Source: Sphaerolaimus hirsutus (taxonomy: Eukaryota > Nematoda > Chromadorea > Monhysterida > Sphaerolaimidae). Taken from it: DNA of 64,000 nucleotides. Positions within the stretch are counted from its first letter, which is position 1; the number at the start of each line of letters is the position of its first letter. Location: positions 1 to 64,000 of the forward strand of contig OZ038455.1 of assembly GCA_964036195.1 (NCBI GenBank). The letters run 5' to 3'. The notes beneath the pieces were generated by a model. That model was given only the letters and a program-made list of their open reading frames with translations. It had not been told where the DNA came from and did no database searches. Position numbers and translations under genes: made by a program. Shown piece after piece: positions 1 to 64,000 of this stretch.

Positions 1-3000
1 AGCCTAAGCCTAAGCCTAAGCCTAAGCCTAAGCCTAAGCCTAAGCCTAAGCCTAAGCCTAAGCCTAAGCCTAAGCCTAAGCCTAAGCCTAAGCCTAAGCC
101 TAAGCCTAAGCCTAAGCCTAAGCCTAAGCCTAAGCCTAAGCCTAAGCCTAAGCCTAAGCCTAAGCCTAAGCCTAAGCCTAAGCCTAAGCCTAAGCCTAAG
201 CCTAAGCCTAAGCCTAAGCCTAAGCCTAAGCCTAAGCCTAAGCCTAAGCCTAAGCCTAAGCCTAAGCCTAAGCCTAAGCCTAAGCCTAAGCCTAAGCCTA
301 AGCCTAAGCCTAAGCCTAAGCCTAAGCCTAAGCCTAAGCCTAAGCCTAAGCCTAAGCCTAAGCCTAAGCCTAAGCCTAAGCCTAAGCCTAAGCCTAAGCC
401 TAAGCCTAAGCCTAAGCCTAAGCCTAAGCCTAAGCCTAAGCCTAAGCCTAAGCCTAAGCCTAAGCCTAAGCCTAAGCCTAAGCCTAAGCCTAAGCCTAAG
501 CCTAAGCCTAAGCCTAAGCCTAAGCCTAAGCCTAAGCCTAAGCCTAAGCCTAAGCCTAAGCCTAAGCCTAAGCCTAAGCCTAAGCCTAAGCCTAAGCCTA
601 AGCCTAAGCCTAAGCCTAAGCCTAAGCCTAAGCCTAAGCCTAAGCCTAAGCCTAAGCCTAAGCCTAAGCCTAAGCCTAAGCCTAAGCCTAAGCCTAAGCC
701 TAAGCCTAAGCCTAAGCCTAAGCCTAAGCCTAAGCCTAAGCCTAAGCCTAAGCCTAAGCCTAAGCCTAAGCCTAAGCCTAAGCCTAAGCCTAAGCCTAAG
801 CCTAAGCCTAAGCCTAAGCCTAAGCCTAAGCCTAAGCCTAAGCCTAAGCCTAAGCCTAAGCCTAAGCCTAAGCCTAAGCCTAAGCCTAAGCCTAAGCCTA
901 AGCCTAAGCCTAAGCCTAAGCCTAAGCCTAAGCCTAAGCCTAAGCCTAAGCCTAAGCCTAAGCCTAAGCCTAAGCCTAAGCCTAAGCCTAAGCCTAAGCC
1001 TAAGCCTAAGCCTAAGCCTAAGCCTAAGCCTAAGCCTAAGCCTAAGCCTAAGCCTAAGCCTAAGCCTAAGCCTAAGCCTAAGCCTAAGCCTAAGCCTAAG
1101 CCTAAGCCTAAGCCTAAGCCTAAGCCTAAGCCTAAGCCTAAGCCTAAGCCTAAGCCTAAGCCTAAGCCTAAGCCTAAGCCTAAGCCTAAGCCTAAGCCTA
1201 AGCCTAAGCCTAAGCCTAAGCCTAAGCCTAAGCCTAAGCCTAAGCCTAAGCCTAAGCCTAAGCCTAAGCCTAAGCCTAAGCCTAAGCCTAAGCCTAAGCC
1301 TAAGCCTAAGCCTAAGCCTAAGCCTAAGCCTAAGCCTAAGCCTAAGCCTAAGCCTAAGCCTAAGCCTAAGCCTAAGCCTAAGCCTAAGCCTAAGCCTAAG
1401 CCTAAGCCTAAGCCTAAGCCTAAGCCTAAGCCTAAGCCTAAGCCTAAGCCTAAGCCTAAGCCTAAGCCTAAGCCTAAGCCTAAGCCTAAGCCTAAGCCTA
1501 AGCCTAAGCCTAAGCCTAAGCCTAAGCCTAAGCCTAAGCCTAAGCCTAAGCCTAAGCCTAAGCCTAAGCCTAAGCCTAAGCCTAAGCCTAAGCCTAAGCC
1601 TAAGCCTAAGCCTAAGCCTAAGCCTAAGCCTAAGCCTAAGCCTAAGCCTAAGCCTAAGCCTAAGCCTAAGCCTAAGCCTAAGCCTAAGCCTAAGCCTAAG
1701 CCTAAGCCTAAGCCTAAGCCTAAGCCTAAGCCTAAGCCTAAGCCTAAGCCTAAGCCTAAGCCTAAGCCTAAGCCTAAGCCTAAGCCTAAGCCTAAGCCTA
1801 AGCCTAAGCCTAAGCCTAAGCCTAAGCCTAAGCCTAAGCCTAAGCCTAAGCCTAAGCCTAAGCCTAAGCCTAAGCCTAAGCCTAAGCCTAAGCCTAAGCC
1901 TAAGCCTAAGCCTAAGCCTAAGCCTAAGCCTAAGCCTAAGCCTAAGCCTAAGCCTAAGCCTAAGCCTAAGCCTAAGCCTAAGCCTAAGCCTAAGCCTAAG
2001 CCTAAGCCTAAGCCTAAGCCTAAGCCTAAGCCTAAGCCTAAGCCTAAGCCTAAGCCTAAGCCTAAGCCTAAGCCTAAGCCTAAGCCTAAGCCTAAGCCTA
2101 AGCCTAAGCCTAAGCCTAAGCCTAAGCCTAAGCCTAAGCCTAAGCCTAAGCCTAAGCCTAAGCCTAAGCCTAAGCCTAAGCCTAAGCCTAAGCCTAAGCC
2201 TAAGCCTAAGCCTAAGCCTAAGCCTAAGCCTAAGCCTAAGCCTAAGCCTAAGCCTAAGCCTAAGCCTAAGCCTAAGCCTAAGCCTAAGCCTAAGCCTAAG
2301 CCTAAGCCTAAGCCTAAGCCTAAGCCTAAGCCTAAGCCTAAGCCTAAGCCTAAGCCTAAGCCTAAGCCTAAGCCTAAGCCTAAGCCTAAGCCTAAGCCTA
2401 AGCCTAAGCCTAAGCCTAAGCCTAAGCCTAAGCCTAAGCCTAAGCCTAAGCCTAAGCCTAAGCCTAAGCCTAAGCCTAAGCCTAAGCCTAAGCCTAAGCC
2501 TAAGCCTAAGCCTAAGCCTAAGCCTAAGCCTAAGCCTAAGCCTAAGCCTAAGCCTAAGCCTAAGCCTAAGCCTAAGCCTAAGCCTAAGCCTAAGCCTAAG
2601 CCTAAGCCTAAGCCTAAGCCTAAGCCTAAGCCTAAGCCTAAGCCTAAGCCTAAGCCTAAGCCTAAGCCTAAGCCTAAGCCTAAGCCTAAGCCTAAGCCTA
2701 AGCCTAAGCCTAAGCCTAAGCCTAAGCCTAAGCCTAAGCCTAAGCCTAAGCCTAAGCCTAAGCCTAAGCCTAAGCCTAAGCCTAAGCCTAAGCCTAAGCC
2801 TAAGCCTAAGCCTAAGCCTAAGCCTAAGCCTAAGCCTAAGCCTAAGCCTAAGCCTAAGCCTAAGCCTAAGCCTAAGCCTAAGCCTAAGCCTAAGCCTAAG
2901 CCTAAGCCTAAGCCTAAGCCTAAGCCTAAGCCTAAGCCTAAGCCTAAGCCTAAGCCTAAGCCTAAGCCTAAGCCTAAGCCTAAGCCTAAGCCTAAGCCTA

Positions 3001-4714
3001 AGCCTAAGCCTAAGCCTAAGCCTAAGCCTAAGCCTAAGCCTAAGCCTAAGCCTAAGCCTAAGCCTAAGCCTAAGCCTAAGCCTAAGCCTAAGCCTAAGCC
3101 TAAGCCTAAGCCTAAGCCTAAGCCTAAGCCTAAGCCTAAGCCTAAGCCTAAGCCTAAGCCTAAGCCTAAGCCTAAGCCTAAGCCTAAGCCTAAGCCTAAG
3201 CCTAAGCCTAAGCCTAAGCCTAAGCCTAAGCCTAAGCCTAAGCCTAAGCCTAAGCCTAAGCCTAAGCCTAAGCCTAAGCCTAAGCCTAAGCCTAAGCCTA
3301 AGCCTAAGCCTAAGCCTAAGCCTAAGCCTAAGCCTAAGCCTAAGCCTAAGCCTAAGCCTAAGCCTAAGCCTAAGCCTAAGCCTAAGCCTAAGCCTAAGCC
3401 TAAGCCTAAGCCTAAGCCTAAGCCTAAGCCTAAGCCTAAGCCTAAGCCTAAGCCTAAGCCTAAGCCTAAGCCTAAGCCTAAGCCTAAGCCTAAGCCTAAG
3501 CCTAAGCCTAAGCCTAAGCCTAAGCCTAAGCCTAAGCCTAAGCCTAAGCCTAAGCCTAAGCCTAAGCCTAAGCCTAAGCCTAAGCCTAAGCCTAAGCCTA
3601 AGCCTAAGCCTAAGCCTAAGCCTAAGCCTAAGCCTAAGCCTAAGCCTAAGCCTAAGCCTAAGCCTAAGCCTAAGCCTAAGCCTAAGCCTAAGCCTAAGCC
3701 TAAGCCTAAGCCTAAGCCTAAGCCTAAGCCTAAGCCTAAGCCTAAGCCTAAGCCTAAGCCTAAGCCTAAGCCTAAGCCTAAGCCTAAGCCTAAGCCTAAG
3801 CCTAAGCCTAAGCCTAAGCCTAAGCCTAAGCCTAAGCCTAAGCCTAAGCCTAAGCCTAAGCCTAAGCCTAAGCCTAAGCCTAAGCCTAAGCCTAAGCCTA
3901 AGCCTAAGCCTAAGCCTAAGCCTAAGCCTAAGCCTAAGCCTAAGCCTAAGCCTAAGCCTAAGCCTAAGCCTAAGCCTAAGCCTAAGCCTAAGCCTAAGCC
4001 TAAGCCTAAGCCTAAGCCTAAGCCTAAGCCTAAGCCTAAGCCTAAGCCTAAGCCTAAGCCTAAGCCTAAGCCTAAGCCTAAGCCTAAGCCTAAGCCTAAG
4101 CCTAAGCCTAAGCCTAAGCCTAAGCCTAAGCCTAAGCCTAAGCCTAAGCCTAAGCCTAAGCCTAAGCCTAAGCCTAAGCCTAAGCCTAAGCCTAAGCCTA
4201 AGCCTAAGCCTAAGCCTAAGCCTAAGCCTAAGCCTAAGCCTAAGCCTAAGCCTAAGCCTAAGCCTAAGCCTAAGCCTAAGCCTAAGCCTAAGCCTAAGCC
4301 TAAGCCTAAGCCTAAGCCTAAGCCTAAGCCTAAGCCTAAGCCTAAGCCTAAGCCTAAGCCTAAGCCTAAGCCTAAGCCTAAGCCTAAGCCTAAGCCTAAG
4401 CCTAAGCCTAAGCCTAAGCCTAAGCCTAAGCCTAAGCCTAAGCCTAAGCCTAAGCCTAAGCCTAAGCCTAAGCCTAAGCCTAAGCCTAAGCCTAAGCCTA
4501 AGCCTAAGCCTAAGCCTAAGCCTAAGCCTAAGCCTAAGCCTAAGCCTAAGCCTAAGCCTAAGCCTAAGCCTAAGCCTAAGCCTAAGCCTAAGCCTAAGCC
4601 TAAGCCTAAGCCTAAGCCTAAGCCTAAGCCTAAGCCTAAGCCTAAGCCTAAGCCTAAGCCTAAGCCTAAGCCTAAGCCTAAGCCTAAGCCTAAGCCTAAG
4701 CCTAAGCCTAAGCC
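1..4714. repeat. Telomere, canonical TTAGGC array
   Basis: About 785 uninterrupted copies of the hexamer read as CCTAAG on this strand (TTAGGC on the other). I saw no variant unit. The C-rich strand running 5' to 3' from the left end is the correct polarity for a chromosome terminus. TTAGGC is known mainly from nematodes. Confidence 0.98.
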
Positions 4715-5090
4715 CAAGCCCAAGCCCAAGCCCAAGCCCAAGCCCAAGCCCAAGCCCAAGCCCAAGCCCAAGCCCAAGCCCAAGCCCAAGCCCAAGCCCA
4801 AGCCCAAGCCCAAGCCCAAGCCCAAGCCCAAGCCCAAGCCCAAGCCCAAGCCCAAGCCCAAGCCCAAGCCCAAGCCCAAGCCCAAGCCCAAGCCCAAGCC
4901 CAAGCCCAAGCCCAAGCCCAAGCCCAAGCCCAAGCCCAAGCCCAAGCCCAAGCCCAAGCCCAAGCCCAAGCCCAAGCCCAAGCCCAAGCCCAAGCCCAAG
5001 CCCAAGCCCAAGCCCAAGCCCAAGCCCAAGCCCAAGCCCAAGCCCAAGCCCAAGCCCAAGCCCAAGCCCAAGCCCAAGCCCAAGCCCAAG
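4715..5090. repeat. Telomere variant repeat block, TTGGGC
   Basis: About 63 consecutive copies of CCCAAG (TTGGGC), a single T-to-C change from the canonical unit. The block is homogeneous, with no canonical units mixed in. Two canonical units follow at 5,091-5,102 before unique sequence starts. It sits on the centromere side of the array, where variant repeats usually accumulate. Confidence 0.95.
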
Positions 5091-5100
5091 CCTAAGCCTA

Positions 5101-5333
5101 AAGCGTGAATCGCGATTCAATCGGTCGGAATCGACTTTTTTTCACGTTTTTGTTTCTTAGGTATAAAGTGGCTATGGCAAACACCCCAAAACGTGTACAT
5201 TTTCTGAAAGAGCACACTCTCAGCTACGCAATGGTGTGTCTACTCCCGTTCCCCAAGAACGGTTAAGGCGTGAATCGCGATTCAATCGGCAGGAACTGAC
5301 CTGCATTCACATTTTTGTTTCTTAGGTATAAGA
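5101..5333. repeat. Subtelomeric direct repeat pair
   Basis: A roughly 65-bp unit beginning GCGTGAATCGCGATTCAATC and ending in GTTTCTTAGGTATAA occurs at about 5,103-5,166 and again at about 5,268-5,332. The copies are diverged in the middle. Each contains the short palindrome TGAATCGCGATTCA. It is the first non-telomeric sequence, so it is a candidate telomere-associated repeat. Confidence 0.75.
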
Positions 5334-5380
5334 CTTAGATTAGGGGATTAGGGGATTAGATTATGAGATTAGGGGCTGAA
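5334..5380. repeat. Degenerate telomere-like tract
   Basis: A run of GATTAGGGG-type units (AGATTAGGGGATTAGGGG and neighbours) resembles TTAGGG/TTAGGC repeats in the orientation opposite to the terminal array. It may be an eroded interstitial telomere patch or simple sequence. Confidence 0.4.
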
Positions 5381-5399
5381 AATTTGACCCTTTTTTGTC

Positions 5400-5550
5400 G
5401 ATATATGGAACTTAATGGAACACATGAGAGCCAAATTGGACACGCACCACGGACCTGGAATTGGGTCTGAAACTTAAAATGCAATTTTCGCAAAATCGAA
5501 TTTTGTGAACTTGTCGACTTTTAGAATTAGACGCCTCAATTCTAATTTCT
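5400..5550. mobile_element. Half copy of the GTCGACAAGT-end element
   Basis: This segment matches in reverse orientation the left part of the element at 44,071-44,710 (shared text around GGACACGCACCACGG and CTTGTCGACTTTTAGAATT). Only one end is present. It lies within 500 bp of the telomere and contains no gene. Confidence 0.6.
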
Positions 5551-5738
5551 TTAACCTCGGATGGGCAGCAGTCACGGGGCTGGTCATCAGCGGAATGGCT
5601 TCCCATCCAAAAGACATGTCCCCCGCATTCTTTAGTATCCTCGATTTGAGAAAAAATTTGTTGAAATGATGGTAAATTTGCCGAATTCGATCAGAACATG
5701 TACAGATTTCTTTAGCATACATCGATCTGACAAAAACG

Positions 5739-6523
5739 CAGAGTTGTTAAAATACTGGTATTTTTGGAAAGTGTAAGTGTAAGTGTAAATACACTTTCCA
5801 AATTTTAAGTATGGATACCAAAAGTGTAAGGTATTTTTAAAATACCCAGGAAAGTGTAAAAAAAAGTGTAAGTGTAAAAAAAATTTAGAAGGAGCTCTCA
5901 CTGTTGAGCATTAGAAAACACCACTGTTCTCACATTTAGATCAATTTATCTATCATTTTCATTCATTATTTCACATTTTACTGCCAATTATGAAACATTT
6001 CAGACTGTAACAAATTTAGTGGTATGAAGTTGCCTTATCATGGCACTTTTTCAGTGTTGATATTTTACTGATTAAGCAATCTGATACACACTGTTTAAAT
6101 ACAAGAATGTACATGCAGCAAATATCAATGCAAAAGCCAGTTGACTTTGTGTCCAGCTGGTGAATTTCTTTTGATCTTGTCCTTTTTACAAAAGTATGAT
6201 GAAACTGTAGAATACCATCAGTACTGTTCAAAGGTCAGAGAAAGTGTGAGTTTGCACATTTGCCATTTTCTACATCCAATGCATAACTGCATGTGTGCAC
6301 TGTGCAGTTATTTTTTGTACATGAACCTGTTTTATGCTTTCTAAAAAGCATAAAACAGAGCCATCGGAAAGATCAAAATACACTTTCTGTACCCGGGTAT
6401 TTTGCTCAGGAAAGTGTAAAAAAAGTGTATGGGTATTTTATGAAAGTGTAAGTGTAAGTGTAAATATAAATACCCATTTACCCGGGTATTTCGGGTAAGT
6501 GTAAATACACTTTCGCAACTCTG
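5739..6523. mobile_element. hAT-like MITE, CAGAGTTG ends (GTGTAA version)
   Basis: It begins CAGAGTTGTTAAAATACTGG and ends CGCAACTCTG. A perfect 8-bp target duplication CAAAAACG flanks it (5,731-5,738 and 6,524-6,531). Internal arms carry runs of the hexamer AGTGTA. No transposase reading frame is visible. The 8-bp duplication and CAGAG end are the hAT superfamily signature. Confidence 0.85.
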
Positions 6524-6531
6524 CAAAAACG

Positions 6532-7050
6532 TCCCCGTGCTCGATCACATTTTGACCATTTGTAGGCTGTAGAAATTCACTTTATGTTGGTGCGGCACAA
6601 AATTTTACAAAAATTTTATACTCGGCAGCATAGTTGTTAAAACGTATTTACATTTACTCAAAAATAAATTCAAGGAAATACGGTATATCGTTTTTACTAT
6701 TAATAATTACTTATGAAATTTATCGCAAATTAAATTATGGTAGAATTCTGCGCATACTTTTCGGTCCGCCGAGTATAAAAAGTGGACAAAAATATAATGG
6801 CGCTCTTCTATTAGGAGAAATACGGTATCCATTGTTCGCTACAAAAAACTCTCTGAATTGAATGAATGCAACTAATGCGATCCGATATCAGTCCGATCGA
6901 AAATCACAAACAGAAACATCAAATTGCCATTTACTGCTTCCTGGCGGTGTGAAAACGCCATTGTTGTTTTTCTTTTCAAAATTGTGAAAAACGAAGTGTG
7001 TTTCAATGTCCGTATAATGGCTAGCAAACGTTCTGCGAGATTTTTACTTA
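6532..7050. other. Gene-free subtelomeric stretch
   Basis: AT-rich sequence with fragments of the CAGAGTTG and CCGTATT element families (for example GTTGTTAAAACGTATTTAC near 6,630 and AGGAGAAATACGGTATCC near 6,813). I see no supported exon. Confidence 0.5.
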
Positions 7051-7081
7051 AAAATATCAGAAAATAGACAAATATAATATT

Positions 7082-7280
7082 TTATTGTTTTTTGATTGAA
7101 TTTTCAGGTGACATTCGAGACTGGACACTTTGTAGGGTGCGGAAGTGGCCGCAGGGCGCACTCCTCCGCGCAGCGACGCCATTTCTTCGGAAGCGCAGGG
7201 CGCACAGGAGCACGCCAGAGAAATGGCAAGTGCGAGAATGGCGCCAAGGGCCGCAGCTGAGCACTGCCCCCCGACAGCGT
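7082..7280. other. GC-rich candidate exon island, strand unresolved
   Basis: About 180 bp of GC-rich sequence in AT-rich surroundings, as for the confirmed exons here. On the plus strand a good acceptor (TTGAATTTTCAG, exon from about 7,108) opens a Trp/Arg-rich frame through about 7,300. On the minus strand an open frame has a hydrophobic Ala/Leu stretch resembling a signal peptide, and a second ATG in good context (MASLRGGVRP) near 7,190. At 7,590-7,620 a further minus ATG (MAALRSAAS) may be a first exon. No family is recognised and neither model is phase-confirmed. Confidence 0.3.
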
Positions 7281-7289
7281 TACAAAAAT

Positions 7290-7570
7290 CTCTCACACAT
7301 TTATATTTGAAAAATATAGTTAAATATAAAAAATATCTTATTTAAATATATTAAAAAATAATAATTAAATGTAAACAAGTCTCTTATTTAATTATATTTT
7401 CTCCAGTTTTTTTCCGAGAGAGATTTAATTATATTTTATTTATGAGAAAAAAATATAATTAAATCTTTCATTTATATGTATTTATATTTTCTCAGCGATT
7501 TTTCAGAAAGATTTAATTATATTTAATTTTTTGAGAGATTTTCTGAGATTATATTTCATTATATTTTTTG
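7290..7570. repeat. AT-rich TATAATTAAATCT repeat
   Basis: Repeated TATAATTAAA and GAGAGATTT words form a low-complexity stretch. A related stretch lies at about 39,595-39,970, in places in opposite orientation. The shared GAGAGATTTTCTGAGA wording suggests a dispersed element rather than chance AT richness. Confidence 0.55.
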
Positions 7571-7859
7571 AAAATCCCCCATTTTTTGGAACGCTAGCCG
7601 CCGATCGCAGCGCCGCCATGCCGCAATTCAATTGATCGATCCTTCGCAAAAGAGCACTAATTGATCCGCATTTATCGAAACTGGATTTGTGTAACCGATC
7701 ATTTATCAAATCTCATACTCAAAAGGATCCATGCGCTTTTCACGATTCACTGTATCAGGAACTGTATTACAAAGTGCAACTGTGAACTGTCGACTGTGAG
7801 TGATGTAAAAAATTATAAGCCGTGTCGAAATTGCGGCCTTGCAAATTGTCTTCCAAAAA

Positions 7860-8348
7860 CATAGTTGTTAAAACGTATTTACGTTTACTCGATAAATACG
7901 GATACTCGAGTACTGCGTTTACGTTTCCTCCTGAATAAATACCGGTACTCACTTACTCGCGTACTTTTTGAAAGTACGCGAGTACAGAAAACCTAATTGA
8001 GAAAAGAATTTGGGGTGCATAAAAGATAAAAACTACTCCAAAAGACTAAAACGGCTGCAAAGAATGGCAGCGGAAAATATCGGAAGTTGCGATGTGTGGG
8101 CAAAGCGACGACTCTCGCCTTCACTTTAACTTATTTTTACATCTTCCTAAAAAAAAATGGATTTTTTTTTACTTTTACGTTTTCTTCGAGTAAAAATACT
8201 GGTATTTAGGTACGTTTACTCACGTTTTACGCAGCGTAAAAGTAAAATAAAAATACTTTACGTTTTCTGTACTCAGGGATGAGTAAAAATAAAAAACTTT
8301 ACGTTTACGTTTACTTTCAAAAAAGTTTAGTACTTTCAACAACTCTGC
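7860..8348. mobile_element. hAT-like MITE, CAGAGTTGTTAAAA family
   Basis: Starts CATAGTTGTTAAAACG and ends AACAACTCTG. Flanks are near-matching 8-mers (TCCAAAAA and CCAAAAAA). The interior has repeated TTTACTC/GAGTAAA and GTACGCGAGTA words typical of this family's other copies. It lies just upstream of the secreted-peptide promoter. Confidence 0.7.
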
Positions 8349-8440
8349 CAAAAAAGCTACATTCAAGATCGCTTTGCAAAACCGGTTGTCTCTTTGTGTG
8401 CACTTCGAAGGAATCGAACATCGCATTTTAATCACACCGC

Positions 8441-8448
8441 TATAAAAG
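8441..8448 (+). promoter_or_regulatory. TATA box of the secreted-peptide gene
   Basis: TATAAAAG, preceded by CACACCGC, lies about 160 bp upstream of the signal-peptide ATG on the same strand. A start site roughly 30 bp downstream (near 8,470) would give a 5' leader of about 140 nt. Inferred from position and match to the TATA consensus only. Confidence 0.55.
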
Positions 8449-8609
8449 CACATGACAGGAATTTATCGTGATATCACTATTTCACCACGTTTCTGCTTGC
8501 AGATATTTTTTTATATTTTTACACGTCTAATCTGTATTTCAACTTTTCCAGATATATTTGTTAATATTATATGCTGATACCAAAGTGTAATTTCTCGTTT
8601 TATTCGAAA

Positions 8610-8664
8610 ATGAATTTGAGATTATTGCTGTTGGTCGTTTTTGTGGCGCTGGCCACAATTTTTG
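8610..8664 (+). CDS. Secreted peptide, exon 1 (signal peptide)
   Basis: Starts at an ATG in GAAAATGA context and ends at TTTTTG|GTGAGT, a full-consensus donor, in phase 1. It encodes a Leu/Val-rich signal sequence. Beyond the donor the frame runs into the transposon at 8,770, which supports the splice. Confidence 0.7.
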
Positions 8665-11600
8665 GTGAGTTCATTTTCGTCTATTGGATTGGTAAATACG
8701 TGGTTGGATACAAAATGGTTCTGTTTGGCGGCTTTGCTGCGATAACACATTGGCGCTGGCACTGGCCTGGGGGCACTCCCGGACCCTGTAAAAAACACTG
8801 TTAAGTGTCAAAGACCCTGTAAAATGTCATGCGCCGTGTAAAAGACCCTATAAAGTGTCAAATGGCATGCAAAGTGTAAAAGACCATATAAGATGTCATG
8901 TGTATCAAACTCTTTTTTGTATCCAAACGTTGTGTTTTTGTATCTATATCTTACTTTTAGACATAAAATTTGGATATAAAAACTTAAGACTTGGATACTA
9001 TACAACAAGATTTGGATAAGCGTGACACTTTACAGTGTCGTCTACATGACAAATGACATTTTACAGGATCTTTTACACTTTGCAGGGTCTTTTACACTTT
9101 ACAGGGTATTTTACACTTTACAGTGTATTTTACAGGGTCTGGGAGTGGCCATGACCTGGAGTAATGATGGCAAACCCTCTGGAAAAACTGTTTAAATTTT
9201 TATTTTTTTTGTAAAATGAGTTTTCAAATTGCTTTAAATACTTCTCAAATTTTTGAATTTTTCCACAATTTTTTTTCTTCATTTTTGACCTTTTTCATTT
9301 TAAATATACTTTATTTCCTCTGTATATACAAAATGAGGGTGCACTGTTTCAGACATATACGCCTGATTTGCACAAACGCCCGTTTCGAATTTTGACACTT
9401 TGCATGACATTTTTTATGGTCAAAAGTCCTGGAAAATTCCCTGCAAAATGCCAACTGAGTTTCCATTTTGCAGGGCATTTTCCATGACTTTTTCATTTTC
9501 CATGACATTTGACATTTTACACAGTGAAGAGTCATAGAAAATGCCCTGCAAAATGCCAATCGAGTTTCCATTTTGCAGGGCATTTTCCAAGACTTTTTTC
9601 ATTTTCCATGACATTGGACATTTTACATGGTCAAAAGTCATGGAAAATGCCCTGCAAAATTGCAACTGAGTTTCCATGTTGCAGGGCATTTTCCATGACT
9701 TTTGAGAGTGAAACCCTGTTGCATTGCGTCATTCAAGATGTTGCATTGTCTGCACATTATACAGCCAGCCGGCGCTGCCTGGAACCAATTGTGCTGGGGG
9801 GGGGGGGGGGGTAAAGTTGCGGTCACACGCTCGACGCACATGCACATACGCCTCTTTCGCACGGTGTTTGTGCGAAACAGGCTTATGTGCGAAATAGGCC
9901 TGCCCCCCTCAAAATACCCCCAGGGGGTTTATCTTTTCAGAGTGAGAATTTAGATTGGGTATTGTTTTCCAGAAAATTTTGTTAGCTGCTAATACGAATT
10001 TGTTGTTTGTAATGTAAATATGCCTATTGTCACAGATAGAAACGATAGATACGTAGATAGAAAAATGCAATAATAAACACCATATATAAGGGTCTATAGA
10101 CTTATATACCGTATTACCTCAAATTATTCCCCGTCGAATTAATCGGCCCTCAAAATGGGCTGGGAAATAATAACCACCCCCCTCAACCCCCCTCCGGAAC
10201 GATGTACATGATGTATGCCATGTACATGATAAAATTTGTAAAATTGATAAAACATTGTAAAATTTGTAATCTTTTGTTTACCATCATCTCATAATTGCTC
10301 GAATAATTTCCCTTGACAATTTGTTTTTCATTGGACTGTTTTGAGGGGAACTACCGAATTTCCTCGAAATACCCCCCTCGAAATACCCCCCTAAAACATG
10401 TTTTAGTAACATGATAACATGTCATTTATTTTCAAACTGGAAATTGATCAGAGTGGACTACCGTATTTCCTCGAAATACCCCCCGGGGGGTGATTGTTTC
10501 ATAGTGGTCCCGAGAGGGGGGGGGTCAAACGAGGGGGGGGGTATTTCGAGGGGGGGGGGTTATTATTTCACAAGAAAATTTTTGAAAACCAAGTACGAAA
10601 TTGTCGTCTGAAACGTACGCAGACGTCGCAAAATGCAACAAAAACCGCCATTTATAAGGTTCTGTAGACTAATATTAGTATGTAGATGGTATAAACACTG
10701 TTCTAACGTGATTCCGACATTGTTTTAACGTGTGTTCTGCACTACGCAGAACACAAACTGCAGTATTTGTCATGTACGTTCTCTTTACACTCAATTTGGG
10801 GGGGGGGTATTTCGAGGGGGGGGGTGATTGTTTCATAGTGGTCTCGAGAGGGGGGGGGTCAAACGAGGGGGGGGGGGTATTTCGAGGGGGGGGGGTATTT
10901 CGAGGAAATACGGTATTCAAAGTGGACTACTTTTTCGTCACTCATCTTACTGGGGGAATCATTCAAGGGGGGTCATTCAAGCAAGTACGGTGTGCACGCA
11001 AGCAGAGTTGTTAAAAGGTACGTTCAAAAAATATGCGTACGCGAGTACGCGGTAAATACGTTTACATATACTTTTTTTAAAGTAATGTACCAGAGTTGTA
11101 CAAATACTGGTATTTTTGGAAAACGTAAACGTAAACGTAAATACCTTTTTCAAATCAAAAGTATAAATACTAAAACGTAAGGTATTTTTAAAATACCGGG
11201 GAAAACGTAAAATAAAACGTAAACATAAAAATTACCGTATTACCTCGAAATACCCCCATGGGGGTTTATTATTTCGCCAGCAAAATTTGAGGGGGGTTTA
11301 TTCGAGGGGGGGGTTTATTATTTCGTCAGAAATTTTTGTAAGGATCGTAGTAAATAGTAGGCATTTGCGTACCCAAAATAGGTAATAAATGTGTCCAAAC
11401 AGGATATATTTGGACATAAAAACGTAGATAGCTACACAAACTACTCTATAGTAGCTGCAATGCAAATTAACAGTAATATACATCATGTACATTGCGTACA
11501 TGACGTATTTATTATGTACATGACGTACATCATTCCGAAGGGGGGGGGGTATTTCGAGGGGGGGGGGTTTATTATTTCCCCAGCCCATTTTGAGGGGGGG

Positions 11601-13832
11601 TTAATTTGAGGGGGGGTTAATTCAAGGGGGGGGGATAATTCGAGGTAATACGGTATATTAAGTGCTTCCGCTTTCAGAGAATACAAAAAAACACAATGTT
11701 TTTTTTACAACATTGTGGATGTTCATATGATCTCCATCGACATTTTCTGCTTACCTGTATTTTATATTTTATATTTAGAATGATGGGATTGGGGTATTGA
11801 ATTGGGATTGGAGTTGACATTTTGCATTGTTGTCAACTAGTGGGTGTAGGGCCTTAAGGTGCTAATTCCGTAGCAGGAGAACTAAAAAAAATTAATGAGT
11901 GAGAAGAGAAGTAATGGCAGGTTGAAAGGCAAGTAAAATTTGAAAGAAAGTAAATTTGTAAGTGAAATGGCAAGTTAAAAGACAAATGGCCAGTCATGAG
12001 ACTTTTTATTTGCATTTCAGTTCTCCCTCACAAAAATAATTTCCTTCAACTTTTTACTTTTCACTTACAAATTGGTGTATGACTTCTCCAATTGCGGAAT
12101 TAGAACTCCTCAACATTAGAACATGTTGAACTAATCATAATACACTACATTAAATTAAAATTACAAATTTTGTCAAACAATACGTTTCCATGTAGCATAT
12201 TTTTACGTTTTCTCTGGTACCCGGGTAATTGTGCCAGGAAAACGTAACAAAGCGTAACGGTATTTTTGGAAAGCGTAAACGTAAATGTAAGTATAAATAC
12301 CCGAATAACCGGGTATTTCGGGTAAACGTAAATACGTTTTCGCAACTCTGTAATGTACTCACATGTACGTGTACATTTTTGAGGCATACGCGTAAAGAAA
12401 ATGTATTTCTGTGAATTCAATTTGGCACATATTTATAAGGTGACTACGCTGCAATTCACTATATTTCCTTGAAATACCCCTGGGAGTGATTGTTTTATAG
12501 TGAAAATTTTGAGGGGAGTTAAACAAGGGCGGGTATTTCGAGGGTTATTTTATTTCGCCAGAATTTTTCAGAACTCTCAGCACTAATACGCTGAGGTAGA
12601 AAAATGCAACAACAAGCTTCATGTATAAGAGTATTTTTATTGACTTACATATATATGTATGTAAATATAGATGGTATATACTCTGTTCTAACGTGACTTG
12701 GTGATTGTTTAAACATGTGTTCTGCATTTCACAGAACACAAACTGAAGGTTTCAATATTTACGTTCCATATACGTTCAATTTGGGGGGGGGGGCTTTCGA
12801 CAGGGGGTCAATTATTTAATTCGTATGGCCATTTTGAGGGTTGTATTTCAAAAACATACCCAGTTCTACATATTCTATGAAGAAAAGTGCTCGCTTTTGC
12901 ATTTTAATGGGAAAAAAATTTTGTACTCACATTTACGCGTGCGTACGAGTAAAAAATAAGTATTTTACATTTCGATACTTTGTGGTGAGTAAAAAATAAA
13001 TACTTTACGTTTACATATACTTTTAAAAAAGTTCAGTAATTCTAACAACTCTGCACGCAAGCAAGCAGCTGCGGGAGCCCCCCTACTGGGGTGTCAAATT
13101 TCCGTTTTCCATTTACCGTTTCCATGATCTGCAGGTAGTTTTTTGCCATTTTCTATTTCCGTTTTTCCGGCTCGTTTTCCATTCTCCAGCTAAATTTTCA
13201 GGGTTTTTTCCAGCTTTTACCATTTTCTGGCTAAATTTTCAGTTTTTCCACCTTTTTCCATTTTCCAGCTAAATTTTTAGTTTTTATGCCACATATTACC
13301 TTTTTCTGGCTGAATTGTCTGTTTTCTGTTTCAGCCAAACTTGCTGAGTATGCACGCAGGTTTTCAATTATGTGAATTCTTTCCATTTTCCATCAAAATT
13401 TCAGCAACTTTTAGCATTTCCAGCAAATTTCAGCATTTTTTTCAGTTTTCTGGCAAAATTTCAGCAATTTTGTTATGTTTCCATGCAAATTTCATTTTTC
13501 CATTTCCGGTTTTCCGGCCTTGTTTTCTGTTTTCCCGCCGCTGAAAATTTTTTTCCGTTTCCATTTCCGTTTTCCGCCAAGTGCCAAAAATTTTCCATTT
13601 CCGTTTTTCTTAAACATTTTTTAGACACCCTACCCCTGACTCCCCCCCCCCCTCAGACGGGGCCGGCGGGGACCCGGCCAAGTACGCGCGGAGGCACGCG
13701 GGCACCCGCTACGTGTTCGGCTCTGCGCAGAGGTACGACCCCTGGGACTACCCCTCGTGGTACGTGCGCACCTTGCAGCGCGGCGCCCCCGGCGGCCTGG
13801 ACTTCAGGGGCTACAGGAACCCCAGCAAGTAG
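8610..13832 (+). CDS. Small secreted peptide gene (two exons)
   Basis: Exons 8,610-8,664 and 13,657-13,832 join in matching phase (G + AC gives Asp) into a 76-residue product. Residues 1-18 (MNLRLLLLVVFVALATIF) form a signal peptide with a likely VALA|T cleavage. The mature part of about 60 residues has no cysteine and is rich in Tyr, Arg, Trp and Gly (QRYDPWDYPSWYVRTLQRG), ending RGYRNPSK. An ARR site near residue 30 could be a processing point. Upstream is a TATA box; downstream is ATTAAA at 13,981. The intron of about 5 kb is almost entirely nested transposons. I recognise no family; a neuropeptide-like or structural secreted peptide are both possible. An in-frame ATG at 8,571 could add 13 residues. 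Extra exons between these two cannot be excluded. Confidence 0.65.
8770..9150. mobile_element. Palindromic MITE with CTGTAAAATG arms
   Basis: Inverted ends GGGCACTCCCGGACCCTGTA and the complement of TACAGGGTCTGGGAGTGGCC. The arms repeat CCCTGTAAA and AGTGTCAAA. Relatives are at about 14,918-15,095 and 19,703-19,885. No coding capacity. It follows exon 1 of the secreted peptide by about 100 bp. Confidence 0.7.
9160..9300. mobile_element. Partial TAACGATGG-family hAT MITE end
   Basis: TAATGATGGCAAACCCTCTGG followed by Phe/Lys-like AT-rich repeats matches one terminus of the complete elements at 14,654-16,030 and 27,026-28,231. The other end is missing. Confidence 0.55.
9405..9705. repeat. Near-palindromic TGCAAAATG repeats
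   Basis: Three consecutive self-complementary units, each reading AAATGCCCTGCAAAATG on one side and CATTTTGCAGGGCATTT on the other. A diverged copy is at about 23,190-23,325. Each unit could form a stem of about 25 bp. No coding evidence. Confidence 0.7.
9706..9910. mobile_element. GTGCGAAAC iteron element, copy 1
   Basis: A G-tract, then AAAGTTG, then alternating words of the type TATGTGCGAAA and TTTGTGCGAAACAGGC. The same arrangement occurs at about 22,590-22,850, 23,335-23,580, 42,075-42,300 and 42,490-43,110. Non-coding. Confidence 0.6.
10100..10345. mobile_element. Diverged CCGTATT-end element
   Basis: Starts TACCGTATTACCTCAAATTA, carries the TGTACATGATGTATGCCATG core seen in the 420-450 bp family, and fades into a second element at about 10,345. 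Right end unclear. Confidence 0.5.
10346..10915. mobile_element. Overlapping CCGTATTTCCTCGAAATA elements with G tracts
   Basis: At least two units with CCGTATTTCCTCG/CGAGGAAATACGG ends, long G tracts and a shared core (GAACACA near GTTTTAACGTG, TCTCTTTACACTCAATTTGG). Similar complete units are at 48,491-48,932 and 53,016-53,425. No protein-coding evidence; the Gly-rich ORFs are G-tract artefacts. Confidence 0.65.
11091..12350. mobile_element. hAT-like MITE (AACGTA version), middle nesting level
   Basis: Starts CAGAGTTGTACAAATACTGG and ends CGCAACTCTG. Perfect 8-bp duplication TAATGTAC at 11,083-11,090 and 12,351-12,358. The left arm carries the hexamer AACGTA repeatedly. It contains the TA-target element at 11,234-11,653. 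Confidence 0.87.
11234..11653. mobile_element. CCGTATTACCTCGA MITE, inner nesting level
   Basis: Terminal inverted repeats CCGTATTACCTCGA, flanked by TA on both sides. The interior has C/G tracts, the phrase ACAGGATATATTTGGACAT, and TACATGACGTA palindromes. Same family as 18,048-18,500, 38,988-39,435 and 55,736-56,175; the last has an empty-site partner that fixes these ends. Confidence 0.88.
12455..12850. mobile_element. Eroded G-tract element
   Basis: CTATATTTCCTTGAAATACCCC at the left, the GTTTAAACATGTGTTCTGCA core, and a G-tract near 12,780 match the CCGTATTTCCTCG group. The right terminus is not recognisable. Confidence 0.5.
13090..13636. mobile_element. hAT-like MITE, GGGTGTCAAATTTCC ends
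   Basis: Left end TGGGGTGTCAAATTTCCG, right end TTTTTAGACACCCTA, with TTTTCC/CCGTTTTCC words throughout. Other copies (46,065-46,269 and 54,119-54,964) have perfect 8-bp duplications; here the flanking 8-mers are only similar. Its right end is about 20 bp from the acceptor of the secreted-peptide terminal exon. Confidence 0.75.
13657..13832 (+). CDS. Secreted peptide, terminal exon
   Basis: A strong acceptor (TGACTCCCCCCCCCCCTCAG) precedes the exon. The frame entered with two bases is open to TAG at 13,830 and is GC-rich, unlike its surroundings. It encodes a Tyr/Arg/Trp-rich sequence with PWDYPSWYVRTL at its centre. Other frames through this island are longer but have no start, splice or composition support. 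Confidence 0.7.
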
Positions 13833-13980
13833 GCACGAGCACACTCGCTTGTTCATTTCTCATTGTCCTTTGTCTCTGTGATTGTGTGATCATTGGCATT
13901 GTATGCATAGGCGGCGCAAGGTCCCAATTTGCGCTTGTCACTTTCACATTAGCTAAAATTTCTCCTTGCCACACCTTTTT

Positions 13981-13986
13981 ATTAAA
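13981..13986 (+). terminator. Poly(A) signal ATTAAA
   Basis: The commonest AATAAA variant, about 150 bp after the stop codon at 13,832 on the same strand. Assigned by position. Confidence 0.5.
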
Positions 13987-14035
13987 GCCCTGTGAAGTTG
14001 GCAGCCAGCCAAACATTTGAGATCTTAAAAAAATA

Positions 14036-14478
14036 CCGTATTTCTTCTAATAGAAGAGCGCCTTTCTTTTTTTTCATCAGCCTTTTTATCTGCCATTGTA
14101 TTGGAGGCTGCCATTCTATTTTTTCACCAACTTTTGAACACATTTTTCATTTGGAAGTGTTTTTTTATATGAAACACAGTGTGTTTTTTTTATGAAACTT
14201 TAGCTACATTTTCATATCAGTGCATCAATTTCCAGTTTATTATCAATTTATTACCACCAATTTAGTTTATTTGAATGCCTTGAATGTTCCCGCCATCCAT
14301 TTTTGTGGTTTGGCACACTTCGTTATGTGATATCTACCCGCTGTTCTATTAGAGACTGCCATTCTATTGGAGGCTGTAGTTCTATTGTTTTCGTGAGTGT
14401 CAAAAGAGTAAAAACCTGCTTTTCTATTGGAGGTGCAGTTCTATTGGAGGTATGCCTTTCTATTAGAAGAAATACAAT
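14036..14478. mobile_element. CCGTATTTCTTCTAATAGAA MITE
   Basis: Left terminus after TA: CCGTATTTCTTCTAATAGAA. The right end reads TTCTATTAGAAGAAATAC and is slightly eroded. The arms repeat TTCTATTGGAGG. Relatives: 19,375-20,606 (interrupted), 26,193-26,381, 31,697-31,813 and 45,486-45,836. Confidence 0.75.
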
Positions 14479-14653
14479 ATAGCTAAATGGATGTAGCTAG
14501 TTGAAATTGAAAGTAGCGATTTTAAAGCTGAAAATTAGCAGAATGGAGCAAATTTTAGTCATTTTGATCTAATTATGTACATTCACTTTTTTTGTACAAT
14601 ACACGCTTGTGAATGTCACAATGTGACAGTGTAATTTCAGCTTGTGACACCAC

Positions 14654-16030
14654 TAACGATGGCAAAAAAAGATTCGAAAATTCGAAAACATTTTCGAATT
14701 TTCGAATTTTTCCGGAATTTTCGAATTTTTATTTCACCCCTAGAAAAAACACTTAAAAATCGATTTATTTTTCAAAAAATTCGAAAATTCGAAAATACTT
14801 TTCGAATTTTTCAGGCAATTCAAGGCACTCTTAAGTTCAACGTACTAAATACAAGAAAATTGATACGCGGTGCTTATGAAAAAGCGAAACAAAACAGAAA
14901 AAAGGTCCAAAAACGTTGAAATGTAAACTGCCCTGTAAAATGTGAAATGTCATGCAAAGTGTCAAAAGTTATGAAAATGCCCTGGAAAAATGGCAAACAT
15001 ATTTGACATTTTCCACAGCATTTCCATGACTTTAGACACTTTGCATAACATTTGACATTTCACAGAGCATTTTACGGGTGTCTGGGACTGCACATAGGAA
15101 CTGCACATATTTATAAGTAAAAGAGATGTGATCAAAGATATACTTCAGCGGCATTACACTTTACAATGAAACCTACCATATCCTATCTGAATAAAAGAAC
15201 AAACATAAAAAATTTCATCATATTAATCAAATTGCTTTGATAAATATGATGGAAAAATTTTTTGTTTGTTCTTTTCTTCATGGTAGATTTCATTGTAGGT
15301 GTAATGTCGCTGGAGTATAAGCGTGGTTTTGAGTATTGGTTTGAGAAGTATTATACCCATATTTCGTGCAGTTAGCACTGTATGCACTGAGTAGTTTTTA
15401 GTAGTTTAGTTAGTTTTTTTCAGATGGGTTATGGTAGATTTCATTGTAGGTTCAATGTCGCTGGAGTAAAAGACTGGTTTTGAGTATTGGTTTGAGAGGT
15501 ATCCATATTTTGTGCAGTTAGCACCGTATGCACGAGTACGCTCAGTGTGCTATACTCGGGCGAAATTACACCCTACATTTTTCTGGTGGTAACACTCCAT
15601 CATGACGTCATAACCGCAGTCCGCAGCGAACTTACGGCTGACTGAACTGGTTCGGAGTCAGGATGAAATGGAGTGCAGTGGTGAATCAGTTCACAAGTTT
15701 TCAGTTGGCTGTCTATCAGTTGGCTTCATATAAATCATATCTATTTTATAGATAAGCATGTCTGCCGAGTATAGCCACTTCCAAAACAGTCCAAATTCTG
15801 TGTTTAAAGCTTCAGATTCAATATTTTTCCAAAAAAAAATCAAAAATTATTTGAAAAAATTCGAAAAATGGCCAAAAAAATTCGAAAATTGCCAAAAAAG
15901 ATTCGAAAATTCGAAAATTAAATTCGAAATTTGATAATTAATTTCAGGAAAAATTCGAAAATTCGAAAATTCATTTTGGAAAAAACACTTAAAAATTTAA
16001 ATACTTTTTTTGGAGGGTTTGCCATCGTTA
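14654..16030. mobile_element. hAT-like MITE, TAACGATGG ends
   Basis: Ends TAACGATGGCAAA and TTTGCCATCGTTA with a perfect 8-bp duplication GACACCAC (14,646-14,653 and 16,031-16,038). The arms are TTCGAAAATTCGAAAA repeats. The interior includes a CTGTAAAATG palindromic element (14,918-15,095), an inverted repeat at about 15,170-15,305, and a copy of the sequence also found at 18,780-19,205. Confidence 0.87.
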
Positions 16031-16244
16031 GACACCACAAATTCCGCTTATGACACTCACAAGCGTGCAAGCACCTACGCCGCCTATGATTGTATGAATT
16101 CGTGCAATTATATGCTGTGCTCAAACTGTTTCCTGACTTTTTTTCTGAAAATAAAGTTAAATGGGGTGCACAAATAATGTATTACCCCAAATATAAGGTA
16201 TACCTTTCATTTATACCATCGGTTCTTTACTGTGCCAGATTAAC

Positions 16245-16570
16245 GTTCAATAAGTTGAGTAAAAAGGTTCCATATTCATTAGAAAAAGTGGTCAAGTATA
16301 CCTTCTACCTAAGCGAATATGCAGGCCAAATTGCAGACTTGTGCTTGTAGCTCAAGATTTATAACATTTGAAAAAAGTATGTTATTGTCGCTGGGTGTCG
16401 GAGACAGTCCGACAACTGTCCGACAACTGCAAAAGTTTTCAAACGCGTTTAACTCATGAGCGTCAAGCACGATTGTGCAATCTGACATGCATATTCGCCT
16501 AGGTAAGTTGTATAATTGACCACTTTTTCTCATAAATATGGAACATTTTTACTCAACTTATTGAATGTTT
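16245..16570. mobile_element. GGTTCCATATTCAT inverted-repeat element, copy 1
   Basis: Inverted ends GGTTCCATATTCATTAGAAA and the complement of TCATAAATATGGAACATTTT, each next to TGAGTAAAAA. It matches 30,245-30,547 over its length, including GTCCGACAACTGTC-type repeats. Non-coding. Confidence 0.75.
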
Positions 16571-16944
16571 TATTTTTGTCGAGTCATCACAAAAAAATTG
16601 TGTAAACGGGGTCTTAAGAAAAACATATGCTGTGCTGCTCAAGTATGAAAAAAGCAACTATTTTTCAAAATTTTCTGACGAAAAATAATTCCCTTGAGGA
16701 CTTATTTGAGGATTTACAGTATATGTGATTTCATGCAATCTGAGAAGCTGTTTGCCTTTTATTTTTATCCGTGTCATTGAATAACGCTATAAATTATTGA
16801 AGACACCAAACATCGATTTTTATCTTCATTCTCAATGGTTCTATTTAATGGAATAATATGTTCTAATATGTTCTAACTAGGTAGATAAATATATTACTAT
16901 AATATACTTGTTATGCATCACAAATAATGAATAAAATGTCACAT

Positions 16945-17116
16945 TTATTTGTAAGTGTAACGTAACAACAGAATGTGCTCACTTAGTGAGTTGACACAAA
17001 ACAGCAGTGCAGCCAGGTGTGAGTGTGCCGAGTGCACCGGGCTGCCTCTCAGTGCTGCAACTTGTGCTGGGCATAGAATGGTCCCAGCGAACTGGACGCT
17101 GCACTCGGCTCTTCCT
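16945..17116 (-). CDS. Candidate last exon of the bHLH-PAS gene
   Basis: A GC-rich island. On the minus strand an acceptor (ATGGGTCGCAG) followed by one base fits the phase-2 end of exon 10 and gives 56 residues before TAA (GRAECSVQFAGTILCPAQ near the start). A second minus frame gives a Ser-rich tail ending YAQHKLQH and stop, which looks more like a transcription-factor C-terminus but would need a phase-1 entry. On the plus strand 17,127-17,172 could instead be a signal-peptide first exon (MKLLFFVLIFHCGPA, then AG|GTGCGA). I cannot choose among these. Confidence 0.3.
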
Positions 17117-17201
17117 CTGCGACCCATGAAACTCTTGTTTTTTGTATTAATTTTTCACTGTGGACCAGCAGGTGCGACACAGCTCTTTCCTCCACTCTTT
17201 T

Positions 17202-17381
17202 CAGGGGGCAATCCCAAGCCGTGTAAAGTGTGAATTAAAGTGTCAAATGTAAAGTAAAGTGTCAATTGCCATGCAAAGTTCAGTAATAACATCTTTTTTG
17301 TTTTGATTGACACTTTACTTTGCATTTGACTTTACATTTGACACTTTACTTTACACTTTACAGGGCTTGGCACCACCCCTT
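17202..17381. mobile_element. CCCAAGCCCTGTAAAG palindromic MITE, copy 1
   Basis: Left end CAGGGGGCAATCCCAAGCC, right end CAGGGCTTGGCACCACCCC. Arms of AAAGTGTCAAATGTAAAG words. Same family at 18,872-19,091, about 25,005-25,185, 45,030-45,227, 46,891-47,045 and 54,450-54,679. Confidence 0.75.
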
Positions 17382-17433
17382 GTTGTTTTTTTATACAGAA
17401 ACACACCAGTATGATGCCATCATTAATAAAATA

Positions 17434-17869
17434 CCGTATTACCTCGAATTAACCCCCCCTTGAATTAACCCCCCCCTCGAAATACCCCCCCATAAAATTC
17501 GGCTGAGGAAATAATAAACCCCCCCCCCCTCGAAGTACTCCCCCTAAGATTGAGTGTAAAGAGAACGTACATGACGAATACCGCAGTTTGTGATCTGTAC
17601 AATGCAGAACACACGTTAAAACTGATGATTGAGTGATGTTAGGGAAGCGTTTATGTGTTTATACAGTTATACATATATGCCTAAAAACACATATATATAT
17701 ATCTATGTAATTGTTTGATTTTTCTACGTCTGCGTATGGGGAATTTACGAAAATTTCTGGCGAAATAATATACCCCCCCCCTCGAATAAACCCCCCCTCG
17801 AATTACCCCCCCCCTCAAATTTTGCTGGCGAAATAATAAACCCCCTGGGGGTATTTCGAGGTAATACGG
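17434..17869. mobile_element. CCGTATTACCTCGA MITE, second core type, copy 1
   Basis: TA-flanked, ends CCGTATTACCTCGAATTA and GGTAATACGG. The core (GTACATGACGAATACCGCAG, CAGAACACACGTTAAAACTG) differs from the 420-bp type but equals that of 40,992-41,437. Confidence 0.85.
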
Positions 17870-18047
17870 TATATGGGTTGTCTCAAATATAAAAATTAAA
17901 AAAGGTGAAATGCACAAATGTGTTTTTCTTTTTTGGTATTTATCTTTGTTTTGTAAAAGTGGGTACATGAGTGTTGCATTGGCGCGTTGTTGTGAAAGAC
18001 ATAAGTATGCGCACGTGTAAACTGTGTTTGAACATAAGTTTGGCATA

Positions 18048-18500
18048 CCGTATTACCTCGAAATACCCCCATGGGGGTTTATTATTTCGCCAGCAAAATT
18101 TGAGGGGGGGTTAATTCGAGGGGGGGGGGTTTATTCGAGGGGGGGGTTTATTATTTCGTCAGAAATTTTCATAAGGATCGTAGTAAATAGTAGGCATTTG
18201 CGTACCCAAAATAGGTAAAATATGTGTCCAAACAGGATATATTTGGACATAAAAACGTAGATAATTACACAAACTACTCATGTGTAGCTGCAACTTGTCT
18301 ATGCAATGCAAATTAACAGTAATATACATCATGTACATTGCGTACATGACGTATTTATTATGTACATGACGTACATCATTCCGAAGGGGGGGGGGGTATT
18401 TCGAGGGGGGGGTTTATTATTTCCCCAGCCCATTTTGAGGGGGGGGTAATTCGAGGGGGGGGGGTTAATTCAAGGGGGGGGATAATTCGAGGTAATACGG
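18048..18500. mobile_element. CCGTATTACCTCGA MITE
   Basis: TA on both flanks, ends CCGTATTACCTCGA and TCGAGGTAATACGG. The core phrase ACAGGATATATTTGGACAT and the TACATGACGTA palindromes are shared with 11,234-11,653. Confidence 0.88.
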
Positions 18501-18550
18501 TAATTTACAACAGTTTGTAGTCAGTTGAATGATGCGACGTGGGACATAAG

Positions 18551-18775
18551 TAGTGATGGAAAAGCGCCCTGGCAGCGGCACCTGTTGCCAGCGCCAAACC
18601 AAAATATAGGCTATCACACTTTTGGTGCTCAGTACTTTTTTGCATGGCACCAGCAACAAATCACCTGGGGGTGGTGCTTTTCGCTAGCATTAAAAAACGG
18701 GTCTTCTGGCATTTGACCAATTAATTTCTGGCGCCATTGGCGCTTGTGCTGGCAGTTCAGGTTTGGCATTTGATA
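18551..18775. mobile_element. TAGTGATGG GCGCC-type hAT MITE fragment
   Basis: AGTGATGGAAAAGCGCCCTGG marks the left end of the family whose full copy is 28,536-29,474. GGCGCCATTGGCGCTTGTGC follows. Right end eroded. Confidence 0.55.
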
Positions 18776-18871
18776 TATTTACTTGGCCGACATTACTTAC
18801 ACCCTAGATTTTTCTGGTGGTAACACTCCATCATGACATCATAACTGCAGTCTGCACTGAACTGCGGCTGA

Positions 18872-19091
18872 CTGGTGGTAATCCCAAGCCCTGCAAAGTG
18901 TCAAGTAAAGTGTCAAATTGAGTCAAATGCGTTACGTCAAATCTTTTTTTTGTATCCAAATCTTATGTGTTTGTATCCAAATTTTATTTTTGACATACTA
19001 TTTGGATACAAAAACGTAAGATTCGGATACACAATTGACACTTTACTTTACATTTGACACGTTACTTTACAGGGCTTGGTATCGCCCCCTG
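18872..19091. mobile_element. CCCAAGCCCTG MITE with an uninterrupted homologue of its target
   Basis: Inserted into a sequence that also exists at about 15,600-15,770. There, CGGCTGACTGAACTGGTTC is continuous; here CGGCTGA and AACCGGTTC are separated by the element. Its middle carries TTTGTATCCAAAT inverted arms. Confidence 0.75.
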
Positions 19092-19374
19092 AACCGGTTC
19101 CGGGTTGAAGTGGAGTGGGGAGTCAGTTCATAAGTTATCAGTCGGCTGTCTGCCAACCGAAGACATAAATCATATCTATTTGTAGAGTATCATGTATGCT
19201 GAGTATACCAAAGTGGGGCGCTTTTGCATCACTAGTGTTGAGTGACCAACTTTTGGTGACGAGCAACTGTCTGAGCAGGCTGTGTTCATCGTCGAACTGT
19301 AGCCTCGACTGCGACCGGTTTGCGCTGAAACGTGGTTACATTCAAATGCTCTTCATCATATCTATTTGTACTCA

Positions 19375-20606
19375 CCGTATTTATTCTAATAGAATGGCAG
19401 CCTCCAATACAACGGCACCTCCAATAGAACGGCAGGTCAAAATTACGTGCCAAAACACAAAAAAAATATGATAAGTTTGTGGCAGAGTTGTGCAAATACT
19501 GGTATTTTTGGAAAATGTAAACGTAAACGTAAATACCTTTTTCAAATCAAAAGTATCAATACTAAAACGTAAGGTATTTTTAAAATACCAAGGAATACGT
19601 AAAATAAAACGTAAACGTAAAAATTTTTTTACACACAGTATTTGCCAGTGTGCTTTGGAAAATACCATTATTTTCACACGTCATGAACGTCACGTCACGC
19701 GTCACTCCCAGACTCTATAAAATGCCCTGTGAAATGTCAAATGTCATGCAAAGTGTCTAAAGTCATGCAAAATGCTCTGGCAGGTGGCAAATCTTTGCCA
19801 TTTTGCTGGGCATTTTACATGAGTTTTGACATTTGCATGAAATTTAACATTTTACAGGGCATCCTACAGAGTCTGGGATTGGCACCAGAGCTGCACTCGC
19901 CCTGCCAGTTTCAAAGTGTGTGCTACTCACAGTTGTTGCAACTGGCGTTGTCGGAATTCATCACAAAAAATTTATTAACGCAAGGCTCCACAAATAAACA
20001 AAAAGGTTTCTGTGTTCAGCGTTTGAACACATTTATGAATATGTACCCAGTATTCCATGTGTAAGTGCAAGCGTGCAGTCACTTTTTCATATACCGCTTT
20101 TTGTTTGTATGTATACATGTTACATTTATGCAAAAACATAAGAATATTGTTGGCTGCAGGTGGTGCAGCCCATTTGAACATGTGCACGTGTGAACGATCA
20201 CAAGTTTTTTACGTTTTCCCTAGTACCCGGGTATTTTGGTCAGGAAAACGTAACAAAACGTAATGGTATTTTTGGAAAACGTAAACGTAAACGTAAGTAT
20301 AAATACCCGAATAACCGGGTATTTTGGGTAAACGTAAATACGTTTTTCCAACTCTGGTTTGTGGTTATAGAACACCCAGGCTGTTTAGAACTATGATTCA
20401 GTGGTTGTTTTCATATTTGGTTTTGTTTGAATTGATGATCTGATATTGAAATGTCGCTCATTTCATGTCTCACTAAAATGACTATGTTCAACTGAAAATT
20501 GTGTGAAATTGTTTGATGAAAACTATAAAACGGCAGCTTCCAATAGAATGGGAGGTAAAAAGTTGACGAAAAAAAAGAACGGCGCTGTTGTACCAAAGAA
20601 ATACGG
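19375..20606. mobile_element. CCGTATTTCTTCTAATAGAA-type MITE split by an insertion
   Basis: Left half 19,375-19,482 (CCGTATTTATTCTAATAGAA) and right half 20,365-20,606 (ending GAAATACGG then TA) are one element interrupted by the hAT-like MITE at 19,483-20,356. Confidence 0.72.
19483..20356. mobile_element. hAT-like MITE (AACGTA version), nested
   Basis: Starts CAGAGTTGTGCAAATACTGG, ends TCCAACTCTG. Perfect 8-bp duplication GTTTGTGG at 19,475-19,482 and 20,357-20,364. The hexamer AACGTA repeats in both arms. A CTGTAAAATG palindromic element (19,703-19,885) is inserted inside. Confidence 0.87.
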
Positions 20607-20695
20607 TACCTGAATAACTCTAGTAATGTAGATCTAATGTAGATTCTATGAGAACATTTTCAAACAGACACAAAGTTCAACTTTTTAACTAGACA

Positions 20696-20990
20696 CAAAT
20701 AGTGATGGGAAAAGTGTCAGGACTTTTGTGTCAGGCGCCAAAAGTTTCAGTCATGACGCTCTTCCAAACACTAGCGCCAAGCTACCAATTTCGATACAGC
20801 AAGATGGCACGAATTGCCACAAGTCCCATGGTGTTTTTTGCTTGCTTTGGTGCTAGTATTTACAATTTTACGTTTCCATCGCTAGGCAAAAGTATTTTTG
20901 CACATTATTTAGTAGACCAATTTTTTGTGGGATTTAAGTTAACATAGTCAGTACAGATGACATACATAAAACATTATAATGGAAAAATCA
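20696..20990. other. AT-rich intron sequence with a TAGTGATGG end
   Basis: AATAGTGATGGGAAAAGTG at about 20,698 looks like one terminus of the TAGTGATGG family; no partner is clear. It lies downstream of exon 10 of the bHLH-PAS gene. Confidence 0.35.
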
Positions 20991-21015
20991 AGCAAAAAAT
21001 CTATACTCAACCCAC

Positions 21016-21259
21016 CTGAATACTCCATTGGGCACATAGTGTGTCACGAGCAAAAGGCACTGACTTTGCACAGCCTCTGAACAAACTTCCTCCTTTTCAT
21101 CATGACTTGGCACAAAGCCAAGTGGTATTCTCTGCCACTCCGTTGACACTTGTGTTATTTTGGGCACATGATTGGTTTGACCTTTTGATAAAATATCACA
21201 ATTTTCTCTGCAAACTTTGTAGCACACTTTTCCTGATTTTCCATCAGTGCTGAATAGAG
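21016..21259 (-). CDS. bHLH-PAS exon 10 (divergent PAS-B)
   Basis: Acceptor CCCACTTTTCAG, donor TTCAG|GTGGGT, open for 80 codons. STDGKSGKVCYKVC follows the PAS-B opening, then WQRIPLGFVP and LLVTHYVPNGVF. Cys-rich and hard to align to known PAS-B domains, so the domain may be degenerate or differently folded. Confidence 0.75.
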
Positions 21260-24200
21260 CTGAAAAGTGGGAATGTCAATGCTTTGTTAATTTTGCTTCT
21301 TCAAATCTCTATGTGTTAAAATTATTACGTTGTAAAAAATTCACCCACCACATTTGTGTGCATTCTGCAATGTTTCATAGTTGTCAACAGAAATAAATTC
21401 ATAATAGCTTCTGCCAATTAACTGGTGTGGCAATTTGCCAAAATAATGCAGTGCATTGCTAAAAAATGATAATATCCATCTATTTTTCTCACTGAAAATT
21501 AGAGAAAATTATTCACACACACCAGAAATCAGTTTGTTTAAAGTGGCCGGCTTGTGTCAAAATCACCTCAAATTTGTTGCTCAAATCTGCATGAATATGA
21601 ATAGAAATAACCTGATATCTGCAATGGCAATGAACAAATTCTAAACTGACATGGCAATGGCACGAGTGTGCACTGCACTTACCATGGTTGTTCAAAAACA
21701 CAATTTCATCAAAATTAGTCAATGGCGGCTCTGTCAAAATTTGGTCAACATCTAACACCTGACAATGCAGAATAATCACAGGTGGGCTGAAGTACCTTGC
21801 ATTTTTGCCAGCACACAGTCTGAGATGAAATTGAAAAAGTGTACATTTGGTTGTAACATACGATTAGTGATGGAAAAGAACCAAGGGAAGGCGCTAGCAC
21901 CAACTAGCACTTTTGGTGGGTGCTTTTTTGCGTGGCGCAAGGAACAAAATGCCGGTCACTGGTGCCTGGTGCAAGTGCCAAAGAAAAAGCTCCATTTTGC
22001 TCTCGCACTATTGACCCTTTGTCCCCTGGCACCAAAGTCATGCTGGCACATTTTACCATCGCTACTAACCACACATACTGCATTTGCTTGAATAGTTCAG
22101 ACTCAAAAATAGAAGAAATTTTTAATCCAAAATTTGTCCATATTGTGACATTTATTTGCTCACCTATTCCAGTGCTGCAAAAACTCAGCCAAAGCTGGTT
22201 GAGGCGATGTGCTGGATGAAATGTGGCCCATTTGTTTTTCACTCAAATCGCTTTCATCCAAAGAACCTGGGCCATTGCCAAGACCTGGCAAATTGCCAGC
22301 AGTCTCAAAGAGGTTGAAATTGTCAGTGATTTGGCTCAGCGGCTGCTCGTAGCCAGTCGCCTTGATTAGAACGTATGGCTGGCTTGTGATTCTGCGATGG
22401 GAATGCTGTCAGGGCAAAAACAGCGCGCGTGAAGTGTACTGAAGTTGTCTAGAGCACCCCTTGTGATCAAACTTCACAGCCTGATCACGCCTGATTAACG
22501 ATGGACTGCACTTAAAGAACACTTCACGAATTTCATACTAAAGCAGATATAATTAAAGTGCTAGGTTGGTAGTTTGTCAAGGGCCAGACCTATTTCGCAC
22601 ATAAGCCTGTTTCGCACAAATGCCCCTTTCGCACATGCATGAAACCCGTTTCGCACAAATGCCCTTTTCACACAAAAATGATACCTGTGCGAAACGGGCC
22701 TATGTGCGGAACAGGCGTATGTGCCACACAGGCCTATGTGTGGTACAGGCGTATGTGCGTGTGCGTCGAGCATGTGACCAGGCACCCCAACTTTACCCCC
22801 CCCCCCCCTCCCCGCAGCACAATGATTTTCAGGCGGCGCCGGCTGGCTGTATAATCACAGCAAAAAATGCGCCATGATCTGCCGTGATCTGCATACTTCA
22901 ACGCACTTCACGAATTACTGATTTTTTTATTTCTGTAAACAATTTAGTAAACAAATCCGTGAAGTGTCGGTGAAGTGCATTCCAACGGTGATCAGGCGTG
23001 ATCAGGCTCTGAAGTGTGATCACGAGTGGTGAAGTGCCTGGTGATCAGGCGTGATCAGGGTCTGAAGTGTGATCACAAGGGGCACTTCAGACCACTTCAG
23101 TGCACTTCACAAGCACATTATTTGCTGTGAATGGCAGACAATGCAACATCTTGAATGATGCAATTCGACAGGGTTTCAGTCTCAAAAGTCATGGAAAATG
23201 CCCTGCAAAATGGCAACCAAGTTTCCATTTCGCAGGGCATTTTCCACGACTTTTGACTATGTAAAATGTCAAATGTCATGCAAACTGTCAAAATTCACGG
23301 AAAATCCCTTGCAAAATGAAAACTCAGACAGCCCGCGCCCCCTGGAACTCATTGTGCTGCGGGGAAGGGGGGGGGGTAAAGTTGGGGTGGCCGGTCACAC
23401 GCCAGTCGGCAACACGCACACAGGCCTATTTCTCACATGCGCCTGTTCCACACATACGCCTGTTCCGCACATAGGCCCGTTTCACACAGGCATCAGTTGT
23501 GTGCGAAACGGGTGTTTGTGCGAAACGGGTTTCATCCATGTGTGAAACGGGCGTATGTGCGAAACAGTGCACCATTGTTTGTCAAGTGTATTGAAGTGTC
23601 TGCAAGAATACACTTCACCTGGTATCAGTTCCGCGATTGGTAAAGAAAACGGAACACTTTCTGCTTCTCTCTTCACTTCACACATTTACTCTACTTTGTA
23701 CTTTTTACTTGACTCTTTAATTTTCCACTGGTGGATCCAGCACCAGGGGGCAGTCCCAAAGCGTCAACTGTGTATACAAATTTTATGTTTGATAAAAAGA
23801 TTCGGATAACAGAAAATAAGATATGGATACAAAACAGATAAAATTTTATACACAGTTGACACTTTGGGACAGCCACCTGTAGCTGGTTCCACAAGTGGAA
23901 CATTTATGTAAAGTAAAAAGTAAGGGTAGAGTGAAGAGGAATGTTTTCCTTTTCACTTTACCTCTTGCGGAAATGGCCTCAGTACCAGAGTTGTTAAAAG
24001 TACTGAACTTTTTTCAAAGTATACATAAACATAAAGTATTTATTTTTACTCACCCCCTGAGTACAGAATACATAAAGTAATTTTTTTTACTTTTACTCAT
24101 GAGTAAACATACGTAAAATACTATTCCTTCCAGAAAACATATCTTTGAGTATTTTTGGAAAATTTTGGCCCAATTTTCACTCAAAATAACACATTTTTGT

Positions 24201-27200
24201 ACCTTTTTGACCACTGTGACCTTCAAATTCACAAGTACATGTGTTATGTGCATATTTGAGCTTTTTTCCCATTTTTTTTGTTTTTTCTCCCCCTTTTCCC
24301 CATCTATGCCTTGAAAATACCTATAAAAAGCCTATCTGAAATACATATTCTGTACGTGAGTACTTTCAAAAAGAATACGTTAAAGTGAGTACAGCTACTT
24401 TTTTCAAAGTATACGTAAACGTATTTACTCAGTACTTGAGTATACGTACTTTTTTAGTAAACCTAAATACGTTTTAACAACTATACTCAGTACTGTTGTC
24501 GCTGCGTCTGCATTCAATAGAATAGAATAATTGAACTGGTATGGATTAGTGTTTGTTGCTACAGCTCGTTTTTCAAAGAAAAACAGAAAATTAAGCTAGA
24601 TAATACTTGATAGATTTTGCCCCTAGAGTTTTTTGCCCAATCAGCCACGTTTTCAATGCAATTTCTATGAATGCACACAAGAACGCACGGTGTGTTCATG
24701 CGGAAGTTGCAGGCGCGCAGGGCAGCACAGCCGACGGCGCCCCCGCCCCCGCCCCCGTCGGCCGTGGACGAGCTCACCACGTCTGCGCCCACACTGGCTA
24801 CAATTCACACTTGGAAAAAGCTACGTTTCGGAATGGCACCACTGGCGCTAGGCGCCCTTGTTTCTGGCGCTATTCGATCACTAGCACATCCACAATGTAG
24901 TCTTTGTAAATGCGATGCAAATTGGCAAATGATATACATGTTTTACGGGTGTATTTCGAGAGGGGTTTGGATTTAGCTCAGCTTGCTCACTCGGAACTTT
25001 GGTAAAGCAGAGGTAAAGCAAAGTGTCTAATATTAAGTCAAATGCAAAGTAAACTGTCAATTGTCATCCAAAGTTCAGTAATAAAATGTTTTCTTTTTTG
25101 TTTCGATTGACAGTTTAGGTACTTTGCATTTGACTTTACATTAGACACTTTACTTTACACTTCACAGGGCTTGGGACTGCCCCATGGTGGGTTTTCGAGG
25201 GGGCCGTCAATTCAGTGGGGATAATTTGAAGACATACGGTCGCTGCAATTCTGCTTGCTGCGATAGAAAACACTTACCGTATTACCTCTAATATAAGGTA
25301 TACCTTATATTGTTTTTGTCAGATTTTTCGAGCCAAAAGTTATGCCTTATATTAGAGGGTACCTTATATTAGAGGGTACCTTCAATTATTTTCACCAGAT
25401 TGAAAAGAAATTTTACCAACAGTGAACAACGATACAATTCATTTTTTTCAAATTGGAATCTACAAAAAAGGTGGTACAGTATCACTACAAAACGGCAGAA
25501 GTCGACGGAGAGTTATCGCATTGCCCTTCGGCACCATCTTCATCATTTTCCGCCATGTTTGGCGACCGTTTTTATGATTTTGCGCGTTTTGGCATTTAGC
25601 CAGCTGTGCCCTGTATTAGAGGTATGCCTTATATTAGAGGGTACCCTATATTTATTTCGTCGCGTTCAAAATAGACAAAAGTTATACCTTATATTAGAGG
25701 GTACCTTATATTAGAGGGATGCCTTACATTGGAGGTAATACGGTAGCATGCGAGCACAGAATGACTTAATGTATTTCCTCAAAATACCCCCGGGGGGTTT
25801 ATTTTTTCAGAGTGAGAATTTTGAGGGGGGGGTTAAACGAGGGGGGGGGGTATTTCGAGGGGGGTTATAAGTTCATAGTGTCTATTTTGAGGGGGGGTAT
25901 TTCGAGGGGGGGGGGTATTTCGAGGAAATACGGTAATCAAACCAAGTAGGTGTGCAGAAAACACTGACCATCTGGCTGCAAGCAGTGCTCCTCCAGCTGC
26001 GAGCCATGGCACTTGAGAAGGAATTGCTCCTTGGCCAACTGAGTGTCCTCTGAGTGGATCAGCTCAAAAATACTCCTACCCACCAGGCTTTCCTGAGGTG
26101 CAAATGCATTTTCGGTACTTTTTGAGATAGTATTTATTGTTTCAGGAATCATAGTTTTAAAAACGTATTTACATCTACAAAATATGTGAATACCGTATTT
26201 CTTCTAATATTAGGTTGTCAACTAAGTAACATTAATTTTTTGCTATCACACATACGCAAAAAATTAAGGTTACTTAGTTGACAACCGAGAGTGCCGTTAT
26301 ATTGTTTTCGTGAGTGCAAAAATGTGCGAAAACCTGCCGTTCTGTTGGAGGTTCTATGCCCTTTTGTTAGAAGAAATACGGTATGCCTACCGCACAGCAA
26401 GTATTGAGTATCAATCATACGTTTATCTATCTGATTTTATGTCGGTATACATTTTGAAAGAACAGAAACAGAAAATAAATTTGTAAGTTTTTCGGGGCAT
26501 ATTAGGGGAAATGGCGAAAAATAAATCAGCGAACCTTCTCAAAAATATTCACTGTTACATTTTCTTGGCGAAAACGTATTTTACCCACATTAGTCATGTG
26601 TAGTGATGGAATGGCGCCATGGCGCTGGCGCCCTTTAATGGCGCCAAAGGGCGCCAGCGCCATGGCGCCCTTTGACGCTTGGCGCCCTTTTCTGTGGCAC
26701 CATCTGGCGCCTGGCGCCATTGTTTTTGGTGGCGCCAGAAATGGCGCCTATATTTCGGGGTGAAAGATTTATTTTTCTATGTTCGTGTGAAAAAATATTC
26801 TGAATTGTTTCATTTTTGCAGTATTTAGCACATCTGCTATTGTAATTTTTGTTTTTATTTAAAGTTTGGGCTCATGTTCATTGTTTTATACCACACAAAA
26901 CTAAAAAATTGGCTCTGCTTTACTTACACGGATCACTGTTGTTTTGACATTGTTTTCTCTTTAGACTCAATTTGGGTGGGGGTGTACAATTACTGTATAT
27001 CCTCGAATAACCCCCCCCCTCGAATTAACGATAGCAAACCCTCCGAAAAAAAGTATTTAAATTTTTAAGTGTTTTTTCCAAAATGAATTTTCGAATTTTC
27101 GAATTTTTCCTCAGATTAGTTTTCGAATTTCGAATTTAATTTTCGAATTTTCGAATTTTCAAATCTTTTTGGGCAATTTTCAAATTTTTTTTGGGTAATT

Positions 27201-30200
27201 TTCGAATTTTTTTACATACTTTTCGAATTTTTTGCAAAAAATATTGAATTAAGAGCTTTGAGATGTTAAGTAGTTATGTTGAAATTATTATGGGTGCTTG
27301 GTGCATTCCTGCACATTGCTCAATGTGACCAGGTCCACCCATAGCTGGAATTGTGGGTGGCTGTTATGGGGGGGGGGGGGTCCACCTGACTATTGTGTCA
27401 TTCTGTTGTACGTTTTTATCTATATATTTACCATAAATCCTTCAAAAAGTCCACCTCAAATAACTCCCCCTTGAATAAGTCCCCTCAAAAATCACTGACA
27501 ACAAATAACCCCGCCCCCCAGGGGGACTTATTCGAGGATATACAGTATTTTTATAAAGTATATGATGGCATGTTCAGAAAAATTCATTTTACACGTTGAA
27601 ATACTGGGTCAAATTGTAAAATTAATTTATACAGCACTTATCTAACTTCAAAAATGGAATCTACATGTTCTGCAGATCATTTTAAGTATTTAACGGTCCA
27701 AATCGGCCAAGAAATGACCGAGTTATTAAGTTTCAAAGTCAACTAGCCAGATCTGCCATGTAAAATCAACACGTTTTTATAAATAGACACCCCCCCCCCT
27801 TCTTGGGACTGGGGGACGATTCAAGGAAAGAAACAATTTGGTTGAGTGCAACAGAATGTGGCGACACAAAGTCTGGTGGACCCACCCCCTAAAATGCCTT
27901 CCCCGATTCCAGCGCTGTGTCCGCCACGGATACCATTTCAACGTTCATTGACGTTTTTTTCTGTTTTGATAGACTTTTCCAGACGCACCGCGTATCAGTT
28001 ATCGATCGATTTAGCACATAGAACCTAAGATAGTGTTTTATTTCCTTGAATTCCCTGAAAAATTCGAAAACTATTTTCGAATTTATGAATTTTCAAATTT
28101 TCGAATTTTTTCAAAAAAAAATCTATTTTTAAGTGTTTTTCCCAGTGGTGGAAAAAAAATTCGAAAATTCCGAAAAAATTCGAAAATTCGAAAATATTTT
28201 CGAATTTTCGAATCTTTTTTTGCCATCGTTACCTCGAATAGCTTTCTCCCCTTGAATCACCCCCCTCTCAAAGACACCCAAAAAAACTTCCCTGGCGTTT
28301 TATTCTGGGATTTATGGTATATAGATGCACACAGTGGTTGAACACCTCTCCGATTACATGTTTCCCGGATACAAGTGTGGTGGTGCAAAGGGGGGTATTT
28401 CAACTGGGGCGGGGGTCATTACCCAGATAGCTCAGAGCTGTGTGGGTATTTCGAGGGGTGCAAATGCCAGGCAAACTTACCTGACGAAATAAAAGATTTC
28501 CCTTGAATAAGACCCGAATGTTGGTTAGTTATGGCTAGTGATGGAAAAAGCGCCAGGCTTTCGGCGCCAAGCGCCAAAAGCGCCATGGCGCTTTTCTGAC
28601 CCCGGCGCCAAGCGCCAATGGCGCCAGAGCAAAATGGCGCCAAGCGCCAAAAGCGCCATGGCGCTTTTCTGAACCTCAGCGCCAAGCGCCAATGGCGCCA
28701 GAGGGTGATGGCGCCAAGCGCCAATAGCGCCAGCGCCAAAAAATTTGTTCTACAATTTGATGGTAGAAAAATGAGTGTTAACTGTGAGTGACGTACCGCT
28801 GAAGTCATAGCAGTCTATTCAACTTTTGCCCATTCAAACAACCACTAAATCGAGGCAAAATTTCTCAAATAATCGCTCTGGAGAGATACATATCTGGTCG
28901 ATTTGGGGGGTGGGGGGCTCGAGCGATAGTAGCCTAAAATTTAGCATCAAGTTAGATAGATAGCTGAGCGGCACCGGGGATAGATAAATAGATAGACGGA
29001 GCGTTTGTTGGGCGGTAACCCCCTCCTTCCCACCCCCGCCAGACTGAACCCCTGATTTAGACTGCAAGAAAGAATTGGGAGCAAAGCATAAAAGGGGGCT
29101 TACCGCGATTTTAACACCTCTGCTTTTATTCCATGTTCACATCTATTTATATAAAGTCTACCCTAATATTAATCAATATTTATTCAGTTGCCTCAAAATT
29201 GATCAACTGCAGTGTCGATTTCACCGTGTTATCACAATTTTTTATTATCATTGTTGGCGCTTTTTTGGCGCCATTTAAAATGCCGGCGCCAGGCGCCAAT
29301 AGCGCCACCAGAAAATGGCGCCAAGCGCCAAAAGCGCCATGGCGCTTTCTCAAACCCCAGCGCCAAGCGCCAATGGCGCCAGAGCGTTTTAGCGCCAAGC
29401 GCCAAAAGCGCCATGTCGCTTTTTGCTTTGGCGCTAGCGCCAGGCGCCAGCGCCATGGCGCTTTTCCATCACTAGTTATGGCACATTGCAAACACTGGTG
29501 GCTTACACTAGCCAAAGTTTCATGATCACAACTTAAAGCAGCGTTGAGCTAGAGCACCATGTGTACATCAGTACAAAATGACCGAAATTGTAAACCCCAC
29601 AGTTCCTCAGTGGGGTGAGATTTTGGGTGAAAACTCAAAACACCTGATAACTTAACCTGTCAGAATTTTATGACCGTAGCTCACCCCTAGCGCGAATGGC
29701 GAGCACTGCCCGGGGACTTTTCAGCCAGACCATGTACATCACTAATCAAGAACAATATCAAACACTCACTGGTTTCACAGCCAAGGCGCCAACAACTCCA
29801 TTGGACACTTGCAGAATGCATCCATCCACAGATGAAAGTAGCATGTTGAATGAAGAATTATTTTGCTATGGATGGCAAGCGTTTTATGTTGAAAAAACAA
29901 AGTTTCAAAAATTGTAAAAAATCACTCACACTCTCATAAATCTCTTTCAATTGTGCAGGGGTGATTCCTGGGGGCAACCCTTCATGTGTTGCTTTGCTTG
30001 TGTTTTTCATGTTGCCTGTGATTTTTTTCTTGTAAGATTTCTTGTCACAGTACAATGTAAATAATTAGGTAAAGAACATGTAAAATATCACATGTCAAAT
30101 GTATCCAATGGCAATGGAAAAACATTTGAATAGGTTTGACACTTCACATGGTTTTTTACATGACACATGACATTTTACAATGTGTTTTACATAACACATG

Positions 30201-33200
30201 ATATTCTTAAGGTTTTTTTTACACATTACAAGGTGTTTTACAAGAAATGGGTAAAATGGTTCCATATTCATGAGAAAACGTGGTAATTGTACATTCTACC
30301 TAGGTGAATTTGCGTGTCAAATTGCAAAATCGTACTTGAAAATGTGTGAAAATGTTTGCCATTGTCTGACAGTCACCTGACAGTCAGCGACAAATGTCAA
30401 ATTTTTTCAAACTGTCAATAACTCTTGAGCTAAAATAACGATTCTGCGATGTTACATGCGTATTCACCTAGGTAGGAATTCTGTAGAGTGTATAGTTGAC
30501 CACTTTTTCCCATGAATATGGAACATTTTTACTCAACCCATTGAACTTTTCAATGTTGTCGAGTCTTCATAAAAAAATCTGTAACCAGACAGTGAAGCGC
30601 CATGGCGCCAGTGCCAAAGGAAAAAAAGCACGTGGTGCTTTTGATGCTTGTCACTATTGTGCGGTAGCACCAATGGTGCTTGCTGGGTGCCCTGCCGCGC
30701 CACAGCCTCGTGGTGCTGTGTCGATCACAATCGAAGAAGCAAGAGACCCCGCCACAGACCAGTGAGTGCACTGACGCATTGCACGGCCGTGCGCAGGATG
30801 GCGCTCTTGTCGCACGAGTGTCTCCCCCTGGCTGCTGGCCCCGTGCCAAGTGGAGTGGCGCCCGCGCACCGCCAATCGTCCGGCCCACTCGCGCACTGCT
30901 CTCTGCCTGCGGTTCGCGTTTTCTGTACTCGCGTACTTTCAAGCAAGTAAGTACACATACGGGTGAATGCTGGGCGTTTTTTCTGGAGGAGATGTAAACG
31001 TATTTACTCGGTGGTGCCATATTTCGCGGTGCCTTTTCCAGGATTACTCATGAGTAAAAGTGAAAAAAAAATTTCTAAGAATTAATTACTATCTTATATT
31101 ATAGTTTAAGGATAGCAAACAGGTGTGGTAGCCGAGAATTCGTCTCTTCAAATTTTATGTACAAATTTTGCAAATATTTTTATGCCTGTCAATTATTTCT
31201 ACAGGAGAAAGTGTAACTGGAACATTTAGGTTGTAGGTTTTGTTTCCAACTGTTTTCAAACCATCACTGGAAAGCCGAATTCCANNNNNNNNNNNNNNNN
31301 NNNNNNNNNNNNNNNNNNNNNNNNNNNNNNNNNNNNNNNNNNNNNNNNNNNNNNNNNNNNNNNNNNNNNNNNNNNNNNNNNNNNNNNNNNNNNNNNNNNN
31401 NNNNNNNNNNNNNNNNNNNNNNNNNNNNNNNNNNNNNNNNNNNNNNNNNNNNNNNNNNNNNNNNNNNNNNNNNNNNNNNNNNNNCACTTTCCAAATTTTC
31501 AGTATGGATACTTAAAGCGTAAGGTATTTTTAAAATACCTGGGAAAGCGTAAAAAAAAGCGTAAGCGTAAAAAATATTTAAGAGACATTTTCTCAGTGAA
31601 TTCTTTCCAAATCAAGCTCTCAGCGACATTTTTCGGATGTCCACTTAGTAGTCTGCCCTCATATGTTGTTTGGCAATTCATCGGCAGCGACACTTACCGT
31701 ATTTCTTATAATAGGAGAGCACCGTTCAATTTTTTTCGTCAACTTTTTTTGCCTGCCGTTATATGGGAGGTGCCGTTCTATTGGAGGCTGCCGTTCTATT
31801 AGAAGAAACACGGTAAGTCATCTTTTTATCTTCCAACTTGGACTTAGTGCTGTCGACGGCGACAACATCGTCGTTGGAATCCATTTTCAGCCCAAAATTT
31901 CTTAGCTGAAGCCACGATTTTGCTCGACGACACAGTATTAGCAAGACATTCATACTGCGACACAATTTGTAAATGTGCCACTATTTCCAGCACATTACTG
32001 CACGCACACAGTAATTTTTTTGGTACGCAGTTTCGTTCACTCTTTTTTGTGGTTTTATGCTTTCTCAAAAGTGTAAAACTGAACCGTGTGAAAAGCTTTT
32101 TTACGCTTTTAGTACCCGGGTATTTTGGCCGGGAAAGTGTAAAAAAGCGTACGGGTATTTTATGAAAGCGTAAGCGTAAGTATAAATACCCATTTACCCA
32201 GGTATTTCGGGTAAGCGTAAATACGCTTTCGCAACTCTGCTAGAGAGGCGACGCACGGGCGTGCGGGCGGGCGCGGGTGAGGCGGCCGATGCGGCAGAGC
32301 AGCGCGTTGATGGTGTCGCGTCTGCGCTTCTCCACCTCGCAGTGCTGCTGGCTCGGCGCCCCGCTGCACGCTGTCGGCGGCCGTCTGCGCACACTTGTTA
32401 CAAGTACCTAACTTTTTTCAAAGTACGCGTAAACGTAAAGTATTTATTTTTACTCACCCCCTGAGTACAGAAAACGTAAAGTAATTTTTTTTCTTTTACT
32501 GATTAGTAAACATGTGTAAAATACTTTTTCTCCAGAAAACGTAAAAGTGAGTATTTTTCAGGAATTTTGCCCCAATTTTCACAGAAAATCACGAATTTCA
32601 ATACCGTCTTGACTATTCTAACATTAAAATTCACTAGTTCATGTGTTATTGTCCAATTTTCAGCAATTTTTGGTATTTTTTGTAAATATGTTTCGCTTTT
32701 CTCTCCATTTTTCCATCTATGCTTTGGAAAAGCCTATAACAAAGCCTATTTGAAATACTTTTTCTGTATAATATAAAATAATATAATAATATATAATATA
32801 ATATAATATATATAATACATGATGTACATCATTACGGAGGGGGGGGGGGTGGTATTTCAAGGAGGGGTTTATAATTTCGCTAGAATGTGTGTTTGAAATA
32901 CACTACCGTGCAGAATAGTTGAGACTTTTCACACATAGAGAAACAGAAGTCTGGGGGTCCACCACACTTTTTTGCTTCCCAGTTGAGGTTTGATGCTGGG
33001 GCTACTATGAAAAAATTTTGTTTGCTCAAATAATCCCCTGGGCCCGAGATAAGGGGGGTCTATAAAAAGATGGTCAATTAATATACAAAAAATTGGCAAT
33101 CTGGATGAGTGAATTGAGTGATTGAAGCTTAATAACGTAACTCAACCATTTCTGGGCTGATTTGAATCATTCAACACTTAAAATGATCGGGACAACCTGC

Positions 33201-34225
33201 AGATTCTATTTTTGTGGTCAGTTTAGTGATGCTTAGATTTCGTATGAAGATTTGACCCAGTTTTTGAACATGGAAAAATAATTTTTTGAACATGCGATCA
33301 TATACTTTAGACAGCAAGGATTCATTTAAAACAAAAATGAGTTCAATATCTCTTGCCAATCAAAAGTTATGGCACTTCAAAGTTTTCAATGGTGTCTAAA
33401 TAGTTTATGCTTATTTTATGAAGCATGAAAATTTGGTTATTGAACTGTCTATACAATACTTTAGACAGAGAGAATAAATGTGACAAAAACATTTTTTCAA
33501 TATCTCTTTCCAATCAAAAGTTATAGCACTTACAAACTTCCATCTTCATTCCATCCAAAATACTTGCACATTACTCATTCACAGTTGGGCCAACTTTTCT
33601 CCCTAATAGAGCAAAGCCAAAACCTCAAATTTACACACCACTCAGTAGTATGCCTACCCCCATTTCTGAGTTGCTGGCAATGGATGCAAAACTGCAGCAA
33701 AAATAAATAAATGCCACATTTCCATATATGCATTGCCATATGCTGTTCATGCTTAGAATGTTTCTTGCTGCACACAGAGCTCAGCGATGCAGGCAAGCAG
33801 TTGCCATGACAAAAAAATTGTTAAAATATGAACATAGGAATTGGATATAGACTTTAAAGTGAGATACTGGGTGGCTACTGCCCAAAACAAGAAAAGTCTC
33901 AACTATTCTGAAACATGAACAAACTGAGTTAATATGTTTGTACACTAGGAATATACGCAGATTTGAACTCGAGGGGCAGTCATCCTGGGCATGTGTAGTC
34001 AACCCCCCAGGGTACCCATGTATAGTATCCAGCTTTTTGCATATTTCCCATTTCGAAATTCTGGCAACATTTATCACACAGCGCAAAAAGTCTCAACTAT
34101 ATTGTACAGCACGGTATATTGGTGAAAGAAAGTTAGAAAAAGGCAAGTGAAATGTTCGAAAGGGCTCACCTCTGGTAGCTGAGGGAAACGTCGCTGTCGC
34201 TTTCCATGCTCGCGCAATCGCACAT
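21016..34225 (-). CDS. bHLH-PAS transcription factor, ARNT/BMAL-like (10 exons)
   Basis: Exons: 34,225-34,170; 32,384-32,257; 30,831-30,760; 30,015-29,930; 29,865-29,770; 26,092-25,969; 24,782-24,689; 22,391-22,164; 21,786-21,683; 21,259-21,016. All nine junctions agree in phase. Order of domains: Ser/Asp N-terminus; basic region plus helix 1 (HCEVEKRRRDTINALLCRI); loop; helix 2 (DKSAILRTAVQCVSALTG); PAS-A (MLLSSVDGCILQVSNGVVGA, then LVGRSIFELIHSEDTQLAKE); the post-PAS-A RACNFRM and YVLIKATGYEQPL motifs of this family; then a divergent PAS-B region. The H-x3-E-K-R-R-R basic region is that of ARNT/BMAL partners, which bind E-box-like sites as nuclear heterodimers. Introns up to 3.9 kb consist mostly of MITEs. 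The end is not secured (candidate exon 16,945-17,116). Family call is confident; orthology to BMAL versus ARNT is not resolved. Confidence 0.85.
21683..21786 (-). CDS. bHLH-PAS exon 9 (start of PAS-B)
   Basis: Acceptor GTACTTCAG, full-consensus donor CATG|GTAAGT. Encodes PPVIILHCQVLDVDQ and FDEIVFLNNH; the latter sits where E-F-x-S-R-H opens PAS-B. Phases match both sides. Confidence 0.78.
21866..22070. mobile_element. TAGTGATGG-type MITE in intron 8
   Basis: TTAGTGATGGAAAAGAACC at the left and TTTTACCATCGCTACTAA at the right form inverted ends. It lies between exons 8 and 9 of the bHLH-PAS gene. Target duplication not clear. Confidence 0.55.
22164..22391 (-). CDS. bHLH-PAS exon 8 (ATGY motif and inter-PAS)
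   Basis: Acceptor CATCGCAG, donor AATAG|GTGAGC, 228 bp. Opens ITSQPYVLIKATGYEQPLSQ, equivalent to the conserved H-C/S-T-G-Y-L strand, then an acidic Ser/Gly linker (GNGPGSLDESDLSEKQ). Confidence 0.88.
22420..23115. mobile_element. GATCACGCCTGATCA iteron element (contains a GTGCGAAAC element)
   Basis: Outer arms contain GTGATCA, CCTGATCACGCCTGAT and the reverse GTGATCAGGCGTGATCAGG twice, plus CACTTCA/TGAAGTG words on both sides. A GTGCGAAAC iteron element sits inside at about 22,590-22,850. It occupies intron 7 of the bHLH-PAS gene. Confidence 0.6.
23335..23580. mobile_element. GTGCGAAAC iteron element
   Basis: G-tract plus AAAGTTGGGG, then alternating TTTCACACA/GTGTGCGAAACGGG units on both strands. 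Paired here with a TGCAAAATG palindrome (23,190-23,325), as at 9.4-9.9 kb. Confidence 0.6.
23615..23985. mobile_element. CAGTTCCGC-end inverted-repeat element with an insertion
   Basis: GGTATCAGTTCCGCGATTGG at the left and CTCTTGCGGAAATGGCCTC at the right are inverted. A palindromic element (CAGGGGGCAGTCCCAAAGCG, 23,744-23,880) is nested. Relatives at about 11,860-12,110 and 36,390-36,595. Confidence 0.55.
23986..24485. mobile_element. hAT-like MITE, CAGAGTTGTTAAAA family
   Basis: Starts CAGAGTTGTTAAAAGTACTG, ends TTTTAACAACTATA. Perfect 8-bp duplication CTCAGTAC at 23,978-23,985 and 24,486-24,493. Within intron 7 of the bHLH-PAS gene. Confidence 0.87.
24689..24782 (-). CDS. bHLH-PAS exon 7 (Gly-rich insert and RACNFRM)
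   Basis: Acceptor GTGGGCGCAG, donor CACC|GTGCGT. After a Ser/Gly stretch it ends ALRACNFRMNT, matching the R-x-F-x-x-R-M strand of PAS-A. Entry phase 1 and exit phase 2 agree with neighbours. Plus-strand Pro-rich frames over the same bases are shadows. Confidence 0.75.
25005..25185. mobile_element. CCCAAGCCCTG palindromic MITE
   Basis: The right end CAGGGCTTGGGACTGCCCC is clear, the left end eroded; arms of AAAGTAAACTGTCAATTG words as in the rest of the family. Confidence 0.6.
25277..25743. mobile_element. CCGTATTACCTCTAATATAAGG MITE
   Basis: TA-flanked. Ends CCGTATTACCTCTAATATAA and GGAGGTAATACGG. The arms repeat TTATATTAGAGGGTACC. Shares the first ten bases with the CCGTATTACCTCGA family but not the core. 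Confidence 0.82.
25770..25936. mobile_element. CCGTATTTCCTCGAAATA-type element, short
   Basis: Left end eroded (TGTATTTCCTCAAAATACCCC), right end CGAGGAAATACGG then TA. G/C tracts inside. It ends about 30 bp beyond the donor of bHLH-PAS exon 6. Confidence 0.65.
25969..26092 (-). CDS. bHLH-PAS exon 6 (PAS-A, second half)
   Basis: Acceptor TTTGCACCTCAG, donor GATG|GTCAGT. ESLVGRSIFELIHSEDTQLA is the strongly conserved L-x-G-x-S-x-F-x-x-I/L-H-x-x-D motif. The intron before it (3.7 kb) contains the GCGCC hAT MITE and a TAACGATGG MITE. Confidence 0.88.
26193..26381. mobile_element. CCGTATTTCTTCTAATA MITE with nested palindrome
   Basis: TA-flanked, ends CCGTATTTCTTCTAATA and TTAGAAGAAATACGG. A perfect-armed palindrome at 26,213-26,286 (GGTTGTCAACTAAGTAAC and its complement) is inserted near the left end. 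Confidence 0.75.
26602..26755. mobile_element. GCGCC-rich hAT MITE end
   Basis: TAGTGATGGAATGGCGCCATGG followed by GCGCCA words matches one arm of 28,536-29,474. Solo end. Confidence 0.6.
26990..28350. mobile_element. CTGTATATCCTCGA element interrupted by a hAT MITE
   Basis: Left part ACTGTATATCCTCGAATAAC at 26,992-27,017. The rest (CCTTGAATCACCCCCC onward) resumes after 28,231. The TAACGATGG MITE lies between, so the hAT insertion is younger. Outer right end uncertain. Confidence 0.55.
27026..28231. mobile_element. hAT-like MITE, TAACGATGG ends
   Basis: Ends TAACGATAGCAAACCCTCC and TTTTTGCCATCGTTA. Perfect 8-bp duplication CCTCGAAT (27,018-27,025 and 28,232-28,239). TTCGAATTTTCGAA arms. 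It contains sequence related to the TA-flanked element at 32,906-34,114 near 27,545-27,750 in reverse. Confidence 0.86.
28536..29474. mobile_element. hAT-like MITE with GCGCCA arrays, TAGTGATGG ends
   Basis: Starts TAGTGATGGAAAAAGCGCC, ends GCGCTTTTCCATCACTA. Perfect 8-bp duplication GTTATGGC (28,528-28,535 and 29,475-29,482). Both arms of about 200 bp are built of GGCGCCAAGCGCCAA words; the middle is unique. In intron 5 of the bHLH-PAS gene. The Ala/Arg-rich ORFs here are artefacts of the arrays. Confidence 0.88.
29770..29865 (-). CDS. bHLH-PAS exon 5 (PAS-A, first half)
   Basis: Acceptor GCCATCCATAG, donor AAACCA|GTGAGT, 32 codons, phase 0 at both ends. MLLSSVDGCILQVSNGVVGA is the typical opening of a PAS-A fold (hydrophobic helix, D-G, beta strand, S/N-x-V). 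Confidence 0.85.
29930..30015 (-). CDS. bHLH-PAS exon 4 (bHLH to PAS-A linker)
   Basis: Acceptor AATCACAG, donor GAGAGT|GTGAGT. Encodes NMKNTSKATHEGLPPG and ITPAQLKEIYES, an amphipathic linker leading to PAS-A, comparable in position to the segment after RGATN in BMAL-type proteins. Confidence 0.7.
30060..30240. mobile_element. Inverted-repeat TGTAAAATATCAC element
   Basis: AACATGTAAAATATCACATG at the left and the ACATGACATTTTACA-type words at the right form imperfect inverted arms, related to the CTGTAAAATG group. Confidence 0.5.
30245..30547. mobile_element. GGTTCCATATTCAT inverted-repeat element, copy 2
   Basis: GGTTCCATATTCATGAGAAA and the complement of CCCATGAATATGGAACATTT at the ends. 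Internal GTCTGACAGTCACCTGACAG. Lies in intron 3 of the bHLH-PAS gene. Confidence 0.75.
30760..30831 (-). CDS. bHLH-PAS exon 3 (helix 2)
   Basis: Encodes RGRHSCDKSAILRTAVQCV and LTG, the second helix. Two acceptors fit the incoming phase: 30,831 (CAGCAG, short loop) or 30,906 (CCGCAG, 25 residues more). The shorter gives a loop of normal size. Donor ACTG|GTCTGT is weak but gives the right phase. Confidence 0.75.
31285..31484. other. Assembly gap (200 N)
   Basis: Exactly 200 Ns, a conventional gap size, in intron 2 of the bHLH-PAS gene. It removes the left end of the MITE that ends at 32,239. Confidence 0.98.
31485..32239. mobile_element. hAT-like MITE (AGCGTA version), left end in the gap
   Basis: Right end CGCAACTCTG at 32,239, with CTAGAGAG as the expected target 8-mer. 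The arms carry AGCGTA hexamers where other copies carry AGTGTA or AACGTA. A CCGTATTTCTTATAATA MITE (31,697-31,813, TA-flanked) is nested. Confidence 0.75.
32257..32384 (-). CDS. bHLH-PAS exon 2 (basic region and helix 1)
   Basis: Acceptor GTGTGCGCAG, donor CCC|GTGCGT. One base completes an Arg codon with exon 1. Encodes QQHCEVEKRRRDTINALL, with His, Glu and Arg at basic positions 5, 9 and 13, the class that reads CAC half-sites. A hAT-like MITE ends 18 bp past the donor. Confidence 0.85.
32395..32770. mobile_element. CAGAGTTGTTAAAA-family fragment
   Basis: AAGTACCTAACTTTTTTCAAAG and the following TTTACTCACCCCCTGAGTAC match the family interior. It starts about 10 bp upstream of the exon 2 acceptor, so the pyrimidine tract of that acceptor is transposon-derived or lost. 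Confidence 0.6.
32906..34114. mobile_element. TA-flanked inverted-repeat element, mariner-sized, no transposase
   Basis: TA on both sides; ends CCGTGCAGAATAGTTGAGAC and the complement of CTATATTGTACAGCACGG, both leading into AGTTGAGACTTTT. At 1,209 bp and with a TA target it is mariner-like in size, but I see no DDE transposase frame. It fills intron 1 of the bHLH-PAS gene. Confidence 0.7.
34170..34225 (-). CDS. bHLH-PAS exon 1 (start codon)
   Basis: ATG at 34,225 (MCDCASMESDSDVSLSYQ) or, more likely by context, at 34,207 (MESDSD). Ends AG|GTGAGC in phase 2, matching exon 2. Short, acidic and Ser-rich as in many bHLH N-termini. Confidence 0.6.
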
Positions 34226-34587
34226 GAATGTTGCACTTCAAAATCACTGCTTCATTAAGAATAATTGTATAACACCATTTTCGTATTGGTAATATATTCT
34301 ACAGTATTTTTCCTACAAGGTAGATAAATCCAAGTCTCAATGAAAACGTAGATAAAAATAGTACAGGTTTGAAGGTCTGGCTTTTGCTGACTAATTGTAA
34401 ACGTACAACATCGGCTGCGTGTAACGATGACAAACAAACCTTTGAATTTTTCTAAATCTATTTCGACACTATAAATAACACTTGAACATATTTAGATATT
34501 TCCCTATAAAAAATCGTAAATTTATTTAGTATTTTTTGGTTGAAAATGCATATCAAATGCGGTAATGCACTGAAAACATGAACATAC

Positions 34588-35852
34588 CGTATTACCTCGA
34601 AATACCCCCATGGGAGTTTATTATTTCGCCAGGAAAATTTGAGGGGGGTTAATTCGAGGTAGGGGTTTATTTGAGGGGGGGGGTTATTATTTCGCCAGAA
34701 ATTTTCGTAAGTTTCGTAGTAAATAGTAGGCATTTGCATGCCCAAAACAGGTAATAAATGTGTCCAAACAGGAGACATTTGTACAATAAAACGTTGATAG
34801 CTACACAAACTAGTCTATGTGTACCGTATTACCTCGTATTATCCCCCCTTGTTTAACCCCCCCACGAATTAACCCCCCCCCCTCAAAATGGGCTGGGGAA
34901 ATAATAAACCCCCCCTCGAAATACCCCCTCAAACGATGTACATCATGTGTGCAATGTATATGATGTATTTATTACTGCTAATTTGTATTGCAACTACACA
35001 TATTTAGACTACCGTATTACCTCGAATTATCCCCCCCCCCTTGAATTAACCCCCCCCTCGAATTAACCCCCCCCCCTTCGGAATGATGTACGTCATGTAC
35101 ATAATAAATACGTCATGTACGCAATGTACATGATGTATATTACTGTTAATTTGCATTGCATAGACAAGTTGCAGCTACACATGAGTAGTTTGTGTAATTA
35201 TCTACGTTTTTATGTCCAAATATATCCTGTTTGGACACATATTTTACCTATTTTGGGTACGCAAATGCCTACTATTTACTACGATCCTTATGAAAATTTC
35301 TGACGAAATAATAAACCCCCCCCTCGAATAAACCCCCCCCCTCGAATTAACCCCCCCTCAAATTTTGCTGGCGAAATAATAAACCCCCATGGGGGTATTT
35401 CGAGGTAATACGGTAGTTTGTGTAGGTATCTACGTTTTTATGTCTAAATATATACTGTTTGGACACATTTATTACCTGTTTTGTGTACAAAAAAACCTAC
35501 TTTTTACTATGATCCTTACGAAAATTTCTGACGAAATAATAAACCCCCCCCCCTCGAATAAACCCCCCCTCGAATTAACCCCTCTCAATTTTTGCTGGCG
35601 AAATAATAAACGCCCATGGGGGTATTTCGAGGTAATACGGTAGTTGCGATGCAAATTAACAGTAGTATACATCATGTACATTGCATACATGACGTATTTA
35701 TTAGGTACATGACGTACATCATTCCGAGGGGGGGGGGTATTTTTAGGGGGGGCGTTCTTATTTCCCCAGCCCATTTTGAGGGGGGTTTATTCGAGGGGGG
35801 GGGGGGTTAGTTCAAGGGGGGATAATTCGAGGTAATACGGTATTTGTGCCGG
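34588..35852. mobile_element. Cluster of CCGTATTACCTCGA MITEs, head-to-head and fused
   Basis: At least four termini pairs: about 34,588-34,825, about 34,826-35,011, 35,012-35,412, and 35,413-35,850. One unit lacks its outer end and shares a terminus with its neighbour, so adjacent copies are joined at a single CGAGGTAATACGGTA. Cores include ACAGGATATATTTGGACAT in both orientations. Adjacent to the bHLH-PAS 5' end. Confidence 0.75.
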
Positions 35853-36390
35853 CAGATCAAAAAAATTGTGCGGTAACAGCTCGAAGGCCTCAGAACACAA
35901 ACATGTAGATATTCAAAATTCATAAGAAAAATCAGAAAATATAATAATTTGATGGGAAAAATTCGAAAAGTGATTTTTTGAAACACCTTTTTCAAAAGGG
36001 TTTGCCATCGTCACACTGGGTTTTCATGTATACATTCGGGCGTGAAAAATTCAGCTGATGTTCATGCACATATGAATACTTAAATGGATGAATACAAGTA
36101 ACATATTCTACAGTTGCCATGCATCTAAATACTTATGTATGCACATATGTTAACATTACAATTTACAACGCACACGGGACTGGCTGCAATTTGACCTTGA
36201 GTGCACATGGGGGACTCGGCTGCACGTTTTGTCATGATTTTGGCTGTGATCACTTTACTTCTGTATGTGAACCAGTGTGAAGGCAGGTGATGAAATCTTA
36301 AAATACCACTGAGCCAAAAAGATGTACATGGATTGTGTTCTTAGTCAAAGCTTTAAAAAAAAAAACGACTGAATAAAATCAACTGTAGAC
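35853..36390. other. Transposon remnants, no gene seen
   Basis: A TAACGATGG-type end (GGTTTGCCATCGTCA near 36,000) and AT-rich sequence. No exon-like GC island. Confidence 0.5.
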
Positions 36391-36595
36391 CAGGTGCCAG
36401 TTCCGCAAATTTAGAAGTGACAAATGCAAAGTGTATTGAGACGAAAATTGGCAAAAGCGAAGTAAAAAATAATAATAAAAAGTGATTTCCCTTCACATTT
36501 GCCAATTTCCTTCTCAATTCACTTCTCACTTGTCATTTCACTTCGCATTTACCATTTCACTTCTCACTTCTCAATTTGCGGAACTGGCCCCAGAG
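36390..36595. mobile_element. CAGTTCCGCAAATT inverted-repeat element
   Basis: GGTGCCAGTTCCGCAAATT and its complement AATTTGCGGAACTGGCCCC bound AAGTGA/TCACTT-rich arms. Same family as 11,860-12,110 and 23,615-23,985. Confidence 0.7.
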
Positions 36596-36599
36596 CAGC

Positions 36600-37030
36600 G
36601 TTGCAGCTGAATTCACACATTATCACATTTACAATTCACACACATAAAAACTATTGACAATTACAGCAAGATTTCGGTCGCTCACCATTTGTTTATTTTA
36701 CCTTAGAGGTCAAATCGCGCCCAAAAATTAACACGCTAATATTTTTTCGGTAATAAAAGTCGATTCTCGCTAACACACAACAGGCGTGCCGAAAAAAAAT
36801 ATTGTGTGAATATTATTCACAGTTGCGCGACCGTCATTTGTCGGTGAAAAAATTCACACACTGGGCGAATATGACATTTTCGGTAAAATGCGATTTTCAC
36901 ACCATAAGATAGAGAAATGAAAACGTGTGAATTTTATATTTTTCGGCACAAACTTCTATATTTAGCGATAAAGATGAACGGAAACCGACTCACCGAGCGC
37001 AAATATGCACTTTAATGAGTTTTAATTTAA
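36600..37030. mobile_element. ATTCACACA-rich element, copy 1
   Basis: Repeated TTCACACA/TGTGTGAAT words with CGGTAAAA and CGAAAAAAAATATTG. A related stretch is at 41,740-42,060. Ends not defined. Confidence 0.5.
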
Positions 37031-37194
37031 TGCATGAGTGAATAGCCTTTTATACCGTGCACTTTTTGTATTTTTCAAACGTGATGGCATGCATGGATTG
37101 GCTGCGAGCGGCTGGTACATGCGCCAGGCCGGATTAGCGTTGTTGTCACTGACGACGTAAAGTGGGGATCATATCATCATGCTAAGGGTCTACA

Positions 37195-38550
37195 ATTATC
37201 TAAGGATAATATATGAATCAATACCTTAATCGTGTCCAATACTGAGTGTTATCAGCCACAACTAGAGCGAATTAAATCACGTAGCATCCTTAGAAATTTG
37301 TAGACCCGTAGCATGATCCACATTCGTGTAATTAATTTCACGACGTCATTTTACGTCGTCATTTCACGTCGAATCGACGCTTAGGCGCTCCACACGGTGG
37401 TTGACGCTACTTTTTAGAAGTCGATTGAGTCAACTCAGAGTCAACTGTTTTAAGTATAAATATTTTTAATTTTTTACCTGTGTTGATTAAGAAATATTGA
37501 GAAGTTGATTGATGTAGAATGAAAGAAGGGGATTTTTTGGATACATATTGTAAATGGCTCATAGTCAATTGAATTTTTGACCAGTTGACTCTGAGTTGAT
37601 GCTAATTTTGGCGTCAACTAGCGTGTGTGGGACCTAAGCTCTAATACTCCCGGCCCCGGGGGGTTTATTTTTTCAGAGTGAGAATATTGAGGGGGGGTCA
37701 ATTTTGTCAATTTTTCATTTTGGCGCCCGTTTTGGGCAGTTATTGTTCTGTAATCACCTATCACCTATATGTGTTCTCGCCTTGAAAACCTGCTGGCGCC
37801 ATTTTGGCGCCCGTTTTGGGCAGTTATTGTTCTGTAATCACCTATCATTTTGGCGCCCGTTTTGGGCAATTATTGTTCTGTAAAATCATATCACGTATAT
37901 GTGTTCTCGCCTTGAAAACCTGCTGGCGCCATTTTTGGGCAGGGCGCCACGCGCCACTGTTTTCAAGGGGTTCTGTGTTTTTAGTTAGGGTCATTTAATG
38001 ACCCTAACAGTCAAATAGTAATTATTACCACGACCCTGCGGCGGTGGCGGCAGGTCCGCGAGACGTGGCAAAATATCGTCTCCAAAACATCCAATACAGT
38101 TTTAGCCTGGTCGTCAAAAGCAACCGAAACATAACCTTTGCGGGTTTGATTGTTTCACGGTGCAACAGGGATTAGGGATTATTTTTTTGGTCATGGATCA
38201 TAATATCTACATATGAAATAGTCCAATATGAATTTTCTCAGGATAATATATGGATCAATACCTTAATCGTGTCCAATACTGAGTGTTATCAGCCACAACT
38301 AGAGCGAATTGAATCACGTAGCATCCTTAGAAATTTGTAGACCCGTAGCATGATCCACATTCATGTAATTAATTTCACGACGTCATTTTACGTCGTCATT
38401 TCACGTCAAATCCACGCTGAGCTCTAATACTCCCGGCCCCGGGGGGTTTTTTTTCAGAGTGAGAATTTTGAGGGGGGGTCAATTTTGTCAATTTTTCATT
38501 TTGGCACCCTTTTTGGGCAGTTACTGTTCTGTAATCATCTATAGTGTTTT
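37195..38550. repeat. Duplicated block, about 1.0 kb spacing
   Basis: Sequence at 37,200-37,385 (AATACCTTAATCGTGTCCAA, GTAGACCCGTAGCATGATCC) recurs at 38,240-38,415, and 37,640-37,770 (CCCGGCCCCGGGGGGTTT, then GTCAATTTTGTCAATTTTTC) recurs at 38,425-38,545. The first copy is expanded by extra units of a TTTTGGCGCCCGTTTTGGGC repeat (37,730-37,945). No coding evidence. Confidence 0.75.
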
Positions 38551-38987
38551 CATAACTTGGCTGAAAATAAACATTCAATAGACGAAATCGCTGATAGTGT
38601 TCATTGTCATGCCACATAGAAAAATGATAGATATTGGTATATATATATATATATTAGGTAGATAGGCAATTTACTATAATACCTTAGCATGAACACAAAA
38701 AGCTTACTTTCAAAAACACATTGGGTGGGCCCACACACGCTAGTTGACATCGCAAATTCATCGAGATAAAATAAAGTGAAATAAATAAAAAAGTGAGATA
38801 AAATAAAATGAAAAATAAAGTGCCATGATGTAAGATTGACTATGCTCTATCAGATAGGGAAGTTGAAATCACACAATTCGCTGACATTTAGTTGACACCA
38901 ATTCAGTTGACACATGCAGCGTGTGTGGCGCCAATAAATGATAAATAGCAATACAGCGGAATTTTTCAATGTCAAATATTTATACTA

Positions 38988-39435
38988 CCGTATTACCTCG
39001 AATTATCCCCCCCCTTGAATTAACCCCCCCCCCCCCCCTCGAATTAACCCCCCCTCAAAATGGGCTGGGGAAATAATAAACCCCCCTCGAAATACCCCCC
39101 CCCCTCTGGAATGATGTACGTCATGTACTGTACATAATAAATACGTCATGTACGCAATGTACACGATGTATATTACTGTGAATTTGCATTGCAGCTACAC
39201 ATAGAGTATTTTGTGTAGGTATCTATGTTTTTATGTCCAAATATATCCTGTTTGGACACATTTATTACCGATTTTGGGTACGCAAATGCCTACTATTTAC
39301 TACGATCCTTACGAAAATTTCTGACGAAATAATAAACCCACCCCACCTCGAATACACCCCCCCTCAAATTAACCCCCCCTCAAATTTTGCTGGCGAAATA
39401 ATAAACCCCCATGAGGGTATTTCGAGGTAATACGG
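38988..39435. mobile_element. CCGTATTACCTCGA MITE
   Basis: TA-flanked, same core as 11,234-11,653 in opposite orientation, ends CCGTATTACCTCGA and TCGAGGTAATACGG. Confidence 0.87.
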
Positions 39436-39589
39436 TAGATACCAATATCGCGCTGACAATTATATAGGCACAATAACTCCGTGTACGTAATCCGTATATA
39501 CTTGATAAGAAAACTGTGTTTTCCATATATAAAATGTCAAAAATCAAATCAGAATTCGAAAACATTACAATTAGCATTGAAAAAATGGC

Positions 39590-39970
39590 CAATTTTGAGA
39601 AAATATAATTAAATGTTATCTCAGAAAATCTCTCAAGGAAAAATATAATTAAATCTTATGGGTCAATTTAGAAAATATAATTTAATCCCTGATAAAATCT
39701 TTTTCAGTTCAATATCTTGAGTACTGAGTAAATACATATACATTTCCTTTGAAAAAGGTACCAGTACTCACCTCAGTATACTTATTGAAAATCAATACAT
39801 CACACATGTTGTATAGAGAGATTTTCTCAAAAGATTTTCTCAATCATAGAAAATATAATAAAATCTCTCTGGAAAATCACGGAACAAATATAAATCTCAG
39901 AAAATCTTATATTTTCTGAGATTTTCTTAAATTTTTTAAATATAAATCTCTCAGAGATTTTTTCAATGCT
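39590..39970. repeat. AT-rich TATAATTAAATCT repeat, copy 2
   Basis: GAAAATATAATTAAATGTTA and AGAAAATCTCTC words, related to 7,290-7,570. Confidence 0.5.
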
Positions 39971-40039
39971 AATTACAATACAATACATGGGTATTATTTT
40001 GACATTGCTTCATGACCAAAAGTATTGCAAGGAAATAAC

Positions 40040-40660
40040 TTATTCAAGTACCATATTTGCTTGTATAATCTCCCTGGGGGATTATTATTTGTCAGACATA
40101 TTTTGAGGGGGGGGGGGGCATTATTCGAGGGGGGAATTATTATGATTATTAGGAATTATTATTAATAAAAGTTTTCTCGCTTTTCTAGCCAGGGTCTCTG
40201 ACCCTGACAGTCAAATAATATATTTCACGGCTACCTTTCACGGCGGTGGATTCAGGGGCCAGTCCACGCGAAATGGTAAACCAAAAGCAATTGACTCCAA
40301 CACACTTTTTGGAGGGGTTCTGTGATTGACCGAAACACCGTTTTTGCGGGTTTAGAATGGGGTATTTTACGTTTTGTCATTTACGTTCTCTTTACACTAA
40401 ATTTGGGGCGGGGGTATTTCGAGGGGGGGGGGGGGGGGAATAGGGATAATTTTTAGTTAGTTTTTAGCGGGTTTAGTTCACAAAATATGCCCTATAAACA
40501 CAATAACGAGCCATTTTTGATAAACTTCATCTAACAAGTTCATCAAAATCTTTATGGGGGGGGGATGATTTGAAGGGGTGAATTATTATTTCATCACACG
40601 CTTTATTCTCATGTAATGTATATCGTTTGACAAATGCTTTAGTAAAAACGTAAATGTAAC
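40040..40660. other. G-tract transposon remnants
   Basis: Several G-tracts with fragments of the CCGTATT group and a homologue of the ACCCTGACAGTCAAATA block at 38,000. No terminus pair and no exon recognised. Confidence 0.45.
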
Positions 40661-40785
40661 TTATGTGACATCTATACAGAAATGTAAAAACAGTGATGTT
40701 AGTTGCGCGGTCTGCGTACTCCTGGACGCCCTGCTTGTCTTGTCGGTCTGGTCTGGCGATCGATCAATCCATGATATCCATATGT

Positions 40786-40870
40786 GGGGGGGGGGGGCAA
40801 TTCAGGGCCCTTTCGGACACGTCGTGCGATACGACGTGTCCGAAGGGGCCCTTGATTGCCCCCCCCCCCA
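40786..40870. repeat. Perfect-stem hairpin with GGGCCC arms
   Basis: Arms of about 40 nt (G12, CAATTCA, GGGCCCTTTCGGACACGTCGT) pair with their complement around the 5-nt loop GCGAT, with two or three mismatches near the base. It sits in an unusually GC-rich patch (40,700-40,930). Confidence 0.75.
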
Positions 40871-40886
40871 TGAAGATATTAGGTAG

Positions 40887-40925
40887 TTAGGTAGAGCATC
40901 GAAGGGTGGCGATGTCAAACGCCAG
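40887..40925 (-). CDS. Candidate very short last exon of the MAM gene
   Basis: GCGCTGCAG acceptor followed by 12 codons (LAFDIATLRCST) and TAA, in a GC-rich patch. The phase-0 entry would fit the phase-0 end of the exon at 43,877-43,931. Too short to be trusted alone. Confidence 0.18.
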   Translation of the reverse strand: MAFDIATLRCST

Positions 40926-40991
40926 CTGCAGCGCGTAGCAATCGATATAGATATTGGTATAGATATTAGGTAGATAGATAGATAGTATATA

Positions 40992-41437
40992 CCGTATTAC
41001 CTCGAATTAACCCCCCCTTGAATTAACCCCCCCTCGAAATACCCACCCTAAAATTCAGCTGAGGAAATAATAAACCCCCCCCCTCGAAATACCCCCCCTA
41101 CAATTGAGTGTACAGAGAACGTGCATGACAAATACCGCAGTTTGTGATATGTACAATGCAGAACACACGTTAAAACTGATGATTAAGTGACATTAGGGAA
41201 GGGTATATGTGTATATACAGTTATATATGCCTATAAACACATATACATCTATGTAATTGGTCGATTTTTCTACCTTTGCGTATGGGGAATTTCCGAAAAT
41301 TTCTGGCGAAATAATAGACCCCCCCCCTTGAATTAACCCCCCCCCCCCTCGAATTATCCCCCCCCCTCGAATTATCCCCCCCTCAAATTTTGCTGGCGAA
41401 ATAATAAACCCCCTGGGGGTATTTCGAGGTAATACGG
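40992..41437. mobile_element. CCGTATTACCTCGA MITE, second core type, copy 2
   Basis: TA-flanked, 446 bp, core equal to 17,434-17,869 (GTGCATGACAAATACCGCAG, CACACGTTAAAACTGATGAT). Confidence 0.86.
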
Positions 41438-41739
41438 TAGATAGACTTCTTTACCGAATTTTGTTTACAGCCTAAAATTTGCAGTTTGTTGTATTGGTGT
41501 GAAAAAAGTCGGCGCCCTGTTTTTGGACACCCTGCCAGCTTTTTCACACCAATAAACCAAACATGCAAATCTCAAGCCCAATATAGACATTGATAGATTG
41601 AAGTTTGAACATATGTTTTGCTAAAATTTCGTGTAAAAAGTCATTGTGTTTCCGCAATGCCAAAAATTTGCAAAAAAAATTTTTTATTAATGTGGTCATA
41701 TCAAAATAAAAAAATTCGTCACACATAATGAATTAAAAA

Positions 41740-42060
41740 AATATCTGAAATTCACACATTCACACAGTAAAAAGGACTTAAAGTGATCGGGCAATTCACA
41801 CACGATTTTTTCACACGCGGTCCAAGCACCCGACATTCACACATAAACAAATTGGACGCGTATGCGTCTGTGCATTTATTTGACCCCTACGTGAACCTAG
41901 TTTTTTTCACACGTGCAATAATTACCGACATTTATTAGTGTGTGAATTTCCGACGCATATAAACAAATGCAAGGAACAGTGCCCGACAAAAGTAGATTTT
42001 TCACACTCTCCCAAATTCACACAATAATTCACACACCGACATTGGGAGATGCAAGCCTGC
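41740..42060. mobile_element. ATTCACACA-rich element, copy 2
   Basis: Repeated TTCACACA, CCGACATT and ACGCATA words as at 36,600-37,030. Non-coding. Confidence 0.5.
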
Positions 42061-42062
42061 CC

Positions 42063-43110
42063 CAGAGTTGTTAAAAGTGCGCCAGGCTTATTTCGCACAC
42101 AAACCCGTTTCGCACATAATCCCCTTTCGCACATAAGCCCCGTTCGCACAATATGATGAAACCCCGACCGCACATACACCCGTTTCGAACATAATGCTGA
42201 TGCTATGTGCGAAACAGTCCATGTGCGAGACGGGCCTATGTGCGTGTCGTGCTTGTGATGGGCACTCCAACATTACCCCACCCCCCAGCAGCACAACGAG
42301 TTCTCAAGGTTCCAATGAGTTTTCAACATATTTATCACCTTTTTTGGGTGAAAAAAGTGAAAAGTAAAGTGACTTGGCATTTGACTTTTCAGTTTTCAAC
42401 ATATTAAATAAGTGAAAAGTCAAATGACAAGTCACTTTACTTTTCACATTTTCACTTCAAAAAAGTTATAAATATGTTGAAAACACATTTGAACCTTGAG
42501 AACTCGTTGTGCTGCTGGGGGGGGGGGGGGGTAGTGTTGGGGTGCCTTGGGGTCACAAGCACAACTCGCACATAGGCCTGTTTTGCACATAAATAGCATC
42601 AGTTACCGTATATCCTTGATTAAGTCCCCCGCCTCGAATAACTCCCCCTCTCAAATAACTCCCCCCTCTCAAATAACTCCCACTCTCGAATAACTCCCCC
42701 CTGTTAGCTGACTGAGGAAAAAATAACTTCCCCCCTCGAATAACTCCCCCCTCTTTAATCAGTGACGAAGACGTCCATGTATTAAAGACGTTTTTATGTA
42801 TGTTATCTTTATAAAACACATGTATTTTTTGAAGGCTATGTTCACTAGTATTGATTTCATCACATGAATTATTAAAATTCAACCTTTTTCATACAATATA
42901 TTGATACTGGATGTAACCTCACATTCTGATGTAAAAAACTCCCCCCTCGAATAAGTCCCCCTCAAAAAGCTCTGATGAAAAAATTACTTCCCAGGGGACT
43001 TATTCGAGGATATACGGTATGTGCGAAATGGGCGTATGTGCGGTCTGGGTTTCATCCATGTGCGAAACGGGTGTATTTATATGCAAAATAGGTTTTTGTG
43101 CGGAACAGTG
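42063..43110. mobile_element. GTGCGAAAC iteron region with nested CCGTATATCCT MITE
   Basis: GTGCGAAACAG and TTTCGCACATA units flank two G/C tracts and a long inverted repeat (GTTCTCAAGGTTCCAATGAG with its complement near 42,500). A TA-flanked MITE, ends CCGTATATCCTTGA and TCGAGGATATACGG, lies at 42,606-43,017 and splits one unit. Confidence 0.7.
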
Positions 43111-43114
43111 CACC

Positions 43115-43843
43115 CTTGTTAAGAGTACCAAACTTTTTTCAAAGGATGCCTAAGCAAAGTATCTTATTTTTACTCACCCTTCGAGTACAGATAGTGTAAA
43201 GTAAAAATTTGTTACTTTTACTCGCGATTAAACAAGAGTAAAAGTACTTTTTGCCAAGAAAGCGTAAACATGAGTATTTTTTATCAGTAAAAGTGAAAGT
43301 AAAAAACCCAATTTGCAGGAAAACTTAAAAAATAGGATAATGAATATTTACCCTGGAGAACAAGAAAGTGTGTTATTACTATGAAGAAGTATTCTGTATG
43401 AAAAGACGGTTAGCATTTCAAAAAAATTGGTAAAATATTATGGAAAAATACTCTTTCTGTACTCAGAAAAGTTATTCCACTGTACTAAAGTACTCTCAAA
43501 AAGTCAGCGTAAATGCGAGTACAGATATTTTTTCAAGGTATGCGTATGCATAAACTTACTCAGTACTCTTTTTGAGTAAAAGTAAATATGCATTAAGTGT
43601 AGACCAGTGTGTAGAAACAACTGGTATTTTGGAAAACGTAAACATCACGTGCTCAAAACATTCTAAATACCAAAAAAAATCAAAAATTTGAAAACGTTTT
43701 CAAATTTTCCAATCTTTTTTACCATCATTAAACAGTACAGGTAACTAATTTTTTACATTTTCTAAACTCAGGGGTGATAAAAAAGTATTTTGCATATCAA
43801 TATCTTTGAAAAAACACAGTAATTCAAACAACTCTGTCAAGTA
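43115..43843. mobile_element. CAGAGTTGTTAAAA-family element, diverged
   Basis: CTTGTTAAGAGTACCAAACTT at the left, TTCAAACAACTCTG at the right, with TACTCGCG/GAGTAAA interior words and a TTCGAAAA-like fragment. It ends about 30 bp from the MAM gene exon at 43,877. Confidence 0.6.
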
Positions 43844-43876
43844 GTGCAACACATTGGCGAATGGCGATGTTTTCAC

Positions 43877-43931
43877 TGAGCCGCTGCCGTCGCCGCAGCT
43901 GCCGTAGAGCTGTTCCACCGAGACAAATGAA
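43877..43931 (-). CDS. MAM gene exon: domain-closing cysteine
   Basis: Acceptor TTTCAAAG (weak), donor GGCTCA|GTGAAA. SFVSVEQLYGSCGDGSGS supplies the last MAM cysteine and a Gly/Ser linker. Phase 2 entry fits. Small and GC-rich. It could continue further: the downstream part of the gene is not found with confidence. Confidence 0.55.
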
Positions 43932-46900
43932 CTTTGAAATAAATCATAAATGCATCAAACAATGGCAATAACTTATCAACAATGTTCTGTGAGAACAACT
44001 TTCATTGCCCAAAGCGTTTGCATGTTTCACATCATTACATCAGATCACAAAAGGTAGTTGAAAATAAATGAGGCGTCTAATTCTAAAAGTCGACAAGTCC
44101 AAAAAATGTGATTTTGAGTAAATCGCATTTTAAGTTTCAAACCCAATTCCAGGCCTGTGGTGCGTGTCCAATTTGGCTCTCTCATGCTTTTCATTAAGTT
44201 CCATATGTTGACAACAAAGTGTCAAATTTTCAGCCCCAAATCTCAACGTATATGTGAAAAATGGGGTGTCCATAAAATTCCATTCGGTCAGAGCAAAACT
44301 GTTTTGGGGAGGGAAATGGACTTGTCGCCCTCTTGCACGCGAGAACATTTTTGTTCCCGCCCGCGTTGCGCCTCCCTTATGGGAAATTTATGCGCTTCTC
44401 GACTTTTAGAAATCGGTGCCCATAGTGGACTTATCATATTTCTTGCGTTTTTTTCCCATAAAAAAAGGATGCGGAGGATGGACTTGTCGACTTTTAGCCC
44501 AAAACTAAGTGGACTTGTCGACTTCTTGCCCAAATTTTTTGCATTTTTCCCCAAAAATGTCGAATTTGGCACTATGCCATATGGCATGTGAGGTCAAAAA
44601 ATTTATGGAAAATTATGAAAAATGTGCGGAAGTAGCCCCAGATGACGTTTCCGGGCCTAACTCAAAATTTTCATATTTGGACTTGTCGACTTTTAGAATT
44701 GGACGCCTCAAATATAAATACTTGGAAAAAAATCCGAATCTCTGAGTAAAATTTTACCCTACAGATATCAACGTGCACAAATGCAGAAACAAATACACTC
44801 GAACTAATCTCCAAATATACCCACACACACATGTGACAAAATCACACAAAAAACCTGCTCTGGAAGCTCAAGCCAAGCCAACGACAGGGAACACCGAAAC
44901 ATTGACAGCTCTGGCAACTTGCCAAGCGCTTGCTCGTTTGTCACGTGCCATCTTGCTGACAACAAAAGCTCGCCCACCAGCAAACTTATACTTAAAACTT
45001 TGTTTGCAGACACCGCGCTGCCAACTCTACTGGTGACTTTGCCAAGCCCTGTAAAGTGTAAAGTAAAGTGTCAATTGTAAAGTCAAATGCTAAGTAAAGC
45101 GTTAATCGAAACAAAACAGAAAAGATTTTATTACTGAACTTTGCATGACAATTGACAGTTTACTTTGCATTTGACTTTACATTTGACACTTTACTTTACA
45201 CTTTACAGGGCTTGGGACTGTCACCAGGTATTTTTTAATTGTGTGCAAAAGTATGTATTAAGTGCATGCACCACACTGTCAACGAGCTGACAGCTTGCTT
45301 GCCTGTCAGAAAATGTGTCAACTCGCTGACAACAAAAATAGGGGCACTGTCACACTGAGATGCTGCTGCAGCTCTCTGACTAATGCTCACAGCTCGCTAA
45401 CAACAGTAAAAAGTGATTGTCCACTTACTGTCAGCAAGTGTCAGTGTTTTGGTGTTCCCTGTGTATGCCCTACCCCTCTGATTTACCATATTTCTTATAA
45501 TACAATTGCGCTGTTCTATTTTCTTTGTCAACTTTTTTTACCTGATGTTCTATTGGAGATGCCGTTCTATTTCCTTCGCACATTTTTTCAGACATTTTAT
45601 ATTTAAACGCAGTTTGATAGTTGATGCAACATGGGCAGAATTTGAATATCGGAGCATCAATTTGTCACTTAATATCAATATTTGAATGTCTTGAATATTC
45701 TCACAATCCATTTATTATATTTCTGTGTTTTGGCACTCTTCCAACGTAACATCTAAATGTCATTCAATTTGGGACTGCCGTTCTATTGGAGGTGCCGTTC
45801 TATTGGAAGTATGCCATTCTATTACAAGAAATACGGTAATCACATAGTGCATTTGCTTACTGCTCAACATGCAGGCTCAAATGATGTGTCTGGTGAAACT
45901 CCATCATACTTGAGAATCTGGATGTCGTCGATGGCGAACGCGCCCTGGTTGGCGCCCTCGTTCACCAGCAGCAGGTAGATCTGCACCGTTGCGGTGTTCA
46001 TTTGTCCTTGATCAATATGCTGCTTTTTCAAGTGGGGCTAGTGCTGAACGCCCGCGTCGTGGCCAGGGTGTCAAAAAATCTTTTTACGGAAAACGGAAAC
46101 GGAAAATTTTTTCAGCGGCCGGAAAACTGAACGGAAAACGGACAAAAAATTGCACTTGGCGGCAAACGGAAACGGAAAAAAAATTTCAGCAGCCGGAAAA
46201 CGGAAAAAATTTGCCTGCGGAAAACGGAAACGGAAAACGGAAAACGGAAAACGGAAATTTGACACCCTAGTCGTGGCGCTGTTACACCCCCAAGTCAGAC
46301 ACAATTCTGGCAGGTTCAGTGATCAGTGCAAATGTCAAATATCATGCATATTCACAAGTCACGTGCCACTTCCACATCCAGGCCATGTAAAATGTCAAAT
46401 ATCATGAAAAACGTCGAAAGTCATGTGCTACTGGTAGCTTGCCGTTTTGCCATTTGACAGATTACATGATTTGTGAGTGACCCTGGACTGACTTGTTGAC
46501 TTTTATTTGATATTTGGCAAACTTTACAAAGCAAAGAACCTCATGATACATAAGTATGTAATGCATAATCATGAGACTTCTTCACTGGTTCCTCACTTCA
46601 ACCTCTGAACACCCTCCACAACAAAAGACACCATCTGTGAATACCAAAAACAGAGTAAAACTCATGATGAAAGAAAAATATGACAAAAGGCTATGTTGTA
46701 ATCTGGATGAGATTGCGTCAGCACCAAAGAAATAAGTGCATCAATGGCACTGTTTTGAGGCAACATATCTATGAGGTGCCATGTCACTGATGGTGCTTGT
46801 TGCCACACACAGACAAGTAAAATGCTTGTCAAATGCACATGTGATCTGGACTGGAGTGCCCCCTCCCATCACAGTTCAGAGCCGTTACACCTGGTGCCAA

Positions 46901-49900
46901 TCCCAAGCCCTGTAAAGTGTAAAGTAAAGTGTCAATTGTCATGCAAAGTTCAGTAATAAAATCTTTTCTTTTTTGTTTTGATTGACACTTGACTTTACAT
47001 TTGACACTTTACTTTACACTTTACAGGGCTTGGGACTGCCCCCTGACTACATATGCACAGACACATTATGTGGCGTTTACACGGATTTCATGGCTATGAC
47101 AAATCTTTTTTTTAAAGTTCCATAACTCCAGAATAAAGTTCCATATTCACGAGTAAAAGTGGTTGAGTATATATCATACTTAGGTGTAGATGTGTGTGTA
47201 ATTTCAGTTCAATTGGCTTAGTCATTAAATAGTTTTGGACTGTTGAATTTTTTTATTCCGCCGGGCCTGCCGACAGCTTTCCGACAAATCTGATAAAACT
47301 TGATTTTCACGCTGTGACAGTGTGGCAATCACAGATTGTTGTCACACGCAGAATCTGACAGGACGACAAAGTGGTTGATATTTGATAACGAGGCCGATTT
47401 GTCGTCACACATGTAAAATTTGCAATTTTCATTAAAAAAAATCTCTGTGACGACACACATTTTTTGTCGTCACACGAAATCCGTGTAAACAAGCCTTATG
47501 CTTTTTTTGTGATATTTTTGGCAAGTTTACCACCATCATTTTGTCACTTGTGTACCTTCTGTGTGCCTGGTGGAATCTCCACCGAAGTCTCCCTCCATTC
47601 CCTGTCACTGGGGTCAGCTTTGGGGTTCGTTTTGAATGGGCAGTTGCCCGGGTTGTCGAAGCAGATCTCCCCGTGCATGTCATAGGTGGCTTCGTAGTGC
47701 TTGAAGCGCATCACCGCCGGGCCTCCAAAGTTGACATCTTGGGTTTCATAAATCGCAGTATCCCCGGGGTCTTCCAGGTAGGACACCAGGTATGGGTTGG
47801 TGTCAGAACCGTCAGCTGCATGGGGTCAATTGTATCAGCCAAATAGCTTTTTAAGTGTGTCTATTGAGTACGATTGGCCAGAAGAGGTTGCTATGTTAGC
47901 AGGGAAACATAGGTATCCAACAACTCTCTGCCAACTCGCTTTGCAAGGATTAAAAATGGCTACAGCACTACGTGTAGTGCACTCAGATGCTGCACACTGA
48001 CAACTTTCTGCCAACTCGCCACCACACGCGGGCAACTCATTGCCAACTCGCTGTAACATGCTATTGCTGACAACTGACTGCCAAATATTTGTTAGCTAGT
48101 TGGCAGTGAGCGTGTGAACCTGTGGATACCTGTGCTTCTTGCCAATTTGAGAAAATATCACCAAAATCCTGGCAAATTGGCCTTAACAAGATTAGCAACA
48201 AATCGCGGTGCAATTTGATGAAACTCAACACGGTGAAAGTTTTTTTTTTACCCAGAACCACAAAACTCAACTAACATCCATATCTAATTCCAGTGACCTG
48301 GTTCATGTACCTGCCTTGGTGCACCTCCAAACCTTGGATAGCGATTTGAGCCATGTCACTGGGGCCTGTCAATGAGTCGAACCAGCCCTCGCAGTCGCTA
48401 CCTGCATGTTGCTCTCAGCTGCATTTACTTACCGTGTGTTCATGTGCAACAAGGCTGATGAAACAACAACAACTTCAGATGAAACACATACCGTATTTCC
48501 TCGAAATACCCCCCTCGAAATACCCCCCCCCCCCAAAAAAAAAATGGACACTATGAACTTATAACCCCCCCTTGAAATACCCCCCCCCCCCCCCAAATTC
48601 AGTGTATAGAGAACATAAATGACAAAGGCTGCGGTTTGTCATACGGGCAATGCAGAACACACGTTAAAAACGATGGCTCTGTTAAATGTGAGAACAATGA
48701 TTATACGTCTACACACGTATACAAGTCTTTAGAGTCTTATAAACTGGCGCTTTTTGTTGCATTTTTCGACGACTGCTTGCGTTTCAGACGACAATTTAGT
48801 ACTGGGATTTCAAAAAATTTCTGGCAAAATAATACCCCCCCCTTGAAATACCCCCCCCCCCTCGTTTAATTCCCCCTCAACATTCTCACTCTGAAAAAAT
48901 AAACCCACTGGGGGTATTTTGAGGAAAAACGGTATATTTATTTATTGGCTATTTACACAGGTCCCGGTCCCCGGCTGGGACCTGTGTAAATAGCCTTATT
49001 TATTTGCATGAGGAGTGTGGTAAATTTTTCGCAGGTTGATAAATGCAAAAAATTACATATGTGAGGAATTGTGATTTATGTTTCAAGGTGTTCGTCCAAA
49101 AGCCATTATCACACCAACGGATCTGTGGTCTAGATAATTTTATGAACATGTTGAAATCATACAGTTGTTTATTTTATACATCATAAGCAATAGCAACTCC
49201 ATATTTGCTAATTTCTGTTGTCAGTTCCTGAATGTAGACTTTGTACAAACCAGTTCTAGAATTCCACTTTACAACAGCTCAATTTTTCATTCGTCCAGTT
49301 TCTCACTTAGTAATATATTCACACACAACAAAAAATGGGCTCGTGAAGCGCATTGAAGCGATGCGCTTGCACACGCTTCAACCAACATCCTGGGTGAAGT
49401 GTCTTCCACACGCTTCACCTAGCTTCAACATGGGCTACACGCGCATCCAAACATGTGGAAGACACTTCACGGCGCTGGCACTTCCACATGCTTCCCCTAT
49501 GTATACATTTGCGTGGGAGCGCCATATTAAAAAGCGTGAAGTGTCTTCACACAGATTTTCATGATGCTTGTAAACATGCTAGCGTGTTTGGTGAAGCGTT
49601 GGGAAGCCTCAGCGTGAATACACTTCACGACGCTTCACCACACATCCACACCCCATTTTTTGCTGTGACACTAACCAAATTCACAGTCCAAATTGCATGG
49701 CAGCTCTGGTGGCGGCGGCTCAGTGGGCGGGGGTGGGGGCGGCTCGGTGGGCGGCGGCGGGTCGGGGGGACCCGGTCCGGGTCCCGGGTCTGGCGGCGGG
49801 TCCTCCTCCTCTTCACAAGGCTCCAGCTCCACCTGGATGTTGTCGATGATGGCCAAGTCGACGTTCTTCTTGGACACCATGTTCCTGGCCACGATCACTA

Positions 49901-52900
49901 TCTGAAAATATGGCCTTCAATGAAATGCCTCTGTTTATTGTACTGCAGCAGTGGCAACTAAAACAAAAAGTTTAAAATAATGATACTGAACCTAAACAAG
50001 TCGTTTGCAGATTGCAGTAATAAGGCAGTGAGGTTGTACAAATAAACTATGTCATCTGTACAAGACTCTGGATGAACATATTGCACTCATTCAGTCCAGG
50101 CTGGCCGCGAGGTTTCCACGCGTGAAAAACACCCTGCTAAAACAAACGCGCCGAACCCATTTTTGTTGCGTGCATAGAAAATGGGTTTGCTCTCGGTTTG
50201 CCGCGTAGCACATCACGGAGCGTACTTATGTCGCGTGCTCATGCGTTGCAGTGTTATTTCGTTGCAGCGGCTATTAGTCTTTGAGGATTTTTGGCTAGCG
50301 GAATCATTGGATACATGTGATTTGCAATTTTTTGTCTCACATACAATTTATGAGTATTCATGGATTTATTGAGTAAAAATTTTACTCAAAGATGGTCATT
50401 CACAGCAAAAAATGGATCCGTGATGCGTGTGGAAGCGGGCTGGATGCGCGTGAAGCGGCGCGCTTCCACACGCTTCCACACGCTTCCACACGCTTCCACA
50501 CGCTTCCACACGCTTCCACCAACATCACGAGATTCTGGGTGAAGTGTCTTCCACACGCTTCACCTATCTTCACCATGCGCTTCACGCGCATCCAAACATG
50601 TGGAAGACACTTCACGGCTCTGGCGCTTCCACATGCTTCCCCTGCATATACATTTGCGTGGGAGCGCCATATTAAGAAGCGTGAAGTGCCTTCACGCAGA
50701 TTTTCGTGACGTGTGTGGAAGCGCTGGCAGCTTGGTGAAGCGTTCAGGAAGTGTTGGCATGAAGACACTTCCCGACGCTTCACCGCGCATCCACACACCA
50801 ATTTTTTGCTGTGATTATGTAAGTATATGTAACATATGTGTAAAAAATATATGTAAATTGTCATGGTACTGATATGTAAATAAAAAATTATCAGCACTGC
50901 GTGTAATTTTGGGGCATATGAAATGGAGACGTGATGAATTCTGACAATCTGACTGTAAGTCATATTGGGACTGCAACGAAATGGCACGTGGTGGATCAGC
51001 CCACATCATACTACCCGGCAGCAAACTAAATCCACACCAGAAAATGCAACCGCGCGCTTATGTGGTGATCTGGTCTATGTGCACGAAACGAAAACGTGTC
51101 TATGCGCGCAAACTTATGGAGGTCAAATTGACCAGGCGCGCAGAAACGTTTGTTTTAGCACGACACAGATTCTATGTGAACACGTAATGACCTTATCGGG
51201 TATTACTAAGTCATTATCTGGAAAAAATTTAGTGGCTGCACAGTCGGAAGTGCATATTTCCATGAATTCTCTACTGATTTTGATGGTTGAGCACTTAAAA
51301 TGATCAGCATGATGTGGTGATCACTTGAATAAAGCAATAATAATAATATTTATATTGTGACACTTTATTTTCATTGTTTGTTTCAAGTGATGACTTTAAA
51401 AAAAACGAAACCATCGGAATAATGAACCAAAAGTTATTGAGTTTTTCATCATTATATTTTGTTTTTATTATGGAATAATTAATTGTGGAATTTAACACAA
51501 GATATTTCATAACTCCTGCAATTATTTTGTGCATGTGGAAACGTTTTGTTCGACACACAGACGTTGCCTGTTATGGGCGCGCCATTTTTGTGTGCGCGCA
51601 GGGGCTCTGGAGTTGTGTGTCTGTGCACGCGTCAGGCAACCTCTGTTATTGTCGTCGCGCGGAACACGTGTCCACCCAATGTTTTTTTTTATATGCTTGC
51701 ATGCGGAAACGCACACGCAGAACCCTCGCGGACAGCCTGATTTAGTCCTGCTTAACTTGTTGAGTAAAGTATGACTCGAGCATGTTGGCAAATTTTCAGC
51801 ATATCCCAAGCAGCATGAGGTGACCAACGTCGAAGAGTTGTCCGGGGGGCAGGACGGCGGTGACGGGGCCGGGCGCGGCGGCGGGGGGCAGGCGCACGCA
51901 GTGCACCAAAGGGTTCTCCACCCGCGACGGCGTGAACGTGTCCTGGGCGCACACTTCCATCACCACCTCCGCCGTCGACCAGTATCTGTGGCAAATATAT
52001 GCTCAGTGCTAGTAGGTATTATATTTAAGTACCATTACCAGAATACCCAGGTATTCTCTGTGGCAGTGCACAGTGAATCGTTCAACTAATTTCTGACAAC
52101 TCACTGTCAGCTTGCTTGACAAAAATAAAAAAATAGTTGCTGCTCACTGACAGCTGAAGGCAGCTAACTGCCATTTTATTTGGTGCATGATAAAATTTGC
52201 TGACAACCCATGCTGAAACTACAGCATGCTGACAGCTTGTTGCCAACTTGCTGCCACGCGCTGAGACAACCTGACTAAAGAATGAATAGGACATTATTCA
52301 CAGGGGGAAGCACAGCTCCCAGCAGCAACTCGCTGCCAACTAGCTGACAATGCATTGTTCTTTACTGTGTAACTTGCGTCCTTCTTATTCTACAATTTTT
52401 TCCAAAAAAATCTCCAACTGACTGCACTTTGACATTGACAGGGTCATCGGTGCAGCGCACAGTGCACGAGACAAATCTCGCTGACCAGAACTCATTCTCA
52501 GCTTCTCCACCAACTGCCATCAAGAATGGACTTTGATCTGCATATTTGTAAAATAAAATAAGTAGCTTATTAAGTAGCTTATTTAGATACACTCCTGTTT
52601 ACCTCGATCCGCACTTTTGTGATTTTTTTATAAAAAGTTTTGTCGCGCCCCCCACCTAACTTTACAGCGAATTTCATCCCATACAAAAAGTAGCCCAAAG
52701 AGTTGCCTAAATGCCCATTGGGGCACCCCCCATTGTAATGCCATGTGGTAGGGCTCGAAACTCGATTTTTTTCAAACTCGAATTCGAGTCTCAACCCCAA
52801 AATTTTTCTGGTCGAGTCGGCGAGTCGAGTCGGGCCAGTCAGTGAAAAGTCGAGTCGAGTCAGGCAAAAATCTCGAGTCTCGAGTCGAGTCGGATGCGTT

Positions 52901-55900
52901 ACTTTTTCACATGAATCTTGCAGAAATTTCAGATACTGGTTCTTCAACCAATGTTTTCACACACTCTAATGCCAACGGTTGATTTTTATATCAAGATAAA
53001 GCAAAAATATAACTACTGTATTTCCTCGAATTACCCCCTGGGGGGTTTATTTTTTCAGAGTGGAAATTTTAAGGGGGGGGGTATTTCGAGGGGGGGGTTA
53101 TTATTTCGCCAGAAATTTTTGGAAATCCCAGTACTAAATTGTTGTTTGCAACTTACACAAACATCGAAAAATGCAACAAAAACTGCCACTTATAACACTC
53201 AGTGAAGTTTTATATGTATGCAGACGGTATATTACCAGTTCTAACATAACAGAGTCATTGTTTTTAACATGTGTTCTGCGTTTCCCAGATCACAACCCAC
53301 ATTACGTTCTCTATACAGTAAATTGGGAGGTATTTCGAGGGCTCATAGTGCCCATTTTCAGAAGGGGGTATTTTGAGATGGGGGGGGGGGTAATTCGAGG
53401 GGGGTGGTATTTCAAGGAAATACGGTACATTACATCTTTTTGGGTCAGTGCCAACATTGTGGAATGTATTTGACGTGGTGTGTGTGTTTCATTCCTTAGA
53501 ATTGTAGCAACTTGAGTTGAGAAACTTGACTTAAAATATCATTGAATAGATATGACAAGCAATTATGTGCTGCATGCGGTGCGAAAATGTGCGCTTGCGT
53601 GCAAATTTTTTGAAATATATGTTTAAAAGTCATTTGAAAATTGATATTTTTGATATGATTCAATGGGAAACCCCGACTCGAAATTTGCTGAATNNNNNNN
53701 NNNNNNNNNNNNNNNNNNNNNNNNNNNNNNNNNNNNNNNNNNNNNNNNNNNNNNNNNNNNNNNNNNNNNNNNNNNNNNNNNNNNNNNNNNNNNNNNNNNN
53801 NNNNNNNNNNNNNNNNNNNNNNNNNNNNNNNNNNNNNNNNNNNNNNNNNNNNNNNNNNNNNNNNNNNNNNNNNNNNNNNNNNNNNNNNNNNNNAGGTCTA
53901 AATTGCCCCACCCTGTATATTTATTTGCATGAGTAGTGTGGTAAATTTTTCACAGGTTGATAGATGGAAAAATTACATATTACTTATGTTTCAAAGTTCA
54001 GCAGGTGATGTTCGTCCAAAAGGCATTATCACACCAACGGACCTGTGGTCTAGATAAATTTTGTGAACATGTTGGAATCATACAGTTGTTTATTTTACAA
54101 ATCATGAGCAATAGCAACTAGGGAGTCAAAATAATTTTTTAACGGAAACGGAAACGGCAAAAAACTGTCAGCGGCTGGAAAACGGAACGAAAAACGGGAA
54201 AAAATTTCACTTGGCGGAAAACAGAAACGGAGACAGAAAAAAATTTCAGTAACCGGAAAACGAAAAAAGGGGCCGGAAAAAACGGAAACAGAAAATTGAA
54301 ATTTGCACAGAGACAAAAAAATTTGCTGAACTTTTGCCAGAAAATGAATAAAATTTGCCAAAATTTTGATGGAAGTGGAAAAAATTTGCAGAAATTTTGC
54401 TGGAAACATGAAAAATTTACATAATGGACAATGTGCATGAATGTTTATTAGGTGGCAGTCCCAAGCCCTGTAAAGTGTAAAGTAAAGTGTCAAATGTAAA
54501 GTCAAATGCAAAGTAAAGTGTCAAATGTAAAGTCAAATGCAAAGTAAACTGTCAATTGTCATGTAAAGTCCAGTAATAAAATCCTCTTCTTTTTTTGTTT
54601 TGATTGACACTTGACTTTGCATTTGACTTTACATTTGACACTTTACTTTACACTTTACAGGGCTTGGGACTGCCCCCAGTTTGGCTGGAACAGAAAACAG
54701 AAAGTTGAGCCAGAAAAAGGAGAAATGAGGTGGAAAAACAGAAAATTGAGGTGTAAAACAGAAAAAAGGTGGAAAAACTGGTAATTGAGCCGGAAAACGG
54801 AATAAAGGTGGAAAAACTGAAAATTTAGCCAGAAAATGGAAAATGTGCCAGAAAAACGGAAATGGAAAAAAGTGGCCAGAAAATGGAAAAAAATTTCAGC
54901 AGCGAAAAACGGAATGGAAAATAGAAAAAAATTTGCCGGCGGAAAATGGAAATTTGACACCCTAATAGCAACTCAATATTTGCTAATTCCTGTTGTCAGT
55001 TCCTGAATGTAGACCTTGTACAAACCAATTCTAGAATTCCACTTAACAACAACAATTTTTCATTTGTCCGGTTTCTCACTTATATATTCACACACAGCAA
55101 AAATGGGCCTGTAAACGCATGGAAGCAGCGCGCTTCACACGCTTCCACCAACATCACGAGATTCTGGATGAAGTGTCTTCCACACGCTTCACCTAGCTTC
55201 ACCACGTGCTTCACGCACATCCAAACATGTGGAAGACACTTCACGTAGCTGGTGCTTCCACATGCTCCCCCTGCATATACATTTGCATGGGAGCACCATA
55301 TTAAAAAGCATGAAGTGCCTTCACACAGATTTTCATGATGCTTGTGGAAGCGCTAGCGTGTTTGGTGAAGCATCGGGAAGCGTCAGCATGAAGACACTTC
55401 ACAACACTTCACCACACATCCACACCCCCATTTTTTGCTGTGACACTAACCAAATTCACAGTCCAAATTGCATGGCAGCTCTGGTGGCGGCGGCTCAGTG
55501 GGCGGGGGTGGGGGCGGCTCGGTGGGCGGCGGCGGGTCGGGGGGACCCGGTCCGGGTCCCGGGTCTGGCGGCGGGTCCTCCTCCTCTTCACAAGGCTCCA
55601 GCTCCACCTGGATGTTGTCGATGATGGCCAAGTCAACGTTCTTCTTGGACACCATGTTCCTGGCCACGATCACTATCTGAAAATATGGCCTTCAATGAAA
55701 TGCCTCTGTTTGTTGTACTGCAGCAGTGGTAACTACCGTATTACCTCGAATTATCCCCCCTTGAATTAACCCCCCCTCGAATTAACCCCCCCTTAAAATG
55801 GGCTGGGGAAGTAATAACCCCCCCCCCCCTCGAAATACCCCCCCCCTTCGGAATGATGTACGACATGTACATAATAAATACGTCATGTACGCAATGTACA

Positions 55901-58900
55901 TGATGTATATTACTGTTAATTTGCATTGCAGCTACACATAGAGTAGTTTGTGTAGCTATCTACGTTTTTATGTCCAAATATATCCTGTTTGGACACATTT
56001 ATTACCTATTTTGGGTACGCAAATGCCTACTATTTACAACGATCCTTACAAAAATTTCTGACGAAATAATAATAAAAAAACCTCGAATAAACCTCCCCCT
56101 CGAATTACCCCCCCCCCCCTCAAATTTTGCTGGCGAAATAATAAACCCCCATGGGGGTATTTCGAGGTAATACGGTAAAACAAAAAGTTTAAAATAATGA
56201 TACTGAACCTAAACAAGTCGTTTGCAGATTGCAGTAATAAGGCAGTGAGGTAGTACAAATACACTATGTCATCTGTACAAGACTCTGGATGAACATATTG
56301 CACTCATTCAGTCCAGGCTGGCCGCGAGGTTTCCACGCGTGAAAAACAAAGTGCTAAAACAAACGCGCGGAACCCATTTTTGTTGCGTGCATAGAAAATG
56401 GGTTTGCTCTCGGTTTGCCGCATAGCACATTGCGGAACGTACTTATGTCGCGTGCTCATGCCTCGCAGTGTTATTTCGTCGCAGCAGCTATTAGTCTTTG
56501 AGGATTTTTGGCTTGGGGAATCATTGGATACATGTGATTTGCAATTTTTTGTCTCACATACAATTTATGAGTATTCATGGATTTATTGAGTCAAATTTTA
56601 CTCAAAGATGGTATTTATGTAAGTATATGTAACATATGTGTAAAAAATATATGTAAATTGTCATGGTACTGATATTTAAATCAAAAATTATCAGCACTGC
56701 ATGTAATTTCGGGGCATATGAAATGGAGACATGATGAATTCTGACAATCTGACTGTAAGTCATATTGGGACTGTGACGAAATGGCACGCGGTGGATCAGC
56801 CCACGTCATACTACCTGGCGCCAAACTAAATCCAAACCAGAAAATGCAACCATGCGCTTATGTGGTCATCTGGTCTATGTGCACAAAACGAAAACTTGTC
56901 TATGCACGCAAACTTATGGAGGTCAAATTGACCAGGCGCGCGGAAACGTTTGTTTTTAGCAAGACACAGATTCTATGTGTTTGCAACACGAACACGTAAT
57001 GACCTTATTGGGTATTACTAAGTCATTATCTGGAAAAAATTTGGTGGCTGCACTGTCGGAAGTGCATATTTCCATGAATTCTCTGCCGATTTTGATGGTT
57101 GAGCACTTAAAATGATCAGAATGATGTGGTGATCACTTGAATAAAGCAATAATAATAATATTTATATTGTGGCACTTAATTTTCATTGTGTGTTTCAAGC
57201 GTTGAATTTAAAAAAAAAACCATCTGAATAATGAACCAAAAGTTATTGAGTTTTTCATCATTATATTTTGTTTTTATCATGGAATAATTAATTGTGGAAT
57301 TTAACACAAGATATTTCATAACTCCTGCAATTTTTTTGTGCATGTGGAAACGTTTTGTTCGACACACAGACGTTGCCTGTTATGTGCACGCCATTTTTGT
57401 GCGCGCGCAGGGGCTCTGGAGTTGTGTGTCTGTGCGCGCATCGGGCAACCTCTGTTATTGTCATTGCGCGGAACACGTGTCCACCCAATGTTTTTTATGT
57501 GCTTGCATGCGGAAACGCACGCGCAGAACCCTCGCGGACAGCCTGATTCAGTCCTGCTTAACTTGTTGAGTAAAGTATGACTTGAGCATGTTGGCAAATT
57601 TTCAGCATATCCCAAATGCCTAGGTTGTGTGACGAACGTCGAAGAGTTGTCCGGGGGGCAGGACGGCGGTGACGGGGCCGGGCGCGGCGGCGGGCGGCAG
57701 GCGCACGCAGTGCACCAGCGGGTTCTCCACCCGCGACGGCGTGAACGTGTCCTGGGCGCACACTTCCATGATCACCTCCTCCGTTGACCAGTATCTGTGG
57801 CAAATATATGCTCAGTGCTAGTAGGTATTATATTTAAGTACCATTACCAGAATACCCAGGTATTCTCTGTGGCAGTGCACAGTGAATCGTTCAACTAATT
57901 TCTGACAACTCACTGTCAGCTTGCTTGACAAAAATAAAAAAATAGTTGCTGCTCACTGACAGCTGAAGGCAGCTAACTGCCATTTTATTTGGTGCATGAT
58001 AAAATTTGCTGACAACCCATGCTGAAACTACAGCATGCTGACAGCTTGTTGCCAACTTGCTGCCACGCGCTGAGACAACCTGACTAAAGAATGAATAGGA
58101 CATTATTCACAGGGGGAAGCACAGCTCCCAGCAGCAACTCGCTGCCAACTAGCTGACAATGCATTGTTCTTTACTGTGTAACTTGCGTCCTTCTTATTCT
58201 ACAATTTTTTCCAAAAAAATCTCCAACTGACTGCACTTTGACATTGACAGGGTCATCGGTGCAGCGCACAGTGCACGAGACAAATCTCGCTGACCAGAAC
58301 TCATTCTCAGCTTCTCCACCAACTGCCATCAAGAATGGACTTTGATCTGCATATTTGTAAAAATTAAAATTAAGTAGCTTATAGATACACTCCTGTTTAC
58401 CTCGATCCGCACTTTTGTGATTTTTTTATAAAAAGTTTTGTCGCGCCCCCCACCTAACTTTACAGCGAATTTCATCCCATACAAAAAGTAGCCCAAAGAG
58501 TTGCCTAAATGCCCATTGGGGCACCCCCCATTGTAATGCCATGTGGGCTGTGTAAATGGGCCACACATTTTTTTATACCAAAATGCAGTGATCACCTTTT
58601 CCAATACGCGTTTCGTAAAATGATTATATTCTGTCAGTCAAAGCGGGAAAACTGCTTGAAAGACATAAAAGAGTCCTAGCTTAGTGCCAAATGCCATTTC
58701 AACGGCTTATTTAGAGATAGAAATAAGATTAGGCATTTTCAATTTGTTCTGATTTGTACAGCAGACCACAATCAGCTGTGTTTGTGATCGCTTGCTCAGC
58801 TCATGCTACATCTGTTCACACAGAGTATGCTTCTGTCTGAAAGAGAAATCCTTAGGCATTTTTTTAAAATTGACTCCACTTGAATACAGCCCCCCACACC

Positions 58901-61900
58901 AGAGAATTGAAGGAGCGAAATTTAAAAACAATTGCTCAATTCTTCTTACTACTAATTTTCTTCCCTGGACAAAATGTACCATGTGTTTTAAATTTCGCTC
59001 CTTCAATTCTCTTGTGTGGGGGGCTATATTCAAGCAGGGTCAGTTTTAAAAAAAATGCCTAAGGATTTCTCTTTCAGACAGAAGCATACTCTGTGTGAAC
59101 AGATGTAGCATGAGCAGATAAAGCGATCACAAACACAGCTGATCGTGATCTGCTGTACAAATCAGAACAAATTGAAAATGTCCTCATCTTATTTCTATCT
59201 CTAAATAAGCCGTTGAAATGGCATTTGGCACTAAGCTAGGACTCTTTTATGTCTTTCAAGCAGTTTTCCGGCTTTGACTGACAGAATATAATCATTTTAC
59301 GAAACGCGTATGGGAAAAGGTGATCACTGCATTTTGGTATAAAAAAATGTGTGGGCCATTTACACAGCCCACATGGCGTTACAATGGGGGGTGCCCCAAT
59401 GGGCATTTAGGCAACTCTTTGGGCTACTTTTTGTATGGGATGAAATTTGCTGTAAAGTTAGGTTGGGGGAGTGACAAAACTTTTTATAAAAAAATCACAT
59501 AGGTGAGGATCGAGTTAAACAGGAGTGTATCTAAGTCAGAGCAAATAACTAACTTGGAGGTGGTGGATTTGCAAAGTTGCTCTCAAACTTCTTCTCGTCC
59601 TTAATGCCACCGACTTTGTACCACTGGAACTCGTCCTGTCCGTTCTCGTCATTCCCCCAGCAGCAGTCGCCGCCAAAGTCGCATGCCAACTCGTCCCCGG
59701 ACTCGATCGGCGCGTCGTTATTATAGTACGCTGCAAGCGGAAACTGTTTTGTACTCAGCGACCATGTGAATTACTTTGACCAAATAAAGGTTTGCTTTGG
59801 TCACATGAAATGCATGTACAACATCACCTGAAATATATGCACTACTAACTCACTGGGCAGAGTGTTTAATTACATCTTAACACAATTGAAGCACCACTTT
59901 ACATAAACACCTTCCCGGACAAGTTCACCACCCATTTTTTTATTTCACTTCGAATGCAATATCTCCGTCCATGGGGGTGTTATAAAGCTGAAACTTTGTA
60001 TATATAAAGTTGTAAGACCCCTCTACTCCCCAACAATGGGGGAGGTGCGGCGACTCACTACAGGGTGGGTGGCCCTATATGCAACAATTTTTTTGGCGTT
60101 TTTGGTGTCCCAAACAAGTTCACCACCCACTTGATTGCCTACACTACAAGAGCCATATCTCCAGCTGTCATGGCGGTATAAAGCTGAAATTTGGGGGATG
60201 TCTTGCCAACAACCCCCCTCACAATACACCAGAGGGGCGGCTGCCAACGACCCACTTAAGCATTGTTCACTGCATATAAAGTTGACCATTTTCTAAAAAC
60301 AGCCCAAGTGTCCCAAAACAAGTTTATCACCCAGCTGCATTGAAAAAATGTTGCAACAGCATACCTAATATAAAACTGAATTGGGTTGGAACACTATTTC
60401 AGCCAAAAACAAAATTTTTCAGTAGGGCACCCTCCCTGTCCCATAAAACGGTAGAATGAAAATTTCACTTTAAACCATTTTTTTGTTTCACACTTACAAA
60501 GTTGGTTTACAAAGTTCACTAGAGAATGGTCTAAGGTTCAAAGTTATGTAAACAACATAACCTCTAAAATGCCTCCATAAGGAAATTTACTTGGGGTGAA
60601 TTCTATGATGTCAAAATGATGTCATTTCAGGAACAAAATTTGACACAATTTTCACTTTTTCATTCACCCCAAATAAATTTCCTTATGGAAGCATTTTGGA
60701 GGTTATGTTGTTTACATAACTTTGAACCTTAGACCCTCCCCTAGTGAACTTTTTAAACCAACTTTTTAAGTGTGATAAAAAAAATTGGTTTAAAGTGAAA
60801 TTTTCAGTCTGCTGTTTATCGGACAGGGTGGGTGCCCTACTGAAAAAAAATTTATCAGCAGAACTAGGGTTCAAATCTGATTCAATTTTATATCAGGTAT
60901 GTTCTCACAACATTTTTTTGTATTGCAGTTGGGTGGCGAACTTGTTTCTGACACTTGGGCTGTTCTTAAAAAATTATCAACTTTATATGCAGTGACCCAT
61001 GCTTTAGTGGGTTGTCAGCAGCCGCCCCACTGGTGTATTGTGAGGGGGGTTGTTGTCAAGACATCCCCCAAATTTCAGCTTTCTACCGCCCTCACAGCTG
61101 GAGATATAGCCTTCAAAGTGAAGCTAATCAAGTGGGTGGTGAACTTGCTTGGGACACCAAAAACACCACAAAAATTGTTGCATATAGGGCGACCCACCCT
61201 GTGGTGAGTCGCCGCACCTCCCCCCATTGTTGGGGAGTAAGGGGGTCTTACAACTTTATACATACAAAGTTTCAGCCTTATAACACCCCCATGGACGGAG
61301 ATATTGCGTTCGAAGTGAAATAAAAAAATGGGTGGTGAACTTGTCCGGGAAGGTGTTTATATGCTTATAACCAGATAAATGCATAACGTACACTACAGTT
61401 TACATGGGTTTTCTCAAATATTTATATTTTGTGTGTATTTATAATAATATCAAAAAATGACTCGAAAGGAGTCATGTGACAAGGTTCCACACTTGGGTGG
61501 TGTTTACAGTTGATGACTGTGTGATGACCATGGCTTGATTCTTCAACAATTTTTTGGGATGAGAATGAAATGTTTTACATGTGTGATGGCTTGAACAATA
61601 ATGATTTTATCAGCCTCATAACGTAGGAAAAACCTCAAATGTCAAACATTTCATAATCATGAATACTAGGTCATACATTTTTCATGTTGTCACAGTTTGT
61701 CATGGGTTGTCGCTGAAATTTGTTCCATGTAGCCTTGTTCATGAGGCTCGTAGAACAAATTTTTGCGACAGCCTGTGATGACAAAAAAAAGGTATGATCT
61801 AGTGTGCATGATTGTGAAATATGAGGGTTTTTTTGTATTTATTAGGTTGTGGGCTGATCAAGCACTATTGATCAAGCATATCATATGTTTCATTCTCAGT

Positions 61901-62985
61901 CCAGAAATCTTCAAAAAAAAAAATTTGTCATCACAAGGTCATTGACTGTAAAAACCACATAAAATAAATGTATGAAGTAACCCCCCACATACCATCATTG
62001 CTATATGGCTCAACACTGTTTGGATCCACACCGCGCTCTGAAAAGTGTAGAACATCTTTGTCAAAGTATACTGTGTGCTTGCAGAAATAGAACTGTAATA
62101 GTAACAGAATCATTACACAACATTTTCTGTTTGAAGGGTCTTAGAGCCAACCACAATGCAGAGTTGTTAGAATTACTGAACTTTTTTAAAAGTATATGTA
62201 AACGTAAAGTTTTTTTTTTACTCACCACAAAGTATAGAAAAGGTAAAATACTTTTTTTTACTCGTACGTACGCGTAAATGTGGGTACTTTTTGTGAGTGT
62301 AGAAACGACTACTTTTCTTCATAGAATGTGTAAAACTGGGCACTTTTTCATACGTGTACAGCACAACGTATGTTTTTCTATAAGCAAATGACAGATTATA
62401 TAGTTTTCAAGGTCTCTTTTTTCTAGGAGATAAAAATCATCGTTCTCCCGACTCATTTACCACATCCATTGTCTCCACAACCATTTCGATTTGGTTGCAA
62501 ATTTTGAAATTTTTAAAGGCACTACCCCCGCATATCTCAAATATTCAATTGAACCACTTCTGTAAATACATAGCAGTGTAGTTACTTTATAACATTGAAT
62601 TTTCATAAGTACATTTTCCGTACGCGTACGTTTCGAAAGTGTACGCGTACAAGTGCGTACAGTATTTTTTTGAAAAGTATATGTAAATGTATTTACCGCG
62701 TACTCGCGTACGCGTATTTTTCGAGTAAACGTACGTACCTTTAAACAACTCTGCCACAATGTGGACCAAAGATGTTTGTCTTACCACTAATGGCTTTGGA
62801 AACTAGTTCACTGTCTGTCGGTTGCGGAGCCGGGTTGTTATTGCCCGTGTCTCCTCCATTCCCCGTGTCTCCGCCGTTGCCCGAGTCTCCCCCGTTGCCT
62901 CCATCTCCCCCATTGCCATTGCCGTTGTTTCCGTTGCCTCCATTGCCATCGCCCCCGCCGCCGTCGTCACCGCACGCTTGGATTT
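43877..62985 (-). CDS. Multi-MAM-domain extracellular protein, 3' part (at least 14 exons)
   Basis: Exons in order: 62,985-62,785; 59,730-59,554; 58,504-58,401; 58,346-58,232; 57,794-57,638; 55,676-55,451; 52,706-52,603; 52,537-52,423; 51,985-51,829; 49,901-49,676; 48,401-48,333; 47,815-47,556; 45,980-45,910; 43,931-43,877. They encode successive MAM domains (about 170-residue beta-sandwich adhesion modules) joined by Gly/Asn/Asp-rich or Pro-rich linkers. MAM hallmarks: C-x-F...C-x-W openings (ACDFGGDCCW; CNLDCEFG + SDCEGW) and I-D-x-I-Q closings (IIDNIQVELEPC; AIDDIQIL). Most junctions match in phase; the 58.4/58.35 and 52.6/52.5 kb junctions do not with the donors given, though an alternative AG|GTGGGG donor would. 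The 5' end, signal peptide and any membrane anchor lie outside the window. Likely secreted or cell-surface. Confidence 0.82.
44071..44710. mobile_element. GAGGCGTC-end inverted-repeat element
   Basis: Ends GAGGCGTCTAATTCTAAAAG and CTTTTAGAATTGGACGCCTC, with GGACTTGTCGACTT words repeated inside. Flanking 8-mers are similar (AAATAAAT, AAATATAA). A half copy is next to the telomere at 5,400-5,550. No transposase. Confidence 0.75.
45030..45227. mobile_element. CCCAAGCCCTG palindromic MITE
   Basis: CTGGTGACTTTGCCAAGCCC and CAGGGCTTGGGACTGTCACC ends; AAAGTGTCAATTG arms. Within MAM gene introns. Confidence 0.75.
45486..45836. mobile_element. CCGTATTTCTTCTAATA-type MITE
   Basis: TA-flanked; left end CCATATTTCTTATAATAC, right end TTACAAGAAATACGG. 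TTCTATTGGAGG words inside. It ends about 75 bp from the MAM exon at 45,910. Confidence 0.75.
45910..45980 (-). CDS. MAM gene exon: AIDDI closing strand
   Basis: Acceptor ACGGTGCAG, donor CTCAA|GTATGA. IYLLLVNEGANQGAFAIDDI then QIL, the most conserved MAM signature. Phase 0 entry and phase 2 exit both match neighbours. Confidence 0.87.
46065..46269. mobile_element. hAT-like MITE, GGGTGTCAAA ends
   Basis: Ends CAGGGTGTCAAAAAATC and AATTTGACACCCTA with a perfect 8-bp duplication GTCGTGGC (46,057-46,064 and 46,270-46,277). GGAAAACGGAAACGG words. Confidence 0.87.
46335..46490. mobile_element. TGTAAAATGTCAAAT palindromic element
   Basis: CATGTAAAATGTCAAATATC and the complement of TTGACAGATTACATGA form weak inverted arms, related to the 8,770-9,150 type. 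Confidence 0.5.
46891..47045. mobile_element. CCCAAGCCCTG palindromic MITE
   Basis: CTGGTGCCAATCCCAAGCCC and GGGCTTGGGACTGCCCCCTG ends, CTG at both outer edges. AAAGTGTCAATTG arms. Confidence 0.77.
47085..47490. mobile_element. GTTTACACGGATTTC inverted-repeat element
   Basis: GTTTACACGGATTTCATGGC and the complement of CACGAAATCCGTGTAAAC bound about 400 bp with TGTGACGACA/TGTCGTCACA words. Ends about 65 bp from the MAM exon at 47,556. Confidence 0.65.
47556..47815 (-). CDS. MAM gene exon: central domain
   Basis: Acceptor CCCATGCAG, donor AAG|GTACAC, 86 codons. NPYLVSYLEDPGDTA, VMRFKHYEATYDMHGEIC and REWRETSVEIPPGTQK are the middle MAM strands with the third cysteine and the W-x-x-x-x-V-x-I element. 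Confidence 0.87.
48333..48401 (-). CDS. MAM gene exon: SDCEGW opening
   Basis: Acceptor AACATGCAG; SDCEGWFDSLTGPSDMAQ completes the MAM opening begun in the previous exon. A donor at CAAG|GTTTGG (48,333) fits the next exon's phase; the better-looking GGCAG|GTACAT (48,311) does not. Confidence 0.7.
48491..48932. mobile_element. CCGTATTTCCTCGAAATA MITE
   Basis: TA-flanked, C tracts, core GAGAACATAAATGACAAAG and CAGAACACACGTTAAAAACG. Right end TGAGGAAAAACGG. Confidence 0.78.
48947..48995. repeat. 19-bp perfect hairpin
   Basis: GGCTATTTACACAGGTCCC and its exact complement, separated by 11 nt. TTTATT lies on both sides. It marks the left edge of duplication copy 1. Confidence 0.85.
49324..49667. 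mobile_element. CACAGCAAAAAATGG MITE (3-bp target), copy 1
   Basis: Ends CACAACAAAAAATGGG and CCATTTTTTGCTGTG, ACA duplicated at both flanks. GCGTGAAGTG/CACTTCACGC words. Present at the same place in copy 2 (55,093-55,442), so the insertion predates the duplication. Confidence 0.82.
49676..49901 (-). CDS. MAM cassette copy 1, exon d (domain end, Pro linker)
   Basis: Almost identical to 55,451-55,676 (one synonymous change noticed near the VDL codons). The phase 1 exit leads into the exon at 48,401, completing CNLDCEFG with SDCEGW. Confidence 0.86.
50401..50813. mobile_element. CACAGCAAAAAATGG MITE (3-bp target), present only in copy 1
   Basis: Ends CACAGCAAAAAATGG and CCAATTTTTTGCTGTG with ATT on each side. 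The corresponding place in copy 2 (about 56,613) is unoccupied. A 10-bp tandem CGCTTCCACA, six units, is at 50,459-50,518. The 3-bp target and CAC end recall the CACTA group. The 195-residue ORF across it is an artefact. Confidence 0.84.
51829..51985 (-). CDS. MAM cassette copy 1, exon c
   Basis: Same frame as 57,638-57,794 with a few substitutions (STAEVVMEVC for STEEVIMEVC). Donor GAC|GTTGGT. Both copies open suggests both are used or the duplication is recent. Confidence 0.8.
52423..52537 (-). CDS. MAM cassette copy 1, exon b
   Basis: 115 bp, same splice sites and reading frame as 58,232-58,346; I saw no frame-breaking difference. Confidence 0.78.
52603..52706 (-). CDS. MAM cassette copy 1, exon a
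   Basis: Near-identical to 58,401-58,504. The duplication ends at about 52,746, inside the alternative upstream acceptor, so only the GGCATTTAG acceptor survives here. Confidence 0.6.
52747..52905. repeat. CGAGTCGAGTC low-complexity repeat
   Basis: Irregular repeats of CTCGAGTC, CGAGTCGAGTCGG and AACTCGA, both orientations, starting exactly where duplication copy 1 ends. Confidence 0.65.
53016..53425. mobile_element. CCGTATTTCCTCGAA-type MITE
   Basis: TA-flanked; left end CTGTATTTCCTCGAATTACC, right end CAAGGAAATACGG. G tracts and the ACATGTGTTCTGCGTTTC core. Confidence 0.75.
53694..53893. other. Assembly gap (200 N)
   Basis: Exactly 200 Ns between the two duplication copies. A MAM-opening exon for the third domain could be hidden here. 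Confidence 0.98.
54119..54964. mobile_element. hAT-like MITE, TAGGGTGTC ends, present only in copy 2
   Basis: Starts TAGGGAGTCAAAATAATTT, ends AAATTTGACACCCTA. Perfect 8-bp duplication ATAGCAAC (54,111-54,118 and 54,965-54,972); copy 1 has one ATAGCAAC and no element at about 49,190. GGAAAAC words; a CCCAAGCCCTG MITE is nested at 54,450-54,679. Confidence 0.92.
54450..54679. mobile_element. CCCAAGCCCTG palindromic MITE, nested
   Basis: GGTGGCAGTCCCAAGCCCTG and GGGCTTGGGACTGCCCCCAG ends, longer arms than elsewhere through an extra AAATGTAAAGTCAAATGC repeat. Confidence 0.77.
55093..55442. mobile_element. CACAGCAAAAATGG MITE (3-bp target), copy 2
   Basis: Shared with copy 1 (49,324-49,667). 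ACA at both flanks. Ends 9 bp from the donor of exon d. Confidence 0.82.
55451..55676 (-). CDS. MAM cassette copy 2, exon d (domain end, Pro linker)
   Basis: Acceptor ATATTTTCAG, donor TTTG|GTTAGT. NVDLAIIDNIQVELEPC closes the domain; a linker of about 25 residues of P, E, T and G follows; LPCNLDCEF opens the next domain. Plus-strand Gly/Ser-rich frames are shadows. A 3-bp-target MITE starts 9 bp after the donor. Confidence 0.87.
55736..56175. mobile_element. CCGTATTACCTCGA MITE with empty-site partner
   Basis: 440 bp, ends CCGTATTACCTCGA and TCGAGGTAATACGG, TA duplicated (55,734-55,735 and 56,176-56,177). Copy 1 reads CAACTAAAAC with a single TA at 49,959-49,960. This fixes the family's ends and TA target. 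Confidence 0.95.
57638..57794 (-). CDS. MAM cassette copy 2, exon c
   Basis: Acceptor TTTGCCACAG, donor GAC|GTTCGT. Encodes YWSTEEVIMEVCAQDTF and a Pro/Val stretch ending LPPGQLFD. GC-rich. The junction with exon d gives GQLFDIVIVARN, a canonical MAM strand. Confidence 0.83.
58232..58346 (-). CDS. MAM cassette copy 2, exon b
   Basis: Acceptor AAATATGCAG, donor GTGCA|GTCAGT. Encodes QSPFLMAVGGEAENEFW and SCTVRCTDDPVNVKV. The 54-bp intron before it is one of the shortest in the window. Phase 2 exit matches exon c. Confidence 0.8.
58401..58547 (-). CDS. MAM cassette copy 2, exon a
   Basis: NSLGYFLYGMKFAVKLGG is the central MAM strand pair. Two acceptors: 58,504 (GGCATTTAG, phase fits the upstream exon) or 58,547 (TTTACACAG, phase 0). 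Donor GAG|GTAAAC at 58,401, or AG|GTGGGG at 58,454, which would fit exon b. The same exon is present at 52.6-52.7 kb and inverted at about 59,370-59,510. Confidence 0.65.
59370..59510 (+). pseudogene. Inverted remnant of MAM exon a
   Basis: GCPNGHLGNSLGYFLYGM is readable on the plus strand, opposite to the gene. It is the right arm of the inverted repeat. It cannot be spliced into the minus-strand transcript as coding sequence, but would lie in its intron and could pair with exon a. Confidence 0.75.
59554..59730 (-). CDS. MAM gene exon: N-terminal half-domain
   Basis: Acceptor CGCTTGCAG, donor CCAA|GTTAGT. Encodes GDELACDFGGDCCWGNDENG then DEFQWYKVGG: the MAM opening with its first cysteines and two tryptophans. 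Ends PPPP in phase 1. Confidence 0.85.
59903..61360. mobile_element. 1.46-kb foldback element
   Basis: Arms of about 690 bp begin ATAAACACCTTCCCGGACAA and end with the complement; centre near 60,630. The arms contain ACAACTTTATA, GGGGAGGTGCGGCGACTCAC and CAAGTGGGTGGTGAACTTG. ORF-like frames occur in both arms as mirror images and look non-coding. Possible AT target duplication. In a MAM gene intron. Confidence 0.82.
61361..62150. other. MAM intron, nothing recognised
   Basis: AT-rich sequence without GC islands or clear terminal inverted repeats. A weak inverted pair GTCACAGTTTGTCATGGGTTG / TGCGACAGCCTGTGATGACA occurs near 61,690-61,785. Confidence 0.5.
62159..62753. mobile_element. hAT-like MITE, CAGAGTTGTTAGAA ends
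   Basis: Starts CAGAGTTGTTAGAATTACTG, ends TTTAAACAACTCTG; perfect 8-bp duplication CCACAATG (62,151-62,158 and 62,754-62,761). GTACGCGTA words. It ends about 30 bp from the MAM exon donor at 62,785. Confidence 0.9.
62785..62985 (-). CDS. MAM gene exon: domain end and Gly/Asn/Asp linker
   Basis: Acceptor AATTGTTCAG, donor AGTG|GTAAGA. IQACGDDG closes a preceding MAM domain, followed by about 45 residues of GGDGGNGG-type repeats and NNNPAPQPTDSELVSKAIS. Phase 1 exit matches the next exon. Confidence 0.8.
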
Positions 62986-63181
62986 CTGAACAATTGTCAG
63001 TGACAAGATTTGGTTCTACAATTTATGTTCTATGGGATTATAAAAAGTGTTCATTTTTGACATTATGGGGAAACACAGCTTACTGACAACGTGCTGGCAG
63101 CAGGCTGGCCACTGGGGAAACACATTTTCATGAGTTGAGTGGGTATTGCATAAGTACATTTTCATTTTGTGACGTGTTACC

Positions 63182-63395
63182 AGGGGCCAGATTCAATTCT
63201 CGCATAATGTGCCCTACCTGAACCTAATGTGCACGAAATCGGGCAGCCTCCATACAACTTGTTTATGGTTGCCCTACATGCACACACCTCGCGAAAACGC
63301 AATTCAATTGCATGTCAGGAGGTCGCCGTCGGGTGTAGGGCAACCGTAATCAAGTTGTAGGGAGGCTGCCCGATTTCGGGCACATTACTTACAGA
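63182..63395. mobile_element. GGGCAGCCTCC inverted-repeat element
   Basis: CGAAATCGGGCAGCCTCC and its complement GGAGGCTGCCCGATTTCG, followed by ACAACTTG and GGTTGCCCTACA arms. Short palindromic MITE-like unit. Confidence 0.7.
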
Positions 63396-64000
63396 AATGA
63401 TGGCAAAATAGAAAAAAGAAAATTATGAAAATGAGAAAGTAGAAAAATATGTTTTAAAATATAATAATGTTTTCTAATTATATTGCTATACAGTATTAGA
63501 AACAATTGGGTTGAAAAGCCATTGTTTGGTATCTAGTATCTTGCCGAGTAATTTCCGATGTTTTTTAATGGCGAGAAATGAGTGCATCCCACCAATGTCA
63601 CCCACTTTTCGCATCTCATATTGCCCTGCTATAAAAGGCATGCACACTGCATTTCATGCCCGTCTGAATCATAAAATGTGCGGCAGTTCATCAGCTGTGC
63701 ACTTTACCATATACCATCTGAAAAAAATTGAAATGCCTTAAATATTTCTTTTCATCACATTATTCAAATACATTGCCTTCACTATGTATGGACTGAATGA
63801 AATCAACTGTACCCAACGGAAGCTGGCTGTTCAATAATGAATGAGTAATCAAAAACATAGGTACCTAAATGGAATGAAATTGTGGTCAAAATTTTTAAAT
63901 TTCATCGATTTTTCACCCACACTTTTACCGCTCATGACAGCATTTTGCTGGAGGGTGGCTATTTTTTTATTTTTTTTATTTTGTCAGCCGCGGGCCCAAC
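63396..64000. other. MAM intron or upstream sequence, nothing recognised
   Basis: AT-rich, with no exon-like island. The preceding MAM exons must lie beyond the window. Confidence 0.45.

Follow-up and report, generated by a model that had tools for sequence, protein, structure and literature searches.

The described bHLH-PAS proteins with which the present locus can best be compared are ARNT (AHA-1), BMAL1 (CYCLE) and CLOCK (NPAS2). The His, Glu and Arg residues of the basic region contact DNA. A similar basic helix is present in USF, a bHLH-leucine zipper protein that to our knowledge has no PAS domains, and to which the protein described here showed a weak match (USF2, E 0.42). In C. elegans, AHA-1 is presented in a previous report (PMC4232591) as the best match to CLK, CYC, BMAL1 and BMAL2 alike.

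The locus is situated in the window, i.e. the whole stretch of 64,000 nucleotides that was analysed (bases 1-64000 of the 29.3-Mb contig C7, in an assembly of 348,482,957 bases), for which a preliminary description had proposed an ARNT/BMAL-like gene of ten exons. We consider it probable (about 0.7) that this is a genuine multi-exon, divergent bHLH-PAS gene of the ARNT/BMAL kind (class II), additional to the ordinary ARNT pair of the genome and present in two intact copies. Judging from its sequence, the window gene is a new, fast-changing and duplicated member of a known family.

The predicted protein resembles ARNT/AHA-1 in the order of its bHLH, PAS-A and PAS-B regions and in the His/Glu/Arg pattern, and three introns of the gene share column and phase with those of the genome's own ARNT. 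It differs in that its bHLH region is 25.9-31.5% identical to that of ARNT, whereas the genome's ARNT is 85.2% identical to human ARNT in this region, in that no near ARNT counterpart exists for the introns within the HLH loop, behind RMNT and behind QHWN, and in having a copy at a chromosome end. BMAL1/CYCLE provided the top PDB match and is similar in the EKRRRD basic region, whereas the phylogenetic tree did not group the two and an exon-wise search found no CLOCK as a mate. CLOCK/NPAS2 ranked next below ARNT2 and agrees in two basic-region residues, the Glu and the Arg, whereas it has Arg where the window protein, ARNT and BMAL1 have His.

Gene model and domain content

Exon borders were determined by reading all minus-strand frames and setting the GT-AG sites by phase. 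The ten exons described previously, 56-244 bp in length, were all recovered; they lie on the minus strand, are bordered by GT/AG sites and agree in phase. An eleventh exon (exon 7 in Table 1), absent from the ten-exon set, fits in phase between exons 6 and 8; in the ten-exon version, exon 6 ends at 25965 and exon 7 is skipped. Exon 7 was accepted because of its counterpart on contig C6, the three all-synonymous differences between the two, and its phase. Its stretch ALRACNFRMNT resembles the ARNT sequence RRGFICRM. A donor located 4 bases further on also preserves the frame, and alternative splicing of exon 7 may occur. The two versions scored alike in a profile comparison (63.9 bits with ten exons, 63.6 bits with eleven).

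The joined frame of the eleven exons encodes 459 aa, with a total exon length of 1379 bp. Exon 1 has no homology of its own. For exon 2, alternative in-phase acceptors would place the start at 32363 or 32351, and for exon 3, whose acceptor reads CAGCAG, a start at 30834 is equally possible. The splice donors include several weak ones (GTCTGT, GTGCAG). Exon 11 is followed by a GTGGGT donor at 21015, and read-through would add nine residues before a stop that is the same in both copies; exon 11 may thus be the last exon, in which case the protein would have 468 aa.

Table 1. Positions of the gene and of associated features (window coordinates unless a contig is given; differences are relative to the C6 copy).
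Feature	Position	Strand	Description
Telomere	1..5101		(TTAGGC)n read on the other strand, 99% match, no indels
Segment collinear with C6	7479..36278		23 pieces; C6:29930570-29959041
Exon 11	21016..21259	-	PAS-B end; spliced at 21016 or read-through to TGA 20990-20988
Exon 10	21349..21458	-	PAS-B (ALHYFGKLPHQLIGRSYYEFISVDNYETLQNAHK); 1/110 differences
Exon 9	21679..21819	-	Inter-PAS and PAS-B start (NFDEIVFLNNHG); 2/141 differences
Exon 8	22164..22391	-	Last PAS-A strand and inter-PAS segment (QPYVLIKATGYEQ); 5/228 differences
Insertion of ~1 kb, intron 7	22581..23577		9-10-bp target repeat (C)TTGACAAAC; C6 site empty
Exon 7	24689..24782	-	PAS-A end; 3/94 differences, all synonymous
Exon 6	25969..26092	-	PAS-A core (ESLVGRSIFELIHSEDTQLAKEQF); 7/124 differences, 0 gaps
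Exon 5	29770..29865	-	PAS-A start; 0/96 differences
Exon 4	29930..30015	-	bHLH to PAS-A linker; 0/86 differences
Exon 3	30760..30831	-	Helix 2 (DKSAILRTAVQCVSALT); 0/72 differences
N run of 200 bases, intron 2	31285..31484		Assembly gap
Exon 2	32257..32384	-	Basic region and helix 1 (QQHCEVEKRRRDTINALLCRIGRLT); 0/128 differences
Exon 1	34170..34225	-	ATG; MCDCASMESDSDVSLSYQ and split codon, phase 2 exit; weakest exon; 0/56 differences
Second copy	C6:29,933,142-29,948,706		11/11 exons, 11/11 GT donors, 10/10 AG acceptors

The reading of the joined exons as bHLH and PAS-A was borne out, the inter-PAS segment was located in exons 8-9, and a weak PAS-B was added. An HMM search of the joined peptide had been proposed, and its outcome was divided: with the 11-exon peptide, the Pfam families PAS_11 (2.3e-8, 34.4 bits, cut-off 25) and PAS (6.7e-6, 26.5 bits, cut-off 22.6) exceeded their cut-offs, whereas HLH (5.4e-4, 20.2 bits) was 0.5 bit short of its cut-off of 20.7. 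One predicted protein therefore contains a bHLH followed by PAS-A and PAS-B, with the HLH below cut-off and the PAS-B weak (15.6 bits, i-E 3.4e-4 with the family profile described below); the PAS-B stretch alone gave 8.0 bits against BMAL1 in the PDB phmmer search, which is not significant.

When the whole protein was compared with PDB sequences using phmmer, the best matches were BMAL1 (E 3.5e-11, 46.1 bits) and ARNT (1.4e-10, 44 bits), followed by ARNT2 (3.8e-9), CLOCK (1.8e-7, 33.8 bits) and PERIOD (3.4e-5, 26.3 bits, PAS only). The matches to AHR (E 0.14, at most 14.4 bits) and HIF/EPAS1 (E 0.17) in the same search were not significant.

As a control, a profile was constructed from human ARNT, mouse BMAL1, mouse CLOCK, human EPAS1 and the genome's own ARNT, excluding the window gene. 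The model reached 63.6 bits, compared with -2.9 for its reversed sequence and at most 4.1 among 1000 shuffles. Applied to the entire window in the form of 2016 pieces of six-frame ORFs, the profile yielded six matches up to E 10. The first four were exons 10, 6, 2 and 3 (E 0.0022, 0.0058, 0.48 and 1.4), all on the minus strand and arranged in the order of the profile; the pieces of exons 2 and 3 are weak taken singly, and the remaining two matches (E 4.7 and 8.3) lie outside the gene model. The profile-scored strings lacked residue R19, and the string used for the bHLH alignment started at residue 20.

As had been claimed, a listing of open reading frames misses the gene. A Pfam HLH scan of the whole genome (28 matches at E 0.001, 52 candidates scored) misses it too, which can be ascribed to the small size of the exons and their position within repeat-rich introns. 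"Transposon-filled" is a fair term for these introns, as 4752 of their 11631 bases match repeats, versus none of the 1379 exon bases, when compared with ~115 kb of sequence comprising 70 kb of C16 and 45 kb from the rest of the window. Transposon-like families with the ends TAGTGATGGAAAA and ACCGTATTACCTCGAA, the latter carrying C-runs, were observed at 28536-29485 and at sites such as 26600, 25290, 34588 and 35010. Another bHLH gene occurs twice on C7 in near-identical form, with 37 kb between the two (C7:20616175-20616312 and C7:20653232-20653369, minus strand).

Relationship to ARNT, BMAL1 and CLOCK

The basic-region residues H33, E37 and R41 align with the His, Glu and Arg of both ARNT and BMAL1. 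At the H33 site CLOCK has Arg, while keeping the Glu and Arg, and EPAS1 lacks both the His (nothing is aligned there) and the Glu. The bHLH identity amounts to 19/54 (35.2%) for BMAL1, 17/54 for human ARNT and 14/54 (25.9%) for the genome's own ARNT, compared with 13/51 for CLOCK and 8/50 for EPAS1. The PAS-B region is no closer to ARNT (19.4%) and BMAL1 (23.8%) than to CLOCK (24.5%) and EPAS1 (24.3%). The proposed ARNT/BMAL-like kind is supported by BMAL1 and ARNT as the top matches, by the His of the basic region and by the three introns shared with ARNT; the presence of two of the three basic residues in CLOCK weighs against it.

The ordinary ARNT gene was found twice on C16 (19734349-19734504, minus strand, and 19857682-19857837, plus strand). 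The two copies account for two of the 28 HLH matches of the genome scan, are ~123 kb apart in opposite orientation and differ in their introns. Their identity as ARNT is undoubted, given a bHLH that matches human ARNT in 46/54 positions (85.2%) and scores of 382 bits with ARNT versus 243 with BMAL1. The window gene is not the ARNT orthologue of the genome, the two C16 copies being far closer to ARNT.

For the comparison of introns, the exons of the plus-strand C16 ARNT were mapped and its intron positions were read by eye; the window exons had been fixed before this map was made. Three of the nine compared introns lie at an ARNT column with the same phase, and four of the nine lie within one column. 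The exact matches are the introns 3' of exon 3 (phase 1; SALT/G and SIR/A, the slash marking the intron) and 3' of exons 4 and 5 (phase 0; YES/Q and ILE/A, VKP/E and CSQ/A). The intron 3' of exon 9 is one column off that of ARNT and has the same phase 2, a fifth intron lies at an ARNT column with a different phase, and four of the nine are more than 12 columns away from any ARNT intron. Three exact matches were reached in 0 of 20000 random intron placements. The introns in common with ARNT may be ancient and occur in other bHLH-PAS classes too.

A phylogeny with ARNT, BMAL and CLOCK had also been suggested, and here the scores and the tree diverge: the former favour ARNT/BMAL, whereas the six-sequence tree does not place the gene. 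In the unrooted ML tree (321 columns after trimming), the window gene has a branch of 1.9 substitutions per site and joins the branch between ARNT+BMAL1 and CLOCK+EPAS1, inside neither. The support, untrimmed and trimmed, was 70 and 68% for ARNT/BMAL1 versus the rest, and 55 and 60% for CLOCK+EPAS1. This position would fit an early or long-branch member of the family and argues against assigning the gene firmly to class II. Seven placements, two of which are the same unrooted tree, were compared by AU tests, and because the tree held no further nematode or invertebrate sequences, only one of them fell outside the 95% AU set. That one, barely excluded at 0.046, joins the gene as a sister to the ARNT of this genome alone; grouping with BMAL1 gave 0.17 and grouping with the ARNT clade 0.39, and the CLOCK and EPAS1 placements were within the 95% set.

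These comparisons bear on a tentative but quite possible alternative, namely that the gene is a lineage-specific, very fast evolving ARNT duplicate, perhaps acting as a dominant-negative or tissue-specific partner. The intron columns and phases that it shares with the genome's ARNT, the occurrence of ARNT itself twice on C16 and the AU value of the ARNT-clade grouping are consistent with such an origin. However, a sister relationship to the genome's ARNT alone is marginally excluded, and the bHLH identity to that ARNT is below the identity to mouse BMAL1 or human ARNT.

It is rather unlikely that the gene is instead the animal's own BMAL/CYCLE orthologue, too diverged for ordinary searches and kept after the loss of canonical BMAL and CLOCK. 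Exon-wise searches of the genome found neither canonical BMAL nor canonical CLOCK (best E for CLOCK 0.055). The BMAL searches did not list the window gene either, and split or diverged BMAL or CLOCK exons could therefore be missed as well. Exons resembling SIM/TRH, AHR and PER, named by eye, are present in the genome; the PER-like PAS-B exon is located at C13:14484828-14485085 (L073). The BMAL orthologue reading draws on the failure to find canonical BMAL and CLOCK, on this PER-like PAS-B, on the BMAL-like EKRRRD and on a bHLH slightly nearer BMAL1 than human ARNT. Nevertheless, the last margin is two residues, the BMAL1 grouping was not favoured in the AU test, and six-frame exon searches can miss split exons. 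The result of the search agrees with the AHA-1 pattern given for C. elegans (PMC4232591). A more specific version, in which the twin gene is the BMAL/CYCLE arm (in C. elegans seemingly AHA-1) surviving in some nematodes as a very fast-evolving gene pair with one copy at a chromosome end, with CLOCK gone and partner and output rewired, appears doubtful to us.

Returning to the preferred reading of a divergent ARNT/BMAL-kind gene additional to ARNT, one part of the preliminary description could not be upheld, namely that this is the animal's partner-class circadian/hypoxia factor: ordinary ARNT is present twice on C16, the bHLH is 25.9-35.2% identical to ARNT/BMAL, and the tree gives no placement.

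The second copy and the chromosome end

A protein search of the genome gave 22 matches, each of the 11 exons being found once on C7 and once on C6. The exons of the two copies differ at 20 of 1379 positions (1.45%) with no gaps, and exons 1-5 are identical across 438 bp. The aligned introns differ at 209 of 5462 sites (3.83%) and contain 31 gap events (Fisher p 3e-6 for exon versus intron divergence). The intron divergence is a lower bound, because the alignment was limited to one collinear chain of matches of at least 80 bp and at least 84% identity (14,914 aligned sites, inserted DNA omitted). Together, the C6 copy and the three introns shared with ARNT support the gene model by two independent checks.

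The collinear segment (Table 1) has ends near the edges of the C6 sequence that was compared, and blocks found in one copy only lie between its pieces. The gene is carried by a patchy segmental duplication of ~29 kb. A GC-rich, exon-like ORF ending GGLDFRGYRNPSK (13614-13829, plus strand) is also located within the segment shared with C6 and had no Pfam match.

Between the copies, the NG86 estimates were dN 0.0084 and dS 0.037 (dN/dS ~0.23), dS being close to the intron divergence of 0.038. Nine of the 20 changes are nonsynonymous (p 0.0014 for nine or fewer under neutrality), and the absence of exon gaps compares with 7.8 expected if exons behaved like introns (p 4e-4). Eight of the nine amino-acid changes fall in exons 6 and 8, where constraint may be relaxed.

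A decaying pseudogene that looks intact through recent duplication is very improbable in view of these values. The long branch, the weak donors, the ambiguous 3' end and the heavy repeat load of the introns could all be expected of such a sequence, but they are countered by the dN/dS with a dS near intron divergence, the lack of exon gaps and the unchanged exons 1-5. The probability that ORF fragments came together by chance to mimic a bHLH-PAS gene is negligible: the exon set was indeed chosen by eye for resemblance, but the second copy and the shared introns refute this origin, and these, the exon comparison and the ORF-piece ranking are all independent of that choice.

The position of the gene near a telomere was confirmed, as its exons lie 15.9-29.1 kb from the (TTAGGC)n array. 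TTAGGC gave 5261 forward and 11713 reverse overlapping matches genome-wide, and the reversed control gave none. This repeat is considered the canonical nematode telomere in the TeloBase paper (PMC10767889). The nematode cuticle collagen N-terminal domain PF01484 had 56 matches in the genome, all above the cut-off, and together with the telomere repeat these point to an animal that is probably a nematode, or possibly a nematomorph. Interior TTAGGC arrays occur, among the matches listed, at C1:28243494, C1:32249001, C2:5287004 and other sites, and are possibly old fusions or insertions.

A telomere position effect on the window gene is a suggestion, and for any such putative effect the more interior C6 copy would be a natural control. 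That copy is ~105 kb from its contig end, where a telomere array is lacking in the last 300 bases and eight TTAGGC words occur in the last 6 kb.

Elsewhere in the window, a segmental duplication was observed between 49189-52748 and 54964-58546 (88-96% identical in several blocks). Exon-like ORFs at 55449-55691 and 59552-59770 (minus strand) have by eye the look of MAM-domain or cysteine-rich secreted proteins and had no Pfam match. In total, five candidate exons not belonging to the gene were compared with Pfam and none matched, nor did Rfam at its gathering threshold match anything in the window. A search for SL1 RNA (RF00198) gave no matches, and its controls gave no match either.

Predicted activity and implications

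If the gene is expressed as modelled, the protein would dimerise through its HLH and PAS regions with a class I partner, for which AHR-like and SIM-like exons, recognised by eye, exist in the genome. His33, Glu37 and Arg41 would be predicted to read the GTG half of an E-box or a related site. The window protein would probably modulate, and not replace, the ordinary ARNT dimers. Should exon 11 be terminal, the protein would stop just after PAS-B, without a C-terminal activation region, which would make a competitor or repressor likelier; the 468-aa form, if real, might thus compete with ordinary ARNT or act as a repressor.

The finding suggests that clock and hypoxia genes may be undercounted in nematode genomes rich in repeats. 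Were the gene a BMAL relic, it would be relevant to the loss or rewiring of the positive arm of the clock in nematodes; were it an ARNT duplicate, it would be relevant to the way in which a general partner divides its work.
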